Shown: one piece after another, positions 1-64,000 of the stretch
Numbering within the stretch: the first letter of the stretch is position 1
Layout of the letters: each line of letters starts with the position of its first letter
Assembly: GCA_002067865.1 (NCBI GenBank)
Contig: MVRC01000006.1
Span: 124,001 to 188,000, forward strand
DNA from: Methanomassiliicoccales archaeon PtaU1.Bin124
Lineage (GTDB): Archaea; Thermoplasmatota; Thermoplasmata; Methanomassiliicoccales; UBA472
Reading direction: 5' to 3'
Length of the DNA stretch: 64,000 bases
Translations under genes and position numbers: made by a program
The notes under the pieces: generated by a model
What the model was told of the DNA's origin: nothing
Databases searched by the model: none
What the model saw: only the letters and a program-made list of their open reading frames with translations

Positions 1-404
1 AAGCGCACGTCCTCCATGGGGTCGTGGCTGCACATCGGCACCGTCGCCCCTTCGCAATCGGTCGCCCCGGATGAATCGATGACATGGATGAACGCATCCG
101 CCTGGCGCAGGTCGTCCAGGAACTGGTTGCCCAGACCCTTCCCCTGCCACGCGTCCGGGACCAGCCCGGCCACGTCCAGCAGCTCGACCGGAACGAGCCT
201 AACGCCGTTCTCGCAGTGGGAGTTGCGGGGGTTGCACGGCACGCCCAGCTCCTCGTGAGGGCACTTGGCCCGGACATAGGCCACGCCCCGGTTGGGCTTG
301 ATGGTGGTGAACGGGTAATTGGCTATCTCCGCTGGCGCCATGGTGGCCGCGGAGAAGAAGGTGGACTTCCCGACGTTCGGCTTTCCGACTATTCCGATCA
401 ACAT
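1..404 (-). CDS. ychF: YchF/OLA1-type translation-associated GTPase, N-terminal part (cut by window edge)
   Basis: A P-loop NTPase of the OBG/YchF branch; family members bind ribosomes and hydrolyse ATP or GTP. The reading frame starts at the ATG at 404 and runs off the left edge, so only the first 134 residues are visible. The G1 loop GKPNVGKS lies at residues 7-14, and the G3-like motif DVAGL at 77-81 is followed by the [10 protein letters not shown] segment typical of YchF. The archaeal form carries an extra cysteine-containing insertion after switch I, seen here around residues 48-64. It is the last gene of its strand before the Lon-like gene, which lies upstream in the same direction. 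The identification is secure; the C-terminal TGS domain is outside the window. Confidence 0.93.
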
Positions 405-439
405 AGCTCTCGCTTTGGTAATCTCCTTAGATTAGAAAA

Positions 440-453
440 ATGATTGCAATCAT
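440..453. promoter_or_regulatory. Perfect 14-bp palindrome upstream of ychF
   Basis: ATGATTGCAATCAT is a perfect inverted repeat in the short gap between the end of the Lon-like gene and the ychF start, 36-49 bases upstream of the ychF ATG. That position, just upstream of where a TATA element would sit on the minus strand, would fit an operator. No regulator is linked to it, and a chance palindrome is possible. Confidence 0.35.
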
Positions 454-467
454 CATCCAGGAAGGGG

Positions 468-2864
468 TCAGGGACGGTACTCCTTGATGGCCTCCGCCAT
501 CTGGTTCAGCCGGTCCTGGGCCTTGCGGTGCACCGTGCCTTCCGGGTATGTGCCGTTCTTGTCTTGCTCCCCTGCCGGCACTCCGGTCAGCACCTCGATG
601 CCCTCATCGATGTCGGCGATGGGGTAGATGTGGAACTTACCAGCCTTTATCGCGTCCAGGACCTCATCCTTCAGCATGAGGTGGCGGACGTTGCTCTCCG
701 GGATGAGGCAGCCCTGCTTGCCCGTCAGCCCTCTGGTCTTGCACACTTCGAAGTAACCCTCCACCTTCTGGTTGACGCCGCCGATGGCCTGGACATGTCC
801 CATCTGGTTGACCGAGCCTGTCACGGCCAGTGATTGGTCGATGGGCAGGTCTGACAATGCGGAGAGTATGCCATAAAGTTCGGTGCTGGACGCGCTGTCG
901 CCGTCCACTCCGGAATAGCTCTGTTCGAACACCAGCCTGGCGTTGAGGCTGAGCGGCCGGCCCTGGGCGTACTTGCGGTTCAGATAGCCCGCCAGGATGA
1001 GGACGCCCTTGGTATGTGTGGGCCCGCTCATCTGCGCCTGCCTCTCGATATCGACCACCCCATCCCTGCCGATGCCGACGCTGGCGGTGATGCGGCTCGG
1101 TCTTCCGAAGGCATAGTCGCCGGTCTGGTAGACGGCCAGGCCGTTCACCTGCCCGGCCACCGCCCCGTCCGTGTCGATCAGGATGGTGCCGTTCTGGATC
1201 ATCTCCCCTATCTTCTCCTTGATCATATTGGAGCGGTATTCCTTCGCTTCCAGCTGCTTCATGATATGCTCTTTCTTGATGGTCTGGCTCTTGTCCTCCA
1301 AGGCATAGAAGTTCGCCTCGCGGATAAGGTCCGCCACCGCGGCAAAGTGGGTGGACAGCTTGAACTTGTCCTCGGCCAGCCTGGAGCTGTGATCGATGAC
1401 CGCGGCCAGAGCCGGCGGCTCGAGATGGAGCAGCCCTTCCTTGGTGCAAAGGGTGCAGACGAAAGAGGCGTAGTTGCGCAGATTCTCATCGGTCCGCTCC
1501 ATCGTGGTATCGAAATCCCCTTTCACTTTGAACAGCTCGCGGAACTCTTGGTCCAGGCGGAAGAGGAGATCATAGATCTGGGGCGATCCGAGGAGCACGA
1601 TCTTGCAGTCGAACGGTATCGGCTCGGGCCTCAGGCTCTTGGTAACGATGAGGTCGAAGCGGGTGGCCGGGTCCTCGATGGCCAGCTTCTTCGACATGAT
1701 GGTCTGCTTCAGGGCCTGGTAGGCGAAGGGGTCGGCCAAAAGCCTCTCGGCCTCGATCACCAGGAAACCGCCGTTCGCCTTGTGGGCCGAGCCGGCGCGG
1801 ATCATGGTATAATCGGTGTACAGCGCTCCGAAGCGCACCTCCTTCTCGGTGAAACCGAACAGATGGTTGTGGGTGGGGTTCATCTCCACCTCTGCCGGGG
1901 CGCCTTTCATCTCGGTGTTGTCCACGATGAGGTTGACCCTGTAGCCTCTGGTCGGGTCCAGGACCGGTCCGGGCACCTGGCCCGGCTGAGGGGGCAGCAG
2001 CAGCGCGCCGAGGTTGTTCAACACGTCCTCCTCCACATCCTTCAGATACTGGATGACCGCCGCAATGCCCTTGAACTTGTCCCTGGCCCTCTCCAGCAGC
2101 GGGTCCATGGCCAGATCGGCCGTCTCGCGGTTCAGTTTGAGGAATAGGTCTTCGGCCTTATGGTTAAGGTCACGCAGCGGACGAAGGTAGGTGCGTACGT
2201 TCCCCTCTACCTCCAGCCTCTTCATGTCGATCTCCTTCTGCAGGACCGGAGGCAATCCTGCCAATTCCTCGGCCGTGAGCACGCGCCCCTCGGTCATGGG
2301 GATGGCGCTCAACCCCATTGGAGTGGGCTGGAGCTGGAATCCAGCCTTCTGGGCCATCTTGTTGGCATCGAGCAGGATGTTGCTCCTCTCCGACTCGATC
2401 TCCTTAATGATCTTCTCCCGTTGCTTGTTGTACTCGTCGCTCTCGAACGCCGTCTGCAACGCCTTGATCAGACCGGCGGCGAACTGGTCCATCTCCTTGC
2501 GCAGGTCTTTGCCGGTGCCTGCTGGCAATGCTATGCACTTCGGTCTGGAAGAATCCTGGAAATTGTTCACATAACAATAATCGGGAGGGACCGGCCGGTC
2601 CTTGGACAGTTCCTTGATGAAGTCGACGACCGATGTCTTCCTTCCTGTCCCTGGTTCTCCAGCAATGAAAACGTTGAACCCGCTGTCCTTGATCCTCAGC
2701 CCGTACTGCATCGCCTGGACCGCCCTATCCTGTCCGATGATACGTTCCAACGGGGTCAGTTCGGCCGAGCTCTTGCAGTCAAAGATAAAATCTGGACACT
2801 GGTTCTTGCACTCATCCAACGTAAGCTCTCGCATCTTACTTCCCTTCTTCTTCCTGCCCGGCAT
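468..2864 (-). CDS. Lon-type ATP-dependent protease (AAA_32 + S16 peptidase)
   Basis: A 798-residue ATP-dependent serine protease of the Lon-like group that carries an AAA_32-type ATPase (LonB-like/YcbZ-like) rather than classical Lon. The Walker A loop GEPGTGRKT is at residues 69-77. A long helical insertion follows, and the C-terminal S16 peptidase domain has the Ser657 (in GDSAS) and Lys700 (in GGVNQK) dyad, 43 residues apart as in E. coli Lon. No transmembrane segment was noticed, so it is probably cytoplasmic. The frame stays open upstream to 3887, but that part overlaps the aminotransferase antisense and has no family similarity. I take the ATG at 2864; the ATG at 2834 is the alternative. 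It is divergent from ilvE with about 155 bases between them. Confidence 0.9.
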   Translation of the reverse strand: MPGRKKKGSKMRELTLDECKNQCPDFIFDCKSSAELTPLERIIGQDRAVQAMQYGLRIKDSGFNVFIAGEPGTGRKTSVVDFIKELSKDRPVPPDYCYVNNFQDSSRPKCIALPAGTGKDLRKEMDQFAAGLIKALQTAFESDEYNKQREKIIKEIESERSNILLDANKMAQKAGFQLQPTPMGLSAIPMTEGRVLTAEELAGLPPVLQKEIDMKRLEVEGNVRTYLRPLRDLNHKAEDLFLKLNRETADLAMDPLLERARDKFKGIAAVIQYLKDVEEDVLNNLGALLLPPQPGQVPGPVLDPTRGYRVNLIVDNTEMKGAPAEVEMNPTHNHLFGFTEKEVRFGALYTDYTMIRAGSAHKANGGFLVIEAERLLADPFAYQALKQTIMSKKLAIEDPATRFDLIVTKSLRPEPIPFDCKIVLLGSPQIYDLLFRLDQEFRELFKVKGDFDTTMERTDENLRNYASFVCTLCTKEGLLHLEPPALAAVIDHSSRLAEDKFKLSTHFAAVADLIREANFYALEDKSQTIKKEHIMKQLEAKEYRSNMIKEKIGEMIQNGTILIDTDGAVAGQVNGLAVYQTGDYAFGRPSRITASVGIGRDGVVDIERQAQMSGPTHTKGVLILAGYLNRKYAQGRPLSLNARLVFEQSYSGVDGDSASSTELYGILSALSDLPIDQSLAVTGSVNQMGHVQAIGGVNQKVEGYFEVCKTRGLTGKQGCLIPESNVRHLMLKDEVLDAIKAGKFHIYPIADIDEGIEVLTGVPAGEQDKNGTYPEGTVHRKAQDRLNQMAEAIKEYRP

Positions 2865-3020
2865 CGAAATGAGTTTGGCAACGGCCGGTATTACTAGATT
2901 GTCCAAGTTTTCTAAGCTTCGGAGAAATCCTTGAAATATGCAAAAAGGCATGGCATGACAATCCTTTGCACGGCCCGACGGGAAGGCCAGTGCTTTAGAT
3001 CTGACATAAGGAGGAAGAAC

Positions 3021-3968
3021 ATGGCAACACCAAAGAAGGAGAAACAGTACATTTGGATGGACGGCAAGATGGTGGACAAAGAGAAGGCCGTGGTCCCGCT
3101 CATGACCCACGCCCTGCACTACGGTACCGGCGTCTTCGAAGGCATCCGCGTCTACCAGACCCCTAAGGGAAGGGCCGTGTTCCGCCTCAAGGACCACATG
3201 GTGCGCTTCCAGAACTCCGCCAAGGCCCTGGACATGAAGCTGCCCTACAGCGTGGACGAGATGTGCGAGGCAGTGAGGGAGACCGTGCGCGTCAACCCGG
3301 ACCGCATGGACTACATCCGCCCTCTGGCCTACTACGGCAGCAGCAAGGTGCCGGACAAGATCGTGCTGAACCCCTCCGCCTTCGAGCTGAACGTGGCTGT
3401 GGCGCTGGCATATATGGGCGCGTACCTCGGCAAGGAAAATCTGGAGAAGGGAGCGAAGATCATCACCTCCTCCTGGAAGAAGCCCACCAACGAGTCGACC
3501 ACCCTGCAGGCCAAGATCTGCGGCAACTACGTCAACTCGGTCATCTGCAAGATCGAATCGAACCAGCTCGGTGCCGATGAGGCGCTCATGCTGAACTCCA
3601 ACGGCACCGTGGCCGAGGGGCCGGGCGAGAACGTCTTCGTCATCCGCAACGGCAAGATCATCACCCCATCGCTGGCGTCCGGCGTGCTCGAGGGCATCAC
3701 CAAGGACTCGGTCGTCACCATCGCCAAGGACCTGGGCTATGAGGTCATCGAGCGCGAGATCACCCGCGGGGAGATCTGGATCGCGGACGAGTTCTTCATG
3801 ACCGGCACCGCCGCCGAGGTCACCCCGTGCGGCTCGCTGGACGGAAGGGCCATCGGCAACGGCAAGCGCGGCCCGATCACCGCCCATATCCAGGAGACGT
3901 TCTTCGAGGCCGCCCGCGGCAAGCTGAAGAAGTATAACTCCTGGCTCGACTACGTCGACAAGAAGTGA
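3021..3968 (+). CDS. ilvE: Branched-chain amino acid aminotransferase (class IV PLP)
   Basis: Transfers the amino group between glutamate and the branched-chain 2-oxo acids, the last step of valine, leucine and isoleucine synthesis. The 315-residue protein has the fold-type IV signature: HALHYGTGVFEGIR near residues 30-43, the probable PLP lysine Lys165 in TLQAKICGNY, the GPGENVF loop and the C-terminal TGTAAEVTP motif. The start at 3021 is chosen because AAGGAGG lies 5 bases upstream; the frame is open to 2931 without another ribosome site. The gene ends 1 base before the convergent reductase gene. The nearby oxidoreductase at 4775-7799 could supply or consume the matching 2-oxo acids. Confidence 0.93.
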   Translation: MATPKKEKQYIWMDGKMVDKEKAVVPLMTHALHYGTGVFEGIRVYQTPKGRAVFRLKDHMVRFQNSAKALDMKLPYSVDEMCEAVRETVRVNPDRMDYIRPLAYYGSSKVPDKIVLNPSAFELNVAVALAYMGAYLGKENLEKGAKIITSSWKKPTNESTTLQAKICGNYVNSVICKIESNQLGADEALMLNSNGTVAEGPGENVFVIRNGKIITPSLASGVLEGITKDSVVTIAKDLGYEVIEREITRGEIWIADEFFMTGTAAEVTPCGSLDGRAIGNGKRGPITAHIQETFFEAARGKLKKYNSWLDYVDKK

Positions 3969-3969
3969 A

Positions 3970-4626
3970 TCACCTTACGACCTCGTAGCTGAGCAGCACG
4001 AGGTCCTTTCCCTTTTTCTCCACTTTTTTCAGTTCCAGATTGATCTTTGTGTCCTTGCCCTCATGTGTCGCCTTGAACATCGAGCCGTGAGCGGTGCCCC
4101 CGACCATTTGGGGATGGACCATCACATGAACCTCGTCCACCAGGCCCTGTTCGAGCAGGACGCCGTTGAGGATGCCGCCGCTGTCCACCCTAAGGTTCTC
4201 GACCCCGTGTTCCTTGGCCAGCCAATCCATCGCCTTGACCATGTCCACGTGCTCCTTCCCGGCAATGAGGTGCTCAACCTTCCTGCTCTCCAGATAGGCA
4301 ATATGGTCCTTCGGGGTGGACTCGCTGCACAGCACCGCTATCTCGCCCCAGTAGGGTACTTCCCTCAGCTTGCGGAAGTTCTTGATCCTTCCATGGCTGT
4401 CGGGGATGACGATCAGCACGCCCTCCTTCTTCTTGTATGATCTCGATGGAGCCTTGTCCTCCTTGTCGAATCCTTCCTCTGACGTGATGATGGTGTTAGA
4501 ACCGACCAGGACAGCATCCGTCGGCCAGTTCATCGCCTCCCCGTAGTATGCCTCCAGATCGGCATCGAACCCAGTTATCCTCCCGTCCACGCTCGTAGCA
4601 TTGTACACTATCGTCCTTGGCCTCAT
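3970..4626 (-). CDS. RibD C-terminal-like reductase (riboflavin/archaeal pyrimidine reductase family)
   Basis: A 218-residue protein of the RibD C-terminal/dihydrofolate reductase fold. In archaea this family includes 2,5-diamino-6-ribosylamino-4(3H)-pyrimidinone 5'-phosphate reductase of riboflavin and F420 synthesis. The N-terminus (IVYNATSVDGRITGF) is the typical first strand and substrate loop; DAVLVGSNT and the LRVDSGGILNGVLL segment match the NADPH and substrate loops. The C-terminal part with DEVHVMVHPQMVGG is also family-like. The start at 4626 aligns best; the open frame extends to 4836 across the shared promoter and part of the next gene. Other RibD-fold reductases with different substrates cannot be excluded. 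It is divergent from the oxidoreductase operon. Confidence 0.75.
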   Translation of the reverse strand: MRPRTIVYNATSVDGRITGFDADLEAYYGEAMNWPTDAVLVGSNTIITSEEGFDKEDKAPSRSYKKKEGVLIVIPDSHGRIKNFRKLREVPYWGEIAVLCSESTPKDHIAYLESRKVEHLIAGKEHVDMVKAMDWLAKEHGVENLRVDSGGILNGVLLEQGLVDEVHVMVHPQMVGGTAHGSMFKATHEGKDTKINLELKKVEKKGKDLVLLSYEVVR

Positions 4627-4730
4627 CCTTGTACCCGGGAATATCACCCCCGCAGAGTAGTTCATCTTATTGCTGGCATGACCGAAAGTACGGCCGAAGC
4701 ATCGCAACCCCCGTGCTATCCGTTGGCATA

Positions 4731-4740
4731 GTTTATAAAC
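4731..4740. promoter_or_regulatory. Palindromic TATA box between divergent genes
   Basis: GTTTATAAAC is a perfect palindrome and a good archaeal TATA element in either direction. It lies 35 bases upstream of the oxidoreductase start at 4775 and about 105 bases upstream of the reductase start at 4626. It could therefore serve both genes. This is inferred from sequence only. Confidence 0.55.
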
Positions 4741-4774
4741 GGCAGCCTCAATGCATCCCAGCAGTTGGTTTTGC

Positions 4775-5674
4775 ATGTTTGAGATAAGGTTCCATGGTAG
4801 AGGCGGCCAGGGCGCCGTGATGGCCGCACAGACCATCGCGGAGGCAGCGATCTATGAAGGGCTGGAGGCGCAGGCGTTCCCCTTCTTCGGGGCCGAGCGC
4901 CGGGGCGCTCCGGTCATGGCCTTCTGCCGCATCGATGACAAGAAGATCAGCGTGAGGACCCAGGTATACCAGCCGGACATGCTCGTCGTCATGGACGAAT
5001 CGCTGCTGGATATCGAGCCGGTGGCGGACGGGCTGAAGCCCAACGGAAGCGCCGTGGTCAACACGAAGCTGTCTCCTGACAAGGTGGACCTGGGAATCAG
5101 GGTGAAGTGCGTCTCGGTGGATGCGACCACGGTGGCGCTGGAGATGTTGAAGGCGCCCATCGTCAACACGGCCATCCTGGGAGCCATGGCCAAGGCCAAC
5201 GACATCGTTACATTGGAGAGCATCAAGAAGGCCATCGCCAGCAGGTTCGGGGAACACCTGGGCGAAGAGGCGGGCAGGATCAACGCGGCGGCAGCTCAGG
5301 CCGCGTACGACAGGGCGGTCCTGGGAGAGAGCGCAGCACAGCGCCCCATAGTGAAGAAGAGAGCATGGACACCGACCTGGCAGGACATCCCGCCTGGCGT
5401 AGCATTGGGCCAGGCGGACATGAACGGCCTGAAGGTCGGGCCGGGCTCGGCGTTCCAAGTAAGGACCGGCACCTGGAGGACCAGGACGCCTCGTTACCTC
5501 AGGGAGAAGTGCGTGCGCTGCGCCAAATGCTGGTTCATCTGTCCAGACGCTGCCATCAGCCGTGAGTCAGATGACCATATCCAGATAGATTACGATCACT
5601 GCAAGGGCTGCGGGGTCTGCGCCTCCATCTGTCCTGCCAAGGCCATCGAGATGGCCAAGGGGGCGAAGCTATGA
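4775..5674 (+). CDS. 2-oxoacid:ferredoxin oxidoreductase, fused gamma-delta subunit
   Basis: A 299-residue fusion of the gamma and delta subunits of a CoA-dependent 2-oxoacid:ferredoxin oxidoreductase, which converts a 2-oxo acid to its acyl-CoA with reduction of ferredoxin. The N-terminal 190 residues are the gamma domain, starting with FEIRFHGRGGQG. The C-terminal 70 residues hold two 4Fe-4S ferredoxin motifs (CVRCAKCWFIC and CKGCGVCASIC, each with a following CP). The start at 4775 removes 8 unaligned residues. The stop overlaps the alpha gene start by 4 bases. The substrate may be pyruvate or 2-oxoisovalerate; proximity to ilvE slightly favours branched-chain acids. Confidence 0.88.
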   Translation: MFEIRFHGRGGQGAVMAAQTIAEAAIYEGLEAQAFPFFGAERRGAPVMAFCRIDDKKISVRTQVYQPDMLVVMDESLLDIEPVADGLKPNGSAVVNTKLSPDKVDLGIRVKCVSVDATTVALEMLKAPIVNTAILGAMAKANDIVTLESIKKAIASRFGEHLGEEAGRINAAAAQAAYDRAVLGESAAQRPIVKKRAWTPTWQDIPPGVALGQADMNGLKVGPGSAFQVRTGTWRTRTPRYLREKCVRCAKCWFICPDAAISRESDDHIQIDYDHCKGCGVCASICPAKAIEMAKGAKL

Positions 5675-6840
5675 CGATCAAGGTCCTCAGCGGCGACCAT
5701 GCCGTAGCCTACGCCGTCAAGCTGTGCCGGGCGGACGTCATTCCGGCCTATCCGATCACTCCCCAGACGCTGATCATCGAAAAGATATCCGATTTCGTGA
5801 ACGACGGGGAGATGGACGCGACGTTCATGCCGGCCGATTCAGAGCACTCCGCCATGTCCATGGCCATAGGGGCCGAGGCGACCGGCGTGAGGACGTTCAC
5901 GGCCACGGCCTCGCAGGGACTGGCATTGATGCACGAGATGCTGTACGTGGCACCGCAGACCCGCCTGCCCATAGTGATGGCCAACGTGAACCGTTCGCTG
6001 GGAGCCGGCTCAGGGATCTGGGCCGAGTACAACGATTCCATGCCCGAGCGGGAGTCGGGCTGGATGCAGGCCTACGTGGAGGATAGCCAGGAGGCGTTGG
6101 ATACCATCATCCAGGCCTACCGCATATGCGAAGATCCCCGGGTCATGCTGCCCATGATGGTCTGTCTGGATGCGTTCGTCCTCTCGCACACGGTCGAAAA
6201 GGTACTGGTGCCTGAGCAGGCCGAGGTCGATTCCTTCCTGCCCAGGTTCAGGCCGCTGAACGTGCTGGACCCGGCCGACCCGAAGTTCATCAACATTGCG
6301 GTGAGCCCTGCTCATTCCATGGAGATGAGGTACCAGCTGGACCACCAGATGAGGCAGGCCGCCCCGATGATCAATCTGATCGACGAGGAGTTCGGCAAGC
6401 ACTTCGGCCGGAGGTACGGCGGCATGATCGAGCGGTACCGCATGAGCGATGCGGAACATGCGCTCATCACCCTCGGTTCGGCCACCAGCACCGCCCGCGT
6501 GGCGGTCGATCAGCTGCGTGCGCAGGGACGCAAGGTCGGCCTGATCAAGCTGCGCTACATGAGGCCCTTCCCTCACCAGGAGATCCAGGAGGCGGTCAAG
6601 GGAGTGAAGGCTCTGGGAGTGTTCGACCGTTCAATCGCCCTGAACGGATTCGGCCCGGTGTTCACCGAGGTGCGCAATTCAGTGTACCGCCAGGGAATGC
6701 CGGTGACGAACCACATCGCTGGCATCGGCGGCAGGGACCTCACCATACCCACGTTCGTGCAGATGTTCGACAAGATAGAGCAGAGCGCCAACGCGCTGGA
6801 AAGGGAATGTTACTGGCACGGCCTCAGGGGGGAGATGTGA
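5671..6840 (+). CDS. 2-oxoacid:ferredoxin oxidoreductase, alpha subunit
   Basis: A 389-residue alpha subunit carrying the pyrimidine-binding and transketolase C-terminal-like domains. The early segment YPITPQT (residues 29-35) is the family signature for the substrate/CoA-binding loop, and ADSEHSAMSMAIGAEATG follows near 57-74. The C-terminal half, with LRYMRPFP and GVFDRS, matches the domain II/III region of PorA/VorA. It overlaps the upstream gamma-delta gene by ATGA and the beta gene by one base (TGATG), so the three subunits are translationally coupled. Substrate cannot be read from the sequence by eye. Confidence 0.9.
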   Translation: MTIKVLSGDHAVAYAVKLCRADVIPAYPITPQTLIIEKISDFVNDGEMDATFMPADSEHSAMSMAIGAEATGVRTFTATASQGLALMHEMLYVAPQTRLPIVMANVNRSLGAGSGIWAEYNDSMPERESGWMQAYVEDSQEALDTIIQAYRICEDPRVMLPMMVCLDAFVLSHTVEKVLVPEQAEVDSFLPRFRPLNVLDPADPKFINIAVSPAHSMEMRYQLDHQMRQAAPMINLIDEEFGKHFGRRYGGMIERYRMSDAEHALITLGSATSTARVAVDQLRAQGRKVGLIKLRYMRPFPHQEIQEAVKGVKALGVFDRSIALNGFGPVFTEVRNSVYRQGMPVTNHIAGIGGRDLTIPTFVQMFDKIEQSANALERECYWHGLRGEM

Positions 6841-7799
6841 TGAGCGGGAAGCCGATGACGATCAAGAGCATGCCTCAGGACGACCAGTTGATCTCCGGGC
6901 ATGGAGCGTGCGGAGGATGCGGCCTGTCCACGGCAGTCAACAATGTGCTGCGGATATTGGGACCGAACACGGTGGTATATGCACCGGCCAGCTGCTTCCT
7001 GGTGTTCTCGGCCATGTACCCCACCTCGGCGCTCAAGGTGCCGTTCATCTACTCTGCCTTCGAGAACACCGGGGCGGTCATATCTGGTATATCCGCCGGG
7101 TTCCGCAAGCAGGGCAAGGACGTCACCGTGGTCGGGATCGCCGGTGACGGAGGCACGTTCGATATCGGTCTCCAGGCAGTATCTGGCGCGGCCGAGAGGA
7201 ACGACGATGTCATCTATGTGTGCGTCGACAACGAAGCGTACATGAACACCGGCACGCAGCGTTCCGGAAGCACGCCCTTCGGCGCCTGGACCACCACTAC
7301 ACCGGTGGGGAAGAAGGTCCAGGGGAAGAGGGAGCACAAGAAGGACATGATGTCCGTCATCACCGCTCAGGACGTGCCCTACGCCGCAACGCTGTCCATC
7401 GCCCACCCCAACGACTTCGTGCGAAAGGTGGAGAAGGCCAAGGCGATCGAGGGGTTCCGCTTCCTGCACATCATGACCCCATGCACCAGCGGTTGGAAGA
7501 CCGAGCCTTCCATCACTTACGAGCTGGCCAGGCTCGCGGTCGAGACCGGCATGTGGACGCTCTATGAGGTGGAGAACGGCGAGAAGAAGATCACCTATCG
7601 CCCGAAGGAGATGATGCCAGTGGAGAACTACCTGAAGCTGCAGGGCCGCTTCAAGCACATGTCAAAGGCGGATATCGAGGAGCTGCAGAAATGGCTGTGC
7701 AAGCGCTGGAACCGGCATTATAATCCGAACATGGTGAACGGCGAGGGCCAGGAACAGAAGGAACTGGCTTACGCTGGCGAGGAGAGCGAAGGGTTATGA
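6840..7799 (+). CDS. 2-oxoacid:ferredoxin oxidoreductase, beta subunit (TPP-binding)
   Basis: A 319-residue beta subunit that binds thiamine diphosphate and one 4Fe-4S cluster. The N-terminal GHGACGGCG provides two cluster cysteines, and a further one lies in the MTPCTSGW segment, as usual in PorB. GIAGDGGTFDIG followed by VDNEAYMNTG is the Mg-TPP binding motif. The start is the ATG at 6840, which overlaps the alpha stop and follows a GGGGGGAG ribosome site; the 11 upstream residues of the open frame are inside the alpha gene. The gene is followed by a T7 run and is convergent with the antiporter gene. Confidence 0.92.
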   Translation: MSGKPMTIKSMPQDDQLISGHGACGGCGLSTAVNNVLRILGPNTVVYAPASCFLVFSAMYPTSALKVPFIYSAFENTGAVISGISAGFRKQGKDVTVVGIAGDGGTFDIGLQAVSGAAERNDDVIYVCVDNEAYMNTGTQRSGSTPFGAWTTTTPVGKKVQGKREHKKDMMSVITAQDVPYAATLSIAHPNDFVRKVEKAKAIEGFRFLHIMTPCTSGWKTEPSITYELARLAVETGMWTLYEVENGEKKITYRPKEMMPVENYLKLQGRFKHMSKADIEELQKWLCKRWNRHYNPNMVNGEGQEQKELAYAGEESEGL

Positions 7800-7828
7800 G
7801 GGTCGCACTGGCCATCCATCGCTCGACC

Positions 7829-7835
7829 TTTTTTT
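7829..7835 (+). terminator. T-run terminator after the oxidoreductase operon
   Basis: Seven consecutive T residues lie 29 bases after the beta subunit stop, in a convergent gap. An oligo-T run is the usual archaeal termination signal. On the other strand, the T-rich stretch at 7862-7875 could terminate the antiporter transcript. Confidence 0.5.
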
Positions 7836-7925
7836 GAGGGAATGGACTCCGGGCGATTGTTAAAAGGAAAAATAATCGGTCCTACCCGGACCTTCGATAT
7901 TTTTCTTACGAGATCAGACCTTCCT

Positions 7926-9158
7926 TCAGTCCGTCCTCTCCCCATCGCACGGTCCATCGCCGAGCTTCCGCTTGAATGCCCAGGTCAGGAGGAACGGCGC
8001 GATGATGGTCGTTGCCATGGACATGAATACTACGACCGAGAACATGCTGTCGGAGATCACAGCCATGCTTAGACCGATCGACGCAACGATGATGCCGACC
8101 TCGCCTCTGGGCACCATACCTACACCGATGATCGTGGCGGACTTGCCTCCCAGTTTCCTGGCCCCCAGCCCACAACCGATGTATTTGGTGGCCACTGCTA
8201 GGACCGTTACCAGGATGGCCAAGACCAGCACATCCCCGAAGGAGGCCACATCGACCGACAGTCCAACATATAGGAAGAAGAACGGCACAAGGAACGCATT
8301 GATGGGATGGAAATCCTCCTCGCACGGCCACTTGTCCTTGAACTCGGCGAACGCCATTCCCGCCAGGAACGCCCCGATGATGGCCGCCAGACCGACGTAG
8401 TCGGCCACCACCGACAGGCCCAGACAGACCACGATGGCAAGCGGCAACGGAGATATCCCCTTCTTCTCTTTCTTTACGCAGGTACCGTTCGATTCTCTCC
8501 GGGCCTCGATCTTCTTTCTGGCCTTTGGCAGTAGGAACGAGCCTATGAAAATGACCATGAGGACGAACAGGATGCCTTCGGATGCCACCAGAGCGATGTC
8601 CAGTATCCCTGTGCCTGAACCTGATGCGACCCCAACGACAATCGCCAAGACGATCATGCCCAGAACGTCATCGATGACCGCCGCACCGATGATGACCCTG
8701 GATTCGATCGTCTGGGTCAGGTTCATGTCCTTGATGACACGCGCGGTGATACCTACGCTAGTTGCGACCATCGCCGCGGCTATGAATAGTGCCTCCGTCT
8801 GAGTGTGTCCCAGGGCCATTATGAGAGCGAATCCTGAGATCAGCGGAACGACCACGCCTAAGATGGCGACCGTGGTTGCTGTCTTACCCACCTTCCGCAG
8901 CTCGGAGAACGGCGTTTCCAAGCCCACCGCGAACAGCAGGAAAATTACGCCCAGTTCGCTCAAGATCTCGAACAATGATATGTCTAGGTCCAGGCTCAGC
9001 CATTGGAATAGGATCGTGTTGCCGACGATGATGCCGGCGAAAATCTCTCCGATGACCGAAGAGATCCCGACCCGTTCACAAAGTAGGCCAGCGACCTTGG
9101 CTAACAAGAACAGTACGAACAGTTGCAGAAGCACGATCCCGATATCTATCTCTTCCAC
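7926..9158 (-). CDS. CPA2-family cation:proton antiporter (KefB/NapA-like membrane domain)
   Basis: A 410-residue polytopic membrane protein of the CPA2 monovalent cation:proton antiporter family. About 12 hydrophobic segments are visible; the core contains the discontinuous-helix region GAAVIDDVLGMI with the paired aspartates expected for the transport site, and a second half containing GAFLAGMAFAE and GMVPRGEVGII. There is no C-terminal TrkA-N domain, unlike KefB/KefC. I start at the GTG at 9158, with GGGGAT upstream; the open frame runs to 9344 through the promoter gap and has no hydrophobic or family-like sequence there. The neighbouring trk genes suggest a role in ion and pH homeostasis. 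Confidence 0.85.
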   Translation of the reverse strand: MEEIDIGIVLLQLFVLFLLAKVAGLLCERVGISSVIGEIFAGIIVGNTILFQWLSLDLDISLFEILSELGVIFLLFAVGLETPFSELRKVGKTATTVAILGVVVPLISGFALIMALGHTQTEALFIAAAMVATSVGITARVIKDMNLTQTIESRVIIGAAVIDDVLGMIVLAIVVGVASGSGTGILDIALVASEGILFVLMVIFIGSFLLPKARKKIEARRESNGTCVKKEKKGISPLPLAIVVCLGLSVVADYVGLAAIIGAFLAGMAFAEFKDKWPCEEDFHPINAFLVPFFFLYVGLSVDVASFGDVLVLAILVTVLAVATKYIGCGLGARKLGGKSATIIGVGMVPRGEVGIIVASIGLSMAVISDSMFSVVVFMSMATTIIAPFLLTWAFKRKLGDGPCDGERTD

Positions 9159-9253
9159 GAGCGCATCCCCAATTCCGGATATATGGAAGCGATAAAAAAA
9201 ATTTGTTTTTATCGCATGTATGATAAATTTCCACGGTTCAATTGCCCCCCATC

Positions 9254-10816
9254 TCAGTTCTTTTCCTGATATCTGAACAGGTCTTTCCAGAACACCGGGG
9301 TCAAGATCACCAGCACACTGATGAACTCCAACCTGCCGATCCACATGGTCAGGGTCAGTATTATCTTCGCTGCGTCCGGTAATCCGCCGAACGTGCCCAT
9401 CGGACCAAGCGCTCCCAACGCGGGGCCACAGTTCGATAATGTGGTAATGACCGCGCTGAGCGAAACGTCCGGCTCAATTCCGAGGAGTATGAGGAACGCA
9501 GCACCGATCAATGCTGTGGCGACATAACATATCAGAACGGCCACCATGGATGTGACGGTATCCTCCTTGAGGGGACGGCCATCCAATTTTATCATAAAGA
9601 TGGCCCTGGGATGTACTGCCTTGTATAAGCATGAGTGAATGAAGCCGAGTGTGATCTTGAATCGGCCAATCTTGAGGCCGCCGGCGGTCGAGCCCGAACA
9701 GCCACCGACGATTATCAGGGCAAGGAGCAGGAAGGCCATCGCATCGTTCCACAAGGAAAAGTCCACCGAAGCAAATCCGGTGGAGGACATTAGGGATACC
9801 ACTTGGAACATCGACGTCCTGATGTTCGATTCGAGATTGGACAGGTCAGTATTGAAGACGGACAGCAGGACGATTGTCGATGCAGCCAGGATGATCGCCA
9901 GGTAGTAAACGAACTCTGAGTTGGCCAGGTACTGTCGGATCTGGCGCTTCTTAACGACCTGGTAATGGAGATAGAAGCTCGTGCTTCCCAGGATCATGAA
10001 GATGATGACGATCCATTCCAAGATGGCATTGTTGTAATGGGCGATGCTCTCGGGGTGAGGGGAGAACCCCCCGGTCGATATGGTCGAGAACATCACCACC
10101 AGTGAATCATACAATCCGATCCCGGTGAGGAGAAGTAACAGGACCAGGATCGCAGAGAGCGCCATGAAGATGACGTGGAACTTCTTGATCTCGTCCTTTA
10201 TCCTTAAAGTGAAATTGTGAACCTCGAACCCTCCTGAAAGCTCACCCCGGGCAAGGTTCCGTCCACCGACGCCCAGCATAGGGAAGATCGAAACGAATAT
10301 CAGGATGATCCCGGCGCCACCTAGCCACTGGGTGAAGCTCCTCCAGAAAAGAAGGCTGAGCGGCCATGCGTTCAGATCGATGATGATGCTGGAGCCAGTG
10401 GTGGTAAAGCCGCTCATGCTTTCGAAAAGGGCGTCGATCATACCCATCCCATACCCCAAGTAAGGTATCGCACCGATGGCCATGACATAGAGCCATCCGC
10501 AGCCGATGACGAACATGGCCTCGGTGGGCCGGATCCGTTCATGAGGCCTATACCGGATCAGGAGGCAGGTCCCAATGATCAGGGTAAGGAGTATCGGGAA
10601 GATCCAGGGGCGGACGTCCTCCTGGTACCATATCGCAACGAAGAGCGGCAGGAGCATTGACAAGGATAGGTAGAAGGTGAGCAGTCCCATCAGATGGGCG
10701 ATGGAATTCTCTTTGCGGGATACCCGTTCGAGGATCAGATAACGATCTATCCCCCTGAGCTTGAGATAGGATCTGACGCCTCTCCTGAACTTGGTCCAGC
10801 GGTCGATCATGTTCAT
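9254..10816 (-). CDS. trkH: TrkH-type potassium transporter membrane subunit
   Basis: A 520-residue potassium uptake channel subunit of the Trk/Ktr superfamily. Four repeated M1-P-M2 units can be followed; the first pore loop SMSGFTTTGSS is the clearest selectivity filter, with others at STGGFSPHPES, SSTGFASVDFS and SNCGPALGALG. The C-terminus ends in a hydrophobic segment followed by a short basic tail. It lies 3 bases downstream of trkA on the same strand, so the two form a transcription unit that encodes a channel and its cytoplasmic gating ring. Confidence 0.93.
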   Translation of the reverse strand: MNMIDRWTKFRRGVRSYLKLRGIDRYLILERVSRKENSIAHLMGLLTFYLSLSMLLPLFVAIWYQEDVRPWIFPILLTLIIGTCLLIRYRPHERIRPTEAMFVIGCGWLYVMAIGAIPYLGYGMGMIDALFESMSGFTTTGSSIIIDLNAWPLSLLFWRSFTQWLGGAGIILIFVSIFPMLGVGGRNLARGELSGGFEVHNFTLRIKDEIKKFHVIFMALSAILVLLLLLTGIGLYDSLVVMFSTISTGGFSPHPESIAHYNNAILEWIVIIFMILGSTSFYLHYQVVKKRQIRQYLANSEFVYYLAIILAASTIVLLSVFNTDLSNLESNIRTSMFQVVSLMSSTGFASVDFSLWNDAMAFLLLALIIVGGCSGSTAGGLKIGRFKITLGFIHSCLYKAVHPRAIFMIKLDGRPLKEDTVTSMVAVLICYVATALIGAAFLILLGIEPDVSLSAVITTLSNCGPALGALGPMGTFGGLPDAAKIILTLTMWIGRLEFISVLVILTPVFWKDLFRYQEKN

Positions 10817-10819
10817 ACC

Positions 10820-12166
10820 TCAGGAACTGAACGGAATATGGGCGTTGAACTTCTTTTCAAGGATCTTGATGTCCTGGTTCGATGCATAGATCAGAACGAC
10901 GTCCCCCTTTTTGATGACGAGATCTGGACGGGGGAATATCAGGAGATTGCCCCGGACGACCAGAGCGATGATGGACCTATCAGGAAGGTCGATGTCCTGG
11001 ATCTCAAGGTCGATCAGCCTTTTTTGATCGTCGACCTGAAGGCTGAAGAATTCTTCAGAGAAGTCCTCGAGGGACAGCATCACCTTGAACTCAGGCGCTG
11101 TCAGATTGAGGATCTCATTGGCCACCACGTGATAGTACCCAATGGAAACGTCGATCTCATCCCGGTCGAAAACGTCCTCGAAGTCCCTGCGGGAATATAC
11201 CGCCATGACCTTTGGGACCCCATAGTGCTTACTGATCAGGCAGGTTAGCAGGTTGGATTCCTCACTGCTGGAGACAGCAAAAAGAACGTGGGCCATGTTG
11301 ACGTTCTCGGATCTCAACACTGAGGGATCGGCCCCATTCTCGTTTATGATCACGGTGTGATCGAGAGTCTTCGCCAATGCGTGGCACCTCTGCTCATTCC
11401 CTTCGATCAACTTGACCGTCTTCTTTTCGTTCTCCAGCATCCCGGCCAACATCTCACCGAGCATGCCCCCTCCCACGATGATGAAATCCTTTGGCATGTC
11501 AGACTTGCCGATCATCTCATCGAACTCGCCAAGCCCGTTCGGTGTGCCAAGGACGGTCACCTCATCCCCCACCAAGAGAAAATCCTCCTGGTTGGGCATG
11601 ATCACCTTCCCGGCCCTGTGGATCGCGATGACCTTGCTTTCCGAGGGCATCGGTAATGTTTTCAATGGGATCGTCGAGATGTTCCGGTGCTTTTCCCGGA
11701 TGATGAACTTGGCCATGCAAACGCCGAATGCGGAGATCGGTTCGTAATCGATCACGTTGCTCATGCTGGCGATGACCATCATCTTGTTCGCCAGCAGCAG
11801 CTCGGGGGTGATGATGTGGTCCACATAGGTCGAGATATTGCCGATGCCTCCGTCGATGTAGTCCATATCACGGACCCTGGCAACGGTGATCAGATCAGGT
11901 TTGATCTGCTTCGCCACCATGCAGGCGAAAATATTGGTCTCGTCCTTTGCGGTGACCGCGATCAGCAGTTTCGTATCTTCGGAGATGACCGCTTGTAGGA
12001 CCTTAGGGCTAGCTCCGTTCGCGTTGACCGCTCCGACGTCCAGATTCTCCACGATGTAATTGTAGCGGTCCTCATCGCCCTCGATCACGATGATCCTGTG
12101 CTGTTTTGAAAGTGTGCGGGCGATCGTATATCCAATGTTACCCGCCCCTATGATGACGACGTCCAT
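10820..12166 (-). CDS. trkA: TrkA potassium uptake regulatory protein (two RCK units)
   Basis: A 448-residue cytoplasmic regulator that binds NAD(H) or nucleotides and gates TrkH. Two tandem RCK units are visible: the first Rossmann motif VVIIGAGNIGYTIA begins at residue 2, the second FIIVGGGMLGEMLA near the middle; each is followed by an RCK_C (TrkA-C) domain. The start at 12166 has GGGGATT upstream and puts the Rossmann strand at the N-terminus. The frame is open to 12244, but the extra 26 residues lack similarity. It is the first gene of the trkA-trkH unit. Confidence 0.93.
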   Translation of the reverse strand: MDVVIIGAGNIGYTIARTLSKQHRIIVIEGDEDRYNYIVENLDVGAVNANGASPKVLQAVISEDTKLLIAVTAKDETNIFACMVAKQIKPDLITVARVRDMDYIDGGIGNISTYVDHIITPELLLANKMMVIASMSNVIDYEPISAFGVCMAKFIIREKHRNISTIPLKTLPMPSESKVIAIHRAGKVIMPNQEDFLLVGDEVTVLGTPNGLGEFDEMIGKSDMPKDFIIVGGGMLGEMLAGMLENEKKTVKLIEGNEQRCHALAKTLDHTVIINENGADPSVLRSENVNMAHVLFAVSSSEESNLLTCLISKHYGVPKVMAVYSRRDFEDVFDRDEIDVSIGYYHVVANEILNLTAPEFKVMLSLEDFSEEFFSLQVDDQKRLIDLEIQDIDLPDRSIIALVVRGNLLIFPRPDLVIKKGDVVLIYASNQDIKILEKKFNAHIPFSS

Positions 12167-12287
12167 CCCAATCCCCCTCAGGTAGGAATGTTGGTCATGA
12201 CCTATAGATATTTGGCATCCAGAGTGGAGATCCGGTCCATTCACACCGTTGATAAGAAATTACCTCGGTCTCACATATTTCATGTTT

Positions 12288-12294
12288 AAAAAAA
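12288..12294 (-). terminator. T-run terminator after the first SSS symporter gene
   Basis: Seven T residues on the minus strand, about 22 bases after the symporter stop codon, fit an archaeal oligo-T terminator. Confidence 0.45.
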
Positions 12295-12315
12295 TAAGAA
12301 GATTGTAAGTGGTTT

Positions 12316-13926
12316 TCATGCCGCGGCCTTGACCATTTTCTTGTCGTAGAACCAAACGATGATGAAGGTCAAAGTGGACAACGGCAGAGCGTACAATATC
12401 GGGTCCAGCACGGCCAACTGTCCGCTCAGCAGGGTGTCAGTGCCGAAGATCGCCTTGCAGATCCCCAAGACCGCTCCATCCGTCTTGCAGCAGAACAGGG
12501 CCGTGAAGAGCCACACTATCGTTCCCACGGCCAGAGACCACTCCGCCGCCTTCTTCGACGGGTCCTTTGACCAAAGCATGTGGATATAGAGCGGCAGGAA
12601 CGCACTGGCGCAGATGCCGAAGAACATCGAGGTCGCGATGGGTATGAAACCGCCGGAGCTGGGCAGGAAGTACGCCATCAGGAAGGAGACCATGACGAAG
12701 ACCAGCGTGGCCCCTCTCGTGATGTTCAACGCCTTTCCCGATTCATCCTCGCCGCGCATCCTCTCAGGCAGCAGCTTCGTCATCTTCAGCGACCGCCAGA
12801 TGTCATAACCGGCCGCCGATCCCATGACATGGAACAGAGAGGACAGGGTCGACATGGCCGCGGCCACAAGGGTCAGCATGAATATGACAACGACCCATTC
12901 GGGCATGGCCATATTGATGAACGCTGGGATGATGTTTCCTTGACTTTTGGCGGCGACGATCGAGATCTGGGTGAGCTTGTCATAGAAGTACACATTGGTC
13001 CACGAACCGAGGATATAGGCGAAACCGACCGTGGTCAACAGGAACACGCCACCAAATGGAATGGACCGGTTCAGGGTCTTGCTGTCCTTTGCCGTCATGA
13101 ACCTAACGGCCAATTGCGGTTGTGCCAGCACACCTATGCCTACCGGGATGATGATCGTGCCGACCAGGATGATCCAATTGTCGGAGAAGGCCGCGGGCAT
13201 GGCCGTCCAGCCGTTCATTCCGTTATAGTTGCCAGTGGATGTGATCCCTGTTGGATGCAGCGATGCCATGTCGGTTAGGGACTGGTTCCCATGGTCTACG
13301 CCGCCTATCAGCGAGATGGTGATGACCATGATGGCGATCATGCCGAAGATCATCAGGGCTCCCTGAAGCGCGTCGGTGTACATGACCGCCCTCAGGCCTC
13401 CGAATATGACGTAAGCGGCGGTGATCAATGTGAGTATGATCAGAGCGTCGTTGACGCTTATCCCTAAAGTCGGGGACATCAGGAGCGAGCCGCTGATCAG
13501 GACCGCCCAGGTGTACAGCGGCATGCCGATCAGTATGACGATCGCCATGAACCAGCGGATGAACCTGGAACCGTACGCCTTGCCGAGCAGCTCAGGGAAC
13601 GTCTGCGCCTTGAGCTTCTTGCCCAGCCTCCTCACCTTCTTGCCGAAATAGACAAAGGCCAGGAGAAGCCCTACCAGAATATTGAGGGCTGCAAGCCAAA
13701 TGATGCCCATGCCGTAATTACCGGCGAAGCCACCGAAACCTACGATGGCGGACGTGGATATGAACGTCGACCCATACGATAGGCCGATGATCCATGGGCT
13801 CACGTTCTGTCCAGCGAGCAGGAAGTCCTTTCCGCTCTTGGTCTTCTTCCAGCCGAGGTAACCGAGGACCACGACGATGCCGATATAGACGATCGTCGCG
13901 CCGACCACAAGGCCTGTGTCGACCAT
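12316..13926 (-). CDS. Sodium:solute symporter (SSS family), copy 1
   Basis: A 536-residue membrane transporter of the SSS/SLC5 family that couples sodium entry to uptake of a solute such as an amino acid, acetate or another organic acid. About 13 hydrophobic segments are visible. The N-terminal GLSYGSTFISTSAIVGFGG contains the unwound first core helix, and the RFMTAKDSKTLNR and AAAMSTLSSLFHVMGSAAGYD stretches are family features; the latter bears the Na2-site serines. It shares long identical blocks with the second symporter at 14269-15891, so the two are paralogues. It is directly preceded by a small membrane peptide gene (TAA then ATG with no gap). The substrate is unknown. Confidence 0.9.
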   Translation of the reverse strand: MVDTGLVVGATIVYIGIVVVLGYLGWKKTKSGKDFLLAGQNVSPWIIGLSYGSTFISTSAIVGFGGFAGNYGMGIIWLAALNILVGLLLAFVYFGKKVRRLGKKLKAQTFPELLGKAYGSRFIRWFMAIVILIGMPLYTWAVLISGSLLMSPTLGISVNDALIILTLITAAYVIFGGLRAVMYTDALQGALMIFGMIAIMVITISLIGGVDHGNQSLTDMASLHPTGITSTGNYNGMNGWTAMPAAFSDNWIILVGTIIIPVGIGVLAQPQLAVRFMTAKDSKTLNRSIPFGGVFLLTTVGFAYILGSWTNVYFYDKLTQISIVAAKSQGNIIPAFINMAMPEWVVVIFMLTLVAAAMSTLSSLFHVMGSAAGYDIWRSLKMTKLLPERMRGEDESGKALNITRGATLVFVMVSFLMAYFLPSSGGFIPIATSMFFGICASAFLPLYIHMLWSKDPSKKAAEWSLAVGTIVWLFTALFCCKTDGAVLGICKAIFGTDTLLSGQLAVLDPILYALPLSTLTFIIVWFYDKKMVKAAA

Positions 13927-14043
13927 TTAGTCGGCCTCCTCTTCCTCGTTCCATTTCCATATGCCATAGATCACGCAGGCAGCGGTCGAGCCGAACAACA
14001 GCACATACGCTGCAATGATCCAAGGATCATCGATTCCAAACAC
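13927..14043 (-). CDS. Symporter small accessory protein, 38 residues, copy 1
   Basis: A GTG-started frame of 38 residues with GGGGGG placed 6 bases upstream. It encodes a single hydrophobic helix (residues about 8-28) flanked by an N-terminal MFGIDDPW and a C-terminal KWNEEEEAD acidic tail. Its stop codon abuts the symporter ATG. The second symporter has an equivalent peptide (15893-16003) with the same MFGI-DPW start and KWN-E end, so conservation of both sequence and position argues for a real gene. It matches what is known as the symporter small accessory protein group; the function there is unproven, presumably assembly or stability of the transporter. Confidence 0.85.
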   Translation of the reverse strand: MFGIDDPWIIAAYVLLFGSTAACVIYGIWKWNEEEEAD

Positions 14044-14268
14044 TCTTTTCCCCCCAAATATGCTCATTTGCCAATGCCAACATCCTATTCAATGTTAAGC
14101 ATCCAGCTTAAATAGGGTACTGATTGCCGTGATAATATATAATGCTATATGCTAACACGCTACAAATTGGCACGGCCAGATGCATTGGAAAAGAAGGAAT
14201 GGGGGTGGCCTTAGCCCCCCTTCGATCTGCAAGATCAACCTCGAAGAAAAATGATGATGAAAGGGGTT

Positions 14269-15891
14269 TCAAGCGGTCTCTTGAACGGCCTTCGCCGCCT
14301 TCCTGGCAGGGTCCAATGCCCACGCCACGATGAGCGCGATGATGGAGATCGGCATGGCAATGACCAAGGGGTCTATCACAGTGTACGGACTGCCTAGCAA
14401 TGCATCCTTGTTGAAGAAGAACTTGCAGATGCCCAGCACCGACGACTCCTTAATATGCACGAAAACGGTCCAGAGGAACCAGGAGAGCGCACCCATGACC
14501 AGGCTGACCTTGGCCGCGAAGGCGGACGGGTTCTTGGCGAAGATGCCGTAGGTGAACATGGGCAGGAAGGCCGCAGCGCACAGGCCCATGAACATGGCCG
14601 TGGCCCGAGCGATGATGCTGTCCGGCATGACGAACGCCAGAGCCACCGAGACCACGATCATTATGCCAGTGCCGACCCTGTTCCCTTTCAACGTGCTCTT
14701 GTACTCCTTCTCCTTGCATAGCCTGTACTTCTCCGGCACCAGTCTGCTGGGGCCGATGTAGCACCAGAGGTCGTGACCCGCGGCCGAGCCCATGGTATGG
14801 AACAACGAGCTCAATGTGCTCATGGCAGCGGCCAGGAGGGTCAACATGAACAGGACGACGATGATGTCCGGCATCGACGCGTTGATGAACATCGGGATGA
14901 TGAGGTCGACATTGTTGCCGGCCACCTGCGTTGACAGCTTCCCCAGGTTATCATAGAAGTAGACGTTGGACAGCGCACCGACCGTGAACGCCACTGCGGT
15001 GCTCAGGCCGATGAAGATGGCACCGACCGGCACGGCCCTGTTCAGCGACTTGGTGGACTTGGCGGTCATGAAGCGGACGGTCAGCTGCGGCTGGGCCAGC
15101 ACACCGATGCCCACTCCCATGATGATGGTGGTGACCATGGTGAACCAGATCTCGGAACCGAACGAAGGGAACGAGGTCCATCCTGTCATTCCCTTTGACG
15201 ATAGCCCCGCGGGCACACCCGGGTCGGTCACCAGATTCGCCAGCGCGATGTTCGATGCGTCCACTCCGCCGAACAACAACCATGTCAATATCATGATGGC
15301 GCTCAGTCCCAGCAGCATGACGAAACCCTGGAACGCGTCGGTATAAAGTACGGCCAGCAGACCGCCGAACACAACGTATATCGCGGTAATGATAGCAAAT
15401 GAAAGCAATGCCGACTCATATTGGATGCCCAGGGTCGTCTGCAGGAAGCGGGAACCTCCGATCAGAACCGCTGACGAATAAAGCGGCATCGAGACAAGGA
15501 TCAGGAATGAGGTGGAATATTGCAGGAAAGGAGACTTAAAACGTTTACCGAGGAAGTCGGGGAACGTCATGGCCTTCATTCCCTGGCCGAGCCGCCTGAC
15601 CCTACGCCCGTAGAACAGGAAGGCTATGATGACACCGACACCGATGCACAATACGGTGAGCCAGATGATCCCCAGGCCCAATTGGGCCGCCACCCCTCCG
15701 AAACCGACTATGGCGGAGGTGGAGATGAAGGTCGAGCCATATGATAGGCCGATGATCCAGGAGGGGACCGACCGCCCGGCCAGAAGGAAATCCTCCCCGT
15801 GCTTGGTCTTCTTATAGCCCATATAGGCAAGGACGAAGGTGACACCCAGATAGATGACGGTGCACGACCAGAACACCACCGCATCGACCAT
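14269..15891 (-). CDS. Sodium:solute symporter (SSS family), copy 2
   Basis: A 540-residue SSS/SLC5 symporter, paralogue of the one at 12316-13926. It shows the same core segments: GLSYGSTFISTSAIVGFGG at the first core helix, RFMTAKSTKSLNR in the middle, and AAAMSTLSSLFHTMGSAAGHD with the sodium-site serines. It diverges mainly in the loops and the C-terminal helices, which suggests a different substrate or affinity. It follows its own small accessory peptide with a TGA-A-ATG junction. A T-rich stretch just after the stop (14250-14258 read on the minus strand) may terminate it. Confidence 0.9.
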   Translation of the reverse strand: MVDAVVFWSCTVIYLGVTFVLAYMGYKKTKHGEDFLLAGRSVPSWIIGLSYGSTFISTSAIVGFGGVAAQLGLGIIWLTVLCIGVGVIIAFLFYGRRVRRLGQGMKAMTFPDFLGKRFKSPFLQYSTSFLILVSMPLYSSAVLIGGSRFLQTTLGIQYESALLSFAIITAIYVVFGGLLAVLYTDAFQGFVMLLGLSAIMILTWLLFGGVDASNIALANLVTDPGVPAGLSSKGMTGWTSFPSFGSEIWFTMVTTIIMGVGIGVLAQPQLTVRFMTAKSTKSLNRAVPVGAIFIGLSTAVAFTVGALSNVYFYDNLGKLSTQVAGNNVDLIIPMFINASMPDIIVVLFMLTLLAAAMSTLSSLFHTMGSAAGHDLWCYIGPSRLVPEKYRLCKEKEYKSTLKGNRVGTGIMIVVSVALAFVMPDSIIARATAMFMGLCAAAFLPMFTYGIFAKNPSAFAAKVSLVMGALSWFLWTVFVHIKESSVLGICKFFFNKDALLGSPYTVIDPLVIAMPISIIALIVAWALDPARKAAKAVQETA

Positions 15892-15892
15892 T

Positions 15893-16003
15893 TCAATCCT
15901 CCTCCTTGTTCCATTTCAACAGTCCATATACGATGCAGATGACGGTCAGCCCGATGGCCAGAGCGTATCCGCCCCAGATCCACGGGTCCTCTATCCCGAA
16001 CAC
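15893..16003 (-). CDS. Symporter small accessory protein, 36 residues, copy 2
   Basis: A GTG-started 36-residue frame with GGGGGG 6 bases upstream and one transmembrane helix. It begins MFGIEDPW and ends LLKWNKEED, closely matching the copy at 13927-14043. It ends one base before the symporter start. Both copies are too short for usual gene callers, and both use GTG. Confidence 0.85.
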   Translation of the reverse strand: MFGIEDPWIWGGYALAIGLTVICIVYGLLKWNKEED

Positions 16004-16064
16004 TATGATCCCCCCTCACGAAATTCGAAGTTGAAGGGGTTATTACGGAGATGATATAAATGAT

Positions 16065-16098
16065 ATGTGATAACCAGTGTCACGCTAACATATCACAT
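16065..16098. promoter_or_regulatory. Inverted repeat upstream of symporter copy 2 operon
   Basis: ATGTGATA at 16065-16072 and TATCACAT at 16091-16098 form 8-bp inverted arms 18 bases apart. They lie just upstream of a TATA-like TTTATATC on the minus strand (16053-16060), which is about 50 bases from the accessory peptide start. A related pair of words (GTGATAA and GCTAACA) occurs upstream of copy 1 at 14129-14157, so a shared regulator is possible. Confidence 0.4.
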
Positions 16099-16127
16099 AC
16101 ACCGTCAATAAAAAAAATATTATCTGC

Positions 16128-16586
16128 TCATCTGGAGCAGTTGCTGTCGACCTGGAAATGGGACGAGTCGAGAAGCTTCGCGCCATGCTGCCTGATCTTG
16201 GCGATGCCGTCGTCCACTTCCTCCACCCTAATGATCAGCACGGCGCAGGGCTTGTTGCGATAGGCGTAGGCATACTCGATGTTCACGCCTGCCTTGGCCA
16301 GCATCTCGGTGAGCTCGTACAGGCCGCCCGGCTTATCGGACATCTCCACCGCGATGACGTCTGTGAAGCGCACCATGAAGCCGTCCTTGATCAAACGGTC
16401 CAGGGCTCTCTCCGGCGCGTCCACGATGACCCTGATGACGCCATATCCAGCGCCCTCGGCGATGCTGAACGCCAGGATGTTGATCTTCTCGTCGCGCATG
16501 GCCTTGGCCACCGCGGCCAGGCGACCGGGCTTGTTCTCTGAGAATATCGACAGCTGCTTGATCTTGAACTCGTTGACCATGTTCAT
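16128..16586 (-). CDS. Tandem ACT-domain protein
   Basis: A 152-residue protein made of two ACT domains: residues about 6-70 (IKQLSIFSENKPGRLAAVAKAM) and about 75-140 (VIAVEMSDKPGGLYELTEMLAKAGVNIEY). ACT domains bind amino acids or related ligands and regulate enzymes. The gene overlaps the end of the CoA ligase gene (TGATG), and such ACT proteins are common next to PaaK-like ligases in archaea, so it probably modulates that enzyme or its pathway. A second in-frame ATG two codons later is possible. Confidence 0.87.
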   Translation of the reverse strand: MNMVNEFKIKQLSIFSENKPGRLAAVAKAMRDEKINILAFSIAEGAGYGVIRVIVDAPERALDRLIKDGFMVRFTDVIAVEMSDKPGGLYELTEMLAKAGVNIEYAYAYRNKPCAVLIIRVEEVDDGIAKIRQHGAKLLDSSHFQVDSNCSR

Positions 16587-17884
16587 CAGATCTCCCTCGT
16601 GTCCTTCACGCGCTTGGCCTTTCCCTCGTACCTGGGCAGTGAGCCAGGCGGGACCAGCTCCACCTTCGCTCCCACGTTCAGGGAGTTGCGCAGTTTCGAC
16701 GTGATCCTCTCCCTCAGGGCGTTCAGCTCCAGGATGTTGTCGGTGAACGCCTCGGGCTTCAGTTCCACCTTGACCAGCATCTCGTCCAGATGTCCCTTCC
16801 TCTCCACCAATATCTGGAACTCGTTGCCGACCTCGGGGTTGGTGTTCAGGCAGTGCTCCACCTGGGACGGGAACACATTGATGCCGCGGATGATGAGCAT
16901 GTCGTCGACCCTGCCGGTGATGCGGGTGATGCGCGGATGCGCCCTGCCGCAGGAGCAGGTGTCCTCCTCCAGCATGGTGATGTCGCCGATGCGGTAGCGG
17001 ATGATCGGGAACGCTTCCTTCTGCAGCATGGTGATGACCATCTCGCCCGACTCGCCCGGTCCGAGCTTCTCATGCGTCTCCGGGTCGATGATCTCGACCA
17101 GCGCCACGTCCTTCCAGAAGTGGATGCCGGTCTGCTCGGAGCATTCGGTGAACAGCGGCCCGGACAGTTCGGACGCGCCGAAGCAGTTGATGCCGCGGAT
17201 GCCGTACTGGCTCTGTATACGGTCCCTCATCTTGTCGGACCAGGGCTCGGCGCCCAGCAGGCCGGTCTTCAGCGTGCTCTGCTTCAGGTCGATGCCCATC
17301 TTCTCCGCCACCTCGCCCACGTACATCATGTAGGACGGAGTAGCAGCATAAGCGGTGACGCCCAGGTCCTGGATCATCTGGATCTGGCGTTCGGTGTTGC
17401 CTGTGCTGGCCGGAACGACGGCCGCCCCGATCCTCTCGGCGGCGTAGTGGAATCCCAGGCCGCCCGTGAAGAGACCGTAAGTGTTGGCCACCTGGATGAC
17501 GTCATCCTCGCCCAGGCCGACCGATGTCAGCGAGCGGCCGAGCGATTCGGCCCACATGTCTATGTCCTTGCGGGTGTAGCCCACGATGGTCGGCTTGCCA
17601 GTGGTGCCGGACGAGGCATGGTAGCGGATGATCTCGCGGCGGGGCACGGTGAACAGCTTGTCAGGGTAGAAATCGCGCAGGTCCTTCTTGGTCATGAAAG
17701 GCAGCTTGGCGGAATCGTCCAGGGTGCGGATGTCCTCAGGCGTGACGTTCTTCGCCTTCATCCTCTCCCGGTAGAACGGAGAGAGCTCGTAGAGGCGCCT
17801 AGCCTGCGCCTTCAGCAACTTCAATTGCAGCTCGTCCAGTTCCTTCCGCGGCATCATCTGTATCCTTTCGTTCAAAAGGCCCAT
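16586..17884 (-). CDS. paaK: Phenylacetate-CoA ligase-like AMP-forming ligase (PaaK family)
   Basis: A 432-residue AMP-forming acyl/aryl-CoA ligase. The adenylation motif YHASSGTTGKPTIVGYT, the CFGASELSGP core and the ITRITGRVDDMLIIRGINVFP hinge followed by the C-terminal domain are those of PaaK. In anaerobic archaea this family activates aryl acids such as phenylacetate or indoleacetate made from aromatic amino acids; the substrate is not certain. The start at 17884 gives an N-terminus (MGLLNERIQMMPRKELDELQ) like the family and has GGGGAT upstream; the frame is open to 17947. TATATAT at about 17951 is the likely TATA element. Confidence 0.88.
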   Translation of the reverse strand: MGLLNERIQMMPRKELDELQLKLLKAQARRLYELSPFYRERMKAKNVTPEDIRTLDDSAKLPFMTKKDLRDFYPDKLFTVPRREIIRYHASSGTTGKPTIVGYTRKDIDMWAESLGRSLTSVGLGEDDVIQVANTYGLFTGGLGFHYAAERIGAAVVPASTGNTERQIQMIQDLGVTAYAATPSYMMYVGEVAEKMGIDLKQSTLKTGLLGAEPWSDKMRDRIQSQYGIRGINCFGASELSGPLFTECSEQTGIHFWKDVALVEIIDPETHEKLGPGESGEMVITMLQKEAFPIIRYRIGDITMLEEDTCSCGRAHPRITRITGRVDDMLIIRGINVFPSQVEHCLNTNPEVGNEFQILVERKGHLDEMLVKVELKPEAFTDNILELNALRERITSKLRNSLNVGAKVELVPPGSLPRYEGKAKRVKDTREI

Positions 17885-18102
17885 GATTATCCCCATAATC
17901 GTTGCCCGGAACCTCGTGCGGAACTCGGGTATGTACCCTGATAACAAGTAGCATATATATTCTCTTCAGAATTCGAAGATGTTTTCCGTTAAAGCCACAA
18001 TGTAAAATAATTCAAATTGGCCAGCCATTTCGAACGATCAAGAACGACTCAAATTATTCATAATGAGATGGCGATTCGACGACGTATCGGTCAGGTGAAA
18101 CG

Positions 18103-18549
18103 ATGGTAACGTTCGAAGGCGGGGTTCAATACTACAAGAAGTTCATCATCTACATCCTGATCCTGGCGTTGGCGGTCACCATCGCCGCGCTCATCATCAG
18201 CCTCATCTACATGCTGGCCCAGTTCCTCACCGACCCCGATTACATCATCATCGACAAGGAGGACATCCTGTCGCTGCTGGGTTACTTCCTGCTGGTGGTC
18301 ATAGCCATAGAACTTTTGGACACTCTCATCGTCTACACCAAGAAGCACGTGGTCAAGGTGGAGATAGTCATCCTCGTGGCCATCACCGCGGTCGCCAGGG
18401 AACTGATCGTGCTGGACTATACAAAGTCGAACGACTACATCCTCATCGGACTGGCGGCGATCGTGGTGGCGTCCGCGCTGACATACTATCTGGTGCGCAG
18501 GGCCCGCATAGAGACGCACAAGGCCGGTCTGGACGAAGAGATATCTTAA
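18103..18549 (+). CDS. PsiE-like membrane protein
   Basis: A 148-residue membrane protein of the phosphate-starvation-inducible E (PsiE) family. Four hydrophobic helices are visible: residues about 14-40, 55-75, 84-100 and 110-127. The segment between helices two and three (LLDTLIVYTKKHVVKVEIVILVAITAVARELIV) is the conserved part of the family. The biochemical function of the family is unknown. It is convergent with the large transporter gene, with a T-run between them, and appears to be a single-gene unit. Confidence 0.8.
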   Translation: MVTFEGGVQYYKKFIIYILILALAVTIAALIISLIYMLAQFLTDPDYIIIDKEDILSLLGYFLLVVIAIELLDTLIVYTKKHVVKVEIVILVAITAVARELIVLDYTKSNDYILIGLAAIVVASALTYYLVRRARIETHKAGLDEEIS

Positions 18550-18554
18550 AAAAA
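18548..18554 (-). terminator. T-run terminator between psiE-like and MMPL genes
   Basis: A run of seven T residues on the minus strand, 28 bases after the transporter stop, at the point where the convergent psiE-like gene ends. Confidence 0.4.
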
Positions 18555-18582
18555 GGAATGTAAGGGGTTTAGCGCGGGGTTT

Positions 18583-21537
18583 TCAGTTCTCCTGCTTTTC
18601 CTCCTCCTTCCGCTTCACCCTCTGCAGGCGGCCAGGGGCCCACCATGCCTTGTCGCCCATGATCGACATGGCCGCTGGCACCACGTAGGTCCTGACGATC
18701 ATGGCGTCACAAAGGACGGCCACGGCGAGGGCGAAGCCGAACTCCTGCAACATCGTGTTGCCGGAGAACATGAGCGAGCCGAACGCGCCGGCCATGATGA
18801 GCGCCAGTGCGGTGATGATTCCGCCGGTCGCTTCGACAGCATCGACCACCGCGTCATTGTTGCTCTTCCCCTTGTGGGCCTCCTCGCGTATCCTGGTCAG
18901 GATGAACACGTTGTAGTCCATGCCTATGCCCATCAGCATCACGAAGAGGATGAGCGGTACCAGGAACAACAACGGGGCGGACAGCCAGACGCCGAACACC
19001 AGGTAGGTGGCGGCGAAGGACCAGGCGATGCTCATGGCGATCGAGATGATGGCGAAGGCCGGGAGCAATATCGAGCCGAGCACGATCATCAGCACCAGGA
19101 AGATGCCGAGCACGACCTCGAGCTCGATGAAGCTGAACTGGCCGTTCAGGTCCACGCTGATATCGTAGATGGTCGCGGTGGAACCGCCCACCAGTATCTC
19201 TGAGCCAGAGAGGACGGACATGTTCGCGACCTCGCGGTCCATCTGCGTCCTCAGGGTGGGCATCAGGTTGACCGAGGTGGTGCTCATCGGCTCGTCGACC
19301 AGCGTCACGCTGATCAGCACCGTCCTGTTCTCGGCGTTGATCAGCGAGAGGACCTTCTCCTGGGTGGCGGCCGGCAGGCTGGTGAAGTTATGGTAGTCCA
19401 CCAGAGAACCATATGGCCGGGTCGGGCCCGAGACCGACTGGACATCAGAATTGGCGGCCAGCGTCGAAGTGATGTTCTCGACCGCGTTCATGTATTCCAT
19501 GTTCAGCGTCCCGTTGTATATCACCACGTCCGAGGCGGAGGAATCGATGACCACATAGGTCGGCATGATCAGACCGGCGCCGAAGTCCTCCGACAGCGCG
19601 TCCAGGCCGTCGGTGCTCTCGGTGGAGCTCATGCTGCCGATGAAGTCGAAGCTGGTCTCGGCGGTCATGTAGACGTAGGCGGCGGGTATGGAAACGACCA
19701 CCGCCACGGCCAGGACGACCTTGGCATGCTTCACTGCGAACGAAGCGGCGCTGTGGAAGTAGCCCCGCTTGCCAGCGGCCTTCTTGGCGTTGTGCTTCTC
19801 GCAGTAGCTCTTCCAGCGGTTCCCGGTGTTGGGCCAGAAGATGCGGTTGCCGAACAGCATGATCAATGACGGCACCAGGGTCAGGGCGACTAGCAATGCC
19901 ACCACGATCGCCAGGCCGAGGATCAGGCCCATCGTCTGCACCATGGAGTAGTGCGCGGTGGACATGGCCAGGAAGGCGATGATGACGGTGGCGCCGCTGG
20001 TCACGATGGACTCGCCGGCCCAGGTGATGGCCGTGTGGACCGCCTGGGACCGATCGGCCCCCTTCATCCTCTCCTCCTTGTACCGGGTCATGAGGAAGAT
20101 GGAATAGTCGGTACCGACGCCCAGCAGCACCACGATCAGCAACGTGATGACGAAGTAGAGCACGTTGGCCACGTAGGAGCCGATGATGAATACCAGCGCC
20201 TCGCTGATGCCCAGAGCGATACCGACCGCGCTCAGCGGCAGGAACTGCGCCAGGACCGAGCGGAACATCAGGCCCATCAGCAGGATGATGATAATGATGG
20301 TCAGGGGCTCGATGATGGCCAGGTCGTTCTTCGAACTGGACTCCATGTCCGCCGCAATGGCCGCGTCGCCGGTCACATACGTCGTGACATCGGCGCCGGT
20401 GTCGGCCTTGAGATCGGTGATGATGTCCCTTACGACGGTGACATCGTCCATCAGCGGCTTGTCCCCGTCATCCTCGGTGTACGAGGAATCGACGGAGAAG
20501 GTCACCATGAACAGCATGGTCCGGTCGTTCGCAGCGACCAGGTTGGACAGGTACGTTTCCGGCACCTGGACAGGATAGGTGGACAGAGTTCCATTGGTGA
20601 TGATCGATGCGGCATAGGCGTCGACCTCCTCAGCGGTATAGGTCGGCCCCATGGCGTAGATCTGCTGCAGGAACGTCATGTTGCCGATGCCAGATGCCTG
20701 GGCCACCATGTTCAGCGTGAACGCCTTGACGGTGCTGTCCAACAACGTCCGGTCGGCGAACATGGCCAGGCTGAACGTGCTCAGCGTGGCGTTCATCACC
20801 GACTGGTAGGCGGAGGGCAGGTGGGAGATGAAGACCGGTGCCACAGCGTTGATGGCATAGTTGGCCCGGGCCATCGGATCGGCGGCCAACGGGGTCGAGG
20901 CAGTGGCGTTCCACACATCGGTGAAGCCGTAAAGGTATCCCAACGCCATGGCCCTGCTCTGCTCGTCCAGGGTGGAGAGGTAGGGCTGCAGGTATGCGTT
21001 CGCGTACTGGAACGCGTAGGCGTCGGTCTGGTCCACGCTCCAGCTCGGATAGGAGGCGTTCAGCCCCTTCCATACTTGCACATATTGGTAGGGCAGGCCG
21101 TAGAGCAGCGTGGCGCTCATGTTGACCTGCTCCTGGGCAGAGTACATGCTCGGACCAAGCTTGTTGACATAGGTCTCGATTACCAGCTCAGAGACGGAGT
21201 AGACCGAGGTGGTGTTGAGGTAATATCTCAGCTCGGTGGAGGAACCCAGCCGATCCTGCAGCGCCAGGACGAAATCGCGCATCTCAACGTCGGTGACGTT
21301 ATCGGACTGGAGCACGATGATGAGCGTCCCGTTCGCCACCGACGTCTGGAAATCGCTCTCGATGATGTCTGATGCCTTCAGTGACTCGTAGTTGGTCGAC
21401 GCCCCTTCGGTTATCTGATAGTTGACGACGCCGTTGACCTGCATTATCAATGGTACAGAGAGCAACAGTGCCACTATCCAGAGCACGATCACCAACTTGT
21501 AGCGTTTCGTAACGAAATTGCCGAGTTTATCGAACAT
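18583..21537 (-). CDS. MMPL/RND-family transporter
   Basis: A 984-residue membrane exporter of the MMPL branch of the RND superfamily. It has the duplicated layout: one N-terminal helix and a large outer domain (residues about 35-400), five to six helices with GVGTDYSIFLMTRYKEE, then a second helix, outer domain (about 630-790) and helices with GIGMDYNVFILTRIREE. The two GxxxDY motifs carry the proton-relay aspartates. Such proteins export lipids or drugs, or assist envelope building. The TetR gene immediately upstream on the same strand probably controls it. Substrate unknown. Confidence 0.9.
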   Translation of the reverse strand: MFDKLGNFVTKRYKLVIVLWIVALLLSVPLIMQVNGVVNYQITEGASTNYESLKASDIIESDFQTSVANGTLIIVLQSDNVTDVEMRDFVLALQDRLGSSTELRYYLNTTSVYSVSELVIETYVNKLGPSMYSAQEQVNMSATLLYGLPYQYVQVWKGLNASYPSWSVDQTDAYAFQYANAYLQPYLSTLDEQSRAMALGYLYGFTDVWNATASTPLAADPMARANYAINAVAPVFISHLPSAYQSVMNATLSTFSLAMFADRTLLDSTVKAFTLNMVAQASGIGNMTFLQQIYAMGPTYTAEEVDAYAASIITNGTLSTYPVQVPETYLSNLVAANDRTMLFMVTFSVDSSYTEDDGDKPLMDDVTVVRDIITDLKADTGADVTTYVTGDAAIAADMESSSKNDLAIIEPLTIIIIILLMGLMFRSVLAQFLPLSAVGIALGISEALVFIIGSYVANVLYFVITLLIVVLLGVGTDYSIFLMTRYKEERMKGADRSQAVHTAITWAGESIVTSGATVIIAFLAMSTAHYSMVQTMGLILGLAIVVALLVALTLVPSLIMLFGNRIFWPNTGNRWKSYCEKHNAKKAAGKRGYFHSAASFAVKHAKVVLAVAVVVSIPAAYVYMTAETSFDFIGSMSSTESTDGLDALSEDFGAGLIMPTYVVIDSSASDVVIYNGTLNMEYMNAVENITSTLAANSDVQSVSGPTRPYGSLVDYHNFTSLPAATQEKVLSLINAENRTVLISVTLVDEPMSTTSVNLMPTLRTQMDREVANMSVLSGSEILVGGSTATIYDISVDLNGQFSFIELEVVLGIFLVLMIVLGSILLPAFAIISIAMSIAWSFAATYLVFGVWLSAPLLFLVPLILFVMLMGIGMDYNVFILTRIREEAHKGKSNNDAVVDAVEATGGIITALALIMAGAFGSLMFSGNTMLQEFGFALAVAVLCDAMIVRTYVVPAAMSIMGDKAWWAPGRLQRVKRKEEEKQEN

Positions 21538-21607
21538 GCTATCACGGACCGGTGTTGCGGTCGGGCCGGGGCAGAGCTACAGGGGTGATAGGCTTTATCG
21601 AGCTACC

Positions 21608-21640
21608 AATAAATTGTATGTATAAACAAACAAATTTATT
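21608..21640. promoter_or_regulatory. Inverted repeat in the MMPL promoter region
   Basis: AATAAATT at 21608-21615 and AATTTATT at 21633-21640 form an inverted repeat around a TATA-like TTTATACA on the minus strand. An ATTGT...ACAAA arrangement inside it resembles the ATTGT-N11-ACAAT site upstream of tetR. It may be the binding site of the neighbouring TetR protein. Confidence 0.4.
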
Positions 21641-21687
21641 CTGGACAGGAATCGGTGTGTACGATAGGACTCAGAAATAGTCAGGGG

Positions 21688-22278
21688 TCAACCCAATCTG
21701 AGCAGCAGCACGTCAGCGCTTGCCCGGGCGTTCTGCAGATACTCCTTCTCCACGCCCATCTGCGCGAACGAATCGTTCGCCAGGGACAGGCAGATGATGG
21801 AGTAGGCGGTCTCGGTGCAGTCGCTGAGCTTGGCGTTCGGGAAACGGTTGTGAAGCGCGGCCGCGAACGAATCGACCATCTCCTCGAAGAAATCGACCAG
21901 GCGGCGCTTCGCCTCCGGATATTGCTCCCTGGTGGTCATCATGATCCCCAGCACCATGCGGGACTGGGCTGGATGGAACGATTGGTCGGAGAACAGCGTA
22001 TCGAGGGCGGCGTCGATCCTCTCGTTCTCGGGCAGGGAGTTGAACACGCGGTCGATGGACACGCGATAGCTGGTGATGACCCGGTCCATGAGCGCTTTGA
22101 CCAGGTCCTCCCAGTTGCCGATGTAATGCCGGATGATGCTGGGCTTGACCTTTGCCTCCTGTGCGATCAGATCGATAGTGGCGCCGTCCAGCCCATATTT
22201 GGTGACGCACCTTTCAAAGGCTGCCAGGATCTGTTCCCGCCTTTCCACGACCAAGCTTCTTCGGCCCAAATTCTTCAC
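21688..22278 (-). CDS. TetR/AcrR-family transcriptional regulator
   Basis: A 196-residue regulator with an N-terminal helix-turn-helix of TetR type at residues about 14-58 (REQILAAFERCVTKYGLDGATIDLIAQEAKVKPSIIRHYIGNWEDL) and an all-helical ligand domain after it. It lies about 150 bases upstream of the MMPL transporter gene on the same strand, the usual position of a local repressor of an exporter. A 23-bp inverted repeat in its own promoter suggests autoregulation. Confidence 0.88.
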   Translation of the reverse strand: MKNLGRRSLVVERREQILAAFERCVTKYGLDGATIDLIAQEAKVKPSIIRHYIGNWEDLVKALMDRVITSYRVSIDRVFNSLPENERIDAALDTLFSDQSFHPAQSRMVLGIMMTTREQYPEAKRRLVDFFEEMVDSFAAALHNRFPNAKLSDCTETAYSIICLSLANDSFAQMGVEKEYLQNARASADVLLLRLG

Positions 22279-22303
22279 CTGCCCGGCTAGTAAAAAGAAG
22301 ATA

Positions 22304-22326
22304 GATTGTTTATATTAATTACAATC
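22304..22326. promoter_or_regulatory. Candidate TetR operator upstream of tetR
   Basis: GATTGT (22304-22309) and ACAATC (22321-22326) are perfect inverted arms around an AT-only core (TTATATTAATT). The site is 26 bases upstream of the tetR start, where repressor binding would cover the TATA/start region. Binding by this TetR protein is inferred. Confidence 0.45.
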
Positions 22327-22345
22327 GGAGAGAACATTTGCCATT

Positions 22346-23152
22346 TTACGTGGCTTCTTCGTTCCTGGCCAGCCAAACGGCGTCTGCCAGTTCCCCGATC
22401 TGCTCGGGCGTGAGGGCCTCCACCCGGTCGTCCATGTAAGGCAGGGATGGGATGGACCCTTCTGGCGCGACCCTCGACTTCTTCAGCACGGTCGATATCT
22501 TCTTCCGGCGCTGAGCGAAGCACATGTCGACCAGCTTGAAGAACAGCTTCTCGTCCTTCACCTGGAACGGCGGCGGCCGGGGCGTCAAACGGACGATCCG
22601 GGAATCGACCTCCGGCTCCGGCCAGAACGCGTTCCGCTTCACGACCTCCAGCAGGTCGCACTTGGCCCGGTAGTAGACGCCCACGCTCAGACGGCCATAG
22701 TCGTCCGTGTTCGCCTCGGCCCCCATTCTGTCGGCGAACTCCTTCTGCACCATGATGATGGCGGAAGAGAAGTCATGCTCGAGCAGCTTGAAGATGAGCG
22801 GCGAGGAGATGTTGTACGGCACATTGGAGATGAACTTGTCGAACCTGGGCCAGCGAATCTCTAAAGCATCTCCTACGATGAGGTCGAGCTTGTTACCGAA
22901 GCGCTCTGTCAGGAACGGCACCAGCTTGGAATCGAGCTCGATCGCCTGCAGGCGTTCGGTTTTAAGGAGTAGCCGCTCCGTAAGCATGCCCAGTCCCGGG
23001 CCGACCTCCAAGACCCTCTCGCCCTTCTTGATGTCGAGGTAGAGCACTTCGTGATCTGCCACCCTGTCGTCGGTTAGAAAGTTCTGCCCCTTCCCCTTGG
23101 TCGGGGTCAGGGAAAGGGAGGCCAGGAAGGCCTTGATCTCGGTAGGCCGCAT
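22346..23152 (-). CDS. ksgA: rRNA adenine N6,N6-dimethyltransferase KsgA/Dim1
   Basis: A 268-residue S-adenosylmethionine-dependent enzyme that dimethylates the two adjacent adenines near the 3' end of 16S rRNA. The N-terminal KGKGQNFLTDDRVADHEV segment, the SAM-binding motif VLEVGPGLGMLTERLL and the FISNVPYNISSPLIFKLL catalytic NPPY-type motif are present. It starts directly after the stop of the DUF655 gene (TAAATG), a pairing often seen in archaea. The C-terminal helical domain ends with WLARNEEAT. Confidence 0.93.
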   Translation of the reverse strand: MRPTEIKAFLASLSLTPTKGKGQNFLTDDRVADHEVLYLDIKKGERVLEVGPGLGMLTERLLLKTERLQAIELDSKLVPFLTERFGNKLDLIVGDALEIRWPRFDKFISNVPYNISSPLIFKLLEHDFSSAIIMVQKEFADRMGAEANTDDYGRLSVGVYYRAKCDLLEVVKRNAFWPEPEVDSRIVRLTPRPPPFQVKDEKLFFKLVDMCFAQRRKKISTVLKKSRVAPEGSIPSLPYMDDRVEALTPEQIGELADAVWLARNEEAT

Positions 23153-23701
23153 TTACCTGGAGACGAAGATGTGGTACTTCTGCGTGGGATCGTTCAGCTC
23201 CAGCAGGATGCGGTTGGCGATGACCTTGTCGGGGTGCTTGAGGGACGGGACCCTCTTCGCCAGCTCCTCGAACGTGGTGAACGGCCCCTTCTTCCGCTCG
23301 TCCAGTATGGCCATCATGGTCTTCTTGCCCAGGCCGGGCAGGAGCTCGAGCATGTGCTGGCGGATGGTGAGCGGCTGCGATTCGTTATAGAAGCGGATGA
23401 ACCTGGGCTCCTCCAGCTTCACGATCTCCAGGATGACGAAGGGCATCTCGTTCTGCGCCGTGGCGGACAGTTCTTCGAACGAGACCCTGCGCTTCACGTG
23501 CATGATCTTGTCGCGCTTCTCCGGCTCCTTGCCGATGTACACCCTCTCGCCCAGATTGATGATCGCATCTGGCCGGGGCACAAGCTCAAAGAGCTTGAAC
23601 TCCTGACTACCTAGGGCGTAAGCTACTGGCTCGCGTTTGAAGCCCTTTTCCATGGGCATTCCCTGCGGTAGGAAATCGAGGATGTGCGCGTAGTCTTCCA
23701 A
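23153..23701 (-). CDS. DUF655 RNA/nucleic-acid-binding protein
   Basis: A 182-residue protein of the archaeal DUF655 family. The N-terminal half (EDYAHILDFLPQG, then LGERVYIGKEPEKRDKI) looks like an OB-type fold; the C-terminal half, with ELLPGLGKKTMMAILDERKKGPFTTFEELAKRVP, is a helix-hairpin-helix region. The family is linked to RpoF, L21e and KsgA in archaeal genomes, as here, and may work in rRNA processing or translation. The exact role is unknown. Confidence 0.88.
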   Translation of the reverse strand: MEDYAHILDFLPQGMPMEKGFKREPVAYALGSQEFKLFELVPRPDAIINLGERVYIGKEPEKRDKIMHVKRRVSFEELSATAQNEMPFVILEIVKLEEPRFIRFYNESQPLTIRQHMLELLPGLGKKTMMAILDERKKGPFTTFEELAKRVPSLKHPDKVIANRILLELNDPTQKYHIFVSR

Positions 23702-23715
23702 AGTTCACACCGGCT

Positions 23716-24036
23716 TCAGAAATACTTCTCGACCAATTTAATAATCTGCTCTATCTGCTTCTTGTCGAGAACCAAACGCTCCTTGGCGAACAGCACGCGG
23801 ATGTCGTCCGCATGCATCGGCATGAGGTCGACTATCTTCACCGCAACGCCCTCGGAGATGAAGTCGATGGCGGTCAGCTCCTTCATGAGCTTCCCTGCCT
23901 TGTCCGCGTCGGTGCGGGACATCTTAGAGGCCTGGTCCAAGGCCAGTTTCTGCTCTGGAGTGAGCTCTCTCAACTTGGACTCTTCCTCCAGCATCTCCTT
24001 GACCTCTGCCAAGGGGACGTAGCGCTCTTCGCTCAT
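23716..24036 (-). CDS. rpoF: DNA-directed RNA polymerase subunit Rpo4 (RpoF)
   Basis: A 106-residue subunit that pairs with Rpo7 to form the stalk of archaeal RNA polymerase. The sequence is of the Rpb4/RpoF type: a helical N-terminus (RYVPLAEVKEMLEEE), a middle part with LTPEQKLALDQASKMS and the HRDC-like C-terminal helix DKKQIEQIIKLVEKYF. I choose the ATG at 24036 because AAGGTG lies 6 bases before it; a GTG three codons upstream (24045) is the alternative. It follows the L21e gene closely. Confidence 0.9.
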   Translation of the reverse strand: MSEERYVPLAEVKEMLEEESKLRELTPEQKLALDQASKMSRTDADKAGKLMKELTAIDFISEGVAVKIVDLMPMHADDIRVLFAKERLVLDKKQIEQIIKLVEKYF

Positions 24037-24046
24037 GATGGACACC

Positions 24047-24343
24047 TTATGCCACGTTCTTGCGCAGGTGCTCGGGGCTGCTGATCACGATCTTGATCTT
24101 GTTGCCGTCCTTGACCTCAAGGACGAACGCGTTGCCCTGCTGCCCGACGACGGTCCCGGTCTTGCCGTGGAACCTGATGTGCGGAGCTCCATAGTGGATG
24201 TTTGAGTCGATGAAGATGTTGGCCTTCTCTCCGGTCTCGAACACCTGGAACTCATGGGTGATGGGGGACAAACCGCGGTTCCGCGGGGTCTTCCTGAGTA
24301 TGTTCCTGCCCCTTCGCCTCAATCCGTGTGACGGTCTAACCAT
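24047..24343 (-). CDS. rpl21e: Ribosomal protein L21e
   Basis: A 98-residue large-subunit ribosomal protein. The basic N-terminus (VRPSHGLRRRGRNILRKTPRNRGLSP) and the SH3-like barrel with NIFIDSNIHYGAPHIRFHGKTGTVVG are diagnostic. It sits directly upstream of rpoF, as in many euryarchaea, and begins the L21e-rpoF-DUF655-ksgA transcription unit. Confidence 0.95.
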   Translation of the reverse strand: MVRPSHGLRRRGRNILRKTPRNRGLSPITHEFQVFETGEKANIFIDSNIHYGAPHIRFHGKTGTVVGQQGNAFVLEVKDGNKIKIVISSPEHLRKNVA

Positions 24344-24478
24344 ATTGATACCTCGGTAAGTGCTTCAGGCACATCGGCCAGCCCCGCCTCAGAGATGAGG
24401 GCGTATGCTGGACACGCTGCACTTTAAAGCGATAGAAGAACGTGAATGACTCGTCGCATATTAACTTTACCATGCACA

Positions 24479-24522
24479 GGAAGGAATGGTCGCGGGCCGA
24501 TCGCCCGGTCAGCGTTCCTTCC
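24479..24522. promoter_or_regulatory. Two-part hairpin between pus10 and L21e genes
   Basis: GGAAGGAA (24479-24486) and TTCCTTCC (24515-24522) pair around an inner CGGGC/GCCCG stem (24493-24497 and 24503-24507). The structure lies in the 204-base gap after pus10 and about 140 bases ahead of the L21e start, so it could be a leader or processing element for the ribosomal operon. No T-run follows. Confidence 0.35.
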
Positions 24523-24547
24523 CATACAGGTTGGCCAGGAGCCGCGT

Positions 24548-25798
24548 TCACTCGATCCTTTCCGGTTCGGGCTCGTCCAATATCCCGGTCACGTCGAGGG
24601 ACAGCACTTTGGCCTGAACCCCCAACAGCTTCGACAGGCTCGGGTCCGTGCGGCCGTTGTCGCCGTGCACGAACTCCTTGACGTATGTGCCCGATTGGGT
24701 CATAAGACGGATCAGGGCAATATCGCCCTCGAACTCCACCAGATGGGCGGAGATGATGGTCTTCTTCCTCTCCAGGTCGGCGCGGCGGTGCGCCACCCGG
24801 GTCGGGGTCTGCTGGCTGATCTCCAGGTCGTGGAAGGAGTCCAGCAGGTCGGTGAGCGCCTTCTTTTCTACCGGCGATTCGAACTGCACCTTGACCTCGT
24901 AGGTCTTGCGGGGGTCGGCCAGCTTTACCTTCCTGACCTCCTCCCTATTGCTCAGCCTGAGGTCCGATACCTCTACCTGGTCCTTGGCCAGGCGGTTGAT
25001 CTCGTCCTTCAGCCTGATCAGGTCGATGTTCCGCTTGCGCGGGTCGCGGATCTCGATGACGAACGGGCGGCCGGTGCCTAGCATTCGGGCATCGATGTCC
25101 TCCCGGCCCATGCCGTGCAGGAAATGCTCCACCCCTTCAGCCGCTGCCCTAATCGGTTCACCGATATACTCCTGCACGCTGGTCTGGTACATCTTGCCGG
25201 TGCCGTTGCAGCGCTTGCATCCCTTGCCACGACATTCGCGGCAGGGCCAGTAGGTCTGCGGCAGCTCTCTCGATAATTTGCGGTAACGGCCGTAGACGAA
25301 CACCGGGGCCACATCGATCTCCACATGGGCGAAGCGGGTGTCGATCAGCGCCACCACATCGGGGGTGTCGAACTCCACCTCCTTCTGCACGATGGCATAG
25401 GTGGCCTTGCCGATCTCCCGGTTCAGCTCGGCCTTGATCGGCTCTGCCTTCTCCTGCCCGACGAGGGACCAGATCTGCTCCTCCCTCTCGGAGATGAGCG
25501 GGTCGACCCTGGTGCCGACCAGGAAGTTGTTGTACTCGACCTTGGACAATGCATCTGCCGCCGCCTGAGCGAAGCGGGGGACGTTGTCGAATATCTCCTC
25601 GCACACATAACAGGAGGAATGAACGTACGGCTCCTTGTCATCCAGTACGCGGATGAAGTTCAGTCCCAAGCGGAGCGAAAGGCCCCTCTGGTCATCGCTG
25701 AGGCCGGTGGAGACCCTGGCGAAGACACGGCCAAGGCAGTGATCGCACAGGTCATGCTTGGACAGTATTATCTCTGCCTTGTCGAGGAGCTCGCTCAT
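24548..25798 (-). CDS. pus10: tRNA pseudouridine synthase Pus10
   Basis: A 416-residue archaeal enzyme that makes pseudouridine 54 and 55 in the T loop of tRNA. The N-terminal THUMP-containing accessory domain has zinc-binding CDHC and CYVCEE pairs, and CRECRGKGCKRCNGTGKMY begins the catalytic half. EDIDARMLGTGRPFVIEI contains the catalytic aspartate; the C-terminal FVHGDNGRTDPSLSKLLG is the usual closing motif. An oligo-AT stretch at about 25828 may be its promoter. It is followed by the L21e gene on the same strand. Confidence 0.93.
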   Translation of the reverse strand: MSELLDKAEIILSKHDLCDHCLGRVFARVSTGLSDDQRGLSLRLGLNFIRVLDDKEPYVHSSCYVCEEIFDNVPRFAQAAADALSKVEYNNFLVGTRVDPLISEREEQIWSLVGQEKAEPIKAELNREIGKATYAIVQKEVEFDTPDVVALIDTRFAHVEIDVAPVFVYGRYRKLSRELPQTYWPCRECRGKGCKRCNGTGKMYQTSVQEYIGEPIRAAAEGVEHFLHGMGREDIDARMLGTGRPFVIEIRDPRKRNIDLIRLKDEINRLAKDQVEVSDLRLSNREEVRKVKLADPRKTYEVKVQFESPVEKKALTDLLDSFHDLEISQQTPTRVAHRRADLERKKTIISAHLVEFEGDIALIRLMTQSGTYVKEFVHGDNGRTDPSLSKLLGVQAKVLSLDVTGILDEPEPERIE

Positions 25799-26155
25799 CG
25801 GGCGAGCGAAAAGGCGGGACGGTAATAATCTTGTCGGTGCGGATGAGCCGATGTCTAGGTGCCATCAGGCGAAAATGAAAGCGAGCAGCTTGGAATGGTA
25901 AACACCAGACCTCCTGGGATATCGAAATCATGACTGCCAGAGTTAATAGGATAGAATATGCACAAAAACCACCCCAACCACCATTCCCAGAATAACCATG
26001 ATTTTTAAATTCCGTATGTTCTAACCCTCGGTTTTGGCATTAAAACATATTTGCATTTATACCAAGTATGTCCCAAGGCAAAAATCACATTAAAAACATA
26101 TCATGCAGATCGAACGGCACGCTTCGCTGACATTAAAGAAATAAAGAATGGGGGT
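25799..26155. other. 357-base intergenic region between KH-protein and pus10 genes
   Basis: Contains no coding frame that I can support. The end nearest 26155 is T-rich on the minus strand (26135-26150) and probably terminates the aIF1A-RIO1-KH operon. The end nearest 25799 should hold the pus10 promoter. The middle is AT-rich (25990-26100); no tRNA or convincing C/D-box small RNA was recognised. Confidence 0.5.
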
Positions 26156-26695
26156 TCAGCTGAAGCCCATCTCGGATATGCGCAGCTCGCCCCTCTTTCT
26201 CTCCAGGAAGCGGTACACCGTGGCATGCTCCGAACCGCTCAGGATCATGTCTACGGCGGAACGGGCGATAGGCATCTGGATGCTGTTGCCGATGATGCAC
26301 ACGGTGTCCCCATAGACAGAGATGTTCACCCCGACCATGTCCTCGATGATGCGCCTGGTCTTGCCGCCAGAGCCAATGATGCGGGCGCGGACGCGCTGGA
26401 GCTGGTCGTGCTTCTTGCCGACGTAGTCGTCGATGTCCATGACCTCGAAGTACTCATCGTCGTCCAAGAGGCGCATGGCATGGTGCGGCGAGAATCCCCG
26501 ACCGATGGCGCGCACGATGTCCATGACCTTCAGCTGCATCAAGGGGTCCTCGTTCTTGCTGTCGTCGATGAGCACCTCGCCCTCGCTGTCGATGTCCAGC
26601 TTGACCTTGCAACGCTCCTCGATCATGGCCTTCGTCTGGCCCTCCTTGCCGATGAGCACGCCGATGCGGTCCTTGGGAATGCGGACGCCCTTCAT
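26156..26695 (-). CDS. KH-domain rRNA-processing protein (Dim2/Pno1-like)
   Basis: A 179-residue protein with two KH RNA-binding domains. The first starts at the N-terminus with IPKDRIGVLIGKEGQTKAM; the second contains RIIGSGGKTRRIIEDMVG near residues 100-120. It corresponds to the archaeal homologue of Dim2/Pno1, which binds the 3' end of 16S rRNA during small-subunit maturation. Its ATG overlaps the RIO1 stop codon (ATGA), so both are coupled; RIO1 works in the same maturation step. The frame is open upstream to 26854 but that part lies inside the RIO1 gene. Confidence 0.92.
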   Translation of the reverse strand: MKGVRIPKDRIGVLIGKEGQTKAMIEERCKVKLDIDSEGEVLIDDSKNEDPLMQLKVMDIVRAIGRGFSPHHAMRLLDDDEYFEVMDIDDYVGKKHDQLQRVRARIIGSGGKTRRIIEDMVGVNISVYGDTVCIIGNSIQMPIARSAVDMILSGSEHATVYRFLERKRGELRISEMGFS

Positions 26696-27483
26696 TTCTT
26701 GACACCCTTGATGGAGCGCAGGATTTCCTCCTCGCTCTTTATCTTTACGTCCAATGAACGGAAGTAGCGGTTGATGTTCTTTATGTCCCGCTTGAGGAAC
26801 TCTTCCGCGTTGGGATGGTCGGCGGTGAGTGACTGGCCGCAGTCGATGATCCATGGCTTGTCCTCGTGCCAGAGGATGTTGTACTCGCTCAGATCGCCGT
26901 GCACGAGCTCGGCCTTCTTGAACGCGAGCTTCATGAACTTGAGTATCTCCTTGTAGACCTCTTCCGGCTCCTCCAGCTCGACGTTGCGGATGGCCGGGGC
27001 AGGCATCTCCGGCGTGCCGAGGTATTCCATCAGGAGAAGGTTCTCGTGGAAGTCGATCGGCTCAGGAACGCGGATGCCGGCCTCCTGCATGCGGCAGAGG
27101 TTCTTGTACTCCTTGACGGTCCAGGCGTAGATCAGCTTGCGCTTGGAGCCGGACAGCCCCTTGAACCGCGGGTCGCCCTCGATGTAGCGGGCGATGGAAT
27201 GGAAGGTGGCGGTGTTGATGCGGAAGATCTTGAGCGCAAGGAACTCGCCTTCATGCGTGGTGACGCGGAAGACATTGCCCTCCTTGCCGGTCGAGATGGG
27301 AAAATCGATGGTGTCGATCGTTTCGCTGGTCATGAACTTGTAGACGGCCAGCAGAGTCCGTCTGTCAAAGACCTCGTCGAGGACCTTGCGGGCGTCGTCC
27401 ATCTTGTTCTCCGACCGTCGAAGGCGAAGCGATTCGACTTGGCGGTCCAGGCGAGAAGAGTCCTCCAGAAAGGGTTTTGCCAT
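26692..27483 (-). CDS. rio1: RIO1-type serine protein kinase
   Basis: A 263-residue atypical protein kinase acting in late small ribosomal subunit maturation. Signatures are the STGKEGNVFR nucleotide loop, the ELVHGDLSEYNILWH catalytic loop with the catalytic Asp, and WIIDCGQS with the metal-binding Asp. The start is the ATG at 27483 (AKPFLEDSSRLDRQVESL follows); the open frame to 27690 lies over the aIF1A gene. It lies between aIF1A and the KH protein in one operon, a conserved archaeal order. Confidence 0.93.
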   Translation of the reverse strand: MAKPFLEDSSRLDRQVESLRLRRSENKMDDARKVLDEVFDRRTLLAVYKFMTSETIDTIDFPISTGKEGNVFRVTTHEGEFLALKIFRINTATFHSIARYIEGDPRFKGLSGSKRKLIYAWTVKEYKNLCRMQEAGIRVPEPIDFHENLLLMEYLGTPEMPAPAIRNVELEEPEEVYKEILKFMKLAFKKAELVHGDLSEYNILWHEDKPWIIDCGQSLTADHPNAEEFLKRDIKNINRYFRSLDVKIKSEEEILRSIKGVKK

Positions 27484-27496
27484 GAAAGCTCCAGGA

Positions 27497-27835
27497 TCAG
27501 AACATGTTCTCGAAGTTCTTGGGCAGCACGTGCTTCCTGGCGAGGATGGAGGCCTCGGTCTTGGTGTACCGGTGCGTGATCTCGCACTTGTCGTCCTGGA
27601 AGTCCCAGGGGATGACGATGACCAGGTCGCCCTCGCGGATCCACATGCGCTTGCGGATCTTCCCGGAGATGCGGCCCATGCGGGAGACACCGTCCGCGCA
27701 CTGTACCTTGATGCGCGAAGCGCCGAGGAGCTGGTCAGCTATGCCGAAGATCTCTCCCTCCTTCTTGTTGGGATAGCGTAGCTTGATGTACTCCTCGCCG
27801 GTCTGACCGTCGTTATCGTGTCTTTGATCGCTCAA
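27497..27835 (-). CDS. eif1a: Translation initiation factor aIF1A (TTG start)
   Basis: A 112-residue OB-fold initiation factor that binds the A site of the small ribosomal subunit. The sequence GASRIKVQCADGVSRMGRISGKIRKRMWIREGDLVIV is the family core. I choose a TTG codon at 27835 because GGAGGG ends 5 bases before it and the resulting N-terminus SDQRHDNDGQTGEE is typical of the hydrophilic aIF1A tail; the frame upstream to 27895 begins with a hydrophobic stretch that does not fit. It is the first gene of the aIF1A-RIO1-KH operon. Confidence 0.9.
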   Translation of the reverse strand: MSDQRHDNDGQTGEEYIKLRYPNKKEGEIFGIADQLLGASRIKVQCADGVSRMGRISGKIRKRMWIREGDLVIVIPWDFQDDKCEITHRYTKTEASILARKHVLPKNFENMF

Positions 27836-28038
27836 ATGGACCCTCCAGGGTGTTAGGTCCGAATAAACAAAAGGGATTATATAAACAATGCCCAACGAAC
27901 CAGGAGAGGGGTGGATGGTTGGCCGATATATATTCGGCTATGCTGGATTGATTTTCAACGACCTCTTTTACCGCTGTCAGAAGAAATTTCGGCTCAGTTA
28001 GATTTAAGTAAGGTGTGCAATATCCGAGCGTCAATCAA

Positions 28039-28111
28039 GCTCCCGTAGTGTAGTGGCCAATCATGTTGGCCTTTCGAGTCAACGACCCGGGTTCAAATCC
28101 CGGCGGGAGCA
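28039..28111 (+). tRNA. tRNA-Glu (anticodon TTC)
   Basis: A 73-base cloverleaf: the acceptor stem GCTCCCG pairs with CGGGAGC, the anticodon stem TTGGC/GTCAA encloses the loop CTTTCGA with anticodon TTC, and the T arm is CCGGG-TTCAAAT-CCCGG. The discriminator base is A and no CCA is encoded. It is immediately followed by an integrase module, so its 3' half is the likely attachment site of a mobile element. Confidence 0.95.
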
Positions 28112-28159
28112 CTTCTTTACCCGTAAAGAATTAAATAGCCAGAAGGCTTTTTCTATCTC

Positions 28160-28744
28160 ATGCAAGACCGAGGAAATTCCTCTGGGAGGAAGCTGTCCGG
28201 TCGCCCTAATCAGGGCAAGACCGAGACGATCCGGCAGAGGAAGGTCGACGTCTACCTGCCGACGACCGAGCTGCTGCAGCAATGGAAGGAGGCGGCCGAT
28301 TCGTCCGGTATGCCACTGTCCAAGTATGTTCTCGAGGTAGTGGAACAGCATCGGCAGGGTGTTCAGAAGCTTTCTATGTCACCCTTCATGCTGGAGGAGA
28401 AGGCCAACCGGTTGGAGAAAGAGGTCACCGACCTGAGGCTTCGCTTAGAGACGCTTCAATCAGCATTCCGTAATCAGGAGGTCGAGCTCACCCACCTCTC
28501 TGGTGATTTCATGAAGTCCAAGGAAGGCTGCGTCGACATCCCGATGGTCAGGAGAATGGTCCAAGCCCTCCGGAGTGCTCCCAAGGAAGGGTTGCACTAT
28601 GAGGATATGTGGAAGGTCATGAAGGTCAACCATAATGACGCTGACCAGATGGAGAAATGGAGCAGGGCGATCAACTTCCTGCTCGACGTTGGATTGGCCG
28701 CGAAGAGCGACGATGGTATGTTCTGGTGGGTCAATGGACGCTGA
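28160..28744 (+). CDS. Putative DNA-binding protein of the integration module (coiled coil + winged helix)
   Basis: A 194-residue protein that I recognise only by structure. The N-terminus is basic (RKLSGRPNQGKTETIRQRKVDVYL), and residues 30-60 (DVYLPTTELLQQWKEAADSSGMPLSKYVLEVV) look like a ribbon-helix-helix segment. A coiled coil follows (about 72-110, with LEEKANRLEKEVTDLRLRLE), and the C-terminal 70 residues look like a winged helix (YEDMWKVMKV, AINFLLDVGLAAKSDDGMFWWV). It overlaps the recombinase start by 11 bases, so it probably acts with it as an accessory or directionality factor, or represses it. That role is inferred from position. Confidence 0.65.
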   Translation: MQDRGNSSGRKLSGRPNQGKTETIRQRKVDVYLPTTELLQQWKEAADSSGMPLSKYVLEVVEQHRQGVQKLSMSPFMLEEKANRLEKEVTDLRLRLETLQSAFRNQEVELTHLSGDFMKSKEGCVDIPMVRRMVQALRSAPKEGLHYEDMWKVMKVNHNDADQMEKWSRAINFLLDVGLAAKSDDGMFWWVNGR

Positions 28745-29732
28745 ATCGACCAACAAGCTCGAGGAGAACGTTTCCGAGATCATCCTGAACGAAGAAATGG
28801 CCATTATGCTGGAGCAATTCAAGACCGAGTGCCGCCTGCAGGGCATGGGCAACAATTCGACCCTTAGCTATGCCTCGGCCATGCGCATTTTCATGCTCTT
28901 CCTGATGTCCAAGAACAAGACGCCCATCGAGGTGGAAAAGGACATCCTCAAGTCATACATCGACTACCTGCTCAACCAGAGGAAGATCGCCTATCGGACG
29001 TTGAGCTATCACTTCTCCGCCTTGGCAGCTTTCTATGAATGGTTGTTGTTCGATGGCAAGGTCAAGGAGAATCCTGTACAGGCCGTTCGCAAGAGATACC
29101 TTAAGCGATACAAGAACGGGGAGGGGATGCAGCAGGAAGGTCGCAAACTCATCTCCGTCGAGCAGATGGCCGAATTGGTCCGGTCGATCGTCAGTGTTAA
29201 GGAACGTGCCATCGTCGTCACCCTGGCAAAGACTGGCGTTAGAAGGAACGAACTGATCAGCATGGATATTGACGACATCGACTGGGAGAAGATGTCGATC
29301 AAGCTGAAACCCACTGCCAAGAGGAGCAACAGGTTGGTGTTCTTCGACGAGGAGACGAAACGGGTATTGAAGGATTGGATGAACATGCGCCGCCTGTACG
29401 CTCGCTCAGACTCTAAGGCGTTGTTCATAAGCCAGAGCGGGGGTAGACTGAACAAAAATCACGTTTACGATATCGTCGTCTCAAATGCGCAGCGGGTCGG
29501 GTTACATAATCCTAACTCCGAGAGATTGGAGGATCACTTCACGCCGCACTGCTGTCGCCATTGGTTCACCACGCACTTGAGAAGGGCTGGGATGCAGAGG
29601 GAGCATATCCAGGAATTGAGAGGCGACTCAAGGCCGGACGCCATTGATATCTATTATCATATCGACCCAGAGGATCTCAGATTGGCATATCTGGCCTTCA
29701 TACCTAAATTAGGCTTAGGTTCATCGAGGTAG
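28734..29732 (+). CDS. Tyrosine recombinase (XerC/D-like integrase)
   Basis: A 332-residue site-specific recombinase. A SAM-like N-terminal DNA-binding domain (residues about 20-110, with NSTLSYASAMRIFMLFL) precedes the catalytic domain, which shows the first Arg in KTGVRRNELISM, HCCRHWFTTHLRRAG (HxxR) and the nucleophile Tyr in IDIYYHID. All catalytic residues appear intact and the gene is not split, unlike SSV-type integrases. The start at 28734 overlaps the upstream gene; the open frame from 28635 is a shadow of that gene. It probably mediated insertion at the adjacent tRNA-Glu. Confidence 0.9.
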   Translation: MDAESTNKLEENVSEIILNEEMAIMLEQFKTECRLQGMGNNSTLSYASAMRIFMLFLMSKNKTPIEVEKDILKSYIDYLLNQRKIAYRTLSYHFSALAAFYEWLLFDGKVKENPVQAVRKRYLKRYKNGEGMQQEGRKLISVEQMAELVRSIVSVKERAIVVTLAKTGVRRNELISMDIDDIDWEKMSIKLKPTAKRSNRLVFFDEETKRVLKDWMNMRRLYARSDSKALFISQSGGRLNKNHVYDIVVSNAQRVGLHNPNSERLEDHFTPHCCRHWFTTHLRRAGMQREHIQELRGDSRPDAIDIYYHIDPEDLRLAYLAFIPKLGLGSSR

Positions 29733-29736
29733 TGTC

Positions 29737-30045
29737 ATGGCTAAGACTAAGAGGAAAAGAAAGAAAATGAATGTTAATCCAGAGCAACTTGAGATCGGAG
29801 ATGTCGTTGCCATCGAATGGTATGATGTTCACGCGTATGAGAGAATTGAGTTCGATGAAATAGATGAACTAGATGAACCAGAATCTACGAGATGCTGGGG
29901 CGTTGTTGTTAGAAGGACCGATAACTACTTGTTCCTCGCCTCTGAACTCGGGGATAGGGAATCTGATGGAGCCTGGATAGAAGCTCTTCCATTGAAGATA
30001 ATTTCAAGTTGTAAAAAACTTGATAATATAAGAATAAAAAAATGA
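29737..30045 (+). CDS. Uncharacterised 102-residue protein
   Basis: A small protein with a very basic N-terminus (AKTKRKRKKM) and an acidic middle (FDEIDELDEPES). The sequence from about residue 18 (LEIGDVVAIEWYD, then CWGVVVRRTDNYLFLASEL) resembles small SH3-like or Hfq-like beta barrels by alternation of strands, but I do not recognise a family. It begins 5 bases after the integrase stop, so it is probably part of the same transcription unit. Codon use shifts to AT-rich here. Confidence 0.6.
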   Translation: MAKTKRKRKKMNVNPEQLEIGDVVAIEWYDVHAYERIEFDEIDELDEPESTRCWGVVVRRTDNYLFLASELGDRESDGAWIEALPLKIISSCKKLDNIRIKK

Positions 30046-30060
30046 TTTTATTCCCAATCC

Positions 30061-30471
30061 TCACATCAACTTTTCTTGAATTGACTTATTGATCGAGAAA
30101 AGATATTGATATGATTGGGGTGGAGTAAAGTCAGGAACATTTTGATATGGATCTATCGGCGATTCGTATTCTACCAGATCCTCAATTTTTATTGCATATC
30201 CATAATTTGAGTTCTTGTAATAATTGAAGAATTCATCCTCTGTCAGTCCTGAGACGCTTCCTAATCTATCCCACAATTCTTGAGGTGGGGCCTTTATAAT
30301 CCCCCCTACCTTGAAAGAGGCAGTTATTTTCTTAACTGGGGATGTTGTGTAAATATAGACAGTGTTGACTCCTTTAACATCGAATATACATTTTCTGAAC
30401 TCGTAATGTTTCTCATGATTCAAGATCGACTCGACATATTTCGGTTTAATCGAAAGCAATACGCCTGTCAT
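30061..30471 (-). CDS. ASCH/PUA-like domain protein
   Basis: A 136-residue protein whose N-terminus (VLLSIKPKYVESILNHEKHYEFRK) matches the substrate-facing loop of ASCH-domain proteins, and which continues with VNTVYIYTTSPVKKITASFKVGGII, a typical second half. ASCH domains are PUA-related beta barrels that bind nucleotides or RNA, and some cleave RNA. It overlaps the end of the PIN-GNAT gene by 26 bases on the same strand, so the two are translated together and may act together. A role as antitoxin or effector partner is inference. Confidence 0.75.
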   Translation of the reverse strand: MTGVLLSIKPKYVESILNHEKHYEFRKCIFDVKGVNTVYIYTTSPVKKITASFKVGGIIKAPPQELWDRLGSVSGLTEDEFFNYYKNSNYGYAIKIEDLVEYESPIDPYQNVPDFTPPQSYQYLFSINKSIQEKLM

Positions 30472-31951
30472 ATCCTCCCAGCTCCATTATTTTTCGATAT
30501 TCATCACTCGATATCTCAGATATTGATTGAGGGGGACCCCTAATGATTCCCTTTGAAAGCATTTCTTGCAATGACACTTTCTTCTTCATGTGTCCAGGAT
30601 ACCTAAACAATATCACCAAGATTTTCCCGCCATGCATTTTCTGAGCTATTTCATCTTTGGAATATACTGTTCGTTTTTTGGTCAATGCATGGACGAATTC
30701 AATATCATCCTGGTCATAGTATATTTCATCCACGATTCCGATCGATTGAATCGCGCTCCAATCATGGCTGCGATAAAATAATAGGACATCTCCCGATTTC
30801 AATAATCTGGTTTTCGACCCCGATAAGTATGCTTTTTTAACGGCATTCCCCTCTGGAATGAATCGTCCATCATATTCATCGATCCGTGGCTGTCTTTCAA
30901 GATCGGTGAACAAACGTTGATGAAATTCTGGCATTATCGGAACAAGATACTTCTTTACTCGGGAGCCATCATAATAATATGGATAATGGGTCCTTGAAAT
31001 TTCGATTGGATCCAGAGTAAGATACATCTCCTGTGATAGCAGAATTGGTTTAACGAAAACATCCTCGCCTCGGTCATTGCGATCATAGAAATGGAAACCA
31101 AAATCATCGAGTCGAGGGGTCAGGAAATCATTTTCCTTGGTGAAATGGGTCACATAGATTTCCTCAACTCTTTCTGAAATGGCCTGCTCAATTGCCATTG
31201 ATAAGTATAGATCTCCTAGCCGCTGTCCTACATCTACTACATTCAACGTGTTGATTTTCAATCGCCTCTTGATTGGAGATTTGGGTAGACCGGTCATAGG
31301 TTCTCCATCTTCTACCTTACACATTAGAAGCGAACCCAATTTATCATCTGGCAATTTGGTGATCCAGCACTTTCTTTGTTTAAGGCATACTTTGGCCCAC
31401 CAATCAAGAAATTCGGGATAATCCTTTTTCAAATCGTCAAAGAGCGGGTCGTTGATATCAAGTGAATAAGCATATACAAAATTCAGCGAGGGTGCCCGCG
31501 TCTCCCTCTTCGTTTCCTCATCTTTTGGGAAAAGTTCCAGGCAGTCTTTGATGGACAATACTCTTTCGCTCAAGGAGACCTTTTTCGCAGTATCTTTTAT
31601 GCCTCTATCTTCTGTTACAAGAAAATCCACACAGTTCCTTTTAACGGCATATAGTAGCGAGGCATCGATTGGGTCATTATCGTATCGATTCTCACCGATA
31701 GCCAAAATATATTGTTGGTCCTCTCTTGGGTCTGGAGGACTTTTTAATTCCGGATATGCTCGGATCTTAGAAAGAATGATTTTCCTGCGGCTTTCGTCTT
31801 GGTCGTTTTCAATATCCTTTATCGATCCAGGGTGAAATGTCAGGAAAACTCCAGAAGAATGCATCCGACGAAGCACTTCTTGAAGCGATTCATCGAGTTG
31901 ATGGTTATCCTCTCGATAGATGAAAATGTTGGTATCAAGTAAAATTCTCAT
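30446..31951 (-). CDS. PIN-domain nuclease fused to GNAT-like and ASCH-like domains
   Basis: A 501-residue fusion. Residues 1-135 are a PIN ribonuclease domain: RILLDTNIFIYR with the first acidic residue, IENDQDE, and DPIDASLLYAVKRN then VTEDRGIK with the last acidic residues. Residues about 220-300 (INTLNVVDVGQRLGDLYLSMAIEQAIS, IYVTHFTKENDFLTPRLDDFGFHFYD) read as a GNAT acetyltransferase core. Residues about 385-450 (LLKSGDVLLFYRSHDWSAIQSIGIVDE) read as an ASCH/EVE-like PUA barrel. PIN domains are typical RNase toxins; the acetyltransferase part suggests a second activity or a regulatory role. A TATA-like ATATATAT near 31997 fits its promoter. Confidence 0.75.
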   Translation of the reverse strand: MRILLDTNIFIYREDNHQLDESLQEVLRRMHSSGVFLTFHPGSIKDIENDQDESRRKIILSKIRAYPELKSPPDPREDQQYILAIGENRYDNDPIDASLLYAVKRNCVDFLVTEDRGIKDTAKKVSLSERVLSIKDCLELFPKDEETKRETRAPSLNFVYAYSLDINDPLFDDLKKDYPEFLDWWAKVCLKQRKCWITKLPDDKLGSLLMCKVEDGEPMTGLPKSPIKRRLKINTLNVVDVGQRLGDLYLSMAIEQAISERVEEIYVTHFTKENDFLTPRLDDFGFHFYDRNDRGEDVFVKPILLSQEMYLTLDPIEISRTHYPYYYDGSRVKKYLVPIMPEFHQRLFTDLERQPRIDEYDGRFIPEGNAVKKAYLSGSKTRLLKSGDVLLFYRSHDWSAIQSIGIVDEIYYDQDDIEFVHALTKKRTVYSKDEIAQKMHGGKILVILFRYPGHMKKKVSLQEMLSKGIIRGPPQSISEISSDEYRKIMELGGYDRRIAFD

Positions 31952-32294
31952 CTTACCAGTCCCCCCTGACCATCGATACTTCCCCTATCATCCAGATATA
32001 TATTTATCCATACTTAATAATATCTTCTTTATGATCGATATGATTTATGGATATACAGACAATAAATAAACTAAAAGGAGAGAGTCAGGCGAAACTACTA
32101 AATTAAATATTCAAGTTGATATTATTATAAATCCTAAATCGAACAGTCTCATCATTGTTGATATCATCTCAATCAAAAATATTCTCTGTTCTCGGCTATC
32201 CTTTGCAGATGTTTGTAATATGGATAAACACCACAGTAGTTTTATCGTTCATATCGTTTTTAGGTTGTGCAATTGGAGAACGGGGGATGTTAAG
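31952..32294. other. AT-rich divergent intergenic region
   Basis: A 343-base region between the PIN-GNAT gene and the DUF499 gene. It is strongly AT-rich and should hold both promoters (ATATATATTTA at about 31995 for the minus gene). A ribosome-site-like AAAGGAGAG at about 32076 has no coding frame after it. No other feature is seen. Confidence 0.5.
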
Positions 32295-35200
32295 TTGAAG
32301 GGCGTTATTGAAGCTTGTAAACCCAGAGATGATATTCTAAAGGGGAAGGCGTCTGATGAGATATACGCAGCACACCTTGGGCGAGTAAGGGATGGAAACG
32401 GGCCTGCTGTCTATAACGATCCCCGGGTTTTCTTCGAGAACACCTTCGCAACTTCAGGTTTAATGACCGTCGTCAAAGAGACGTTCGCAAGGTTATCTGG
32501 AAAGGATGCTGGATCATCCTTCATCAAATTAGAAACCTCACTGGGTGGAGGTAAAACCCACAGTCTCATCGCTTTGTATCACATAGCAAAGAACGGTTCA
32601 AAGACCCCTGGTGCAGAATCGTTGCTCCAAGGGATGGATTTTGCCCCTGTCCGAGTAGCAGCGATCATCGGATCGGAACCTGGTGTGGTAAGAACTGACG
32701 ATGAGCCGCTGACTATCTGGGGGATAATGGCCAAACAATTGTTCGGTTCTCATGGCTATAACAAGATCAGACCATATGATGATCAACTGACATCCCCTGG
32801 TGAGAAAGCCCTTTTTGACCTATTTGGAAAAGATAAATGCCTCATTCTGATCGATGAGATGGCATTGTACCTGGCAAAAGCGGCGACCGTCAAGGTAGGG
32901 GAAAGCACTTTGGCGAAGCAGACCATAGCCTTTTTACAGGAGCTGTCCAGCGTTTCAAGTGCATTGACCAATGTAGTCGTGGTCATCACTAGTCTGAACC
33001 GAGAATCCGTCTTCAGAGACGAAACGGACCAATTATTGAAGGTTCTTGACACAGATGTTAAGAAACAAAAGGCAAGCGAGGCAGTGGAAGAAGCGGACCG
33101 GGTGATGTCTAGACTAGTGAGGAACCTCACTCCAACAACAGGTGAGGAATTCTCTGCTGTCGTTCGACATCGACTTTTCGAGAACATTGATGAAGAGGCA
33201 GCTGAAGAGGTATGCCGTGCTTATATGCAGGTCCTGATGAGCGACTCGAACGCAGACTACCTTCCTGCCAGTGCAAGAGAGCCGAAATATTTACAGAACT
33301 TGCGGTTAGCATACCCATTCCATCCAGAGCTGATCAATACTCTAAGGACAAAGACAAGTTCGATACAGAACTTCAACAAGACAAGAGGGGTCCTAAGACT
33401 ACTGAGCAAGGTCGTGCGGGCCGAATGGAGACAGATGAGCCCCGACCTTCTGATCCATCCATATGTCATCGATATGAGGAACCAGGAATTCGTCGAGGAG
33501 ATCGTTTCCAGGCTGGACAAAGGGGAGTATCAATCCGCTTTGGCAGCTGATATCGCCAACCAAAGGGATCAACCCAGATCGTCCAAGGTAGACGATAATT
33601 TCAATGAACCGTTGGGCACGAGGATTGCCAATGTAGTGTTCTTGAACAGCATGACTGGGGCTGTGGGTTCTGACATCCTTCATGGGATCAAGGAAAATGA
33701 GATCCATCTTTCGATGGCACGCCCAGGGTTCGATCTTAAGTTGTCTGAGAACGCGCTCAAGCTGCTGGAAGACAATTGTTTCTATCTGGTGCGGCAAGGT
33801 CCTACCTTCGCATTCCACACTGAACCAAATCTCAACAAGATCATAGAGAATGCCAAGGATTCTGTCGAGAAGACAAAGGTATTGGGTGAACTGGAGAATA
33901 GGATCAGGGCGCTTTATGGTAGCCGAAAATATTTTGAACCGGTGCTATACGCCAACGAACCTGGCAAAGTTCCGGACAATGTCGACAAACCAAAGCTGGT
34001 GGTCTTACATTATCGTGATTGCGATATCAAGAGCAAAAGCACAGCCATCCCGGAGATTGTCCGGAAGATATACGAGAAGAAGGGTACGATCGATTCCACC
34101 AGGGTCTATCTGAACAATCTGTTATTCCTCGTAGCCGATCATGATGAGATCGAGAAGATGGAACTGAACGGGATCCAGTATCTCGCAATGAACCAATTGG
34201 TTAAGGACCTTGATGAAGGAGCATCCTATCTGGCTGCCCTGTCTCAAACTCAGAGACAGAAATTGAAACAGATGCGCCAGGAAGCCGAGCTCTACATCAA
34301 AATTGCTATTGTTGTGTGCTACAAGCACATAGTCCTACCTTCAGTACAGACAGATTTGGAGCACGCAGGTTCTCGTAAACCGTTGCGTATTCGCACGATG
34401 AGGGTCTCAGACTCTGAGGCGAAGAGTGCCATAGCTAGCCAAAAAGGTCAGGATGAGGCTATCGTTGAATTCCTGATCGAGATCGAAGCTGGTAGGACGG
34501 TTAACAGCAACGAATTATCCCCAGAGTTCATCATCGAGCAGCTTTGGGACAAAAAGAAGGATTCGATACCAGCAGATGAGTTCAAGTTCATGTTCTATCG
34601 CAACCCATCCTGCGGGATAATCTTCTCAGAAGATCTCGTCAAGAAATCATTGAAGTCCGGTTTGCTGAAGGGAAAATGGGTTGTCGTAGCTCAGGGCGAG
34701 CTCTATGATTCCAAGAATTACGTCCAGTTCTACTCTGGTCTGACAAATGATGTGGAGATCATCCTCACTAATACGGAGACAAGCCGCGCAATGTTGGAAC
34801 AGTATTATTGTAAGAGGTGTGGCAAGCGCAAGGCTTCATGCAGTTGCGAAGAGAAGGTATGTGACAAGTGCGGGAAGAAATTGAGCGAATGCGTCTGCGT
34901 CGAAGATCTCTGTACCAGATGTCACCGACCGATCAAGGATTGCATATGTGGCGAGGTCATAAGAACGAAAGAATCGGTCACAATGTCCCGGGCCACGAAG
35001 GACCTGGACGACCTCCTGAGAGATCATAACATCGAGAAGATCTCAACGATAAGGATCAAACCAGATGGGCGCAGGGCCCTGATGAACCTGAACATGGCAT
35101 TGCCACAATTCGGAAAGGTCGAGATGATGTTCGAAATGGAATTCTCAATCAATCAACCTACATTAGGTAACAATCTGAAATTGGAATATCATGGCAATTC

Positions 35201-35408
35201 AAATGGGTATGGCCAGTTGAAACAGCTTTTATCGAATTATGAGGCGAAGAGTGATTTCAGTAGTCATGACCTGACCATTGAGATGAAGTATACTGATGGA
35301 ATCGATGTTAAAGAAATGCTGTCGATACTCGGCGAGAAGGTCCAACCTTTCACTGGAGAAGAACTCTACCTTATCGAGATGGTGCCGAAACAGGAGGAGA
35401 AAGCATGA
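32295..35408 (+). CDS. DUF499-family ATPase of a defence cassette
   Basis: A very large P-loop ATPase (about 1037 residues). The N-terminus from ACKPRDDILKGKASDEIYAAHL to DPRVFFENTFATSG is that of DUF499 proteins; GGGKTHS is Walker A and KCLILIDEMALYL Walker B. A long middle region follows. Near residues 836-890 lie three tandem CxxC zinc knuckles (YCKRCGKRKASCSC, CDKCGKKLSECVC, CTRCHRPIKDCIC). I choose the TTG at 32295 behind GGGGGAT, since family members start there; the ATG at 32220 would add 25 unaligned residues. The gene overlaps the next by 4 bases. DUF499 proteins occur in defence islands with DUF1156 methylases and helicases, as here. Confidence 0.85.
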   Translation: MKGVIEACKPRDDILKGKASDEIYAAHLGRVRDGNGPAVYNDPRVFFENTFATSGLMTVVKETFARLSGKDAGSSFIKLETSLGGGKTHSLIALYHIAKNGSKTPGAESLLQGMDFAPVRVAAIIGSEPGVVRTDDEPLTIWGIMAKQLFGSHGYNKIRPYDDQLTSPGEKALFDLFGKDKCLILIDEMALYLAKAATVKVGESTLAKQTIAFLQELSSVSSALTNVVVVITSLNRESVFRDETDQLLKVLDTDVKKQKASEAVEEADRVMSRLVRNLTPTTGEEFSAVVRHRLFENIDEEAAEEVCRAYMQVLMSDSNADYLPASAREPKYLQNLRLAYPFHPELINTLRTKTSSIQNFNKTRGVLRLLSKVVRAEWRQMSPDLLIHPYVIDMRNQEFVEEIVSRLDKGEYQSALAADIANQRDQPRSSKVDDNFNEPLGTRIANVVFLNSMTGAVGSDILHGIKENEIHLSMARPGFDLKLSENALKLLEDNCFYLVRQGPTFAFHTEPNLNKIIENAKDSVEKTKVLGELENRIRALYGSRKYFEPVLYANEPGKVPDNVDKPKLVVLHYRDCDIKSKSTAIPEIVRKIYEKKGTIDSTRVYLNNLLFLVADHDEIEKMELNGIQYLAMNQLVKDLDEGASYLAALSQTQRQKLKQMRQEAELYIKIAIVVCYKHIVLPSVQTDLEHAGSRKPLRIRTMRVSDSEAKSAIASQKGQDEAIVEFLIEIEAGRTVNSNELSPEFIIEQLWDKKKDSIPADEFKFMFYRNPSCGIIFSEDLVKKSLKSGLLKGKWVVVAQGELYDSKNYVQFYSGLTNDVEIILTNTETSRAMLEQYYCKRCGKRKASCSCEEKVCDKCGKKLSECVCVEDLCTRCHRPIKDCICGEVIRTKESVTMSRATKDLDDLLRDHNIEKISTIRIKPDGRRALMNLNMALPQFGKVEMMFEMEFSINQPTLGNNLKLEYHGNSNGYGQLKQLLSNYEAKSDFSSHDLTIEMKYTDGIDVKEMLSILGEKVQPFTGEELYLIEMVPKQEEKA

Positions 35409-35845
35409 ATCCTCACTCGTTCGAGCTGAAGGTCAAATTGGTCAATGAAGAGCTAACTTTAGAACTCTTTGAGCTTCCACCAGAGGGTGATCGTCGGAAT
35501 GGGGTCAAACCAACCCTGATGAGCAAGTTGGATGCTGACCAGATGGCATTAGTTCAGGTCCTTTTATCAAAGGCACTTCGTAATGGTGGGTACTCCATCT
35601 CAGATGTAAAGAGGACGAGAAAAGCCCCATTCAAGTTGAAAGAAGAGGACGGAATCCGATTGGATCTGGCTTTCCGTGGATCAAAAGGTATCAGCAAACG
35701 GAGCAGGATAGAAGATATTGTCACTGGCATCAGTTCAATGGGCCGAGAGGAAGCATATTATTGGCATGCTAAGGTGACTAGAGGAAGCGATCGTGAGAAT
35801 TGGAATGGGATTAAGGCCATGAGGATCCTGCTAGCTGGGGAATGA
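35405..35845 (+). CDS. Small partner protein of the DUF499-DUF1156 cassette
   Basis: A 146-residue soluble protein between the DUF499 and DUF1156 genes, overlapping both by 4 bases (ATGA). The C-terminal half (RKAPFKLKEEDGIRLDLAFRGSKGISKRSRIEDIVTGISSMGREEAYYWHAKV) is distinctive and recurs in small proteins at this position in related cassettes; I am not sure whether the family is DUF3780 or DUF7680. No catalytic motif is seen. It may bridge the ATPase and the methyltransferase. Confidence 0.7.
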   Translation: MNPHSFELKVKLVNEELTLELFELPPEGDRRNGVKPTLMSKLDADQMALVQVLLSKALRNGGYSISDVKRTRKAPFKLKEEDGIRLDLAFRGSKGISKRSRIEDIVTGISSMGREEAYYWHAKVTRGSDRENWNGIKAMRILLAGE

Positions 35846-38706
35846 TTCAAATGGATATTAAGCGAGACAAACATGGTCGTCCTCGGGTTTTTTTAGAAGA
35901 GGATTGCCCCATCGAAGAGTTGTCAATAGAGTCGCAAAGGGAAAGAGGAGCTGCTAATGCATTACCACCCCTATACTTTCTACATATCTGGTGGGCAAGA
36001 AGGCCTTTGACGATAAGTAGAGCCTCGGTTTTGGGCTCTTTGTTGCCATCAGGTTTCGATGGTAAGGACTTCTTAAAATTGATGGGCATAGAAGGCGATC
36101 CAATTGTTGATCAGGCGAGAATATCTGCAGCAAACAAAACAGGAACGAAGTTGAAGGTTGGTTTTTCCCATAAGCGTGGTTTTAGTAATCAGATTCATAA
36201 AAGTGAAATAATTAAAATGCAAAATATTATCCATGAAGTCTGGGGTAATAGTAAAGTCAATGTATTGGACTCATTCGCCGGTGGCGGGAGTATCCCATTC
36301 GAGTCGGTAAGAATGGGCTTTGATACAATTGCTAATGAATTGAATCCGGTTGCATCGATTATTGAAAGAGCCACGATAGAGTATCCAATATTGTTTGGAA
36401 CTTCATTAGCAAATGAAATTGAAACAATTGGAGAAAAGATAGCATCTGAATTGGAAATTGAGCTTACAAACGTTTTTCCGAAAAATCCAGGTGAAAATAT
36501 TTTTGCGTACATCTGGGTCCGAACCGTTCGTTGTGCCAAATGCTCTCTCTCGGTCCCTCTAACACCTAATTGGTGGCTGAGTACGGTTGAAAAGATAGGT
36601 TATCATCCGATCGTTCCTTCAACGAACCAAGGTGATGTATGTTCTTTTAAAATTATATCGGTCATAAACGATTTTGATCCCGAGAAAGGGACGGTGAAAA
36701 GAGGCGTTGCAACATGTCCCAGATGCGGGAATATTATTGAAGGAGAATTCATCAAGGAAGAAGCGAAGGCTGGGAGATTTGGACATCAACTTGCTGCAAT
36801 AGGATATATGATGCAAGGGCGCAACGGTCGATTCTTCAGGGAGCCGCAGCAATTGGATATGGATGGCATAATTTTAGCTGAGAAGATATTGAATCAAAAA
36901 TTACCCGAATGGGAGAAAAAAGGAATCATCCCAAATGAAGAGATTCCAGATGGTAATAAAACAAGAGAGCCAAGAAATGTAGGTATTGATCATTGGAATC
37001 AGATGTTTAATCATCGCCAGCTCCTTGTTCATCTTATTACCATAGAGAAGATTATTGAGTATCCATGGAATGAGATTGAAAATGATAAAAAGAGAGAAGC
37101 GCTAAGAGTATATGTCCAACTGGCTTTCGACAAATGCATCGATTATTCAGCGATTTTAAATTTATATGATTCGACAAGGGCAAGAATAAAACATGTTTTT
37201 GCTCGACATGATTTTTCGATAACCTGGTCATATGGAGAGATTGATGGAGCCGGTACTCTATTCCGATTTGGTTATTCACAAATTTCTGGTGCATATTCAG
37301 AGATTGTTAAATTGATTGATCGGCCGCAGGGATCTATTCGTTTCATCAACGGTAATGCAGCCAATCTAACTGGGGTAGAAACTGGTTCAATTACTCATAT
37401 TTCCATCGATCCGCCATATTATGATAATGTAATGTATTCTGAATGCTCAGATTTTTTCTATGTCTGGATGAAACGTAGCCTGGCAGGTGTATTCCCCGAA
37501 CTGTTCTCGACCGAATTGACCGATAAGAGTGTTGAGGCGGTAGCTAATTTTTCTCAGTTCAAAACCTGTGGAGCAGGAAAGGCTAGGAGTCTAGCTTCAA
37601 AAGATTATGAGGCAAAAATGCTCTCTTCTTTCAGAGAGATGCACAGGGTGCTTCGAGATGAAGGAGTAATGACTATTATGTTCACTCATAAGAGAGTGGA
37701 GGCATGGGATACACTATCTCAAGCATTATTCGAAGCAGGATTCATGATTACCGCTACTTGGCCTATACATACTGAAAGTGAGCATTCATTGCACCAAGCA
37801 AAAAAGAACGCGGCAACTTCAACAGTTCTCCTTATTTGTCGTAAGAGAGTTGAAGAGAATAAAACATCCTGGTGGGACGAAGTACAACATCAAATCGACG
37901 AGGATGTGAAATTTCATGCTGAGCGTTTCGCCGTAAAAGGATTGAGGGGACAGGATACTTTCATCGCTTGTTTTGGCCCAGCATTACAAGTCCTCTCAGA
38001 ACACTGGCCGGTAAAAAGAAAAGATGGCACTACAGTAAGACCAGACGAAGCTCTTGACCGTGCTCGAATCATTGTGAGCGCATGGTTCATGGACCGAATA
38101 GCTGAAGGAAAAGCAGAGAATCTGGACTCTGTCACGCGTTTCTATATACTCTCATGGTACATCCAGAATGTAAGAGAATATCATTATGACGAGGCTCGGA
38201 AGCTCGGCCTATCATTAAATGTCGAAATCGATGACCTGATGAGACGAAAGATCATGGAAAAGAAGGGCGATTTCGTACGCATCCTCAAGCCTCAGGAGAG
38301 AGCGCGTAGTAAAGGTCTCAACCCCGATGCGAAATCTTACGATAACGTCCTTGACATGGTTCAATCCGCCATGTGCGCTTACGACGCTGGAAAGAGTCTG
38401 GAACTTACTAGGTTCCATCAAAGAACTGGCGCTCTTGCAACTAAGGGATATAAAGAGGCCATCGCTTATCTTCTGGACGTCCTCCCGCGAACAGAAGAGG
38501 TCGTAGAGTACAGATTATTGGACGAGATGTGGGCTGCCAATTATTCCGATCAGATCAAGAGAAAGGCCGTGAAGAAGACCGATCCAACGGGAAAGAAACT
38601 CACGTCATTGGATAATTTTACAGGGGAGAGCAACTCCACAGAATCAATCAATGATACTTCTGAGAGGTCTGAAGAGATCGAGGAGATGGACGAGGAGGAA
38701 CAATGA
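35842..38706 (+). CDS. DUF1156-type adenine-specific DNA methyltransferase
   Basis: A 954-residue methyltransferase. The N-terminus (PIEELSIESQRERGAANALPPLYFLHIWWARRPL) is the DUF1156 domain. The SAM motif appears as VLDSFAGGGSIPFESVRMGFDTIANELNPVA around residues 145-175, and the catalytic motif ISIDPPYYDNVMYSECSDFFYVWMKR near 520. A zinc ribbon (CAKC... CPRCG) lies between them. It probably methylates adenine in host DNA to distinguish it from foreign DNA, while the cassette partners restrict. Start at 35842 (ATGA overlap); the ATG at 35851 is also possible. The C-terminus overlaps the helicase gene. Confidence 0.85.
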   Translation: MIQMDIKRDKHGRPRVFLEEDCPIEELSIESQRERGAANALPPLYFLHIWWARRPLTISRASVLGSLLPSGFDGKDFLKLMGIEGDPIVDQARISAANKTGTKLKVGFSHKRGFSNQIHKSEIIKMQNIIHEVWGNSKVNVLDSFAGGGSIPFESVRMGFDTIANELNPVASIIERATIEYPILFGTSLANEIETIGEKIASELEIELTNVFPKNPGENIFAYIWVRTVRCAKCSLSVPLTPNWWLSTVEKIGYHPIVPSTNQGDVCSFKIISVINDFDPEKGTVKRGVATCPRCGNIIEGEFIKEEAKAGRFGHQLAAIGYMMQGRNGRFFREPQQLDMDGIILAEKILNQKLPEWEKKGIIPNEEIPDGNKTREPRNVGIDHWNQMFNHRQLLVHLITIEKIIEYPWNEIENDKKREALRVYVQLAFDKCIDYSAILNLYDSTRARIKHVFARHDFSITWSYGEIDGAGTLFRFGYSQISGAYSEIVKLIDRPQGSIRFINGNAANLTGVETGSITHISIDPPYYDNVMYSECSDFFYVWMKRSLAGVFPELFSTELTDKSVEAVANFSQFKTCGAGKARSLASKDYEAKMLSSFREMHRVLRDEGVMTIMFTHKRVEAWDTLSQALFEAGFMITATWPIHTESEHSLHQAKKNAATSTVLLICRKRVEENKTSWWDEVQHQIDEDVKFHAERFAVKGLRGQDTFIACFGPALQVLSEHWPVKRKDGTTVRPDEALDRARIIVSAWFMDRIAEGKAENLDSVTRFYILSWYIQNVREYHYDEARKLGLSLNVEIDDLMRRKIMEKKGDFVRILKPQERARSKGLNPDAKSYDNVLDMVQSAMCAYDAGKSLELTRFHQRTGALATKGYKEAIAYLLDVLPRTEEVVEYRLLDEMWAANYSDQIKRKAVKKTDPTGKKLTSLDNFTGESNSTESINDTSERSEEIEEMDEEEQ

Positions 38707-41700
38707 GCCTCAAGGATGTCCCGTTAAAAGCCCATTACATATCTGGTGTCGATGATCTGGTACACAAGTTCTACATTCCAATGTTAGAACAAAGCAATCT
38801 CTACCAACGTCGCACGGGATACTTCAACAGCCGAGCATTGGCGATGGCGGGACGAGGCTTGTCTGGTCTGATCCGAAACCATGGGAAGATGCAATTGATC
38901 TGCTCGGTGGAGCTGGAAGAGGATGAAAGAGAGATCTATGAGGACCCTTCCAAACACGTCCGATTGCTTGAACAGAAAGCAGATCAAGTGAGCAAGATGC
39001 TGGAGCAGCCATCTGATGAACTAGAAGAGCATCGTCTGATGTTGCTCGCAGAGGTCCTTTCTCGCGGTCTATTAGAGATCAAGATCGCTTTCCCAAAAGC
39101 AGGCATCTACCACGAGAAGGTCGGGATCTTCTACGACGATAAAGGTAACAAATGTGCCTTCAGTGGGAGTGACAACGAGACCCCGGGCGGATGGTTGCAC
39201 AACACAGAGTCATTCCATGTCTTCACGTCTTGGCAAGATGCCCGACATATCGAGCCAGAGATCGACACGTTCAATAAGTTATGGAACAATCGGTTGAGCG
39301 GTACAACGGTCATCCCACTTCCAGAGGCGGTAAAGAAAAATATCATCCGGTACAAGAAAAAAGATTTCGATGAAGGTTATTGGGAACCAGAGGACCCACG
39401 ATCAAAGTACGTTAGACCTGTGGATAATCCTGATTGGGTCTGGACCCCTGAGCTTGTATATATCTTCGAATCACCACGTCTCTGGAACCATCAGGACTTC
39501 GCATTTGGTGAGGTCGGCATCACGCCATTCCAGCACCAGGATTATGTTGCTGCCAACGTTCTGAAGAATTGGCCACCCAGATGCATGTTGTGCGACGAGG
39601 TCGGTCTTGGTAAGACGATCGAGGCCGGTCTGATCCTTAGAGGATTCATGTCCGCTGGTAGATTGGACAGGACGCTCATACTAGCCCCAAAGAACATCCT
39701 AAAACAATGGCAGCTGCAATTGTTCACAAAATTCAATATCACGGCATGGAGGCTCGAAGGCAACTATTTAGAAGGCCCTACTCTGGACCCAAACCTGTCT
39801 CCAGAACGTGTCAAGGCCGATCCGGATAATCCTTTCAAGTCGCGACCGATAATGCTGGCATCAAGTCAATTAATCAGAAGCGAGGCAAGATTGGACCAAG
39901 TATCGGCGGTCCCTTGGGACATGATATTGCTCGATGAGGCCCATCACGCAAGGGCTAGAGGTCCTTCAGGCAAGCGTGACCCCAATCTTCTTCTCAGGGC
40001 GATGGATAATCTCAAACTCCAGACCCAAGGGCTTGTCTTCATGACAGCCACCCCTATCCAGATTGACAGAAAAGAACTCTGGGACCTCCTCATGGTCTTA
40101 GAACTACCAGGTGGTTGGCAGGATGAGGATTCCTTTGATGCATTTTTCATTGAGCTAAATGAAAAACGACCAGACTGGGGTCTCATGTTCGGTCTGGCAC
40201 AGGACACGATAAAAGCATTCGGTATCGACGAATCTTCCATCCAAATGGTCCAGGAAGAATATCGTGATGTGGATGTCGAACACCTAATGCAGTTGATCAA
40301 GACCGGTAAGCACCAGGTCGCTCAAGGACTGAGCCCGAGGGAGCAAGAAGCTATGAAAATATTGCTCTACAGGTGCACACCAGTCTATAGAATGATATTC
40401 CGCAATACCAGAGAACTGCTGAAACGCTATTATCAAGAAGGGAAGATCAAAGATAGGATCGCTGATCGAGAGCCCCAGGTCCCGGATAGTATCGTGCTTC
40501 TAGGAAATGAGAACGACCCTCATTCGGAGCTTGGACTATATCTCAAGATCGACGAATACGTCAGGGAGTATTACGCGAAATACAACGCGGTCAGAAAAGG
40601 TATGGGTTTTGTGATGGAGGTCTACAGGAAAAGGCTCACCTCCAGCTTCCATTCTATCAAGCTCAGCCTTGAACGAAGGAAGGCGAGACTTGCTGAGGCC
40701 CTCCGCACCGGCGATTACGGGATGTTGCTAGGACTAGCACAACAGGAGATCGAGGACTCTGAAGAAGAGGAACTTGATGAGATTGAGGAATCCATCGATC
40801 CGTCCAAGCTCCGTTCAGACCAGATGAGAGCGGTCATCCAAGCTGAACATGATTTTCTTGAGGTCTTCATTAACCAACTGAAAAACCTGCCTCACGACTC
40901 GAAAACAGACTATTTGGATCGAATTTTACGAAATAAGTTCGAACAGGGATTAAGAAGGGTCATCATCTTCAGCCAGTTCAAGGATACAGTAGATCACCTG
41001 CTAGAGTATCTATTGCCCCAATATGGTGAAAAGCTAGGATCATATTCTGGCGTGGGAGGTTCATTCTGGAATGGCAGGGAATGGGTCACCTGCTCGAAGC
41101 AGAAGATCCAACAGAAATTTACCGATGATGCCGATCCGTTGGCCATTTTGATATGTACTGATGCGGCGGCAGAGGGTCTGGACCTTCAATCATGCAATAC
41201 TCTCATCAATTATGATATTCCTTGGAATCCAATGCGTATCGAGCAAAGGATCGGTCGTATCGATCGTATCGGACAAAAATCCCCCAAGGTTTTCATTCAC
41301 ACTTTCTTTTATCAAGGAACAGTAGAAGAAACTGTTTATGGACGATGCTTGGAGCGCATCGGTTATTTCCGCACCACTTTAGGGAATCTGCAGCCCATAC
41401 TAATTGAGACGGAACGTCTCATTAGAAATGGCGCCATGGCAAGGACAAGGGAAGAACAGCAGACGATGCTGGCGAACATCGATGAAAGGTTAGAGCAAAG
41501 CATTGCCGAGGTTGATGAGAGCATCCGAATATTCCACTTTTTGAATCACTATGTTCCACAGTTAAAATTAGCAATAAAAACGGTCCCGGTCTCTCAGGAA
41601 CAGCTCGAGAGCAATCTAGCACCCAGATTAGTCAATGCTGGATGGATCAAAGATGGTGATTATTGGGCGATAGAAAAAGATGTCATCACATTCAAACCAA

Positions 41701-42362
41701 AAGTGATGGACCAAAAATCCAGAAGTGCTCGATTGATCACGCCCAACTCGAATTTGGTAGGATTGTTCGGAAGTTTACCAGACATTTCAGAAGTGACATC
41801 CGACGCGAATGGACGAAAATTGTATAGGATTGAGATCGAAGGAATGACGGTTTTTGTCTTAGAAAATAAGAACATCTATCGGCCGGTAATCACGATGAAT
41901 GATCTTTCCCAGAGTGGTGGGCAGAAATTTTCGACATTAGAAGATTGCATCGCTCATATGCGTGCGGAGATCATTGGGCGTCGCACAGAGAGCATCAGAG
42001 ATCAATTGCATATGTGGCAGAATCGTATGGATGGATGGGAATCAAGAACGCGCATGTATCTTGTTCAATTATTGAATTGGCGCTGGAGAGACGTCTCAAT
42101 AAAAGGAACTGCTCCAACAGATGAAACGATTAACGACATTTGGACAGAATATCTCAAAGATGTTGATAGAAATTCAACTAAAAAACTTGCTGACTACGTT
42201 AAATATCGACCGGTTTCATCTGACATTCGGCGTGGTGTCAGAGGTAGGGTCCCGACCAATAGTCCTAGATCAAGTAAAATGGAGACTGCCTTGGCAAATG
42301 AACTTGAAATTATTCAATCTAACTTGTTTATGTTGAAAGAAAAAATGTCCAGCACATATTAG
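38703..42362 (+). CDS. SNF2/RapA-like helicase with N-terminal PLD-like nuclease domain
   Basis: A 1219-residue protein. Residues about 1-210 form a phospholipase-D-like domain (YQRRTGYFNSRALAMAGRG, and HEKVGIFYDDKGNKCAFSGSDNET with an HxK-type motif). The superfamily 2 helicase core follows: MLCDEVGLGKTIEAGL (Walker A), ILLDEAHHAR (DEAH), FMTATPIQ and ICTDAAAEGLDLQ to RIEQRIGRIDRIGQ (motifs V and VI). Such PLD-helicases are DNA translocases or restriction effectors in defence islands. It is the last gene of the four-gene cassette and overlaps the methyltransferase gene by 4 bases. Confidence 0.87.
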   Translation: MSLKDVPLKAHYISGVDDLVHKFYIPMLEQSNLYQRRTGYFNSRALAMAGRGLSGLIRNHGKMQLICSVELEEDEREIYEDPSKHVRLLEQKADQVSKMLEQPSDELEEHRLMLLAEVLSRGLLEIKIAFPKAGIYHEKVGIFYDDKGNKCAFSGSDNETPGGWLHNTESFHVFTSWQDARHIEPEIDTFNKLWNNRLSGTTVIPLPEAVKKNIIRYKKKDFDEGYWEPEDPRSKYVRPVDNPDWVWTPELVYIFESPRLWNHQDFAFGEVGITPFQHQDYVAANVLKNWPPRCMLCDEVGLGKTIEAGLILRGFMSAGRLDRTLILAPKNILKQWQLQLFTKFNITAWRLEGNYLEGPTLDPNLSPERVKADPDNPFKSRPIMLASSQLIRSEARLDQVSAVPWDMILLDEAHHARARGPSGKRDPNLLLRAMDNLKLQTQGLVFMTATPIQIDRKELWDLLMVLELPGGWQDEDSFDAFFIELNEKRPDWGLMFGLAQDTIKAFGIDESSIQMVQEEYRDVDVEHLMQLIKTGKHQVAQGLSPREQEAMKILLYRCTPVYRMIFRNTRELLKRYYQEGKIKDRIADREPQVPDSIVLLGNENDPHSELGLYLKIDEYVREYYAKYNAVRKGMGFVMEVYRKRLTSSFHSIKLSLERRKARLAEALRTGDYGMLLGLAQQEIEDSEEEELDEIEESIDPSKLRSDQMRAVIQAEHDFLEVFINQLKNLPHDSKTDYLDRILRNKFEQGLRRVIIFSQFKDTVDHLLEYLLPQYGEKLGSYSGVGGSFWNGREWVTCSKQKIQQKFTDDADPLAILICTDAAAEGLDLQSCNTLINYDIPWNPMRIEQRIGRIDRIGQKSPKVFIHTFFYQGTVEETVYGRCLERIGYFRTTLGNLQPILIETERLIRNGAMARTREEQQTMLANIDERLEQSIAEVDESIRIFHFLNHYVPQLKLAIKTVPVSQEQLESNLAPRLVNAGWIKDGDYWAIEKDVITFKPKVMDQKSRSARLITPNSNLVGLFGSLPDISEVTSDANGRKLYRIEIEGMTVFVLENKNIYRPVITMNDLSQSGGQKFSTLEDCIAHMRAEIIGRRTESIRDQLHMWQNRMDGWESRTRMYLVQLLNWRWRDVSIKGTAPTDETINDIWTEYLKDVDRNSTKKLADYVKYRPVSSDIRRGVRGRVPTNSPRSSKMETALANELEIIQSNLFMLKEKMSSTY

Positions 42363-42506
42363 AAAGAGCGGACGTCTACAAGTTTCCTTAGGGTGGTTAA
42401 GTTAGGTATGGTGGTTGATATTCGCCCAGTATTTCGAATGCAATACTTAGGTGGCCTCCAAAAGTGATGAATTTTGTATTGCCATTGACAGAAGTTAAGC
42501 ACAGAA

Positions 42507-43637
42507 CTATAACCAAGGGTCCAATGTGGCCCTCCTTGGTATTTTTCCTGTCGCCTCTTTCTTCAGCTTCGACAGGACTTCATCACGTTCCTGTAGGTAC
42601 ATCTCTTCGACTTGATGATCAACCCATTTCTTCTCGATTGCCAGGCTCACGCTTGTCCTATTGCTCCCACTGGCTATTAACCTGAACGCATGTTCCTCGC
42701 TTCGGTATTCAAGAACCTTAATAGTCATTGCATCCTCGATGATTCGATTTGCTAACTCATCGATGTAAGCAGGTGACATATAGAAGAGATCTGATTTCAA
42801 GTAGTCCCGCAACCTCTCCTTGGTAACCATTAATCCTTTCTCTCCTACGGTTGCGACCCTCACCAATGCTAGCATCTCTAGGACTCTGTGGGTCTTTGGG
42901 AAAGTGTTGATAGCTGATGAATTACTATCCACCGGGTTAGCCAATGATTTCACCAACTCTTTGTCCTTATGTAGTAGCGAAGCTCTTTTCACAACAATAT
43001 CTTGACCATCAATGCTGCGGATTTGAATATCCCTTCGAGGCGGTTCGCATAATGACAGGGTGGCACCCGGGATCATCTCTACTGACCAAACAGTAATCCC
43101 TCCACCCGTCTCAATGATGCGGTTGAGTACTTGGTGGGCATCGGCCGGGGGTGCAGCGATGACCGGTTCGAACACGATCGAGGAATAATCCTTTTCCATC
43201 AGATACTCCCTTGCTATAAGGTCCCGATGTGCCTCTGCCACTGCCATTCGGTCGCGCATCTGGTTCACAACCTCCATCGCTGACGCGGTTGAGCTCTTAC
43301 ATTCCCCGAAGATGGCGCATCGATAACGATTATTATCCTTGTAAAGTAAGAAATCGGTGTTCGGTAACCCATATTCAGCAAGTGGAGAAGCTCGGACAAA
43401 TCGATATCCCGTTCCCACCAGGCTACCTGTTTCAGTAAATGGAAAAACGCAGCTGTTGAGGATTGCCCGATGCTTACGTTCTGTTTCTATACCCTTCTTG
43501 AAAGGCTCGGCGATTGCTTCCCTTTCATTCTGATACTTAGTCTTCAGTTGCCTATTAATGGCATTCCTGCCATCAACATAAGACTTCCTCACTTCCTTCG
43601 GAAGCTTGGCTATGAAATCTTTCTCCGCTGGCTCCAT
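42507..43637 (-). CDS. Unrecognised protein with a PD-(D/E)XK-like signature
   Basis: A 376-residue protein that I cannot place in a family. Residues about 85-125 read LAEYGLPNTDFLLYKDNNRYRCAIFGECKSSTA: an Asp in a strand followed by a strand ending in ECK, the pattern of the PD-(D/E)XK nuclease core. The C-terminal third (LKSDLFYMSPAYIDELANRIIEDAMTIKVLEYR) looks like a winged helix. It is convergent with the PLD-helicase gene, 144 bases apart, and follows the next gene upstream by 10 bases, so the two form a unit. A nuclease role in defence is inferred. Confidence 0.6.
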   Translation of the reverse strand: MEPAEKDFIAKLPKEVRKSYVDGRNAINRQLKTKYQNEREAIAEPFKKGIETERKHRAILNSCVFPFTETGSLVGTGYRFVRASPLAEYGLPNTDFLLYKDNNRYRCAIFGECKSSTASAMEVVNQMRDRMAVAEAHRDLIAREYLMEKDYSSIVFEPVIAAPPADAHQVLNRIIETGGGITVWSVEMIPGATLSLCEPPRRDIQIRSIDGQDIVVKRASLLHKDKELVKSLANPVDSNSSAINTFPKTHRVLEMLALVRVATVGEKGLMVTKERLRDYLKSDLFYMSPAYIDELANRIIEDAMTIKVLEYRSEEHAFRLIASGSNRTSVSLAIEKKWVDHQVEEMYLQERDEVLSKLKKEATGKIPRRATLDPWL

Positions 43638-43647
43638 CCTTACCTCT

Positions 43648-44742
43648 TCAACAATGGGCTAGCTCAGCGAGTTCTGCGTTGTCATCAACAAGCTCGACGA
43701 CACCCTGATAGAATCCAATGAACGATTCAAAAGTCGTCTCGTACTTAGGTACAATGACAATCCGGTGGTGGGAGATGGTGATATCGAATACCGAGCCTTT
43801 CAACTCGTCTATCACTGTTGTTGTGATGCTCTCCAATCCCTTGGCCTTTGAGTCGTCTTTTCTCTCCTGCCTACCTATGTAGGTGTCTATGAACGAGAAC
43901 CTCTTGATCTCCTTTTTGATTTTTTCGAGAGCGTGTTCATCGAAGGACTTCTGAGCGTTCAATGTGATGCAACCAGCGTTGATGTACGCAACTTTAATGT
44001 TCAGATGTTCATCAATTCTATATTCAAACCTTTTTGAGGTTGCCTGCATGGACAGAATCTCACCCTTTATGCGGTCAAGGTGCTTGAGGAAAAGGTCAAT
44101 TATCCTTGGCGTAGCTCTTTGGGCGGCGAACAAACCATCATCGGTTATGTGGAGTTTCAAGTCATGACCGGCCCTCAGGTAAATCCTGTTTGGTATTACT
44201 CCATACAGCTCGCCCATCTCGTCAAGGGCGAAAGTGGCGTCGTTGCCTCTATACTCGATGCGTCGTGAATATTCTGGCCGAATTCTACATGGTCCATCGC
44301 GCTCGCCTTTTCTCCGTCCAGAGAAGAGATAAACATAACCATTGGTGTCCTCCATCAGTCCTTTCCAAAAGGCATCAAAGAGTAACGGTTTTATCCACAT
44401 CCGGGCAGCACCTTTGCGCCGATCAATTCTAGTACCAAGCTCTTTCTGGTAGCTATCGTCACTGGCATAGGTATACATTAACAAAAGACCTGGTGAATAT
44501 TCTTCAAGGAAGTACTGCTCAGATCCCTCCCCGTCATCTGACAGCGGGGAGACGCGATATATCTCACCAAGCTGGGTTATTTCCTTTGGGCTGAAGAGTC
44601 GTTCCTTCCAATCTTCGGCGACTAGAAGGCAGTATATTTTCAACCACCTTCTCTTACCATAACTGGAGAAAAGTTCCACTGGGTTCTCTTTTAAATATCC
44701 CCTGAACTCCTCCCGTGTGAACTCCCGATCCTTAATCTGCAT
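43648..44742 (-). CDS. Unrecognised protein, partner of the PD-(D/E)XK-like gene
   Basis: A 364-residue soluble protein of unknown family. I see no transmembrane segment and no obvious catalytic motif. The N-terminal part (KDREFTREEFRGYLKENPVELFSSYGKRRWLKIYCLL) is helical; the C-terminal 100 residues alternate strands (FDITISHHRIVIVPKYETTFESFIGFYQGVVELV). The start at 44742 has GGGAGG 5 bases before it; the frame is open to 44796. It forms a two-gene unit with the nuclease-like gene downstream. A 9-bp inverted repeat lies 22 bases before the start. Confidence 0.6.
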   Translation of the reverse strand: MQIKDREFTREEFRGYLKENPVELFSSYGKRRWLKIYCLLVAEDWKERLFSPKEITQLGEIYRVSPLSDDGEGSEQYFLEEYSPGLLLMYTYASDDSYQKELGTRIDRRKGAARMWIKPLLFDAFWKGLMEDTNGYVYLFSGRRKGERDGPCRIRPEYSRRIEYRGNDATFALDEMGELYGVIPNRIYLRAGHDLKLHITDDGLFAAQRATPRIIDLFLKHLDRIKGEILSMQATSKRFEYRIDEHLNIKVAYINAGCITLNAQKSFDEHALEKIKKEIKRFSFIDTYIGRQERKDDSKAKGLESITTTVIDELKGSVFDITISHHRIVIVPKYETTFESFIGFYQGVVELVDDNAELAELAHC

Positions 44743-45048
44743 GAATACCTCCCACCAGCTCTCTGCGCTCCTCCAAGCGTAAGGAGCGCATGACATTGTA
44801 GATTTAATCCTTTTATGGGTCTTTTATTCATTACCCCTATTCAAATAATTAACCTAGGGGTGCTCGACAATTGGGTCTCACTAATAAGAAGTGAAACTAT
44901 TGATGTCATTCGTGACAGAAAAACTACTTGCACCAATTGGGCTTGCTGAGTGGAATAACAATTCCACAGTCCATCTTCAATAAAACAAACGAAAACGAAC
45001 CAACCCGCATTTATTAATATAAATGATTTGAATTGAATATTCGGAGGT
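44743..45048. other. 306-base intergenic region
   Basis: Lies between the start of the gene ending at 43648 and the stop of the OLD-type nuclease gene, both minus strand. Apart from the two inverted repeats described at 44764-44790 and 44833-44861, I see no coding frame or RNA gene in it. Confidence 0.5.
44764..44790. promoter_or_regulatory. 9-bp inverted repeat before the two-gene unit
   Basis: TGCGCTCCT (44764-44772) and AGGAGCGCA (44782-44790) are perfect inverted arms with a 9-base loop, 22 bases upstream of the start codon at 44742. Depending on the transcription start it is either an operator or a leader hairpin. A TATA-like TTAAATC near 44811 on the minus strand fits a start close to this repeat. 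A second inverted repeat (ACCCCTA / TAGGGGT) lies at 44833-44861. Confidence 0.45.
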
Positions 45049-46881
45049 TTAGGAGGTTATCGAATTCATCAATTCGATATATCGCCTTAAGCTCACTTTT
45101 AACATAAGTTCCTCTGCCGGTAACAATTCAGCCAGAGCTTTACCAAATTCTGGTTTTCCAAATGGAATGCGACTGTTATAGTGTACCAAATCATACAGTT
45201 TTTTTGAAAATTTACCTTCTCCACGAAGTTCTTCAATTTTCTGAGGCAACCAAATGCTGTCATCAAACTTAGGCCACCTAGCATTTAGACACCTACAAAT
45301 CTCATCATTTGTAAATTCATCTTCAAATTCTTTGGTTCCAACTAATACTACGTTGTGATCCATGAATTCAGATGGAAATCCAATCTCGTTCAATCTCTCA
45401 ACGGTGATTTTTTTAGGGCCCTCATCCTGAATATCTCTGTCGAGAAATAATATTGTAGCATCACTTTTATTTTTATTTAACAATTTTAAGAATTCTTTCC
45501 AGCAGGAGTTTGATTTTAAATTAATTAAAACAACCCCGGATTCAGCCATATGTCTTTGAGTGATCTTATGATGCATTAAGGGAAGTGCATTCCATTCGGT
45601 GTCCCCCTCAACAATTAAAAAACATCTCTCGAAGAAAATGCTGCTATTTTTTATGCCGGTTATTCCAGCTAAATCATCTAAAAATGATTTAATATCGGTC
45701 TCATCACAACCTTTTAAAAAGTCAATCGAGGAACACCCATCGGTTTGCATTATCCGATTGATTGAGCTTGCTGGTGCCCTGTCGACCATGGATACTGAAT
45801 GAGTACAAATTATTACTTGAACATTATTGTTTGGATCTGATGATTTATTTAAGGCATAGAACATTTTTTTCTGGGCTTCGTAATGCAAATTTGCATCTGG
45901 TTCGTCATAACCACGAATGACAGATTTCTTACTAGTTTTTGACCTAAGTTCACAGTCCCATTCTAGGAGGGCCAGTAGCATTCTCTTTTTTGAACCTTCA
46001 CCAATATTATTAATTGATCTTACCCCATCCCCGAAATCGACTAATAAATCCTTTAAGCTAAATCCACTGGCGAAATCAACGCTAAAATCTCCAGTGATTG
46101 AGACGATTTTATCAACTTTGTCATTTATTTTCTTTTTCAATTCATTCTCTATATGGTCATTTAAATCTGTTTTTATTTGGTTTTCTTTGTCTTTTAGATC
46201 CCCCTTTGGAACCAAATTCCCATTGCCATCGTCATCATAGAAGTGACTTCGATATATTCCTTTAAGTGTATTATCAACATAGGCGAGAGGATTTCCATAA
46301 TTCGAGCTATCATAATTTTCATATATAGGGAGAAATGGCATTAAATCCCCCCATTTTACCTGAACCCATTTGCTAATCTTAGGTATTAAAGAATCATTCT
46401 CTTCAAGATACTTTGTCAATCTAAGTTTAGAGTCATCTTTGGTTGTATAAAGGACGTTAAATTGCTTGCATAATTCTTCTATTTGACCCGCCTTTAGTCC
46501 ATTAAGGTTGCAGAGATTTTCATCCGCATATACGCTCGAAAAAACATATGGTTTTACGTCTATTGCATCGTTTATGAGAGAATAATCCTGTTTTACTTTT
46601 AGTGTGCCATCCACAATGAATTGTTTAGGTAATATTTTGAAATCTGTATCATCTAAATTAAAACACAATTCTATGCTGGCCATTTTCTCAATGCTACCAT
46701 TGATCTGATGGAAGCAATCTGGACTGAAACCTTTATACATAAAGAATATTTTCAATGCTTTTAGAATGGAAGATTTCCCCGAATCATTCTCGCCGATGAA
46801 AATGGTCATTCTATGAATTGGGATTATTCCGCTGTCTTTAAAACACTTGAAATTAACTAATTTAATTGATGCAAGATCCAA
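45049..46881 (-). CDS. OLD-family ATPase with TOPRIM nuclease domain
   Basis: A 610-residue overcoming-lysogenization-defect type protein. The N-terminus is an ABC/SMC-like ATPase (SIKLVNFKCFKDSGIIPIHR, Walker A GENDSGKS at residues 30-37); IINNIGEGSKKR-like signature and RGYDEPDANLHYEAQKKMF is the Walker B/D-loop region. The C-terminal TOPRIM domain starts at FLIVEGDTEWNALPL and has a later acidic LFLDRDIQDEG. OLD nucleases cut DNA and act in phage defence, for example with Gabija- or Paris-like partners. No GajB-type helicase lies next to it; the KTSC gene is divergent. The gene is markedly AT-rich, suggesting recent transfer. Confidence 0.85.
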   Translation of the reverse strand: MDLASIKLVNFKCFKDSGIIPIHRMTIFIGENDSGKSSILKALKIFFMYKGFSPDCFHQINGSIEKMASIELCFNLDDTDFKILPKQFIVDGTLKVKQDYSLINDAIDVKPYVFSSVYADENLCNLNGLKAGQIEELCKQFNVLYTTKDDSKLRLTKYLEENDSLIPKISKWVQVKWGDLMPFLPIYENYDSSNYGNPLAYVDNTLKGIYRSHFYDDDGNGNLVPKGDLKDKENQIKTDLNDHIENELKKKINDKVDKIVSITGDFSVDFASGFSLKDLLVDFGDGVRSINNIGEGSKKRMLLALLEWDCELRSKTSKKSVIRGYDEPDANLHYEAQKKMFYALNKSSDPNNNVQVIICTHSVSMVDRAPASSINRIMQTDGCSSIDFLKGCDETDIKSFLDDLAGITGIKNSSIFFERCFLIVEGDTEWNALPLMHHKITQRHMAESGVVLINLKSNSCWKEFLKLLNKNKSDATILFLDRDIQDEGPKKITVERLNEIGFPSEFMDHNVVLVGTKEFEDEFTNDEICRCLNARWPKFDDSIWLPQKIEELRGEGKFSKKLYDLVHYNSRIPFGKPEFGKALAELLPAEELMLKVSLRRYIELMNSITS

Positions 46882-46942
46882 CTTTCAACCCCCAGGGAAT
46901 AAAATGTTGAATGGTTTAATATCTTATGCACGTTATTTACAA

Positions 46943-47164
46943 ATGAATAATATGCAAAGAATAGCAGTGGTTTCGTCAAATCTCAAATCCATTGGATATG
47001 ATTCACAGGCGATGATTTTGGAAATTGAGTTTAATAATGGCCAGATTTATCATTACTCAGGAGTGCCGGAGAACATTCATCAGGCATTGATGAACGCACA
47101 GTCCCATGGAACATATCTCCATCAATTTGTAATGAATCGATATCCATATGTAAAAATAAGATAG
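46943..47164 (+). CDS. KTSC-domain small protein
   Basis: A small protein (about 73 residues) whose whole length is a KTSC domain: RIAVVSSNLKSIGYDSQAMILEIEFNNGQIYHYSGVPENIHQALMNAQSHGTYLHQFV. The domain is found alone or fused to nucleases and lysyl-tRNA synthetase-like proteins; its function is unknown. The start is uncertain: frames open at 46847, 46904, 46943 and 46952 all give the same domain. It is divergent from the OLD-type gene, which starts at 46881. Confidence 0.75.
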   Translation: MNNMQRIAVVSSNLKSIGYDSQAMILEIEFNNGQIYHYSGVPENIHQALMNAQSHGTYLHQFVMNRYPYVKIR

Positions 47165-47486
47165 ATCCATCCAAGTATTTCGGCTTGAGGCCCCAGATAA
47201 CACGGTCCATCAATTATTCATAAAAAGGTTGTTTACTTCCTTGATTTCGGTGTCGCTCTTTTTCTGCGCATATGAGTGGATATCGTGATTAAGAAATATA
47301 ATTGGCCATCCGGCTGAGTGAAGTGAACTAATTATAAGAATTATATCGAAAAGCTTATTTGGTGTGTAGTCTCAGATAAGCTCCTCTTTACACGAATCAA
47401 GCTTTTAAGCAATAATCAAATAAAATAATGTGGGAATAAAAAAAAGTTTAGTCGGTTTAAAAGTTGGCCGACCATTCAGTTACAAT
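47165..47486. other. Intergenic region with a possible gene remnant
   Basis: A 322-base AT-rich region. It holds no complete gene but contains the frame described at 47210-47371. A run of eight A at about 47449 lies just beyond the 3' end of the small gene at 47487-47651 and reads as a T-run on that strand. Confidence 0.45.
47210..47371 (-). pseudogene. Possible gene remnant (about 53 codons, no start codon)
   Basis: On the minus strand an open frame from just after a TGA at 47374 to the TGA at 47210 reads with coding-like composition (PNKLFDIILIISSLHSAGWP near its start, ending EIKEVNNLFMNN), yet has no ATG, GTG or TTG. It looks like the C-terminal end of a degraded protein. I do not recognise the family, and a chance frame is possible. 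Confidence 0.3.
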
Positions 47487-47651
47487 TTACGCGCCCTCTG
47501 GAGCAACCTCGTTCTCGTCGTCTCCATCCAGAACATCGCTGATCTGTTCCTCAATTACATCGACCAGTTCACTTGCATCGCTCTCACTAAGTCCATTTCT
47601 CACAAGGGCCTCTTCCAGCTCAGCTAGAATTTTGATTATTTTCCTGTCCAC
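47487..47651 (-). CDS. Small acidic protein, 54 residues (GTG start)
   Basis: A GTG-started frame with a strong AAAGGAGGT ribosome site 7 bases before it. The product is 54 residues: a basic helix (DRKIIKILAELEEAL), a second helix (LSESDASELVDVIEEQI) and an acidic tail (DVLDGDDENEV). Nothing in it suggests a family. It is divergent from the AbrB-like gene with 167 bases between, and is too short for most gene callers. Confidence 0.7.
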   Translation of the reverse strand: MDRKIIKILAELEEALVRNGLSESDASELVDVIEEQISDVLDGDDENEVAPEGA

Positions 47652-47818
47652 GGCATTACCTCCTTTTAATTTGTACCCTATTCTATTCTAGGGTTGTAGT
47701 GGATAATTAGCAGTAATGGTTAAATAGGTTTGCATGGGAAATATTAATAGATTTAACAACACGGCTACAACGGATAGATTAAGTAAACCTAGACCAATGC
47801 ATGTTCAAGGTGTGAAAA

Positions 47819-47971
47819 ATGAGACTCCTAGGTACTGTCGAAGTGATGACCAACAAGAGGGTCACCATTCCAAACAAATTGCTCGAGGTCTTGAAAGCCA
47901 AGGAAGGAGACTTTCTATTGTTCTATGAGGACGATGATGGAAAGATTATTGTAAAGATGGAGAAAGGCTGA
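47819..47971 (+). CDS. AbrB/SpoVT-like swapped-hairpin DNA-binding protein
   Basis: A 50-residue protein: RLLGTVEVMTNKRVTIPNKL followed by LEVLKAKEGDFLLFYEDDDGKIIVKM. This is the full AbrB/SpoVT swapped-hairpin domain (strand, Arg/Lys-VTIP loop, helix, strand pair), as in MazE and small archaeal regulators. AAGGTG lies 5 bases before the ATG. It probably binds DNA as a dimer. As antitoxins often have this fold, it may pair with a nearby gene such as 47487-47651 or 48185-49234, but no partner is adjacent in the same direction without a gap. Confidence 0.85.
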   Translation: MRLLGTVEVMTNKRVTIPNKLLEVLKAKEGDFLLFYEDDDGKIIVKMEKG

Positions 47972-48184
47972 TTGTCTGTGCATCAAATCAATACATTATG
48001 GTGGTAACAATCAGTCGTGATTACAAGTGGTTCGTCATAATAACCATCTCGCTTTATAAAAGGGTAATTCACAATTTCATTGAGTTATCAACATGAAACA
48101 AATTGTCGAATTATAGAATTTGTTCAATAAAGTTATCAATCAATTATTTGTTCCTTGAGACCTCGATATTGGGGGAGATTTGAT

Positions 48185-49234
48185 ATGACAGAGGAGATCC
48201 GGTTGTGGAGAATCGATAGAACTGGCATGCTCATGGAAATTCAGCGGAACAAATTATCTCTGGAGGATCGTTTAGAACAATGGATATTGAACGATATCAC
48301 CATTCTTTCTGATAATCTGCTCATAATAGGGGAACAGGTTCAAACCCTAGGAGGGCCGCTGGATATATTGTGCCTCGATAGTAACGGCGATACTGTCATC
48401 GTCGAATTAAAACGAGGAATGACACCTAGGGAGGTAACTGCCCAGGCATTGGATTACGCTTCGTGCATTAAAGATATGACGGCCGAGAATCTTGATACCA
48501 TCGCCAAGGAATTTTTAACGAGAAAGAATGGTGCCAGTAAGTCACTAGCTGAGGAATTCGAGCAAAGATTTGGTATTGAATTACCCGATGACATAAATCA
48601 AAGGCAGAGAATTATAATTGTCGGCGCCAACATAGATGACAGCACGGAAAGGATAATCCACTATCTCTCGGAAAATTACGACATCCCCATCAATGCTTTG
48701 ACATTTCAATATTTCAAGAACGATGGCGACGAGTATCTCGGAAGAGTTTTCCTTCTTGATCCAGAGGTGATCGAGAGTAAAATGGGAAAGACTGGTACAC
48801 GTAAGAGGACGCCATATCTAAAGTACGACGAACTTGTCGAAATTGCTAAGGAAAATAAGGTTTTAGAACTCTATACCAGACTCTGGGAGGGATTAAGAAA
48901 TATCTTCTCAGGGACAGCGACCAACGTTTCAAGCCTCACATTTAATGTCATATCAGAGAATGGTCGTAATATTGTGATGGGGCTAGTTCCAACAGATAGC
49001 GACGAGGACAGGGGATTGAAATTCTACCTCTATGCGAAAAGATTGACTGATTTCATCGGGATATCTCGTGAAGATCTGATAGCTGCACTCCCAGTGAACA
49101 AGAAGGACTGGTGTTATACTGAGGCGAACAGGGGAAATGAGTTCTGGTCCGGCTATGAAGGATATTTCTCGAACATGGGAGAAGCTAATCGATTCATAGA
49201 AAAGTTATTACAATCAAAACAAAAAATAAATTGA
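48185..49234 (+). CDS. NucS/DUF91-like PD-(D/E)XK nuclease
   Basis: A 349-residue protein. Residues 28-95 match the catalytic core of NucS-type or DUF91 endonucleases: GGPLDILCLDSNGDTVIVELKRG with Asp60, Glu74 and Lys76, then Gln87 in EVTAQALDYAS. The rest (LGRVFLLDPEVIESKMGKTGTRKR, then a C-terminal half of unknown fold) differs from archaeal NucS (EndoMS), which has about 250 residues, so this is a relative and not the mismatch enzyme itself. The start at 48185 has GGGGGAG 8 bases before it. A restriction-type role is likely by context. Confidence 0.8.
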   Translation: MTEEIRLWRIDRTGMLMEIQRNKLSLEDRLEQWILNDITILSDNLLIIGEQVQTLGGPLDILCLDSNGDTVIVELKRGMTPREVTAQALDYASCIKDMTAENLDTIAKEFLTRKNGASKSLAEEFEQRFGIELPDDINQRQRIIIVGANIDDSTERIIHYLSENYDIPINALTFQYFKNDGDEYLGRVFLLDPEVIESKMGKTGTRKRTPYLKYDELVEIAKENKVLELYTRLWEGLRNIFSGTATNVSSLTFNVISENGRNIVMGLVPTDSDEDRGLKFYLYAKRLTDFIGISREDLIAALPVNKKDWCYTEANRGNEFWSGYEGYFSNMGEANRFIEKLLQSKQKIN

Positions 49235-49333
49235 AACGATTTCCATTTCATATCATAATATTATGGTTTAATATTCAACTGGATGAATGGGTGCATTATA
49301 ACCAACGTACTTGGTGGTTTGGAGACGATGGTT

Positions 49334-49822
49334 TCAGTATCTACGATTGGCGAAAGGGAACTTGCCAAATTTCTTGACAAATTCCCTTATCATAGATTTC
49401 TCCAACTCTTCCGGATCAACGGTATTTGCCACCAACATCCAGCATACTAGGAGTTCCCTGCTGTCCGCCAGTTGCCAGATGTGACGCCCTCCTTTATGTG
49501 GAGCTGGCGCCCCCTCACCGAACCTCATGTATGTCCTGATCCTCTTCCTCAGTGACGTACCGGCCTTTCCAATGTACATTATTTCAGTCCCTTCCACCCA
49601 TTTTTCCTCGAGGACGCTCAACGGTACATTAGGATCTATTCCCTTGAACCGGCCCCCGCTCCCGGTCTCTAAGAAGACCGGTGGCTCCTCAGTACATCGC
49701 AGTATCAGATAGACACCAGGTACATCATCGATGATCGAACATCCATTCTGCATCAGCCACTCTATACTGACAAATCCTTTCAATCCAGAGTGCGCCTCAT
49801 CGACTGGACCGTTCGTTGACAC
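49334..49822 (-). CDS. GIY-YIG-like nuclease domain protein
   Basis: A 162-residue protein with a GIY-YIG-type layout: GVYLILRC at the first strand, then IMYIGKAGTSLRKRIRTYMRFG as the YIG strand and basic helix, GGRHIWQLA, a Glu in the EELEKSMIREFVKKFG helix, and final FPFANRR. GIY-YIG domains cut DNA. It stands alone between the NucS-like gene and the AddAB-like genes, transcribed with the latter direction. A repair or defence role is possible. Confidence 0.8.
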   Translation of the reverse strand: MSTNGPVDEAHSGLKGFVSIEWLMQNGCSIIDDVPGVYLILRCTEEPPVFLETGSGGRFKGIDPNVPLSVLEEKWVEGTEIMYIGKAGTSLRKRIRTYMRFGEGAPAPHKGGRHIWQLADSRELLVCWMLVANTVDPEELEKSMIREFVKKFGKFPFANRRY

Positions 49823-49908
49823 GATTCACCATTCCATTACAGACTTAAAATTATGGTGCGAATATTTTCATCAACCACCTTTTTAAGGGGGTACTCCACG
49901 GCTTCGAC

Positions 49909-52900
49909 TCATATCGGTACCACGTCCCCAGTCTCTGTCAGATAGATGTACGAGGTCACTTTCCCATCGACCATCTTTCCAACTGCTTTCGCATAGATGT
50001 CCATCTGTTCCTTGAAGACCGATATCTGTTCCGCGATATGGGGTTCCAACGGGTCGATGGTCTTGTAATCTATCAGCGCCCATCCCCCCTCCCTTAGCTG
50101 GACTAACCTATCAATGATCCCTAAGTAAACGACATCTCCTTCCCTTAGCTCGAAGGGCAGCTCTTTAAGGTCCTTGCCATTATCAGCGATGTTCATCATC
50201 AACTCTGATGTCATGAACCTCTTGTGCATCCCCTCCAACCCATGGACAACTTTCCTCGTTTCCTCTTCATTGATTTCCAAACGGGAAGATTTCAGCAGCT
50301 GCAAAGGGGACTTTCCACGCATTACTTCATGGACCAAAGTTCCATAGTCCGCAGCCGTCATCCCATTTTTTTGTAGGATGGATTTCGTCTCCGACATCAC
50401 ACCCCCTTTGAACTTCACACCCTCCTTGTCACCCGCCGATGGCCTGATGACCTCCACCTTCCCTTGAATTCTTGATTTCTCATGATGTTCCCACGAGCTC
50501 AATCGAGGGGGCACTGAGTATGGTGCATGGGAAGTAAATATTCCAAGATGGGGATTGTTCTCATTGACCCTCAGATGGACGATGCAATCTCCAGACTCAC
50601 AAATTCCCTTCCTTCCTTCTGCCAGATCCTCATCGTTGATAGCAAGGCCGTTCATCGTCAAGGCGAACCAATCCCTACCATCTGATTTGATCTCATCCCA
50701 TGTACCGTTCTTCCTACCTCTGCTACCCAGGATGACAAGATGATCCATTGCACGCGTGGCTGCCACATAGAACAGTCTCAGGTTCTGGGCCTTGGACTTC
50801 TGCGAGAGCACATCCTTGGCACGACGGAAGGGATATGGTTTGTAAGTCCCTGAGAGATCGGGGATAGGAACCTCCGTCCATATTCCGTCATCGTCTATCG
50901 CAGCCACGTCCTTCTCTCCCTGGGGAGGTGTCTCCGTCTCAGGAATGATGACGATGGGGAACTCAAGGCCTTTGGATGCATGAACGGTCATTATCCTGAC
51001 AGCGTTCCCTGTGGCCTCCAGCTTGGCCTGCCCTTCCTTATCTGATTCATCTACGTTAAGTTGCAGCCATTTGACCAGGTCGCGAAGGCCAAAGAAACCT
51101 TCCTGCTCCCTTTGCCTGACCATGTCCACCAGCATCTCCACGTTGGCCATGGCCTGTCTGCCTGTCGGTATGCCGGCGTATATACCAAATATCCCGGTCC
51201 GGTCGATCAACTGGTTCATCAGCTCGCTCACTGGGACCCTACCGGTCTTCCGAGACAGTTCGTCCAGCACCTCTGCGGCAAACCTTAGTTTAACATTTCC
51301 TTTCTCCGAGCGTTTGCGAAGCTTTCCATACAGATGACCGTAAGGCGCTGACGTGACGATACCATACAGATCCTCATCAGATAGCCCGAAGTATGGCGAT
51401 CGCAACAGGCCATAAAGGGGAATATCATCCATATGGTTGGCCAAGAAGCACATGGCGTTCCCGATGTCCATCACCTCTTGGCTCTGGAAGAAACCAACCC
51501 CCTTTTCGACTACGTAAGGTATGTCTTTCTCTGACAATGCACTCTCATAATACCGAAGATTTGTCCTTCCTCTCAGAAGCACAATTATGTCCCCATACGA
51601 GGGTCTCCTGACCTCCGGAGACGCATCATTCTTCGTGGGATAGATCATCCGGTCATCGGAGCTGACAAGATACTCTATCTCGGCTACTGTGGCCTGGGCC
51701 ATGTTCAGCTTGGCATCCCCCTCACCCTTGGGGACGGTGACCACGGTCACTGAACCTTGTTCTCTTTTACGGTGCGGGTCCACATGGGAGTAGCGGAACT
51801 CCCATTCCTTCTCCTCAGAGGTCATAATGCTGGAGAAGAGAGAGTTCACGAACGTCACTATGGTGTTCGAGGAACGGTAATTGCTCCCTAGCTCCTCCTT
51901 TTCTCCTCCCAGGTCCTTTTCCACGAATCGTAGCATCTCCTTGAAGATGGTGACGTCCGCTCCGCGGAACAAATAGATGGATTGCTTGCCGTCGCCGACC
52001 ACGAACAACTTGTCCTCTTCATCGCCGAGCAATGCGCGCACGATGCGGTCCTGGGGAAGGTCGGTGTCCTGATACTCATCGACCAACACCTTCGAGAACC
52101 GTTCCTGAAGTAATTTTAGCACCTTATTTTCTGGAATGGATGGGTCAAGGAGGTCCTGCACGATTATCAGCATATCATTGAAATCGATCGCTTGTCGTTC
52201 TCTCTTCATGGCATCCATGATCGTCGAGAATCGTTCGTATAGCACCTTTACTCCCAACAGGTGCTCAGTTGCCATTATTATCGAATCAGGATTAAGCTCA
52301 TGCTCCAGGACCTCTAGGTCCCCTTTCATCTCCTCCGCCAGATCCGCGAGGATGGCGTAGCTATCCTTCAGCTTTTGTTTATCATCTTTCATCCTTTTCT
52401 TGTCGCCCATGTTGCGATTGCCTTTCAGTCTTAGAAGGCATATTAGAGAGAGCAATCTCGACTCATCATCACCGCTCAGGGCATCTTTCACGAGCTGTGT
52501 TGCCTGAAAAAGATAGCATTCTGATCTATCGCCATCCTCCTTGGCGTAAACATTACACAGACCGGACAGAGTCTGTAAGGCCTGGGTCACTTCTGAACAA
52601 AAAAGTAAATCGCGAACCTCTTTCACGTAAGCGGTGAGCAGCTCCTTGTAATACCTTTTAAACTTCTCAGCATCGGACATCATCTCGATTGCCGGCAGCG
52701 CTTTCACCCTTCTCTCATATAGGAAGAATAGGAGTTCCTTGAGTCTCCAAGACGTTGCGACGGATGCCACTTTCACCATTATCTCTCGAGATTCATCTTG
52801 GGACCCCAGCTCATTCCACGTCTCCTCCATGAGCAGGGTCAGGTCCATACCTTCAAGCACCTTCACATCCGCAGGCATCCCGGCCTGGAGATGGAACTCC

Positions 52901-53166
52901 CTCAGCACCTGGCTGCAGAACGAATGGAACGTCTGCACCTGGGCCCAATTGAGCTGGTCGAACAGCTCCTCGTCCTTCAGGTCCAATGCCTTTTCCCGGA
53001 TCTTCTCCCTCATGTTGGCTGCGGCCTCATCGTTGAAGGTCAGCGCGAGGATGGAAGACACTTCGATTTTCTTCTCGACATGCTCATAGTACTGCCCAAC
53101 GAGACGCGTCGTCTTCCCTGAACCTGCCGATGCCCCTACACATATGGAGCATTCTTTCTTCGACAT
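49909..53166 (-). CDS. addA: AddA-like UvrD-family helicase with C-terminal RecB-type nuclease
   Basis: A 1085-residue superfamily 1A helicase-nuclease. Motif I GASAGSGKTTRL is at residues 12-23; the others are QAIDFNDML, KVLVDEYQDTDLPQ, VVGDGKQSIYLFRGAD, IMTVHASKGLEFPIVIIPE and LFYVAATRAMDHLVI. The C-terminal PD-(D/E)XK nuclease has GIIDRLVQ, ALIDYKT and a later Gln. It overlaps the AddB-like gene by one base (TGATG). AddAB processes double-strand ends for recombination and destroys linear foreign DNA; it is uncommon in archaea, which normally use HerA-NurA. Confidence 0.85.
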   Translation of the reverse strand: MSKKECSICVGASAGSGKTTRLVGQYYEHVEKKIEVSSILALTFNDEAAANMREKIREKALDLKDEELFDQLNWAQVQTFHSFCSQVLREFHLQAGMPADVKVLEGMDLTLLMEETWNELGSQDESREIMVKVASVATSWRLKELLFFLYERRVKALPAIEMMSDAEKFKRYYKELLTAYVKEVRDLLFCSEVTQALQTLSGLCNVYAKEDGDRSECYLFQATQLVKDALSGDDESRLLSLICLLRLKGNRNMGDKKRMKDDKQKLKDSYAILADLAEEMKGDLEVLEHELNPDSIIMATEHLLGVKVLYERFSTIMDAMKRERQAIDFNDMLIIVQDLLDPSIPENKVLKLLQERFSKVLVDEYQDTDLPQDRIVRALLGDEEDKLFVVGDGKQSIYLFRGADVTIFKEMLRFVEKDLGGEKEELGSNYRSSNTIVTFVNSLFSSIMTSEEKEWEFRYSHVDPHRKREQGSVTVVTVPKGEGDAKLNMAQATVAEIEYLVSSDDRMIYPTKNDASPEVRRPSYGDIIVLLRGRTNLRYYESALSEKDIPYVVEKGVGFFQSQEVMDIGNAMCFLANHMDDIPLYGLLRSPYFGLSDEDLYGIVTSAPYGHLYGKLRKRSEKGNVKLRFAAEVLDELSRKTGRVPVSELMNQLIDRTGIFGIYAGIPTGRQAMANVEMLVDMVRQREQEGFFGLRDLVKWLQLNVDESDKEGQAKLEATGNAVRIMTVHASKGLEFPIVIIPETETPPQGEKDVAAIDDDGIWTEVPIPDLSGTYKPYPFRRAKDVLSQKSKAQNLRLFYVAATRAMDHLVILGSRGRKNGTWDEIKSDGRDWFALTMNGLAINDEDLAEGRKGICESGDCIVHLRVNENNPHLGIFTSHAPYSVPPRLSSWEHHEKSRIQGKVEVIRPSAGDKEGVKFKGGVMSETKSILQKNGMTAADYGTLVHEVMRGKSPLQLLKSSRLEINEEETRKVVHGLEGMHKRFMTSELMMNIADNGKDLKELPFELREGDVVYLGIIDRLVQLREGGWALIDYKTIDPLEPHIAEQISVFKEQMDIYAKAVGKMVDGKVTSYIYLTETGDVVPI

Positions 53167-56100
53167 CAGATGACCCCCTGTTCAAGTGTCATGCGGAGTA
53201 TCCGCATCTCATCCTTGCGGCAGATCTTGCTGAAAAGGCAATACTTGCATCTTACCCCATCAAGGTCCTTCACAGGGTGGAACCTGCCTTTGGCTATTCC
53301 TTCCATCGCCATCTTCACATTTTTACAGCAGGTTTGAAGGTCCGCATGAATGTCGATCTTAGAGCCAGTATCGATGCCTAACTCCGCGAAATGTTCTGGA
53401 GCAGCAGTTATGAAATTCATGCCGAACTCTGGCCCTTGCCTGAGCTGATAGTAGGCACCCCCCACTGCATTGAGCCCGAGGAGCTCCTCACAGGCCATCA
53501 TATAGAGGAGCAGCTGCATGTTGTACCCTTTCAGCATGTGCTTCCTTTCCGGTGCGGACCCTGTCTTATAATCGATGATGATGAAATTGCCATTGCCATC
53601 CGTGTCCACTCGGTCGACCTTCCCCCGGATCATCAACTTCGTGCCGTCTATGGATAAGATCGCAGGGTTTTTCGTAGACCGAGGGTCCATGCTGTCGGAG
53701 GGGCCCTTAATGCCGAACCCATACTCTAGGTATTCCGGGGTCCACCTGGGCATATCCATCTCAGCTTGAAAATCGATGAACTTCCCCAAGGAACCGTTCA
53801 TCTCTCCATCACCAATCATCGAACGTAATGCCGCGGCCTCTTGGGCACTGGTCTCGAACCCATCCCTCGGGAACATGCTCCTAAGCTCAGCCTTGATGGC
53901 GTCGAGGTCTTCATCGTCCGAGACCATTCCTAATCCTCGCTCGGCCCTGCTGCGATAGAATCGGAACAATGCCTCATGGGCAAGGTTACCGATCCTGAGG
54001 GCCTCTGAGTCTTCGGTTCCTTCCATCGGTTGCAATCTCAGGACGTAGCTCAGGTAGTATCTCATCGGACACTTACAATAGGTCTCGAGCATGGTGGCCG
54101 AGAATCCATTCTGTTCTCGTCCTCCGTTGATGTTCCCGATCATCTCCTTATCACCGAATACGCCATCATAGGGCGATGTGTAGGGCCCATGGCGTTTCGT
54201 CAGTTCGATGTTCATCCTCTCGCAAAGGGTATCCGGCGAGATGCTCGAATTGTTCAGCCACGACCCTTCGTGTTCGATGGTCTTCCCAGCAATTGAGCCA
54301 CCCAGGTAGATCTGGGAAGAGCGGTGGGAGTCTAGAAGGGGAAGCTTCTCCATTTCACCAAGTTCGGTATTCTTCTGGATGTCGATAAGGAACGGCGATG
54401 GAAGGGCTTTCTTCCCTCCTTGGTAAGAAGGGTAGGAGATGTTCACCGAATCAGCGCTGAGCAAGGCCATGAGGAAGTAGTACCTCTCCTGGCGCAGGAC
54501 GTCCTCCTGAGATAGTAGGCCAAGGTCCTTGACCTGCTTTGAGTTCAAGAAAGGATGCCTAATGCTCAATTTGGGCATATCCCCCTCGGTCGTGAACAGC
54601 AAGAAGCTGTGCTTGAAGTGACGACCAGCGAGGGAACGATACCCGGCCACGTTCACCGCCCTTTCGTACAAACCCCCGCTGTGATAGGTAGCCCCAGCGA
54701 TCTCACGCTTCAGTTCAGAGGTGAACTCACCGAGAGAGATGACATCATCACTGGGGTATCCTCCACCAGCAATCAAACTGTCTAAGAGGCGTGATAGGGT
54801 GGAATAAGCTGCATTCTCAGGATCATCATCGTTCCATCGGATGCGCTCCAGCGAATCGGTCCAACCCATTTTCTTAAGTGTGATACGGAACCTACTGACG
54901 TGCTCAGCGATGGTTCCTTTGGCATTAAGACCGCTCAGCTCTTTGAAGAGAGCGTCGATCTGTTTTCTGATTCGAAGAAGCCGTTCTGTTTCCTTCGCAC
55001 ACCACGACCTTTGACCCTCGGACATCTCGGGGCGAGAGGAACGCACCTTCTCTATCAGGGCGTCGATCCCTTTGAGCCAAGCCTCCTGGCCCTTGCTGAC
55101 CCGAATGATGAGCGAGAGGCGGTCCACCTCTTCATAATGCAATTTATCTCCATCCACCTCCCAGCAGATGTATGGGCTCGAAATCAGCTTGTTCAGATGA
55201 TCGGGAGAATATCCTTGGGTGATCGTTTCTAGGACCTCGATGGCTGTCTGGACCGCAGGCGAGCATCCCAATGGCGTTCCTGTGTCAGACTTGAACGGTA
55301 TATGGAAATCGTTCAGCACTTCCTTGATCAAGGGCAATACTTCCCGCCGCTCAGGAAGGAAAATGGCTATTTCTTCAGGGTCGGTGCCGTCCTTAATGAG
55401 CTCAGAGATGCGTTGCGCAGCTTGTCTGGCCTCGGAGGCGGGGTCGAGGAACTTTGCAATGAACACCTCAGATGAGAGATCGACCTTAGGATCATCGGAC
55501 CATTCCCTCATCATATGAGTCCTTCTAATCGTCCGATCGTCCGAAGGAAGATCGATTATCTCCATATCCTTAACCAAGTCGATGATCTGCTGACCATAGA
55601 CCTTCATCGTCCCAGGAATGAATGGGTGGTGATAGACAAGCTTATCGCAATTCCTAGCCAATGCACGAAGGACGGCGATCTGAGAGTAAGTAGGTTCGAA
55701 CGGACCTAGGATGACCAGTTTCTTGAACAGCGGTCTTTTTCCGCACCAAGCATCAAGATTGGACGCGACCTTAAGGCGTATGCTGATAGAGTCTAGAAGA
55801 TGCTCATCCTCCAACTTTTTTTCATATAACGAGAGTAGAAGGTGAATGTTGACTGGAAATAGGTCGTCCACATGATATTTATTGAGGTTGGCGCCGAAAT
55901 CCTGGATCGTGTGGAGTACGAGTATTAGGTCATCGACCACGCCGTCCCGGAGCTCCCCATCTTCGAATAAAGTTGGGAAATCTTTGGCATTCTCCATCAA
56001 TAGGGAGATTATGATGTTTCGAAGGCCAATGCCACTGACCTGACCGACCTCATTCTCGTATTGATCGAAAATGTATCCGACGATGTCATCCAGGTCAGTG

Positions 56101-56321
56101 ACGCAGAAGAGAGGGACCGTTTTACCAAATAATAGTGATGACCTGATGTGCGCGGCCATTCCCGGTCGGGGCACAATGAGACCAACGTCCAATGGTGCCT
56201 TTTTAAAATCTTCAAGGAATTCCCCGAGGGCTGATTTATAAAGCTCTCTCGGACCCCCTCTGATGAACTCGATCTTTCCCACGAGCAGAACCTTGTTCCA
56301 GACTTGAAAAAGGTTTGCCAA
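53166..56321 (-). CDS. addB: AddB-like nuclease subunit with C-terminal Fe-S RecB domain
   Basis: A 1051-residue protein resembling AddB/PDDEXK_1. It lacks a Walker A in the N-terminal helicase-like part. The C-terminal nuclease shows TYCKCPMRYYLSYVLRL, a middle GKVDRVDTDGN and IIIDYKTGSAPE, and a closing CKYCLFSKIC, so four cysteines can hold a 4Fe-4S cluster. It precedes the AddA-like gene in the same operon, as in bacterial AddBA. The presence of both subunits argues for a complete enzyme. Regulation and substrate recognition (such as a Chi-like sequence) cannot be seen. Confidence 0.8.
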   Translation of the reverse strand: MANLFQVWNKVLLVGKIEFIRGGPRELYKSALGEFLEDFKKAPLDVGLIVPRPGMAAHIRSSLLFGKTVPLFCVTDLDDIVGYIFDQYENEVGQVSGIGLRNIIISLLMENAKDFPTLFEDGELRDGVVDDLILVLHTIQDFGANLNKYHVDDLFPVNIHLLLSLYEKKLEDEHLLDSISIRLKVASNLDAWCGKRPLFKKLVILGPFEPTYSQIAVLRALARNCDKLVYHHPFIPGTMKVYGQQIIDLVKDMEIIDLPSDDRTIRRTHMMREWSDDPKVDLSSEVFIAKFLDPASEARQAAQRISELIKDGTDPEEIAIFLPERREVLPLIKEVLNDFHIPFKSDTGTPLGCSPAVQTAIEVLETITQGYSPDHLNKLISSPYICWEVDGDKLHYEEVDRLSLIIRVSKGQEAWLKGIDALIEKVRSSRPEMSEGQRSWCAKETERLLRIRKQIDALFKELSGLNAKGTIAEHVSRFRITLKKMGWTDSLERIRWNDDDPENAAYSTLSRLLDSLIAGGGYPSDDVISLGEFTSELKREIAGATYHSGGLYERAVNVAGYRSLAGRHFKHSFLLFTTEGDMPKLSIRHPFLNSKQVKDLGLLSQEDVLRQERYYFLMALLSADSVNISYPSYQGGKKALPSPFLIDIQKNTELGEMEKLPLLDSHRSSQIYLGGSIAGKTIEHEGSWLNNSSISPDTLCERMNIELTKRHGPYTSPYDGVFGDKEMIGNINGGREQNGFSATMLETYCKCPMRYYLSYVLRLQPMEGTEDSEALRIGNLAHEALFRFYRSRAERGLGMVSDDEDLDAIKAELRSMFPRDGFETSAQEAAALRSMIGDGEMNGSLGKFIDFQAEMDMPRWTPEYLEYGFGIKGPSDSMDPRSTKNPAILSIDGTKLMIRGKVDRVDTDGNGNFIIIDYKTGSAPERKHMLKGYNMQLLLYMMACEELLGLNAVGGAYYQLRQGPEFGMNFITAAPEHFAELGIDTGSKIDIHADLQTCCKNVKMAMEGIAKGRFHPVKDLDGVRCKYCLFSKICRKDEMRILRMTLEQGVI

Positions 56322-56372
56322 TTATTGATAATAGCGAGAAACCACTGAAAAATTGTCCAGCATTAATTTACT

Positions 56373-56885
56373 CTACAGATCCAGAAAATGCCCGTCATCG
56401 ATCTCTTGTAATCCATCCACAATTATTCTTTTCCAATCATCGAGATTTCTATATGAAACCGAATGAAATATTACACCATTAATTACATTCCTCGTTCCAA
56501 AATTATCATCATTGGTGAATACTATCCGTTCTATATCTCTCGGGTCAATCGCCCAACTATTAACGAGTTTATTAGAAATTTTTTGAATTTGTTCGACAAC
56601 CTTTTTCCGGTGTTTCCTTCTGTTCCCACAAGCAGTAGATCCAGTATCACCTGTGAGGAATTTTGTTTCCACCACTATTAATTTATTGTCATTCGAAATA
56701 AAAATAAGGTCGACCTTTCCATCGTTGCTCATTTCATTTGGCAAAGGTCTCTCATAAAGGATAAGTTCCGCCTTTTTACCGATGATGTTCTCAATGTTAT
56801 CAACGAAATAAGCTTGGAGCAAACATTCCTTCTCTAATGGAAGTGCCACTATGCCTCGAAAATAATATTTCGCCCCGGCGAGCAA
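56373..56885 (-). CDS. Small PD-(D/E)XK-like nuclease next to a DNA methyltransferase
   Basis: About 170 residues from a TTG codon at 56885; there is no ATG or GTG in frame, and an earlier open stretch to about 56944 (NSIEAFGNQCKDDQ) suggests that the true start is a non-standard codon or is missed. Residues about 58-75 (VDLIFISNDNKLIVVETKFLTG) carry the Asp and ETK of a PD-(D/E)XK core. It ends the nrd-methyltransferase operon, with 76 bases between its start and the methyltransferase stop. As a methyltransferase partner it is a plausible restriction enzyme; that is inference. Confidence 0.6.
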   Translation of the reverse strand: MLAGAKYYFRGIVALPLEKECLLQAYFVDNIENIIGKKAELILYERPLPNEMSNDGKVDLIFISNDNKLIVVETKFLTGDTGSTACGNRRKHRKKVVEQIQKISNKLVNSWAIDPRDIERIVFTNDDNFGTRNVINGVIFHSVSYRNLDDWKRIIVDGLQEIDDGHFLDL

Positions 56886-56961
56886 ATCAGGTTGATCATC
56901 CTTACATTGATTGCCAAAGGCTTCAATCGAATTTATTGTATCAGCTCAGGCAGGTCATTGG

Positions 56962-57822
56962 TTAGAATAGATCGCATTGGTATCGAGATCTTAGCTTATA
57001 ATAATTAAAACCATCACGATAATTATAAACTTCGATTGATTTTTTAATCCTGGGTATTGTCACATTTTTGCATATATCATTTTCATCATTCGTCACGAGT
57101 ATGAATTTTCTCCTTCCTCCATCGAATTTATTCAACGACATCGTCGCATGTCCCGTTGTGCCTGAACCTGCAAAGAAATCTAAAATTATCGAATCTTTTT
57201 GCGACGATATCCTAATAATCTCTTCCAGCAACCGCATCGGCTTTGGAGTAGAGAACATCTCTCTTTTACCCAATAGTTGAGCGATCTCGTCCTTCGCGGA
57301 TGATGTTGTCCCCAATCCCTTGATTATCGATTCCATGGGTTTTCCATTACGCATGTTGGAAAAAACTGTGTTTTTCTTATCCATATAGCAGAGCACGATA
57401 TACTCATGAGCGGATTTGATATTGAAAACAGGTTTTTCGACTCGGTTCATATCGAACGGCTCATCGATTTTTGGCCACACCAGGATGTTGACATTCTCTT
57501 TTCCAAATAGATCATAACATATCTCTAACAGCGAGACGAGTTCGTTTTCATCAATATTGATGAACATCGATCCTGCATCGCTCATCAAAATCTTCGCTAA
57601 TGCAAGTCTTTCCTTGATAAACGTCGACCATCCATTTTCGAAGTTTGAATCTCTGTAACCGATATGGCTGATGTCTGTGTTGTAGGGCGGATCAATCGTA
57701 ATGACATCGATTTTCCCAGAAAATTCTTCTTGCAGATACTCCAAGGCTGTGATATTTTCAGATTCAATGATCATATTTTCACTGAGAGCATTGCCAAAGG
57801 ATTCGACCAGCTCGAGTTTCAT
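56962..57822 (-). CDS. Beta-class DNA N4/N6 methyltransferase
   Basis: A 286-residue enzyme of the N6_N4_Mtase family with the catalytic motif IDPPYNTD at residues 43-50 before the SAM motif (ILDFFAGSGTTGHATMSLN) in the C-terminal third, the order of beta-class/type III enzymes such as Mod. It is shorter than typical Mod proteins (about 600 residues) and lacks a long target-recognition insert, though residues 100-175 could serve. Its start overlaps the LRR gene stop (ATGA), tying it to the nucleotide-metabolism operon. It may protect or mark DNA within that system. Confidence 0.88.
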   Translation of the reverse strand: MKLELVESFGNALSENMIIESENITALEYLQEEFSGKIDVITIDPPYNTDISHIGYRDSNFENGWSTFIKERLALAKILMSDAGSMFINIDENELVSLLEICYDLFGKENVNILVWPKIDEPFDMNRVEKPVFNIKSAHEYIVLCYMDKKNTVFSNMRNGKPMESIIKGLGTTSSAKDEIAQLLGKREMFSTPKPMRLLEEIIRISSQKDSIILDFFAGSGTTGHATMSLNKFDGGRRKFILVTNDENDICKNVTIPRIKKSIEVYNYRDGFNYYKLRSRYQCDLF

Positions 57823-59474
57823 CGGTATCTTACCTCGGTATTGCTGCCGAAGAAAGTGTTCACAGCAATTTTCGTTCCTTTACCTATCTCCAGGTTTTTT
57901 AATTTAGGACAGTATGCAAACGCCCACTCTCCTATGCTAGAAACGCCATCTGGTAAAACAACACGCTGTAGGTTTGAGCAACCACTGAAAGCACCGCGAC
58001 TTATTGTTTTCACGGACGGAGGGATCTCTATCTCTTTCAGACTCTCACAACCTGTAAAGGAGTTACGACCAATGCTCAACACACCTTGTGATATACTAAC
58101 TCCATTAAAGGCTGCACGACTGGTACAGCAAATTAACTCTAATCCATCTTTATCATACAGTATGCCATCTTCAACTTTGTAATAAGGACTTAGACATATG
58201 ATTTCCAGATTGCTACAATTGGCGAACGGGTTGTATCCAATCTGCCTTACATTTTCGGTGATGACGATACGCTTTAATCTTCTACAATTCCAAAATGAAT
58301 TCCTTCCGACCGTCCTGACAGATCGTGGAATTACATACTCATCTTGGTCGGTACCCAATGAATAATGGATTAGAGTTGTCTGTTCTTTGTTCAGCAATGA
58401 ACCATCAGTATACACAAAATTAGGACTTCGATTCTCCAGAGTAATATTTTCGCAATCTGAGAAAGCATTGTTCCCAACGAAGCGAACATTCTCAGTAATT
58501 ACGACCTTTTTCAAATGACGATTCTTATAGAAACTATGTTTTCCGATCCATTCAACGGTCAATGGTATTTCATATCTCTCCGCCTTCATGTGTGAGCCAT
58601 AATGGATCAACCGTTTCTCGTCCGAATCAAAAAGAATTTCTTTGATAAGATGGAAGTGTGGGCTTTCGTTATTGATCAATAGATTGGCACTGCCAGCGAA
58701 TGGATCGTCTCCTATCTTCTCAATTGACGATGGAATATTGATCATTTTCAAATTATCACAATAAATGAACGCATCCCCACCGATGCTCCTCACACCATCT
58801 GGTATTGTAATTTCTTCTAGGAAGGTACAGTTCCAAAATGCTCCCGATTCGATTTTTTCAATCCCATGAGGTATGACCACATTCTTCTCTTTACCAATAT
58901 ATTTTAAGAGCACGTCGTTTTTTACTAAAAAATCGTCTGAATAAACGTTTTTTGAGGCAATATTGTGTGGATTGAATGAGAATGGATATATGTTATCCTC
59001 GAAAACGCCGGTTGAAAATCTTTTCCCCTTTTCAAGATACTCATACTTGAAATCGATAAGTCCACCAGATAACTTTGAGGTGTAGATTATCACATCACTA
59101 TTACCCAATGTTGCGCTTACAGCTCGCTCATAATCCTCCCCCCATTGTTCACAGATGATCTGAAGGAAAGGGACATCATCTTTGACCAGTGCTAGATTCC
59201 GTTCATTTGTTAACGACAAATTATCTGGAAGATAGCCAATTCTTAAGAGTCTATCGATACATTCCAAGATAACAAAGTCCTTGTGATCTGTAAGAGGATA
59301 CCATTCATCCTTGAACATAAATCGTTGTTTCTCTGATTCAATTCTGATTTTTAATGTCCCATAATCCTTTTCAAAAATATCTGGCCCCATCTCACGATAT
59401 TCTAGAATCCAGTAAAGAATGACATATTTCATGTCGATAAATAGGGTATCGGCGACAATTCGGTCCTTGTTCAT
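57819..59474 (-). CDS. BspA-type leucine-rich repeat protein, no signal peptide
   Basis: A 551-residue protein. The first 150 residues are of unknown fold; from about 160 on there are repeated LRR_5 units of the form x-x-IPxGVxxIGxxAFxxCxxLKxIxIP, for example EKIESGAFWNCTFLEEITIP, RSIGGDAFIYCDNLKMINIP and RTVGRNSFWNCRRLKRIVIT. BspA repeats are protein-binding and usually occur on cell-surface proteins, but here there is no signal peptide or membrane anchor, so it is probably cytoplasmic. Position inside the operon, with ATGA overlaps at both ends, suggests a sensor or scaffold. The function is unknown. Confidence 0.85.
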   Translation of the reverse strand: MNKDRIVADTLFIDMKYVILYWILEYREMGPDIFEKDYGTLKIRIESEKQRFMFKDEWYPLTDHKDFVILECIDRLLRIGYLPDNLSLTNERNLALVKDDVPFLQIICEQWGEDYERAVSATLGNSDVIIYTSKLSGGLIDFKYEYLEKGKRFSTGVFEDNIYPFSFNPHNIASKNVYSDDFLVKNDVLLKYIGKEKNVVIPHGIEKIESGAFWNCTFLEEITIPDGVRSIGGDAFIYCDNLKMINIPSSIEKIGDDPFAGSANLLINNESPHFHLIKEILFDSDEKRLIHYGSHMKAERYEIPLTVEWIGKHSFYKNRHLKKVVITENVRFVGNNAFSDCENITLENRSPNFVYTDGSLLNKEQTTLIHYSLGTDQDEYVIPRSVRTVGRNSFWNCRRLKRIVITENVRQIGYNPFANCSNLEIICLSPYYKVEDGILYDKDGLELICCTSRAAFNGVSISQGVLSIGRNSFTGCESLKEIEIPPSVKTISRGAFSGCSNLQRVVLPDGVSSIGEWAFAYCPKLKNLEIGKGTKIAVNTFFGSNTEVRYR

Positions 59475-60076
59475 TGCAACAGACCTTCAGCACCTAATTT
59501 TTCTTCGATAATGTTGCATATCTCTTCTGGAGTCAATTTCTCTGTATCGATTCGAAGATATCTCATCCCCTTGCCCTTCAGAAAACCTTCCATCTTTTCA
59601 TAGGCCCAAGGAATGAGTTCTGCCTTCTTCATATCTGAATCAGCAGGACATCTTTTCATCAATCTAGATCGAACAATTTCTGAATCGGCATAAAGTAGGA
59701 AAGTAAAATCGGGGTGTCCGATGAGATCCACCAGACAGTCAAATACAGGATAACTAGCCTCAGTGCCGCTCCATAGATAATTGGATACCAGGTGCCTGTC
59801 CGTTACAATGTTCCTTCCCCTAAATCGATGATATAGATACACATTTCCTAATCCATAGAACCATGATGTGAACACACGGTCGTTCTGCATATTCACATAA
59901 TCTCTTATCCTCTCATAGTTGGCAAAACCCTCATCTTCATCGAACAGGTAGTGTAATGGCTTCTCGACAAAATCAAAGCCTAATCTTTTTGCAAGAAGCG
60001 TGGACACGGTCGTTTTTCCGACACCATCCATCCCTTCAATGGCGATATGCATTCCCTCACGCTCCTGACTACTCAT
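59471..60076 (-). CDS. tmk: Thymidylate kinase-like deoxynucleotide kinase
   Basis: A 201-residue P-loop kinase. EGMDGVGKTTVSTLLAKRL near residues 14-32 is Walker A, DRHLVSNYLWSG contains the conserved DR, and LKGKGMRYLRIDTE the closing strand. It belongs to the dTMP kinase group and may phosphorylate dTMP or a related deoxynucleotide. It overlaps nrdD by ATGA and the LRR gene by ATGA. A second in-frame ATG (residue 9) has GAGGGA just upstream and may be the true start. Whether the host has another dTMP kinase cannot be told from the window. Confidence 0.83.
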   Translation of the reverse strand: MSSQEREGMHIAIEGMDGVGKTTVSTLLAKRLGFDFVEKPLHYLFDEDEGFANYERIRDYVNMQNDRVFTSWFYGLGNVYLYHRFRGRNIVTDRHLVSNYLWSGTEASYPVFDCLVDLIGHPDFTFLLYADSEIVRSRLMKRCPADSDMKKAELIPWAYEKMEGFLKGKGMRYLRIDTEKLTPEEICNIIEEKLGAEGLLQ

Positions 60077-61773
60077 TTATTCGATCTCCTTGTGGCAACT
60101 TCGGCCTTTTTTCCTTTAGTAAAAAATTCTAAATCCTCAAGATATCCAGATACTCTTCTGATCCTCTTTATCTTGTTCCCTCCACAATTTGGACATTGGT
60201 CAAATACTCCTGATTGACCGCACGAAAGGCAAGAATCTACAGGGAAATTTATTCCCAAATAGCTCACACCATTTTTTACTGCCACGTTTATGATATCGAG
60301 AATAGCTAGAGTATTTGTCAGTGGGGCCGATGAGAACTCCACATAAGAAATGCAACCTCCATTGCACAATATGTGGAACGGTCCTTCCAAGCGAATTTTA
60401 TCGAATGGGCTCAAGCCAGAATCCACATTGGCATGGAATGAGTTGGTGTAAAATCCTTTTTCGATGACAGGATGATTAAACAATTTCGCATCCAAATCAG
60501 GGAATCTACCAGAAATGTATTCCCCAGAAGTTGCTAGTAATGAAAAGTTAAGGCCGTTCTCCTTGCGGAAGCGGTCCACCGTTTGCCTCATGAATCTGAC
60601 GAAATCGAGAGAGACATCACATGTTTCCTGCGATTCGTAGAATCTCTTGCCAGTCAATATTTCAATAGCTTCCGAAAGGCCGATGAATCCAATCGACAGG
60701 GTTCCATTTTTAAATATTTCATTCAATGATCGACAATTTTGGACATCTCCTAGCCATAAATTGTGAGCTGAATTGCATGGAAAATCCTCAACATCCAACT
60801 GTGATAATCTATTGTATCGATCAAGAAGAGATAATTTCACTGAATTTGCGGTTTCCAACCAGGCCTCTTTGAATAATCTAATCCTTTCCTCGGTGTCAGA
60901 ATCTCTATTCATTGAGTCGATTTCTAATGCAATTCTCGGAAGGTTGATCGTGATATAATCGATGTTTCCTCTTCCAATCGTCGTATCTTCTCCAAATTCG
61001 TTCTGGACCACCCGGGTCCTGCAACCCATGATACCAATTTTACTCGCATCCACGTTTATATTGGGCGCCGAGTCGCAAAGGAGATAGGTTGGCACCATTT
61101 TCCGCGAAGTAGAGCTCAATGCTAATTGGAAAAGGTCATAGTTGGGGTCTTTGGGATCATGATTTATGCCGCTCTTAACTTTGAAAATGATGTTAGGTCT
61201 GATGTATTCCGGTGAGGAGTTACCAAAATATTCCAATACAAATTTACTAACGGCTCTGCCAAAATCATTTTCTGACAAACCAAGGTTCAGCGATACATAA
61301 TAGCTAACCTGGCCACAGCGCTCCCTGGCGTTGTTGATCCAATCAATGAATGATTCAATGTTTTCACGGAGGGTAATAAGATTATAATCGGTGGGGCTTA
61401 AAGAGCACCGTTTGAATATTCGAGATATGTCCTCATCAAAATTCGCAAAGCCCATTCCACCAGACTGTTCATTGGCAAGCTCAACGATCATCCGTCTGAA
61501 ATAGTTGAATGTCTCCATTATTTTACGGGAATCGGAATATTGTTCAAAGCGTTCAAATGGAAAACCTTTCAACAGATCTAAAGTTAGACAGTTGTAGGTT
61601 TTCCCATATGCTTCGAGATCGTGGAGATGGATCTTCCCACTTCTGTGTAGGTCGGCTGCCTCCGGGTCTATCTCACTTAAGATCTGTTTTTTAATTGCAT
61701 CAGTCCCGATTTCATAGACCGCACCAACATACGTCTTACGTTGAGAGGCGTTATCAAACTGGATGCCCTTCAT
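60073..61773 (-). CDS. nrdD: Anaerobic ribonucleoside-triphosphate reductase, glycyl-radical subunit
   Basis: A 566-residue class III ribonucleotide reductase that turns NTPs into dNTPs. The thiyl cysteine lies in IMGCRTRVVQN, a Zn site in CLSCGQSGVFDQCPNCGG, and the glycyl radical glycine in RVSGYL about 22 residues from the end. It is shorter than the E. coli enzyme (712) mainly because it lacks the N-terminal ATP-cone, so it may not be controlled by dATP in the usual way. It overlaps nrdG and tmk by 4 bases each. The AT content is that of the island and not of the core. Confidence 0.9.
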   Translation of the reverse strand: MKGIQFDNASQRKTYVGAVYEIGTDAIKKQILSEIDPEAADLHRSGKIHLHDLEAYGKTYNCLTLDLLKGFPFERFEQYSDSRKIMETFNYFRRMIVELANEQSGGMGFANFDEDISRIFKRCSLSPTDYNLITLRENIESFIDWINNARERCGQVSYYVSLNLGLSENDFGRAVSKFVLEYFGNSSPEYIRPNIIFKVKSGINHDPKDPNYDLFQLALSSTSRKMVPTYLLCDSAPNINVDASKIGIMGCRTRVVQNEFGEDTTIGRGNIDYITINLPRIALEIDSMNRDSDTEERIRLFKEAWLETANSVKLSLLDRYNRLSQLDVEDFPCNSAHNLWLGDVQNCRSLNEIFKNGTLSIGFIGLSEAIEILTGKRFYESQETCDVSLDFVRFMRQTVDRFRKENGLNFSLLATSGEYISGRFPDLDAKLFNHPVIEKGFYTNSFHANVDSGLSPFDKIRLEGPFHILCNGGCISYVEFSSAPLTNTLAILDIINVAVKNGVSYLGINFPVDSCLSCGQSGVFDQCPNCGGNKIKRIRRVSGYLEDLEFFTKGKKAEVATRRSNK

Positions 61774-62213
61774 GCAGACTCCCTCAAAGAAATGAACCTC
61801 TGGTTCTTTGAACCGACATAGGCCATGGTCGAACAGGTCAATTCTTTGATGAACCTGCCAACCTTGATGTAGCTTAGATGGTTCAATACGGCTTCGGGGA
61901 TTTCTTCCAGCTCATGGCTTGTGTATAACGCCACATCGAATCCATTCAGATGTGATAATAATTCTATCAAGGCATCGCATTGTAGAAGAGGTTCACCACC
62001 CGAGATCGTAATCCTACCATTCTCGGCATGTTCTATTAGGTATCGTGCAAGAACTTCAACTTCCATCATCTCGCCAGCATTTGGATTCCAGGTGCTAGGG
62101 TTGTGACATCCGTCACATCTCCTCTCACATCCCTGAAGATATACGACCACCCTGATTCCCGGGCCATCCGCGATAGATCCACGAATGTCTATTGAATTTA
62201 CTGAAATTTTCAT
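61770..62213 (-). CDS. nrdG: Anaerobic ribonucleotide reductase activase (radical SAM)
   Basis: A 147-residue radical-SAM enzyme that generates the glycyl radical in NrdD. The cluster motif CERRCDGC follows DGPGIRVVVYLQG, and TISGGEPL binds SAM. The start at 62213 is taken because KISVNSIDIRGSIADGPG is the usual N-terminus and a GGTGGGG ribosome site precedes it; the frame is open to 62327 into the divergent gene. It heads the operon and overlaps nrdD by ATGA. Confidence 0.9.
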   Translation of the reverse strand: MKISVNSIDIRGSIADGPGIRVVVYLQGCERRCDGCHNPSTWNPNAGEMMEVEVLARYLIEHAENGRITISGGEPLLQCDALIELLSHLNGFDVALYTSHELEEIPEAVLNHLSYIKVGRFIKELTCSTMAYVGSKNQRFISLRESA

Positions 62214-62326
62214 ACCTTCGTTTCCCCACCTAATAATGGCCTTACCCCCGACAATGGTTATAAAAAACTGCACGTTATTACCGTTATCATCGTTATAGTT
62301 GAACAGTGGTGTTCGATTTGTCCTCA
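62214..62326. promoter_or_regulatory. Divergent promoter between nrdG operon and CARF-like gene
   Basis: The 113-base gap is the only control region for both the nrd operon (minus) and the CARF-like regulator (plus). A TATA-like TTATAG at about 62293-62298 lies 29-34 bases from the ATG at 62327, which fits a leaderless transcript of the regulator. Short TTAT-containing repeats occur around 62277-62298. Confidence 0.5.
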
Positions 62327-63166
62327 ATGAAAGGTGAGACCGTAATCATATCGTGCGTAATTTTTGAAGTGGCCAGTGTAGTTGAACCAGCTATCTTTCT
62401 GAGAGCGACTCGATTGCACCTCATAAGACCGATGGATCGACCCGGAACGAGGAATTTCCGTTCTTATCACGAATTCCATAACGAGGTCAGAAAGCAACTA
62501 GCTGAACGGTTACCTGATTGTGAGGTTTTATCATACCCCGCAAAAACTCATAATTTTACTGAAATGCTAAGGCTCGTACTTGGTCTCTTAAAAAAGGAGA
62601 AGGAATTAGATAATGGTCGAAAGGAAATATTGGTGAATATCACCGCCGGATCACCAGAATATTCGGCAGCAGCAACAATGGCCTCGATGATGATACCTGA
62701 TGTTAAACCATTTAATACAAGCGTGTTTGAATTCACTGTCGATGGGGATAGGGTTCGAGAGGTTTTCTATGAAGGTGATCGACCTATTGGCCTAGCTAAA
62801 AAGGTCAATGATCCTACCCCCATTCCAGTTTATAAAGTTGATATGCCTTCCGAGGACATCATCGAAGGTTTAAAAATATTTAAAGAATGTAATAAAAAGA
62901 CTGATCGCAACGTTATAAAGAACCTTGAAAATACCATATATTGGAAATATTCTTCCCAGACAGATCAGGATACAAATAAAAAGGAGAAATCCAAGCAAGC
63001 CAAAACGATGTATTATCGACGAAATTTTAAAGAAAAATGGTTTGCTAATGGCTGGATTACTGATGATGGGAAATTGCTTACAAAGTTGGGAGAGGATGCT
63101 GTAGCAACGTTTTATCACAAACCTCCAGAACCAGAGAAGATATCGAAAGAAAATATGGCTAACTAA
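62327..63166 (+). CDS. CARF-like domain transcription factor (DUF6293/HFX_2341-like)
   Basis: A 279-residue protein. The first 150 residues fit a Rossmann-like CARF domain: an opening strand (VIISCVIFEVASVVEPAIFLRATRLHLIRPM), then EILVNITAGSPEYSAAATMASMM, whose VN-TAGS segment corresponds to the ligand loop in stand-alone CARF regulators of the DUF6293/HFX_2341 type. The C-terminal 90 residues (IYWKYSSQ, RNFKEKWFANGWITDDGKLLTKLGEDAV) resemble a winged helix. CARF domains bind cyclic oligonucleotides made in CRISPR and other defence responses. It is divergent from nrdG and may regulate that operon. A GTG at 62306 is an alternative start. Confidence 0.75.
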   Translation: MKGETVIISCVIFEVASVVEPAIFLRATRLHLIRPMDRPGTRNFRSYHEFHNEVRKQLAERLPDCEVLSYPAKTHNFTEMLRLVLGLLKKEKELDNGRKEILVNITAGSPEYSAAATMASMMIPDVKPFNTSVFEFTVDGDRVREVFYEGDRPIGLAKKVNDPTPIPVYKVDMPSEDIIEGLKIFKECNKKTDRNVIKNLENTIYWKYSSQTDQDTNKKEKSKQAKTMYYRRNFKEKWFANGWITDDGKLLTKLGEDAVATFYHKPPEPEKISKENMAN

Positions 63167-63923
63167 GGTCTGCAAATTTTCTTTTAAGATAATTGGAAGA
63201 CTTTAAGGCAGAACTTATTGTCCTAGCTTCGATGATATAATTTCCTTTATACCCCTTCAATGCATGAAAAATATTAGCGAAATCTATCTTTCCATCACCT
63301 AAAGAGGAATGACTGTCCACTTGTCCATCGTTGTCGTGCAAATGAACATTGATAATTCGGTCCCGCAATTCAAGTATGGATGCGATTTGCCCAGTAGTAT
63401 TAGCATGACCGACATCAAAACAGATACCCAGGTCTGTGCCATCTATAAAACGCGACAATTCGCCTGCCGTCCTTCCAATAATCGAATCTTGATTTGCCAT
63501 ATTCTCAAGAGCTAGATTGACCCCCAGATCATTTGATATTCTATTCAGTTCTCCGAGGGATTCAATTAACTTATTCTCTGCTCTCGATTCAAAACCCCTA
63601 ACGCCCATCGGATAATATCCTGGATGAATAGTTACCAAATCTACATCGATCTGGGCTGCAATCTTGAGCGAAGTCGATATCTGTTCAACGGATTCCATTC
63701 TCATCTTTTCATTGATGGAGGCAATATTAACATCGAATATTGGTGCATGAATGGAATAGGTGAGATCATATGGGCTGGTAATGATTTTAAACCGTTTGGC
63801 GATGTCGAGCAAATATGGCTCGCTTTCAGTCAATATTTCCCAATGTTTGAAATGTGGTTCGATGGTTTTCAATGTCGCTTCTAAATCGGTAATGGTAAGT
63901 GAGGCAGATGAAATCCCGATCAC
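63159..63923 (-). CDS. Sugar-phosphate isomerase/epimerase-like TIM-barrel protein
   Basis: A 254-residue xylose-isomerase-like (AP endonuclease family 2) TIM barrel. Features are YSIHAPIFDVNIAS, LVTIHPGYYPMG (metal His), NLALENMA (metal Glu), GICFDVGHANTTG (Asp and His), NVHLHDNDG and DFANIFHALKGYKGNYIIEAR. The family includes sugar isomerases and endonuclease IV; which reaction this one performs is unknown. The GTG start at 63923 follows GGAGG by 10 bases; the open frame extends to 63965. Its 3' end overlaps the CARF-like gene by 8 bases, convergently. It could be the edge of the ordinary genome or a part of the island. Confidence 0.82.
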   Translation of the reverse strand: MIGISSASLTITDLEATLKTIEPHFKHWEILTESEPYLLDIAKRFKIITSPYDLTYSIHAPIFDVNIASINEKMRMESVEQISTSLKIAAQIDVDLVTIHPGYYPMGVRGFESRAENKLIESLGELNRISNDLGVNLALENMANQDSIIGRTAGELSRFIDGTDLGICFDVGHANTTGQIASILELRDRIINVHLHDNDGQVDSHSSLGDGKIDFANIFHALKGYKGNYIIEARTISSALKSSNYLKRKFADLS

Positions 63924-64000
63924 GTTATCAGAGCCTCCACTCGGAATCTGTACTCGCACAAACATAGGACATCGTATCTTCTATCGAAACCGGGCAATTC

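Follow-up and report, generated by a model that had tools for sequence, protein, structure and literature searches.

A mobile two-gene module of archaea with a predicted PD-(D/E)XK nuclease and an apparent exchange of its output for membrane proteins: a candidate anti-virus system

Results

Genes A and B in the window

The window, that is, the whole stretch of 64,000 nucleotides that was analysed, contains two genes, designated here A and B, which are separated by 10 bp and are convergent to the PLD-helicase gene of an Hma operon that ends at 42362 (Table 1). The open reading frames 42507-43637 and 43648-44796 confirm this arrangement as it was described in the initial annotation. The longer frame of A is open to 44796 and would encode 382 residues; the start was set at 44742 because the homologues begin there and the sequence GGGAGG precedes this codon.

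Table 1. Features of the A-B locus and of its surroundings (window positions)
Feature	Position	Strand	Remarks
Gene A	43648-44742	minus	364 aa; obligate partner of B by sequence; possible TBP-fold domain(s)
Gene B	42507-43637	minus	376 aa; predicted PD-(D/E)XK nuclease with C-terminal winged helix
Catalytic signature of B	43296-43355	minus	D95 ... E112-C-K114, intact; from family alignment
Predicted winged-helix region of B	42678-42902	minus	residues about 246-320; from predicted secondary structure
Perfect 9-bp inverted repeat, 9-nt loop	44764-44790	.	precedes the A start codon; no conservation among relatives
Hma (DUF499/Type-2 BR-like) operon	32220-42362	plus	convergent; recurrent neighbour of the pair
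HmaC	32220-35408	plus	Hma operon
DUF7680 gene	35405-35845	plus	Hma operon, between HmaC and HmaB
HmaB	35842-38706	plus	Hma operon
HmaA	38703-42362	plus	Hma operon
tRNA-Glu, then phage-type integrase	28039-29732		left edge of the island
PADLOC candidate PDC-M11A	30446-31951	minus	candidate for defence; lies at the edge of the island
OLD/Gabija-like gene	45049-46881	minus	AAA_15 and TOPRIM; same strand as A
AddAB-like pair	49909-56321		UvrD helicase and PD-(D/E)XK; second PD-(D/E)XK protein

Upstream of A there is a perfect inverted repeat (arms at 44764-44772 and 44782-44790, 21 bp before the start codon), whose RNA hairpin is modestly better than that of shuffled sequence (z -2.1; 7/200 shuffles). 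It had been proposed as the leader of the unit; the repeat is present, but an equivalent one was found in only 1 of 61 upstream regions of relatives versus 4% of random regions, which rules out a conserved operator, and it was left out of the unit because the relatives do not carry it.

As anticipated from the sequence, neither protein belongs to a recognised family. Profile searches of A and B against Pfam, NCBIfam, PADLOC and PDB revealed no homology, and the PADLOC-DB 2.0 models (a version that dates from 2023) gave 0 families for both window proteins and none that was credible among their relatives. The one match obtained for A was phrog_24372 (function unassigned; E=4e-16).

The genomic island around the pair

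The GC content of the island that carries A and B is about 10 points below that of its left flank. The pair lies between tRNA-Glu and the integrase on one side and AddAB-like, NERD and methylase genes on the other, and the defence genes around the window copy include OLD, AddAB-like, PDC-M11A and NERD. A search of the window for a further copy of the tRNA-Glu end, of at least 14 nt, gave none, and no att duplicate that would mark the far end of the island was detected. The PDC-M11A candidate (E 5e-137) shows weak Pfam matches to PIN in its N-terminal part and to EVE in its C-terminal part. The OLD/Gabija-like gene, placed about 300 bp upstream of A, is unusually AT-rich (35% GC) relative to its neighbours. 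An AddAB-like pair is similarly found beside A-B at five other loci (L005, L015, L072, L073 and L074); as a constant third component these genes are ruled out, given that they accompany A-B only in the window and in one haloarchaeal group. Within the Hma operon, the DUF7680 gene overlaps the ends of HmaC and HmaB, and the gene order is repeated, with a DUF7680-like gene, in loci L002 and L017, which suggests that DUF7680 is a constant fourth gene of this archaeal Hma type.

Recurrence and mobility of the pair

The initial annotation had asked for a survey of the pair in other islands, and this survey revealed that it recurs widely, in association with defence loci and mobile elements; the two findings that would have spoken against the proposal, homology to a housekeeping family and absence of the pair elsewhere, were not made. 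Across 79 loci, the two genes are neighbours on the same strand in almost every case, A being followed by B with a gap that is mostly between -4 and +5 bp, typically a 4-bp overlap or a spacing of a few bp; the remainder are due to gene calling or contig ends. This pairing is far beyond chance. Using profile searches, A was detected in 56 of 392 haloarchaeal genomes (14%) and in 6 of 390 from the phylum to which the window belongs, and B in 44 of the 392 haloarchaeal genomes, always at an A locus save for one fragment of 114 aa. The sequence identities of A and B are correlated (rho 0.66, 0/200 permutations). Judged from these sequences, A and B are an obligate, tightly spaced unit; the suggestion of an obligate partner is backed by family conservation.

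The two genes were also found side by side in four haloarchaeal plasmids by tblastn, and more divergent queries added two further plasmids. A tblastn search with A gave a match in the pleolipovirus Harhisp1, in which the next gene is B, and Harhisp1 has been recovered as an induced circular provirus (PMC7911831); carriage of the pair by a virus is firm. Scans of viral contigs with A yielded no confirmed relative. A single haloarchaeal genome harbours, in four nearly identical copies, a 12-kb integrase element with a further gene, T (see below), followed by A and B (L063-L066); two copies are chromosomal, two are on small contigs, and at least two are beside tRNA-Pro. A two-gene transposon is ruled out, since the repeated unit is an element of 12-14 kb, in one genome with integrase and tRNA. 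In Halapricum desulfuricans gene B (L005:13887-15002) contains an in-frame TAG and is annotated as two open reading frames; it is likely a pseudogene.

Gene B of the window type probably encodes a PD-(D/E)XK nuclease

The aligned B proteins retain a PLxE motif, D95 and E112-x-K114, which is the PD-(D/E)XK pattern; the window protein and every one of the 27 groups with an intact nuclease (see below) have D95, E112 and K114. The Asp...ECK signature that had been noticed in one of the two genes corresponds to D95 ... E112-C-K114 of B. The predicted secondary structure consists of a helix, three strands, a helix and a strand, and ends in a winged helix (H246-261, E263-272, H273-282, H289-305, E309-320); the winged-helix-like end, also proposed previously, agrees with this prediction and with weak Foldseek matches to WHB/MarR-type folds. 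The AlphaFold model of B is of low confidence (pLDDT 58), and its other Foldseek matches (XisH, PaqCI and the Cap4 nuclease) are equally weak, all with E values of 0.015 or above. B of the window type is likely a PD-(D/E)XK nuclease by its motifs; on this low-confidence model, the predicted order of elements fits the superfamily core.

Gene A may encode a TBP-fold protein

Six residues that are invariant in the A family (T91, R160, D168, G181, G203 and P332) are all kept in the window protein, and no relative outside this family is known by sequence. The AlphaFold model of A is poor (pLDDT 54). When it was used as a Foldseek query, TBP-fold proteins (RnlA, viral TBP and TFIID) were retrieved from both structure libraries, with weak matches (E values of 3e-5 at best in BFVD and always above 0.001 in PDB); for RnlA the probability reached 0.99 with E of about 0.01-0.2 on this low-confidence model. 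Support for a TBP-like domain was looked for in the sequence and none was found, and an internal duplication was not significant by self profile alignment. We hypothesise that A may have a TBP fold with a role in binding nucleic acid or protein; nucleic-acid binding is established or assumed for the TBP-like domains that occur in fusion with RNase LS-type toxins and with RNase HIII (PMC3710099). A HEPN toxin or RNase is ruled out because A has no conserved histidine: among 63 A proteins, no alignment column has His in more than half of the sequences, and the R-x4-6-H motif is missing.

Loss of the catalytic triad and the presence of membrane partners

The A proteins were grouped at 97% identity into 63 groups, 60 of which have a usable B. 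The DEK triad of B is intact in 27 of these 60 groups and degenerate in 33. The earlier proposal of a nuclease effector stands for window-type B, which keeps its signature, and fails for the half of the family in which the site is lost. Two putative membrane proteins accompany the degenerate forms. T is a protein of about 180 aa with an N-terminal TM helix, encoded on the same strand 33-134 bp upstream of A; PRP has pentapeptide repeats and two C-terminal hydrophobic segments (TM helices) and is encoded divergently, usually 80-260 bp upstream. T or PRP was found in 29 of the 33 degenerate groups (20 T, 9 PRP) and in 0 of the 27 intact ones; the degenerate groups that carry neither are L115-L117, where ECER replaces ECK, and L095, which stops at a contig edge. 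Among the 392 genomes, all 23 strong matches to T (>150 bits) are directly beside A, and the next score is 86 bits.

A naive Fisher test of triad versus partner gave p 4e-13. Only three changes of the nuclease and two of the partner can be placed on the tree, and a phylogenetic sign test, which has no power at two or three independent changes, gave p 0.5. The sequences thus present a strong pattern that derives from few independent events. The window protein is on a long branch and groups with the nuclease-intact haloarchaeal class (97*). Taken together, there is an apparent switch of output, from nuclease to membrane protein, on one two-protein core. A search of open-licence papers gave no description of A-B, of T or of this exchange; a recent name elsewhere is possible.

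Discussion

We consider it somewhat probable that A-B is a mobile two-gene archaeal module against viruses, with A controlling or directing the nuclease B. The defence role and the function of A are inferred, and the anti-virus role comes from guilt by association, i.e. from location in defence islands and in a virus. In the mechanism that we propose, A, possibly through a TBP fold, would bind B and sense a nucleic-acid or protein cue related to infection; B, held on DNA by its winged helix, would then cut DNA. In two derived lineages B may have become a non-catalytic adaptor for a membrane protein, T or the pentapeptide-repeat protein with C-terminal TM helices, which would receive the signal and take on the task of killing or blocking. 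Such an adaptor is plausible because inactive restriction-endonuclease folds have been proposed as sensors in other immune systems (PMC12839542). More tentatively, the A-B core with an exchangeable output (active B, or dead B together with T or a pentapeptide-TM protein) could possibly represent a new type of archaeal immune system; the copies borne by viruses would presumably be aimed at competitors.

Other explanations were considered. The pair could be a toxin-antitoxin or addiction module, B being a DNA-cutting toxin and A its antitoxin, that stabilises plasmids, proviruses and islands; the tight two-gene operon with the partner first would fit, as would its presence on plasmids and proviruses and, in Harhisp1, its position beside a CopG/RelE pair. 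However, both proteins, of about 370 aa, are large for a type II pair, and in half of the family the B site is lost, yet A and B are both retained; this retention is unexpected if A only neutralises B, and we regard an addiction module as unlikely. It is also rather unlikely that the pair serves the mobile elements in their own DNA metabolism or gene regulation (replication, recombination, transcription control), its location among defence genes being incidental. The predicted winged helix of B, the possible TBP fold of A and the position next to rep genes in pleolipovirus-like proviruses point in that direction; nonetheless, the pair also occurs in islands that lie well away from rep genes, as well as in very different element types, and such a function hardly accounts for a loss of the nuclease site that is coupled with a gene for a membrane protein.

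Given its neighbours, A-B might instead supply the Hma (DUF499/BR) system with an auxiliary nuclease and work only jointly with it. Standalone PD-(D/E)XK nucleases and auxiliaries have been reported near DUF499 systems (PMC12839542), which would agree with this, and DUF1156/HmaB lies within 10 kb of 6 of the 27 intact groups versus 0 of the 33 degenerate ones. For the haloarchaeal intact groups (n=23), 5 have HmaB versus about 0.3% expected per locus, with a DUF1156 background of about 0.5 genes per genome; Hma is near nuclease-intact pairs in H. ezzemoulense, Natrinema mahii, Halapricum and two further haloarchaeal groups. In contrast, no HmaB is nearby in 21 of the 27 intact groups, most viral and plasmid copies are without Hma, and the arrangement differs, convergent in the window and co-oriented upstream in L002. 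We regard such an obligate auxiliary as very improbable; the co-location shows membership in defence islands and does not by itself mean that A-B works with Hma.

Experimental tests exist for few anti-virus systems of archaea, and the predicted ones have mostly come to light through bacterial relatives. The A-B module is archaeal as far as tested and is present in about one in seven haloarchaeal genomes, and an inducible virus of Haloarcula hispanica, a laboratory organism, carries it. Because it is widespread in haloarchaea, virus-borne and apparently able to switch its output, the exchange of effectors is directly testable in these tractable organisms.

The module can be compared with several known systems. 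Hma and the BREX-related Type-2 BR systems are its frequent neighbours, convergent in the window, but A-B is not a core gene set of theirs, and most A-B copies stand without Hma. With the RnlA/LsoA (RNase LS) toxin-antitoxin systems it has in common the two-gene operon and the weak match of A to the TBP-like domains of RnlA; in contrast, the HEPN catalytic site is missing in A, and the partner of A is a nuclease-fold protein, not RnlB. The general logic of a nuclease restrained by a partner is that of Hachiman (HamAB) (PMC12278908), whereas neither a helicase nor an ATPase domain is recognised in A, and no homology to this system was found. Finally, window-type B and the PD-(D/E)XK superfamily have in common the D ... 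ExK signature and the predicted alpha-beta-beta-beta-alpha-beta order; searches by sequence linked B to no Pfam or PDB member of this superfamily, and the B family differs from it by its conserved PLxE motif, its C-terminal winged helix, and the catalytic degeneration of about half of its members.

What the first reader, a model, noticed from the sequence alone, without database searches (positions are those of the whole stretch)
62327..63166. Stand-alone CARF-like transcription factor outside any visible CRISPR locus
The ligand loop VNITAGS and the opening strand pattern match DUF6293/HFX_2341-type CARF regulators, yet no CRISPR array or cas gene is in the window. That raises the question of which cyclase makes its ligand.
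Basis: partly seen in the sequence, partly recalled or inferred. Interest (0 to 1): 0.6.

Follow-up and report, generated by a model that had tools for sequence, protein, structure and literature searches.

The report
CARF regulator with rebuilt ligand pocket
An archaeal gene-control protein of a known family has the fold that normally senses virus-alarm molecules, but its group has lost the usual contact residue and lives in genomes where the main known alarm makers were not found, so it probably senses something else.

Summary
The gene is real. 62327-63166 encodes a 279-aa CARF + winged-helix protein of the DUF6293/HFX_2341 family: PF19810 scores 42.6 bits, cut-off 30, and the model's fold matches CARF proteins at Z up to 16.4. 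The premise that a cyclase must feed it is doubtful. The published CARF signature [DN]X[ST]XXX[RK] ends in Pro here. A K/R in that loop occurs in 0 of 32 members of the window's clade, against 8 of 10 canonical relatives; an acidic residue follows in 30 of 32, against 0 of 10. In Csa3, mutating the matching Arg abolishes cA4 binding. Among 61 genomes of the order, CARF homologues are in 20, and Cas10 in one, which has no CARF. Diadenylate cyclase is in 0 of 61, against the c-di-AMP idea published for HFX_2341. CARF genes lie near RecB-type nuclease genes, mostly AddAB (7 of 30 within 10 kb, 0.58 expected); the window has AddA-AddB 6 kb away. Likely role: a regulator of nucleic-acid repair or defence genes that senses something other than cyclic oligoadenylate. 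New variant of a known kind; ligand unproven.

The parts
62327..63166 (+). CARF + winged-helix regulator gene, 279 aa, DUF6293/HFX_2341 family
62336..62836 (+). CARF domain, residues about 4-170
   Evidence: VIA-align ranges in the model; PF19810 match at residues 6-130
62636..62662 (+). ligand loop after strand 4, residues 104-112 (NITAGSPEY); the usual K/R position is Pro110, followed by Glu111
62852..63112 (+). C-terminal winged-helix-like domain, residues about 176-262
   Evidence: secondary structure of the model; whole-chain matches to CARF-wHTH proteins; DUF6293_C in 17 of 19 alignment members at E <= 0.01
62214..62326 (.). 113-base gap between the divergent CARF and nrdG start codons; possible promoter and operator region, no inverted repeat found
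   Evidence: assignment as operator is inference
61770..62213 (-). nrdG-like activating enzyme, divergent neighbour
53166..56321 (-). AddB-like protein with a PD-(D/E)XK nuclease domain; candidate target
   Evidence: PF12705 E 5e-37; role as target is inference
49909..53166 (-). AddA-like UvrD helicase with a PD-(D/E)XK domain; candidate target
   Evidence: PF00580, PF13361 and PF12705; role as target is inference

Best explanation
A one-component transcription regulator: an N-terminal CARF domain that senses a signal, joined to a C-terminal winged helix that binds DNA, probably as a dimer. It belongs to DUF6293/HFX_2341, but to a clade (found here mainly in Methanomassiliicoccales and in a few other lineages of the phylum) whose pocket was rebuilt: the K/R after strand 4 is gone, an acidic residue follows it, and PxGxExDR after strand 1 became CxTFExxK (Ser17 in the window protein). 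It therefore most likely does not read Cas10-made cyclic oligoadenylate. By analogy with RtcR, a CARF regulator of a family that mostly lacks the same K/R, it probably reads a nucleic-acid breakdown product or the state of the repair machinery and adjusts expression of repair or defence genes, with AddAB the best candidate target. Shown here: family, fold, pocket change, absence of the tested cyclases, gene linkage. Inferred: dimer, DNA binding, ligand class, target genes.
For: CARF fold at Z 16.4 (Csm6 6tug), both domains covered in Sis0811 and SSO1393. PF19810 over cut-off. K/R in loop residues 105-113 in 0 of 32 clade members against 8 of 10 outside; acidic at 111 in 30 of 32 against 0 of 10, with the clade supported at 0.931. 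The matching Arg98 of Csa3 is needed for cA4 binding (PMC8844856 passages). Cas10 in 0 of 20 CARF-bearing genomes; DAC 0 of 61; GGDEF 0 of 61. PD-(D/E)XK genes, mostly AddAB, within 10 kb of 7 of 30 CARF genes, 0.58 expected, plus a divergent UvrD-PDDEXK gene in L056. RtcR precedent (abstracts).
Against: No binding or expression data. The register P110 = Arg98 rests on sequence motifs, not on a residue-level superposition. In most loci of family f2 AddAB is not near the CARF gene, and in the window it is 6 kb away behind other genes. 7 of the 11 genomes with an AddB like the window's have no close CARF homologue. The linkage null is uniform placement and was chosen after the linkage was noticed; defence genes cluster in general. 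The cyclase search does not cover all CD-NTases (one search is uninformative) nor cAMP makers. DUF6293_C scores below cut-off in the window protein.
Confidence: 0.42

Rival explanations
1. An ordinary DUF6293 global regulator like HFX_2341 (crr): it represses many metabolic and transport genes in response to a general cellular signal, and closeness to repair genes is incidental.
For: Same Pfam family. HFX_2341 deletion mainly changes transport and metabolism genes, and it is not CRISPR-linked (PMC11434293). Most f2 loci show no AddAB neighbour.
Against: Pocket residues differ from the canonical members. The nuclease linkage exceeds chance. c-di-AMP, one signal suggested for HFX_2341, has no synthase in 61 of 61 genomes.
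Confidence: 0.3
2. A genuine cyclic-oligoadenylate sensor whose ligand is made by an undetected or mobile cyclase, or arrives from a type III system carried by some strains or invaders.
For: CARF fold close to cA4 and cA6 receptors. Asn104, Ser/Thr106 and Gly108 of the loop are kept. CD-NTase coverage is incomplete.
Against: K/R of the loop lost in 32 of 32 clade members, where Csa3 R98A loses cA4 binding. Cas10 in 0 of 20 CARF-bearing genomes.
Confidence: 0.15
3. A local regulator of the divergent nrdG-nrdD-kinase genes, sensing a nucleotide or deoxynucleotide.
For: Divergent start codons 113 bases apart, with TATA-like stretches in the gap (the TATA reading is by eye).
Against: The nrd neighbourhood was not shared with any of the other loci fetched. 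No inverted repeat in the gap.
Confidence: 0.08
4. A ring nuclease of the SSO1393/Sis0811 type that clears cyclic oligoadenylate.
For: Match over both domains to Sis0811 (Z 14.7, 184 residues) and SSO1393 (Z 11.6, 190 residues).
Against: The conserved motif-II lysine of the cA4 ring nucleases (Lys168 in Sso1393; PMC8844856 passages) has no K/R counterpart in the loop of any of 32 clade members. No substrate source was found.
Confidence: 0.05

Closest known systems
HFX_2341 (crr), DUF6293, Haloferax mediterranei (PMC11434293, parts 1-2 of 5 read)
   Same: Same Pfam N-terminal family, CARF-like plus winged helix, alone outside CRISPR, ligand unknown
   Different: Comes from a lineage with diadenylate cyclase (H. 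volcanii control rings). The window's clade differs from the canonical-type sequences sampled in the phylum in both pocket motifs; HFX_2341 itself was not aligned here
Csa3 (Sso1445), Saccharolobus solfataricus (PMC8699464 and PMC8844856, passages)
   Same: CARF + winged-helix regulator; fold match Z 12.6 over 194 residues, rmsd 13.5; Csa3 also affects DNA repair genes
   Different: Csa3 binds cA4 through Arg98 and sits in a CRISPR locus; here that position is Pro and there is no CRISPR linkage
RtcR (PMC7790460 and PMC9650030, abstracts and section lists only)
   Same: CARF regulator of a family mostly lacking the K/R after strand 4; controls repair genes; signal is not oligoadenylate
   Different: Bacterial sigma-54 activator with an AAA+ domain, which is absent here; RNA rather than DNA repair
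SSO1393/Sis0811 ring nucleases
   Same: CARF and winged-helix architecture with alignment over both domains
   Different: The conserved catalytic-loop lysine has no counterpart in this clade
MM_0565, Methanosarcina mazei (PMC7465815, passages)
   Same: Archaeal CARF-wHTH DNA-binding dimer with an unknown effector
   Different: Sits at a type I-B CRISPR locus in a genome that also has type III; not compared by sequence here

Membership tests
DUF6293 / HFX_2341 family | N-terminal domain PF19810 above the curated cut-off | tested here: met
   42.6 against 30 bits; 19 of 19 alignment members match at E <= 0.01
DUF6293 / HFX_2341 family | C-terminal winged helix PF22665 | tested here: inconclusive
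   16.2 bits, below the cut-off of 27, in the window protein; 17 of 19 members match at E <= 0.01
CARF superfamily | CARF (Rossmann-like) fold | tested here: met
   the rows shown by Foldseek and VIA-align are CARF proteins, Z up to 16.4
Csa3-type cyclic-oligoadenylate-responsive regulators | K/R at the end of [DN]X[ST]XXX[RK] after strand 4 (Arg98 in Csa3) | tested here: not met
   Pro110 in the window; K/R in 0 of 32 clade members
Csa3-type cyclic-oligoadenylate-responsive regulators | Cas10 in the same genome | tested here: not met
   0 of 20 CARF-bearing genomes
Csa3-type cyclic-oligoadenylate-responsive regulators | binding of cyclic oligoadenylate | not testable with these tools
   needs purified protein
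CARF ring nucleases (SSO1393 type) | conserved motif-II lysine | tested here: not met
   no K/R in the loop of 32 of 32 clade members
RtcR | NtrC-like AAA+ domain with HTH | tested here: not met
   Pfam finds no AAA+ domain at E <= 1 in the 279-aa protein

The most novel reading that the evidence does not exclude
A branch of CARF regulators has switched from cyclic oligoadenylate to another cue, such as oligonucleotides released by a RecBCD-type helicase-nuclease or the enzyme itself, and works with AddAB in archaea as RtcR works with RtcAB in bacteria: a cyclase-free CARF signalling pathway for DNA repair or defence.
Probability: 0.22. Interest if true: 0.8.

Novelty: new variant of a known kind. 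Interest (0 to 1): 0.5.

Why it matters
What CRISPR-free CARF regulators sense is an open question stated in the HFX_2341 paper. This order of archaea makes it sharply testable: no diadenylate cyclase found, no Cas10 in CARF-bearing genomes, and a clade-wide loss of the residue that holds cyclic oligoadenylate. If the ligand is a nucleic-acid fragment or a protein partner, CARF signalling is wider than the cyclic-oligoadenylate pathway, and AddAB-type nucleases in archaea would gain a dedicated regulator.

Tried and rejected
Cas10 as ligand source: rejected for CARF-bearing genomes. c-di-AMP: disfavoured for this order. GGDEF cyclases: none, but no archaeal control genome rang. DncV-like CD-NTases: the search rang in no control and says nothing. 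SMODS: 4 weak hits below cut-off in 61 genomes, none in the own genome; one of the four (G039) is CARF-bearing. cAMP makers were not searched.

Phage, plasmid or viral origin: no relative in viral contigs, plasmids or phages. Sequence relatives in the PDB: none for the protein at E <= 10; the alignment's best was a non-significant 8bao (Can2) at E 0.43. RNA elements at 30000-64000: none. Palindromic operator in the gap: none. Conserved nrd neighbourhood: not seen in the other loci. A first parse of the phylum-wide loci misread those on the minus strand and was replaced. Literature: CARF with AddAB, CARF domain with Methanomassiliicoccales, DUF6293, CARF with diadenylate cyclase, and CARF with helicase-nuclease gave no paper on this clade in the listings. 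The library lacks the 2020 CARF classification, so that paper may already describe this group; PADLOC's profile PDLC01878, which matches all 19 members, shows it had been clustered.

Full report
The gene and its family. The ORF starts at ATG 62327 and ends with the stop at 63166. Its N-terminal part matches PF19810 (HFX_2341_N) above the cut-off, while the DUF6293_C winged-helix profile matches at 16.2 bits, below its cut-off of 27. PADLOC's CARF3--CARF profile PDLC01878 covers residues 4-263 at E 7.8e-71. It is the only match to PF19810 in the window's assembly of 2.2 Mb. The named relatives found (Methanomassiliicoccaceae, Methanomethylophilaceae, Methanoplasma, Methanomassiliicoccus and one unplaced euryarchaeon) indicate that the window comes from Methanomassiliicoccales or a close neighbour.

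Structure. An AlphaFold2 model from seven sequences has mean pLDDT 81.7 and pTM 0.78, with alternating strands and helices in the N-terminal half and a mostly helical C-terminus. Foldseek's best matches are CARF proteins. The second aligner gives Z 16.4 over 150 residues (rmsd 2.5) to Csm6 6tug, 14.7 over 184 residues spanning both domains (rmsd 5.6) to the CARF-wHTH ring nuclease Sis0811, 11.6 over 190 residues (rmsd 4.4) to SSO1393, and 12.6 over 194 residues (rmsd 13.5, so only the separate domains can fit) to Csa3 2wte. The DNA-binding C-terminus is supported by this architecture and by 17 of 19 homologues matching DUF6293_C at E <= 0.01, not by a curated hit in the window protein.

Pocket. 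A tree of 42 distinct homologues (12 near-duplicates dropped from 54; one of 30 phylum-wide loci, L085, not retrieved at E 1e-3) places the window in a 32-member clade (local support 0.931) with a 30-member subclade (0.953). The CARF signature reported in the literature is [DN]X[ST]XXX[RK] after strand 4 (PMC4012209 section 6). In the window it reads N104-I-T-A-G-S-P110. K/R occurs in loop residues 105-113 in 8 of 10 sequences outside the clade and 0 of 32 inside; position 111 is acidic in 30 of 32 inside and 0 of 10 outside. These counts are not independent events; they may reflect one ancestral change. After strand 1 the outside group reads mostly PxGxExDR and the clade CxTFExxK; at the last position the clade has K in 22, M in 6, R in 2, L in 1 and S in 1, the window. 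In Csa3 the Arg of motif 2 (L-x2-G-phi-R) contacts the central phosphate of cA4 and its alanine mutant lost cA4 binding; removing an acidic pocket residue elsewhere (E122) raised affinity about 145-fold (PMC8844856 passages). The register P110 = Arg98 is my inference from the shared motif. The 2014 CARF survey noted that families mostly lacking this K/R, RtcR among them, might bind distinct ligands. [quoted passage not shown]

Who could make a cyclic ligand. The same 61 genomes (own plus 60 relatives) were searched for each family. Close CARF homologues: 20 of 61 (2 of 22 in the window's family). Cas1: 19 of 61, in 7 of 20 CARF-bearing and 12 of 41 others, so no association. Cas10 palm2: 1 of 61 (G025), not CARF-bearing. 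SMODS: 4 of 61 weak, none over cut-off. DAC: 0 of 61, with the control ringing in 11 of 14 genomes, including H. volcanii, Methanosarcina acetivorans and Methanocaldococcus jannaschii. GGDEF: 0 of 61, control 8 of 14, all bacterial. DncV-like: 0 of 61 but no control rang. The authors of the HFX_2341 study asked what the protein senses and suggested cAMP or c-di-AMP (PMC11434293, parts 1 and 2 of 5 read). For this order the c-di-AMP form of that idea is disfavoured; cAMP was not tested.

Neighbours. The window's CARF gene is divergent from nrdG, nrdD and a thymidylate-kinase-like gene. On the same strand as these follow an LRR protein, a methyltransferase, a NERD-like protein, AddB (53166-56321) and AddA (49909-53166). 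In relatives, AddA/AddB-type genes (UvrD helicase with PD-(D/E)XK, or PD-(D/E)XK alone) lie next to or near CARF in L040, L044, L045, L046 and L049 (the L045 and L044 proteins belong to one sequence cluster), and a UvrD-PDDEXK gene is divergent from CARF in L056. Using 30 of the 31 CARF rows (one dropped: the upstream fragment of a gene already counted in G030) and the PDDEXK_1 matches in those 20 genomes, 6 of 30 lie within 5 kb (0.34 expected) and 7 of 30 within 10 kb (0.58 expected); no simulation of 200,000 reached either count. At 2 kb it is 2 of 30 (0.2 expected, P 0.016). One of the seven is a 385-aa PD-(D/E)XK protein (G042, CARF at 345572), not AddAB; the window itself counts only at 10 kb. 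The null is uniform placement with rounded genome sizes, so it does not remove a general tendency of defence genes to cluster, and the test was made after the linkage was noticed. One homologue (L038) is divergent from a Cas12a-Cas4-Cas1 operon, the only Cas1 linkage I noticed. A search with the window's AddB finds a relative in 11 of 61 genomes, 4 of them CARF-bearing; AddB proteins of the L046 and L049 type are not reached by that query.

Distribution. PF19810 is in 65 of 196 genomes drawn from the phylum. No relative was found in viral contigs, phages or plasmids by sequence.

How it most likely works. Shown: family, fold, changed pocket, absence of the tested cyclases in CARF-bearing genomes, linkage to nuclease genes. 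Inferred: a dimer binds DNA through its winged helices; a signal other than cyclic oligoadenylate, perhaps a nucleic-acid fragment or a partner protein, changes that binding; repair or defence genes such as AddAB respond. I put this at 0.42: the pocket argument is the stronger half, the target argument the weaker.

Verdict.

Noticed in passing
window 38703-57822: Stretch that looks like a defence island: PLD-SNF2 helicase (38703-42362), OLD/GajA/AriA-like ATPase (45049-46881), PDC-S11-type nuclease (48155-49234), AddA-AddB, and a methyltransferase (PADLOC; Pfam).
   Followed up: partly
window 56962-57822: 286-aa methyltransferase matching type III methyltransferase profiles of 500-1000 positions, next to a 170-aa NERD-like protein; it may be a shortened or remodelled restriction system.
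   Followed up: no
window 57819-59474: 551-aa BspA-type leucine-rich-repeat protein placed between a nucleotide kinase and a methyltransferase.
   Followed up: no
L038 8214-15222: A CARF homologue divergent from a Cas12a-Cas4-Cas1 operon in a genome without detected Cas10.
   Followed up: partly
L054 7965-9995: Two CARF genes of this clade in tandem, divergent from a NYN-domain gene and near RecB-type nuclease and UvrD genes.
   Followed up: partly
61 genomes of the order (own plus 60 relatives): No diadenylate cyclase (DAC, PF02457) in any, although other archaea among the controls have it; this would be notable in its own right.
   Followed up: no
window 63159-63965: Convergent TIM-barrel gene (AP_endonuc_2, CbiR-like below its cut-off) whose 3' end overlaps the CARF gene's 3' end by 8 bases.
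   Followed up: no
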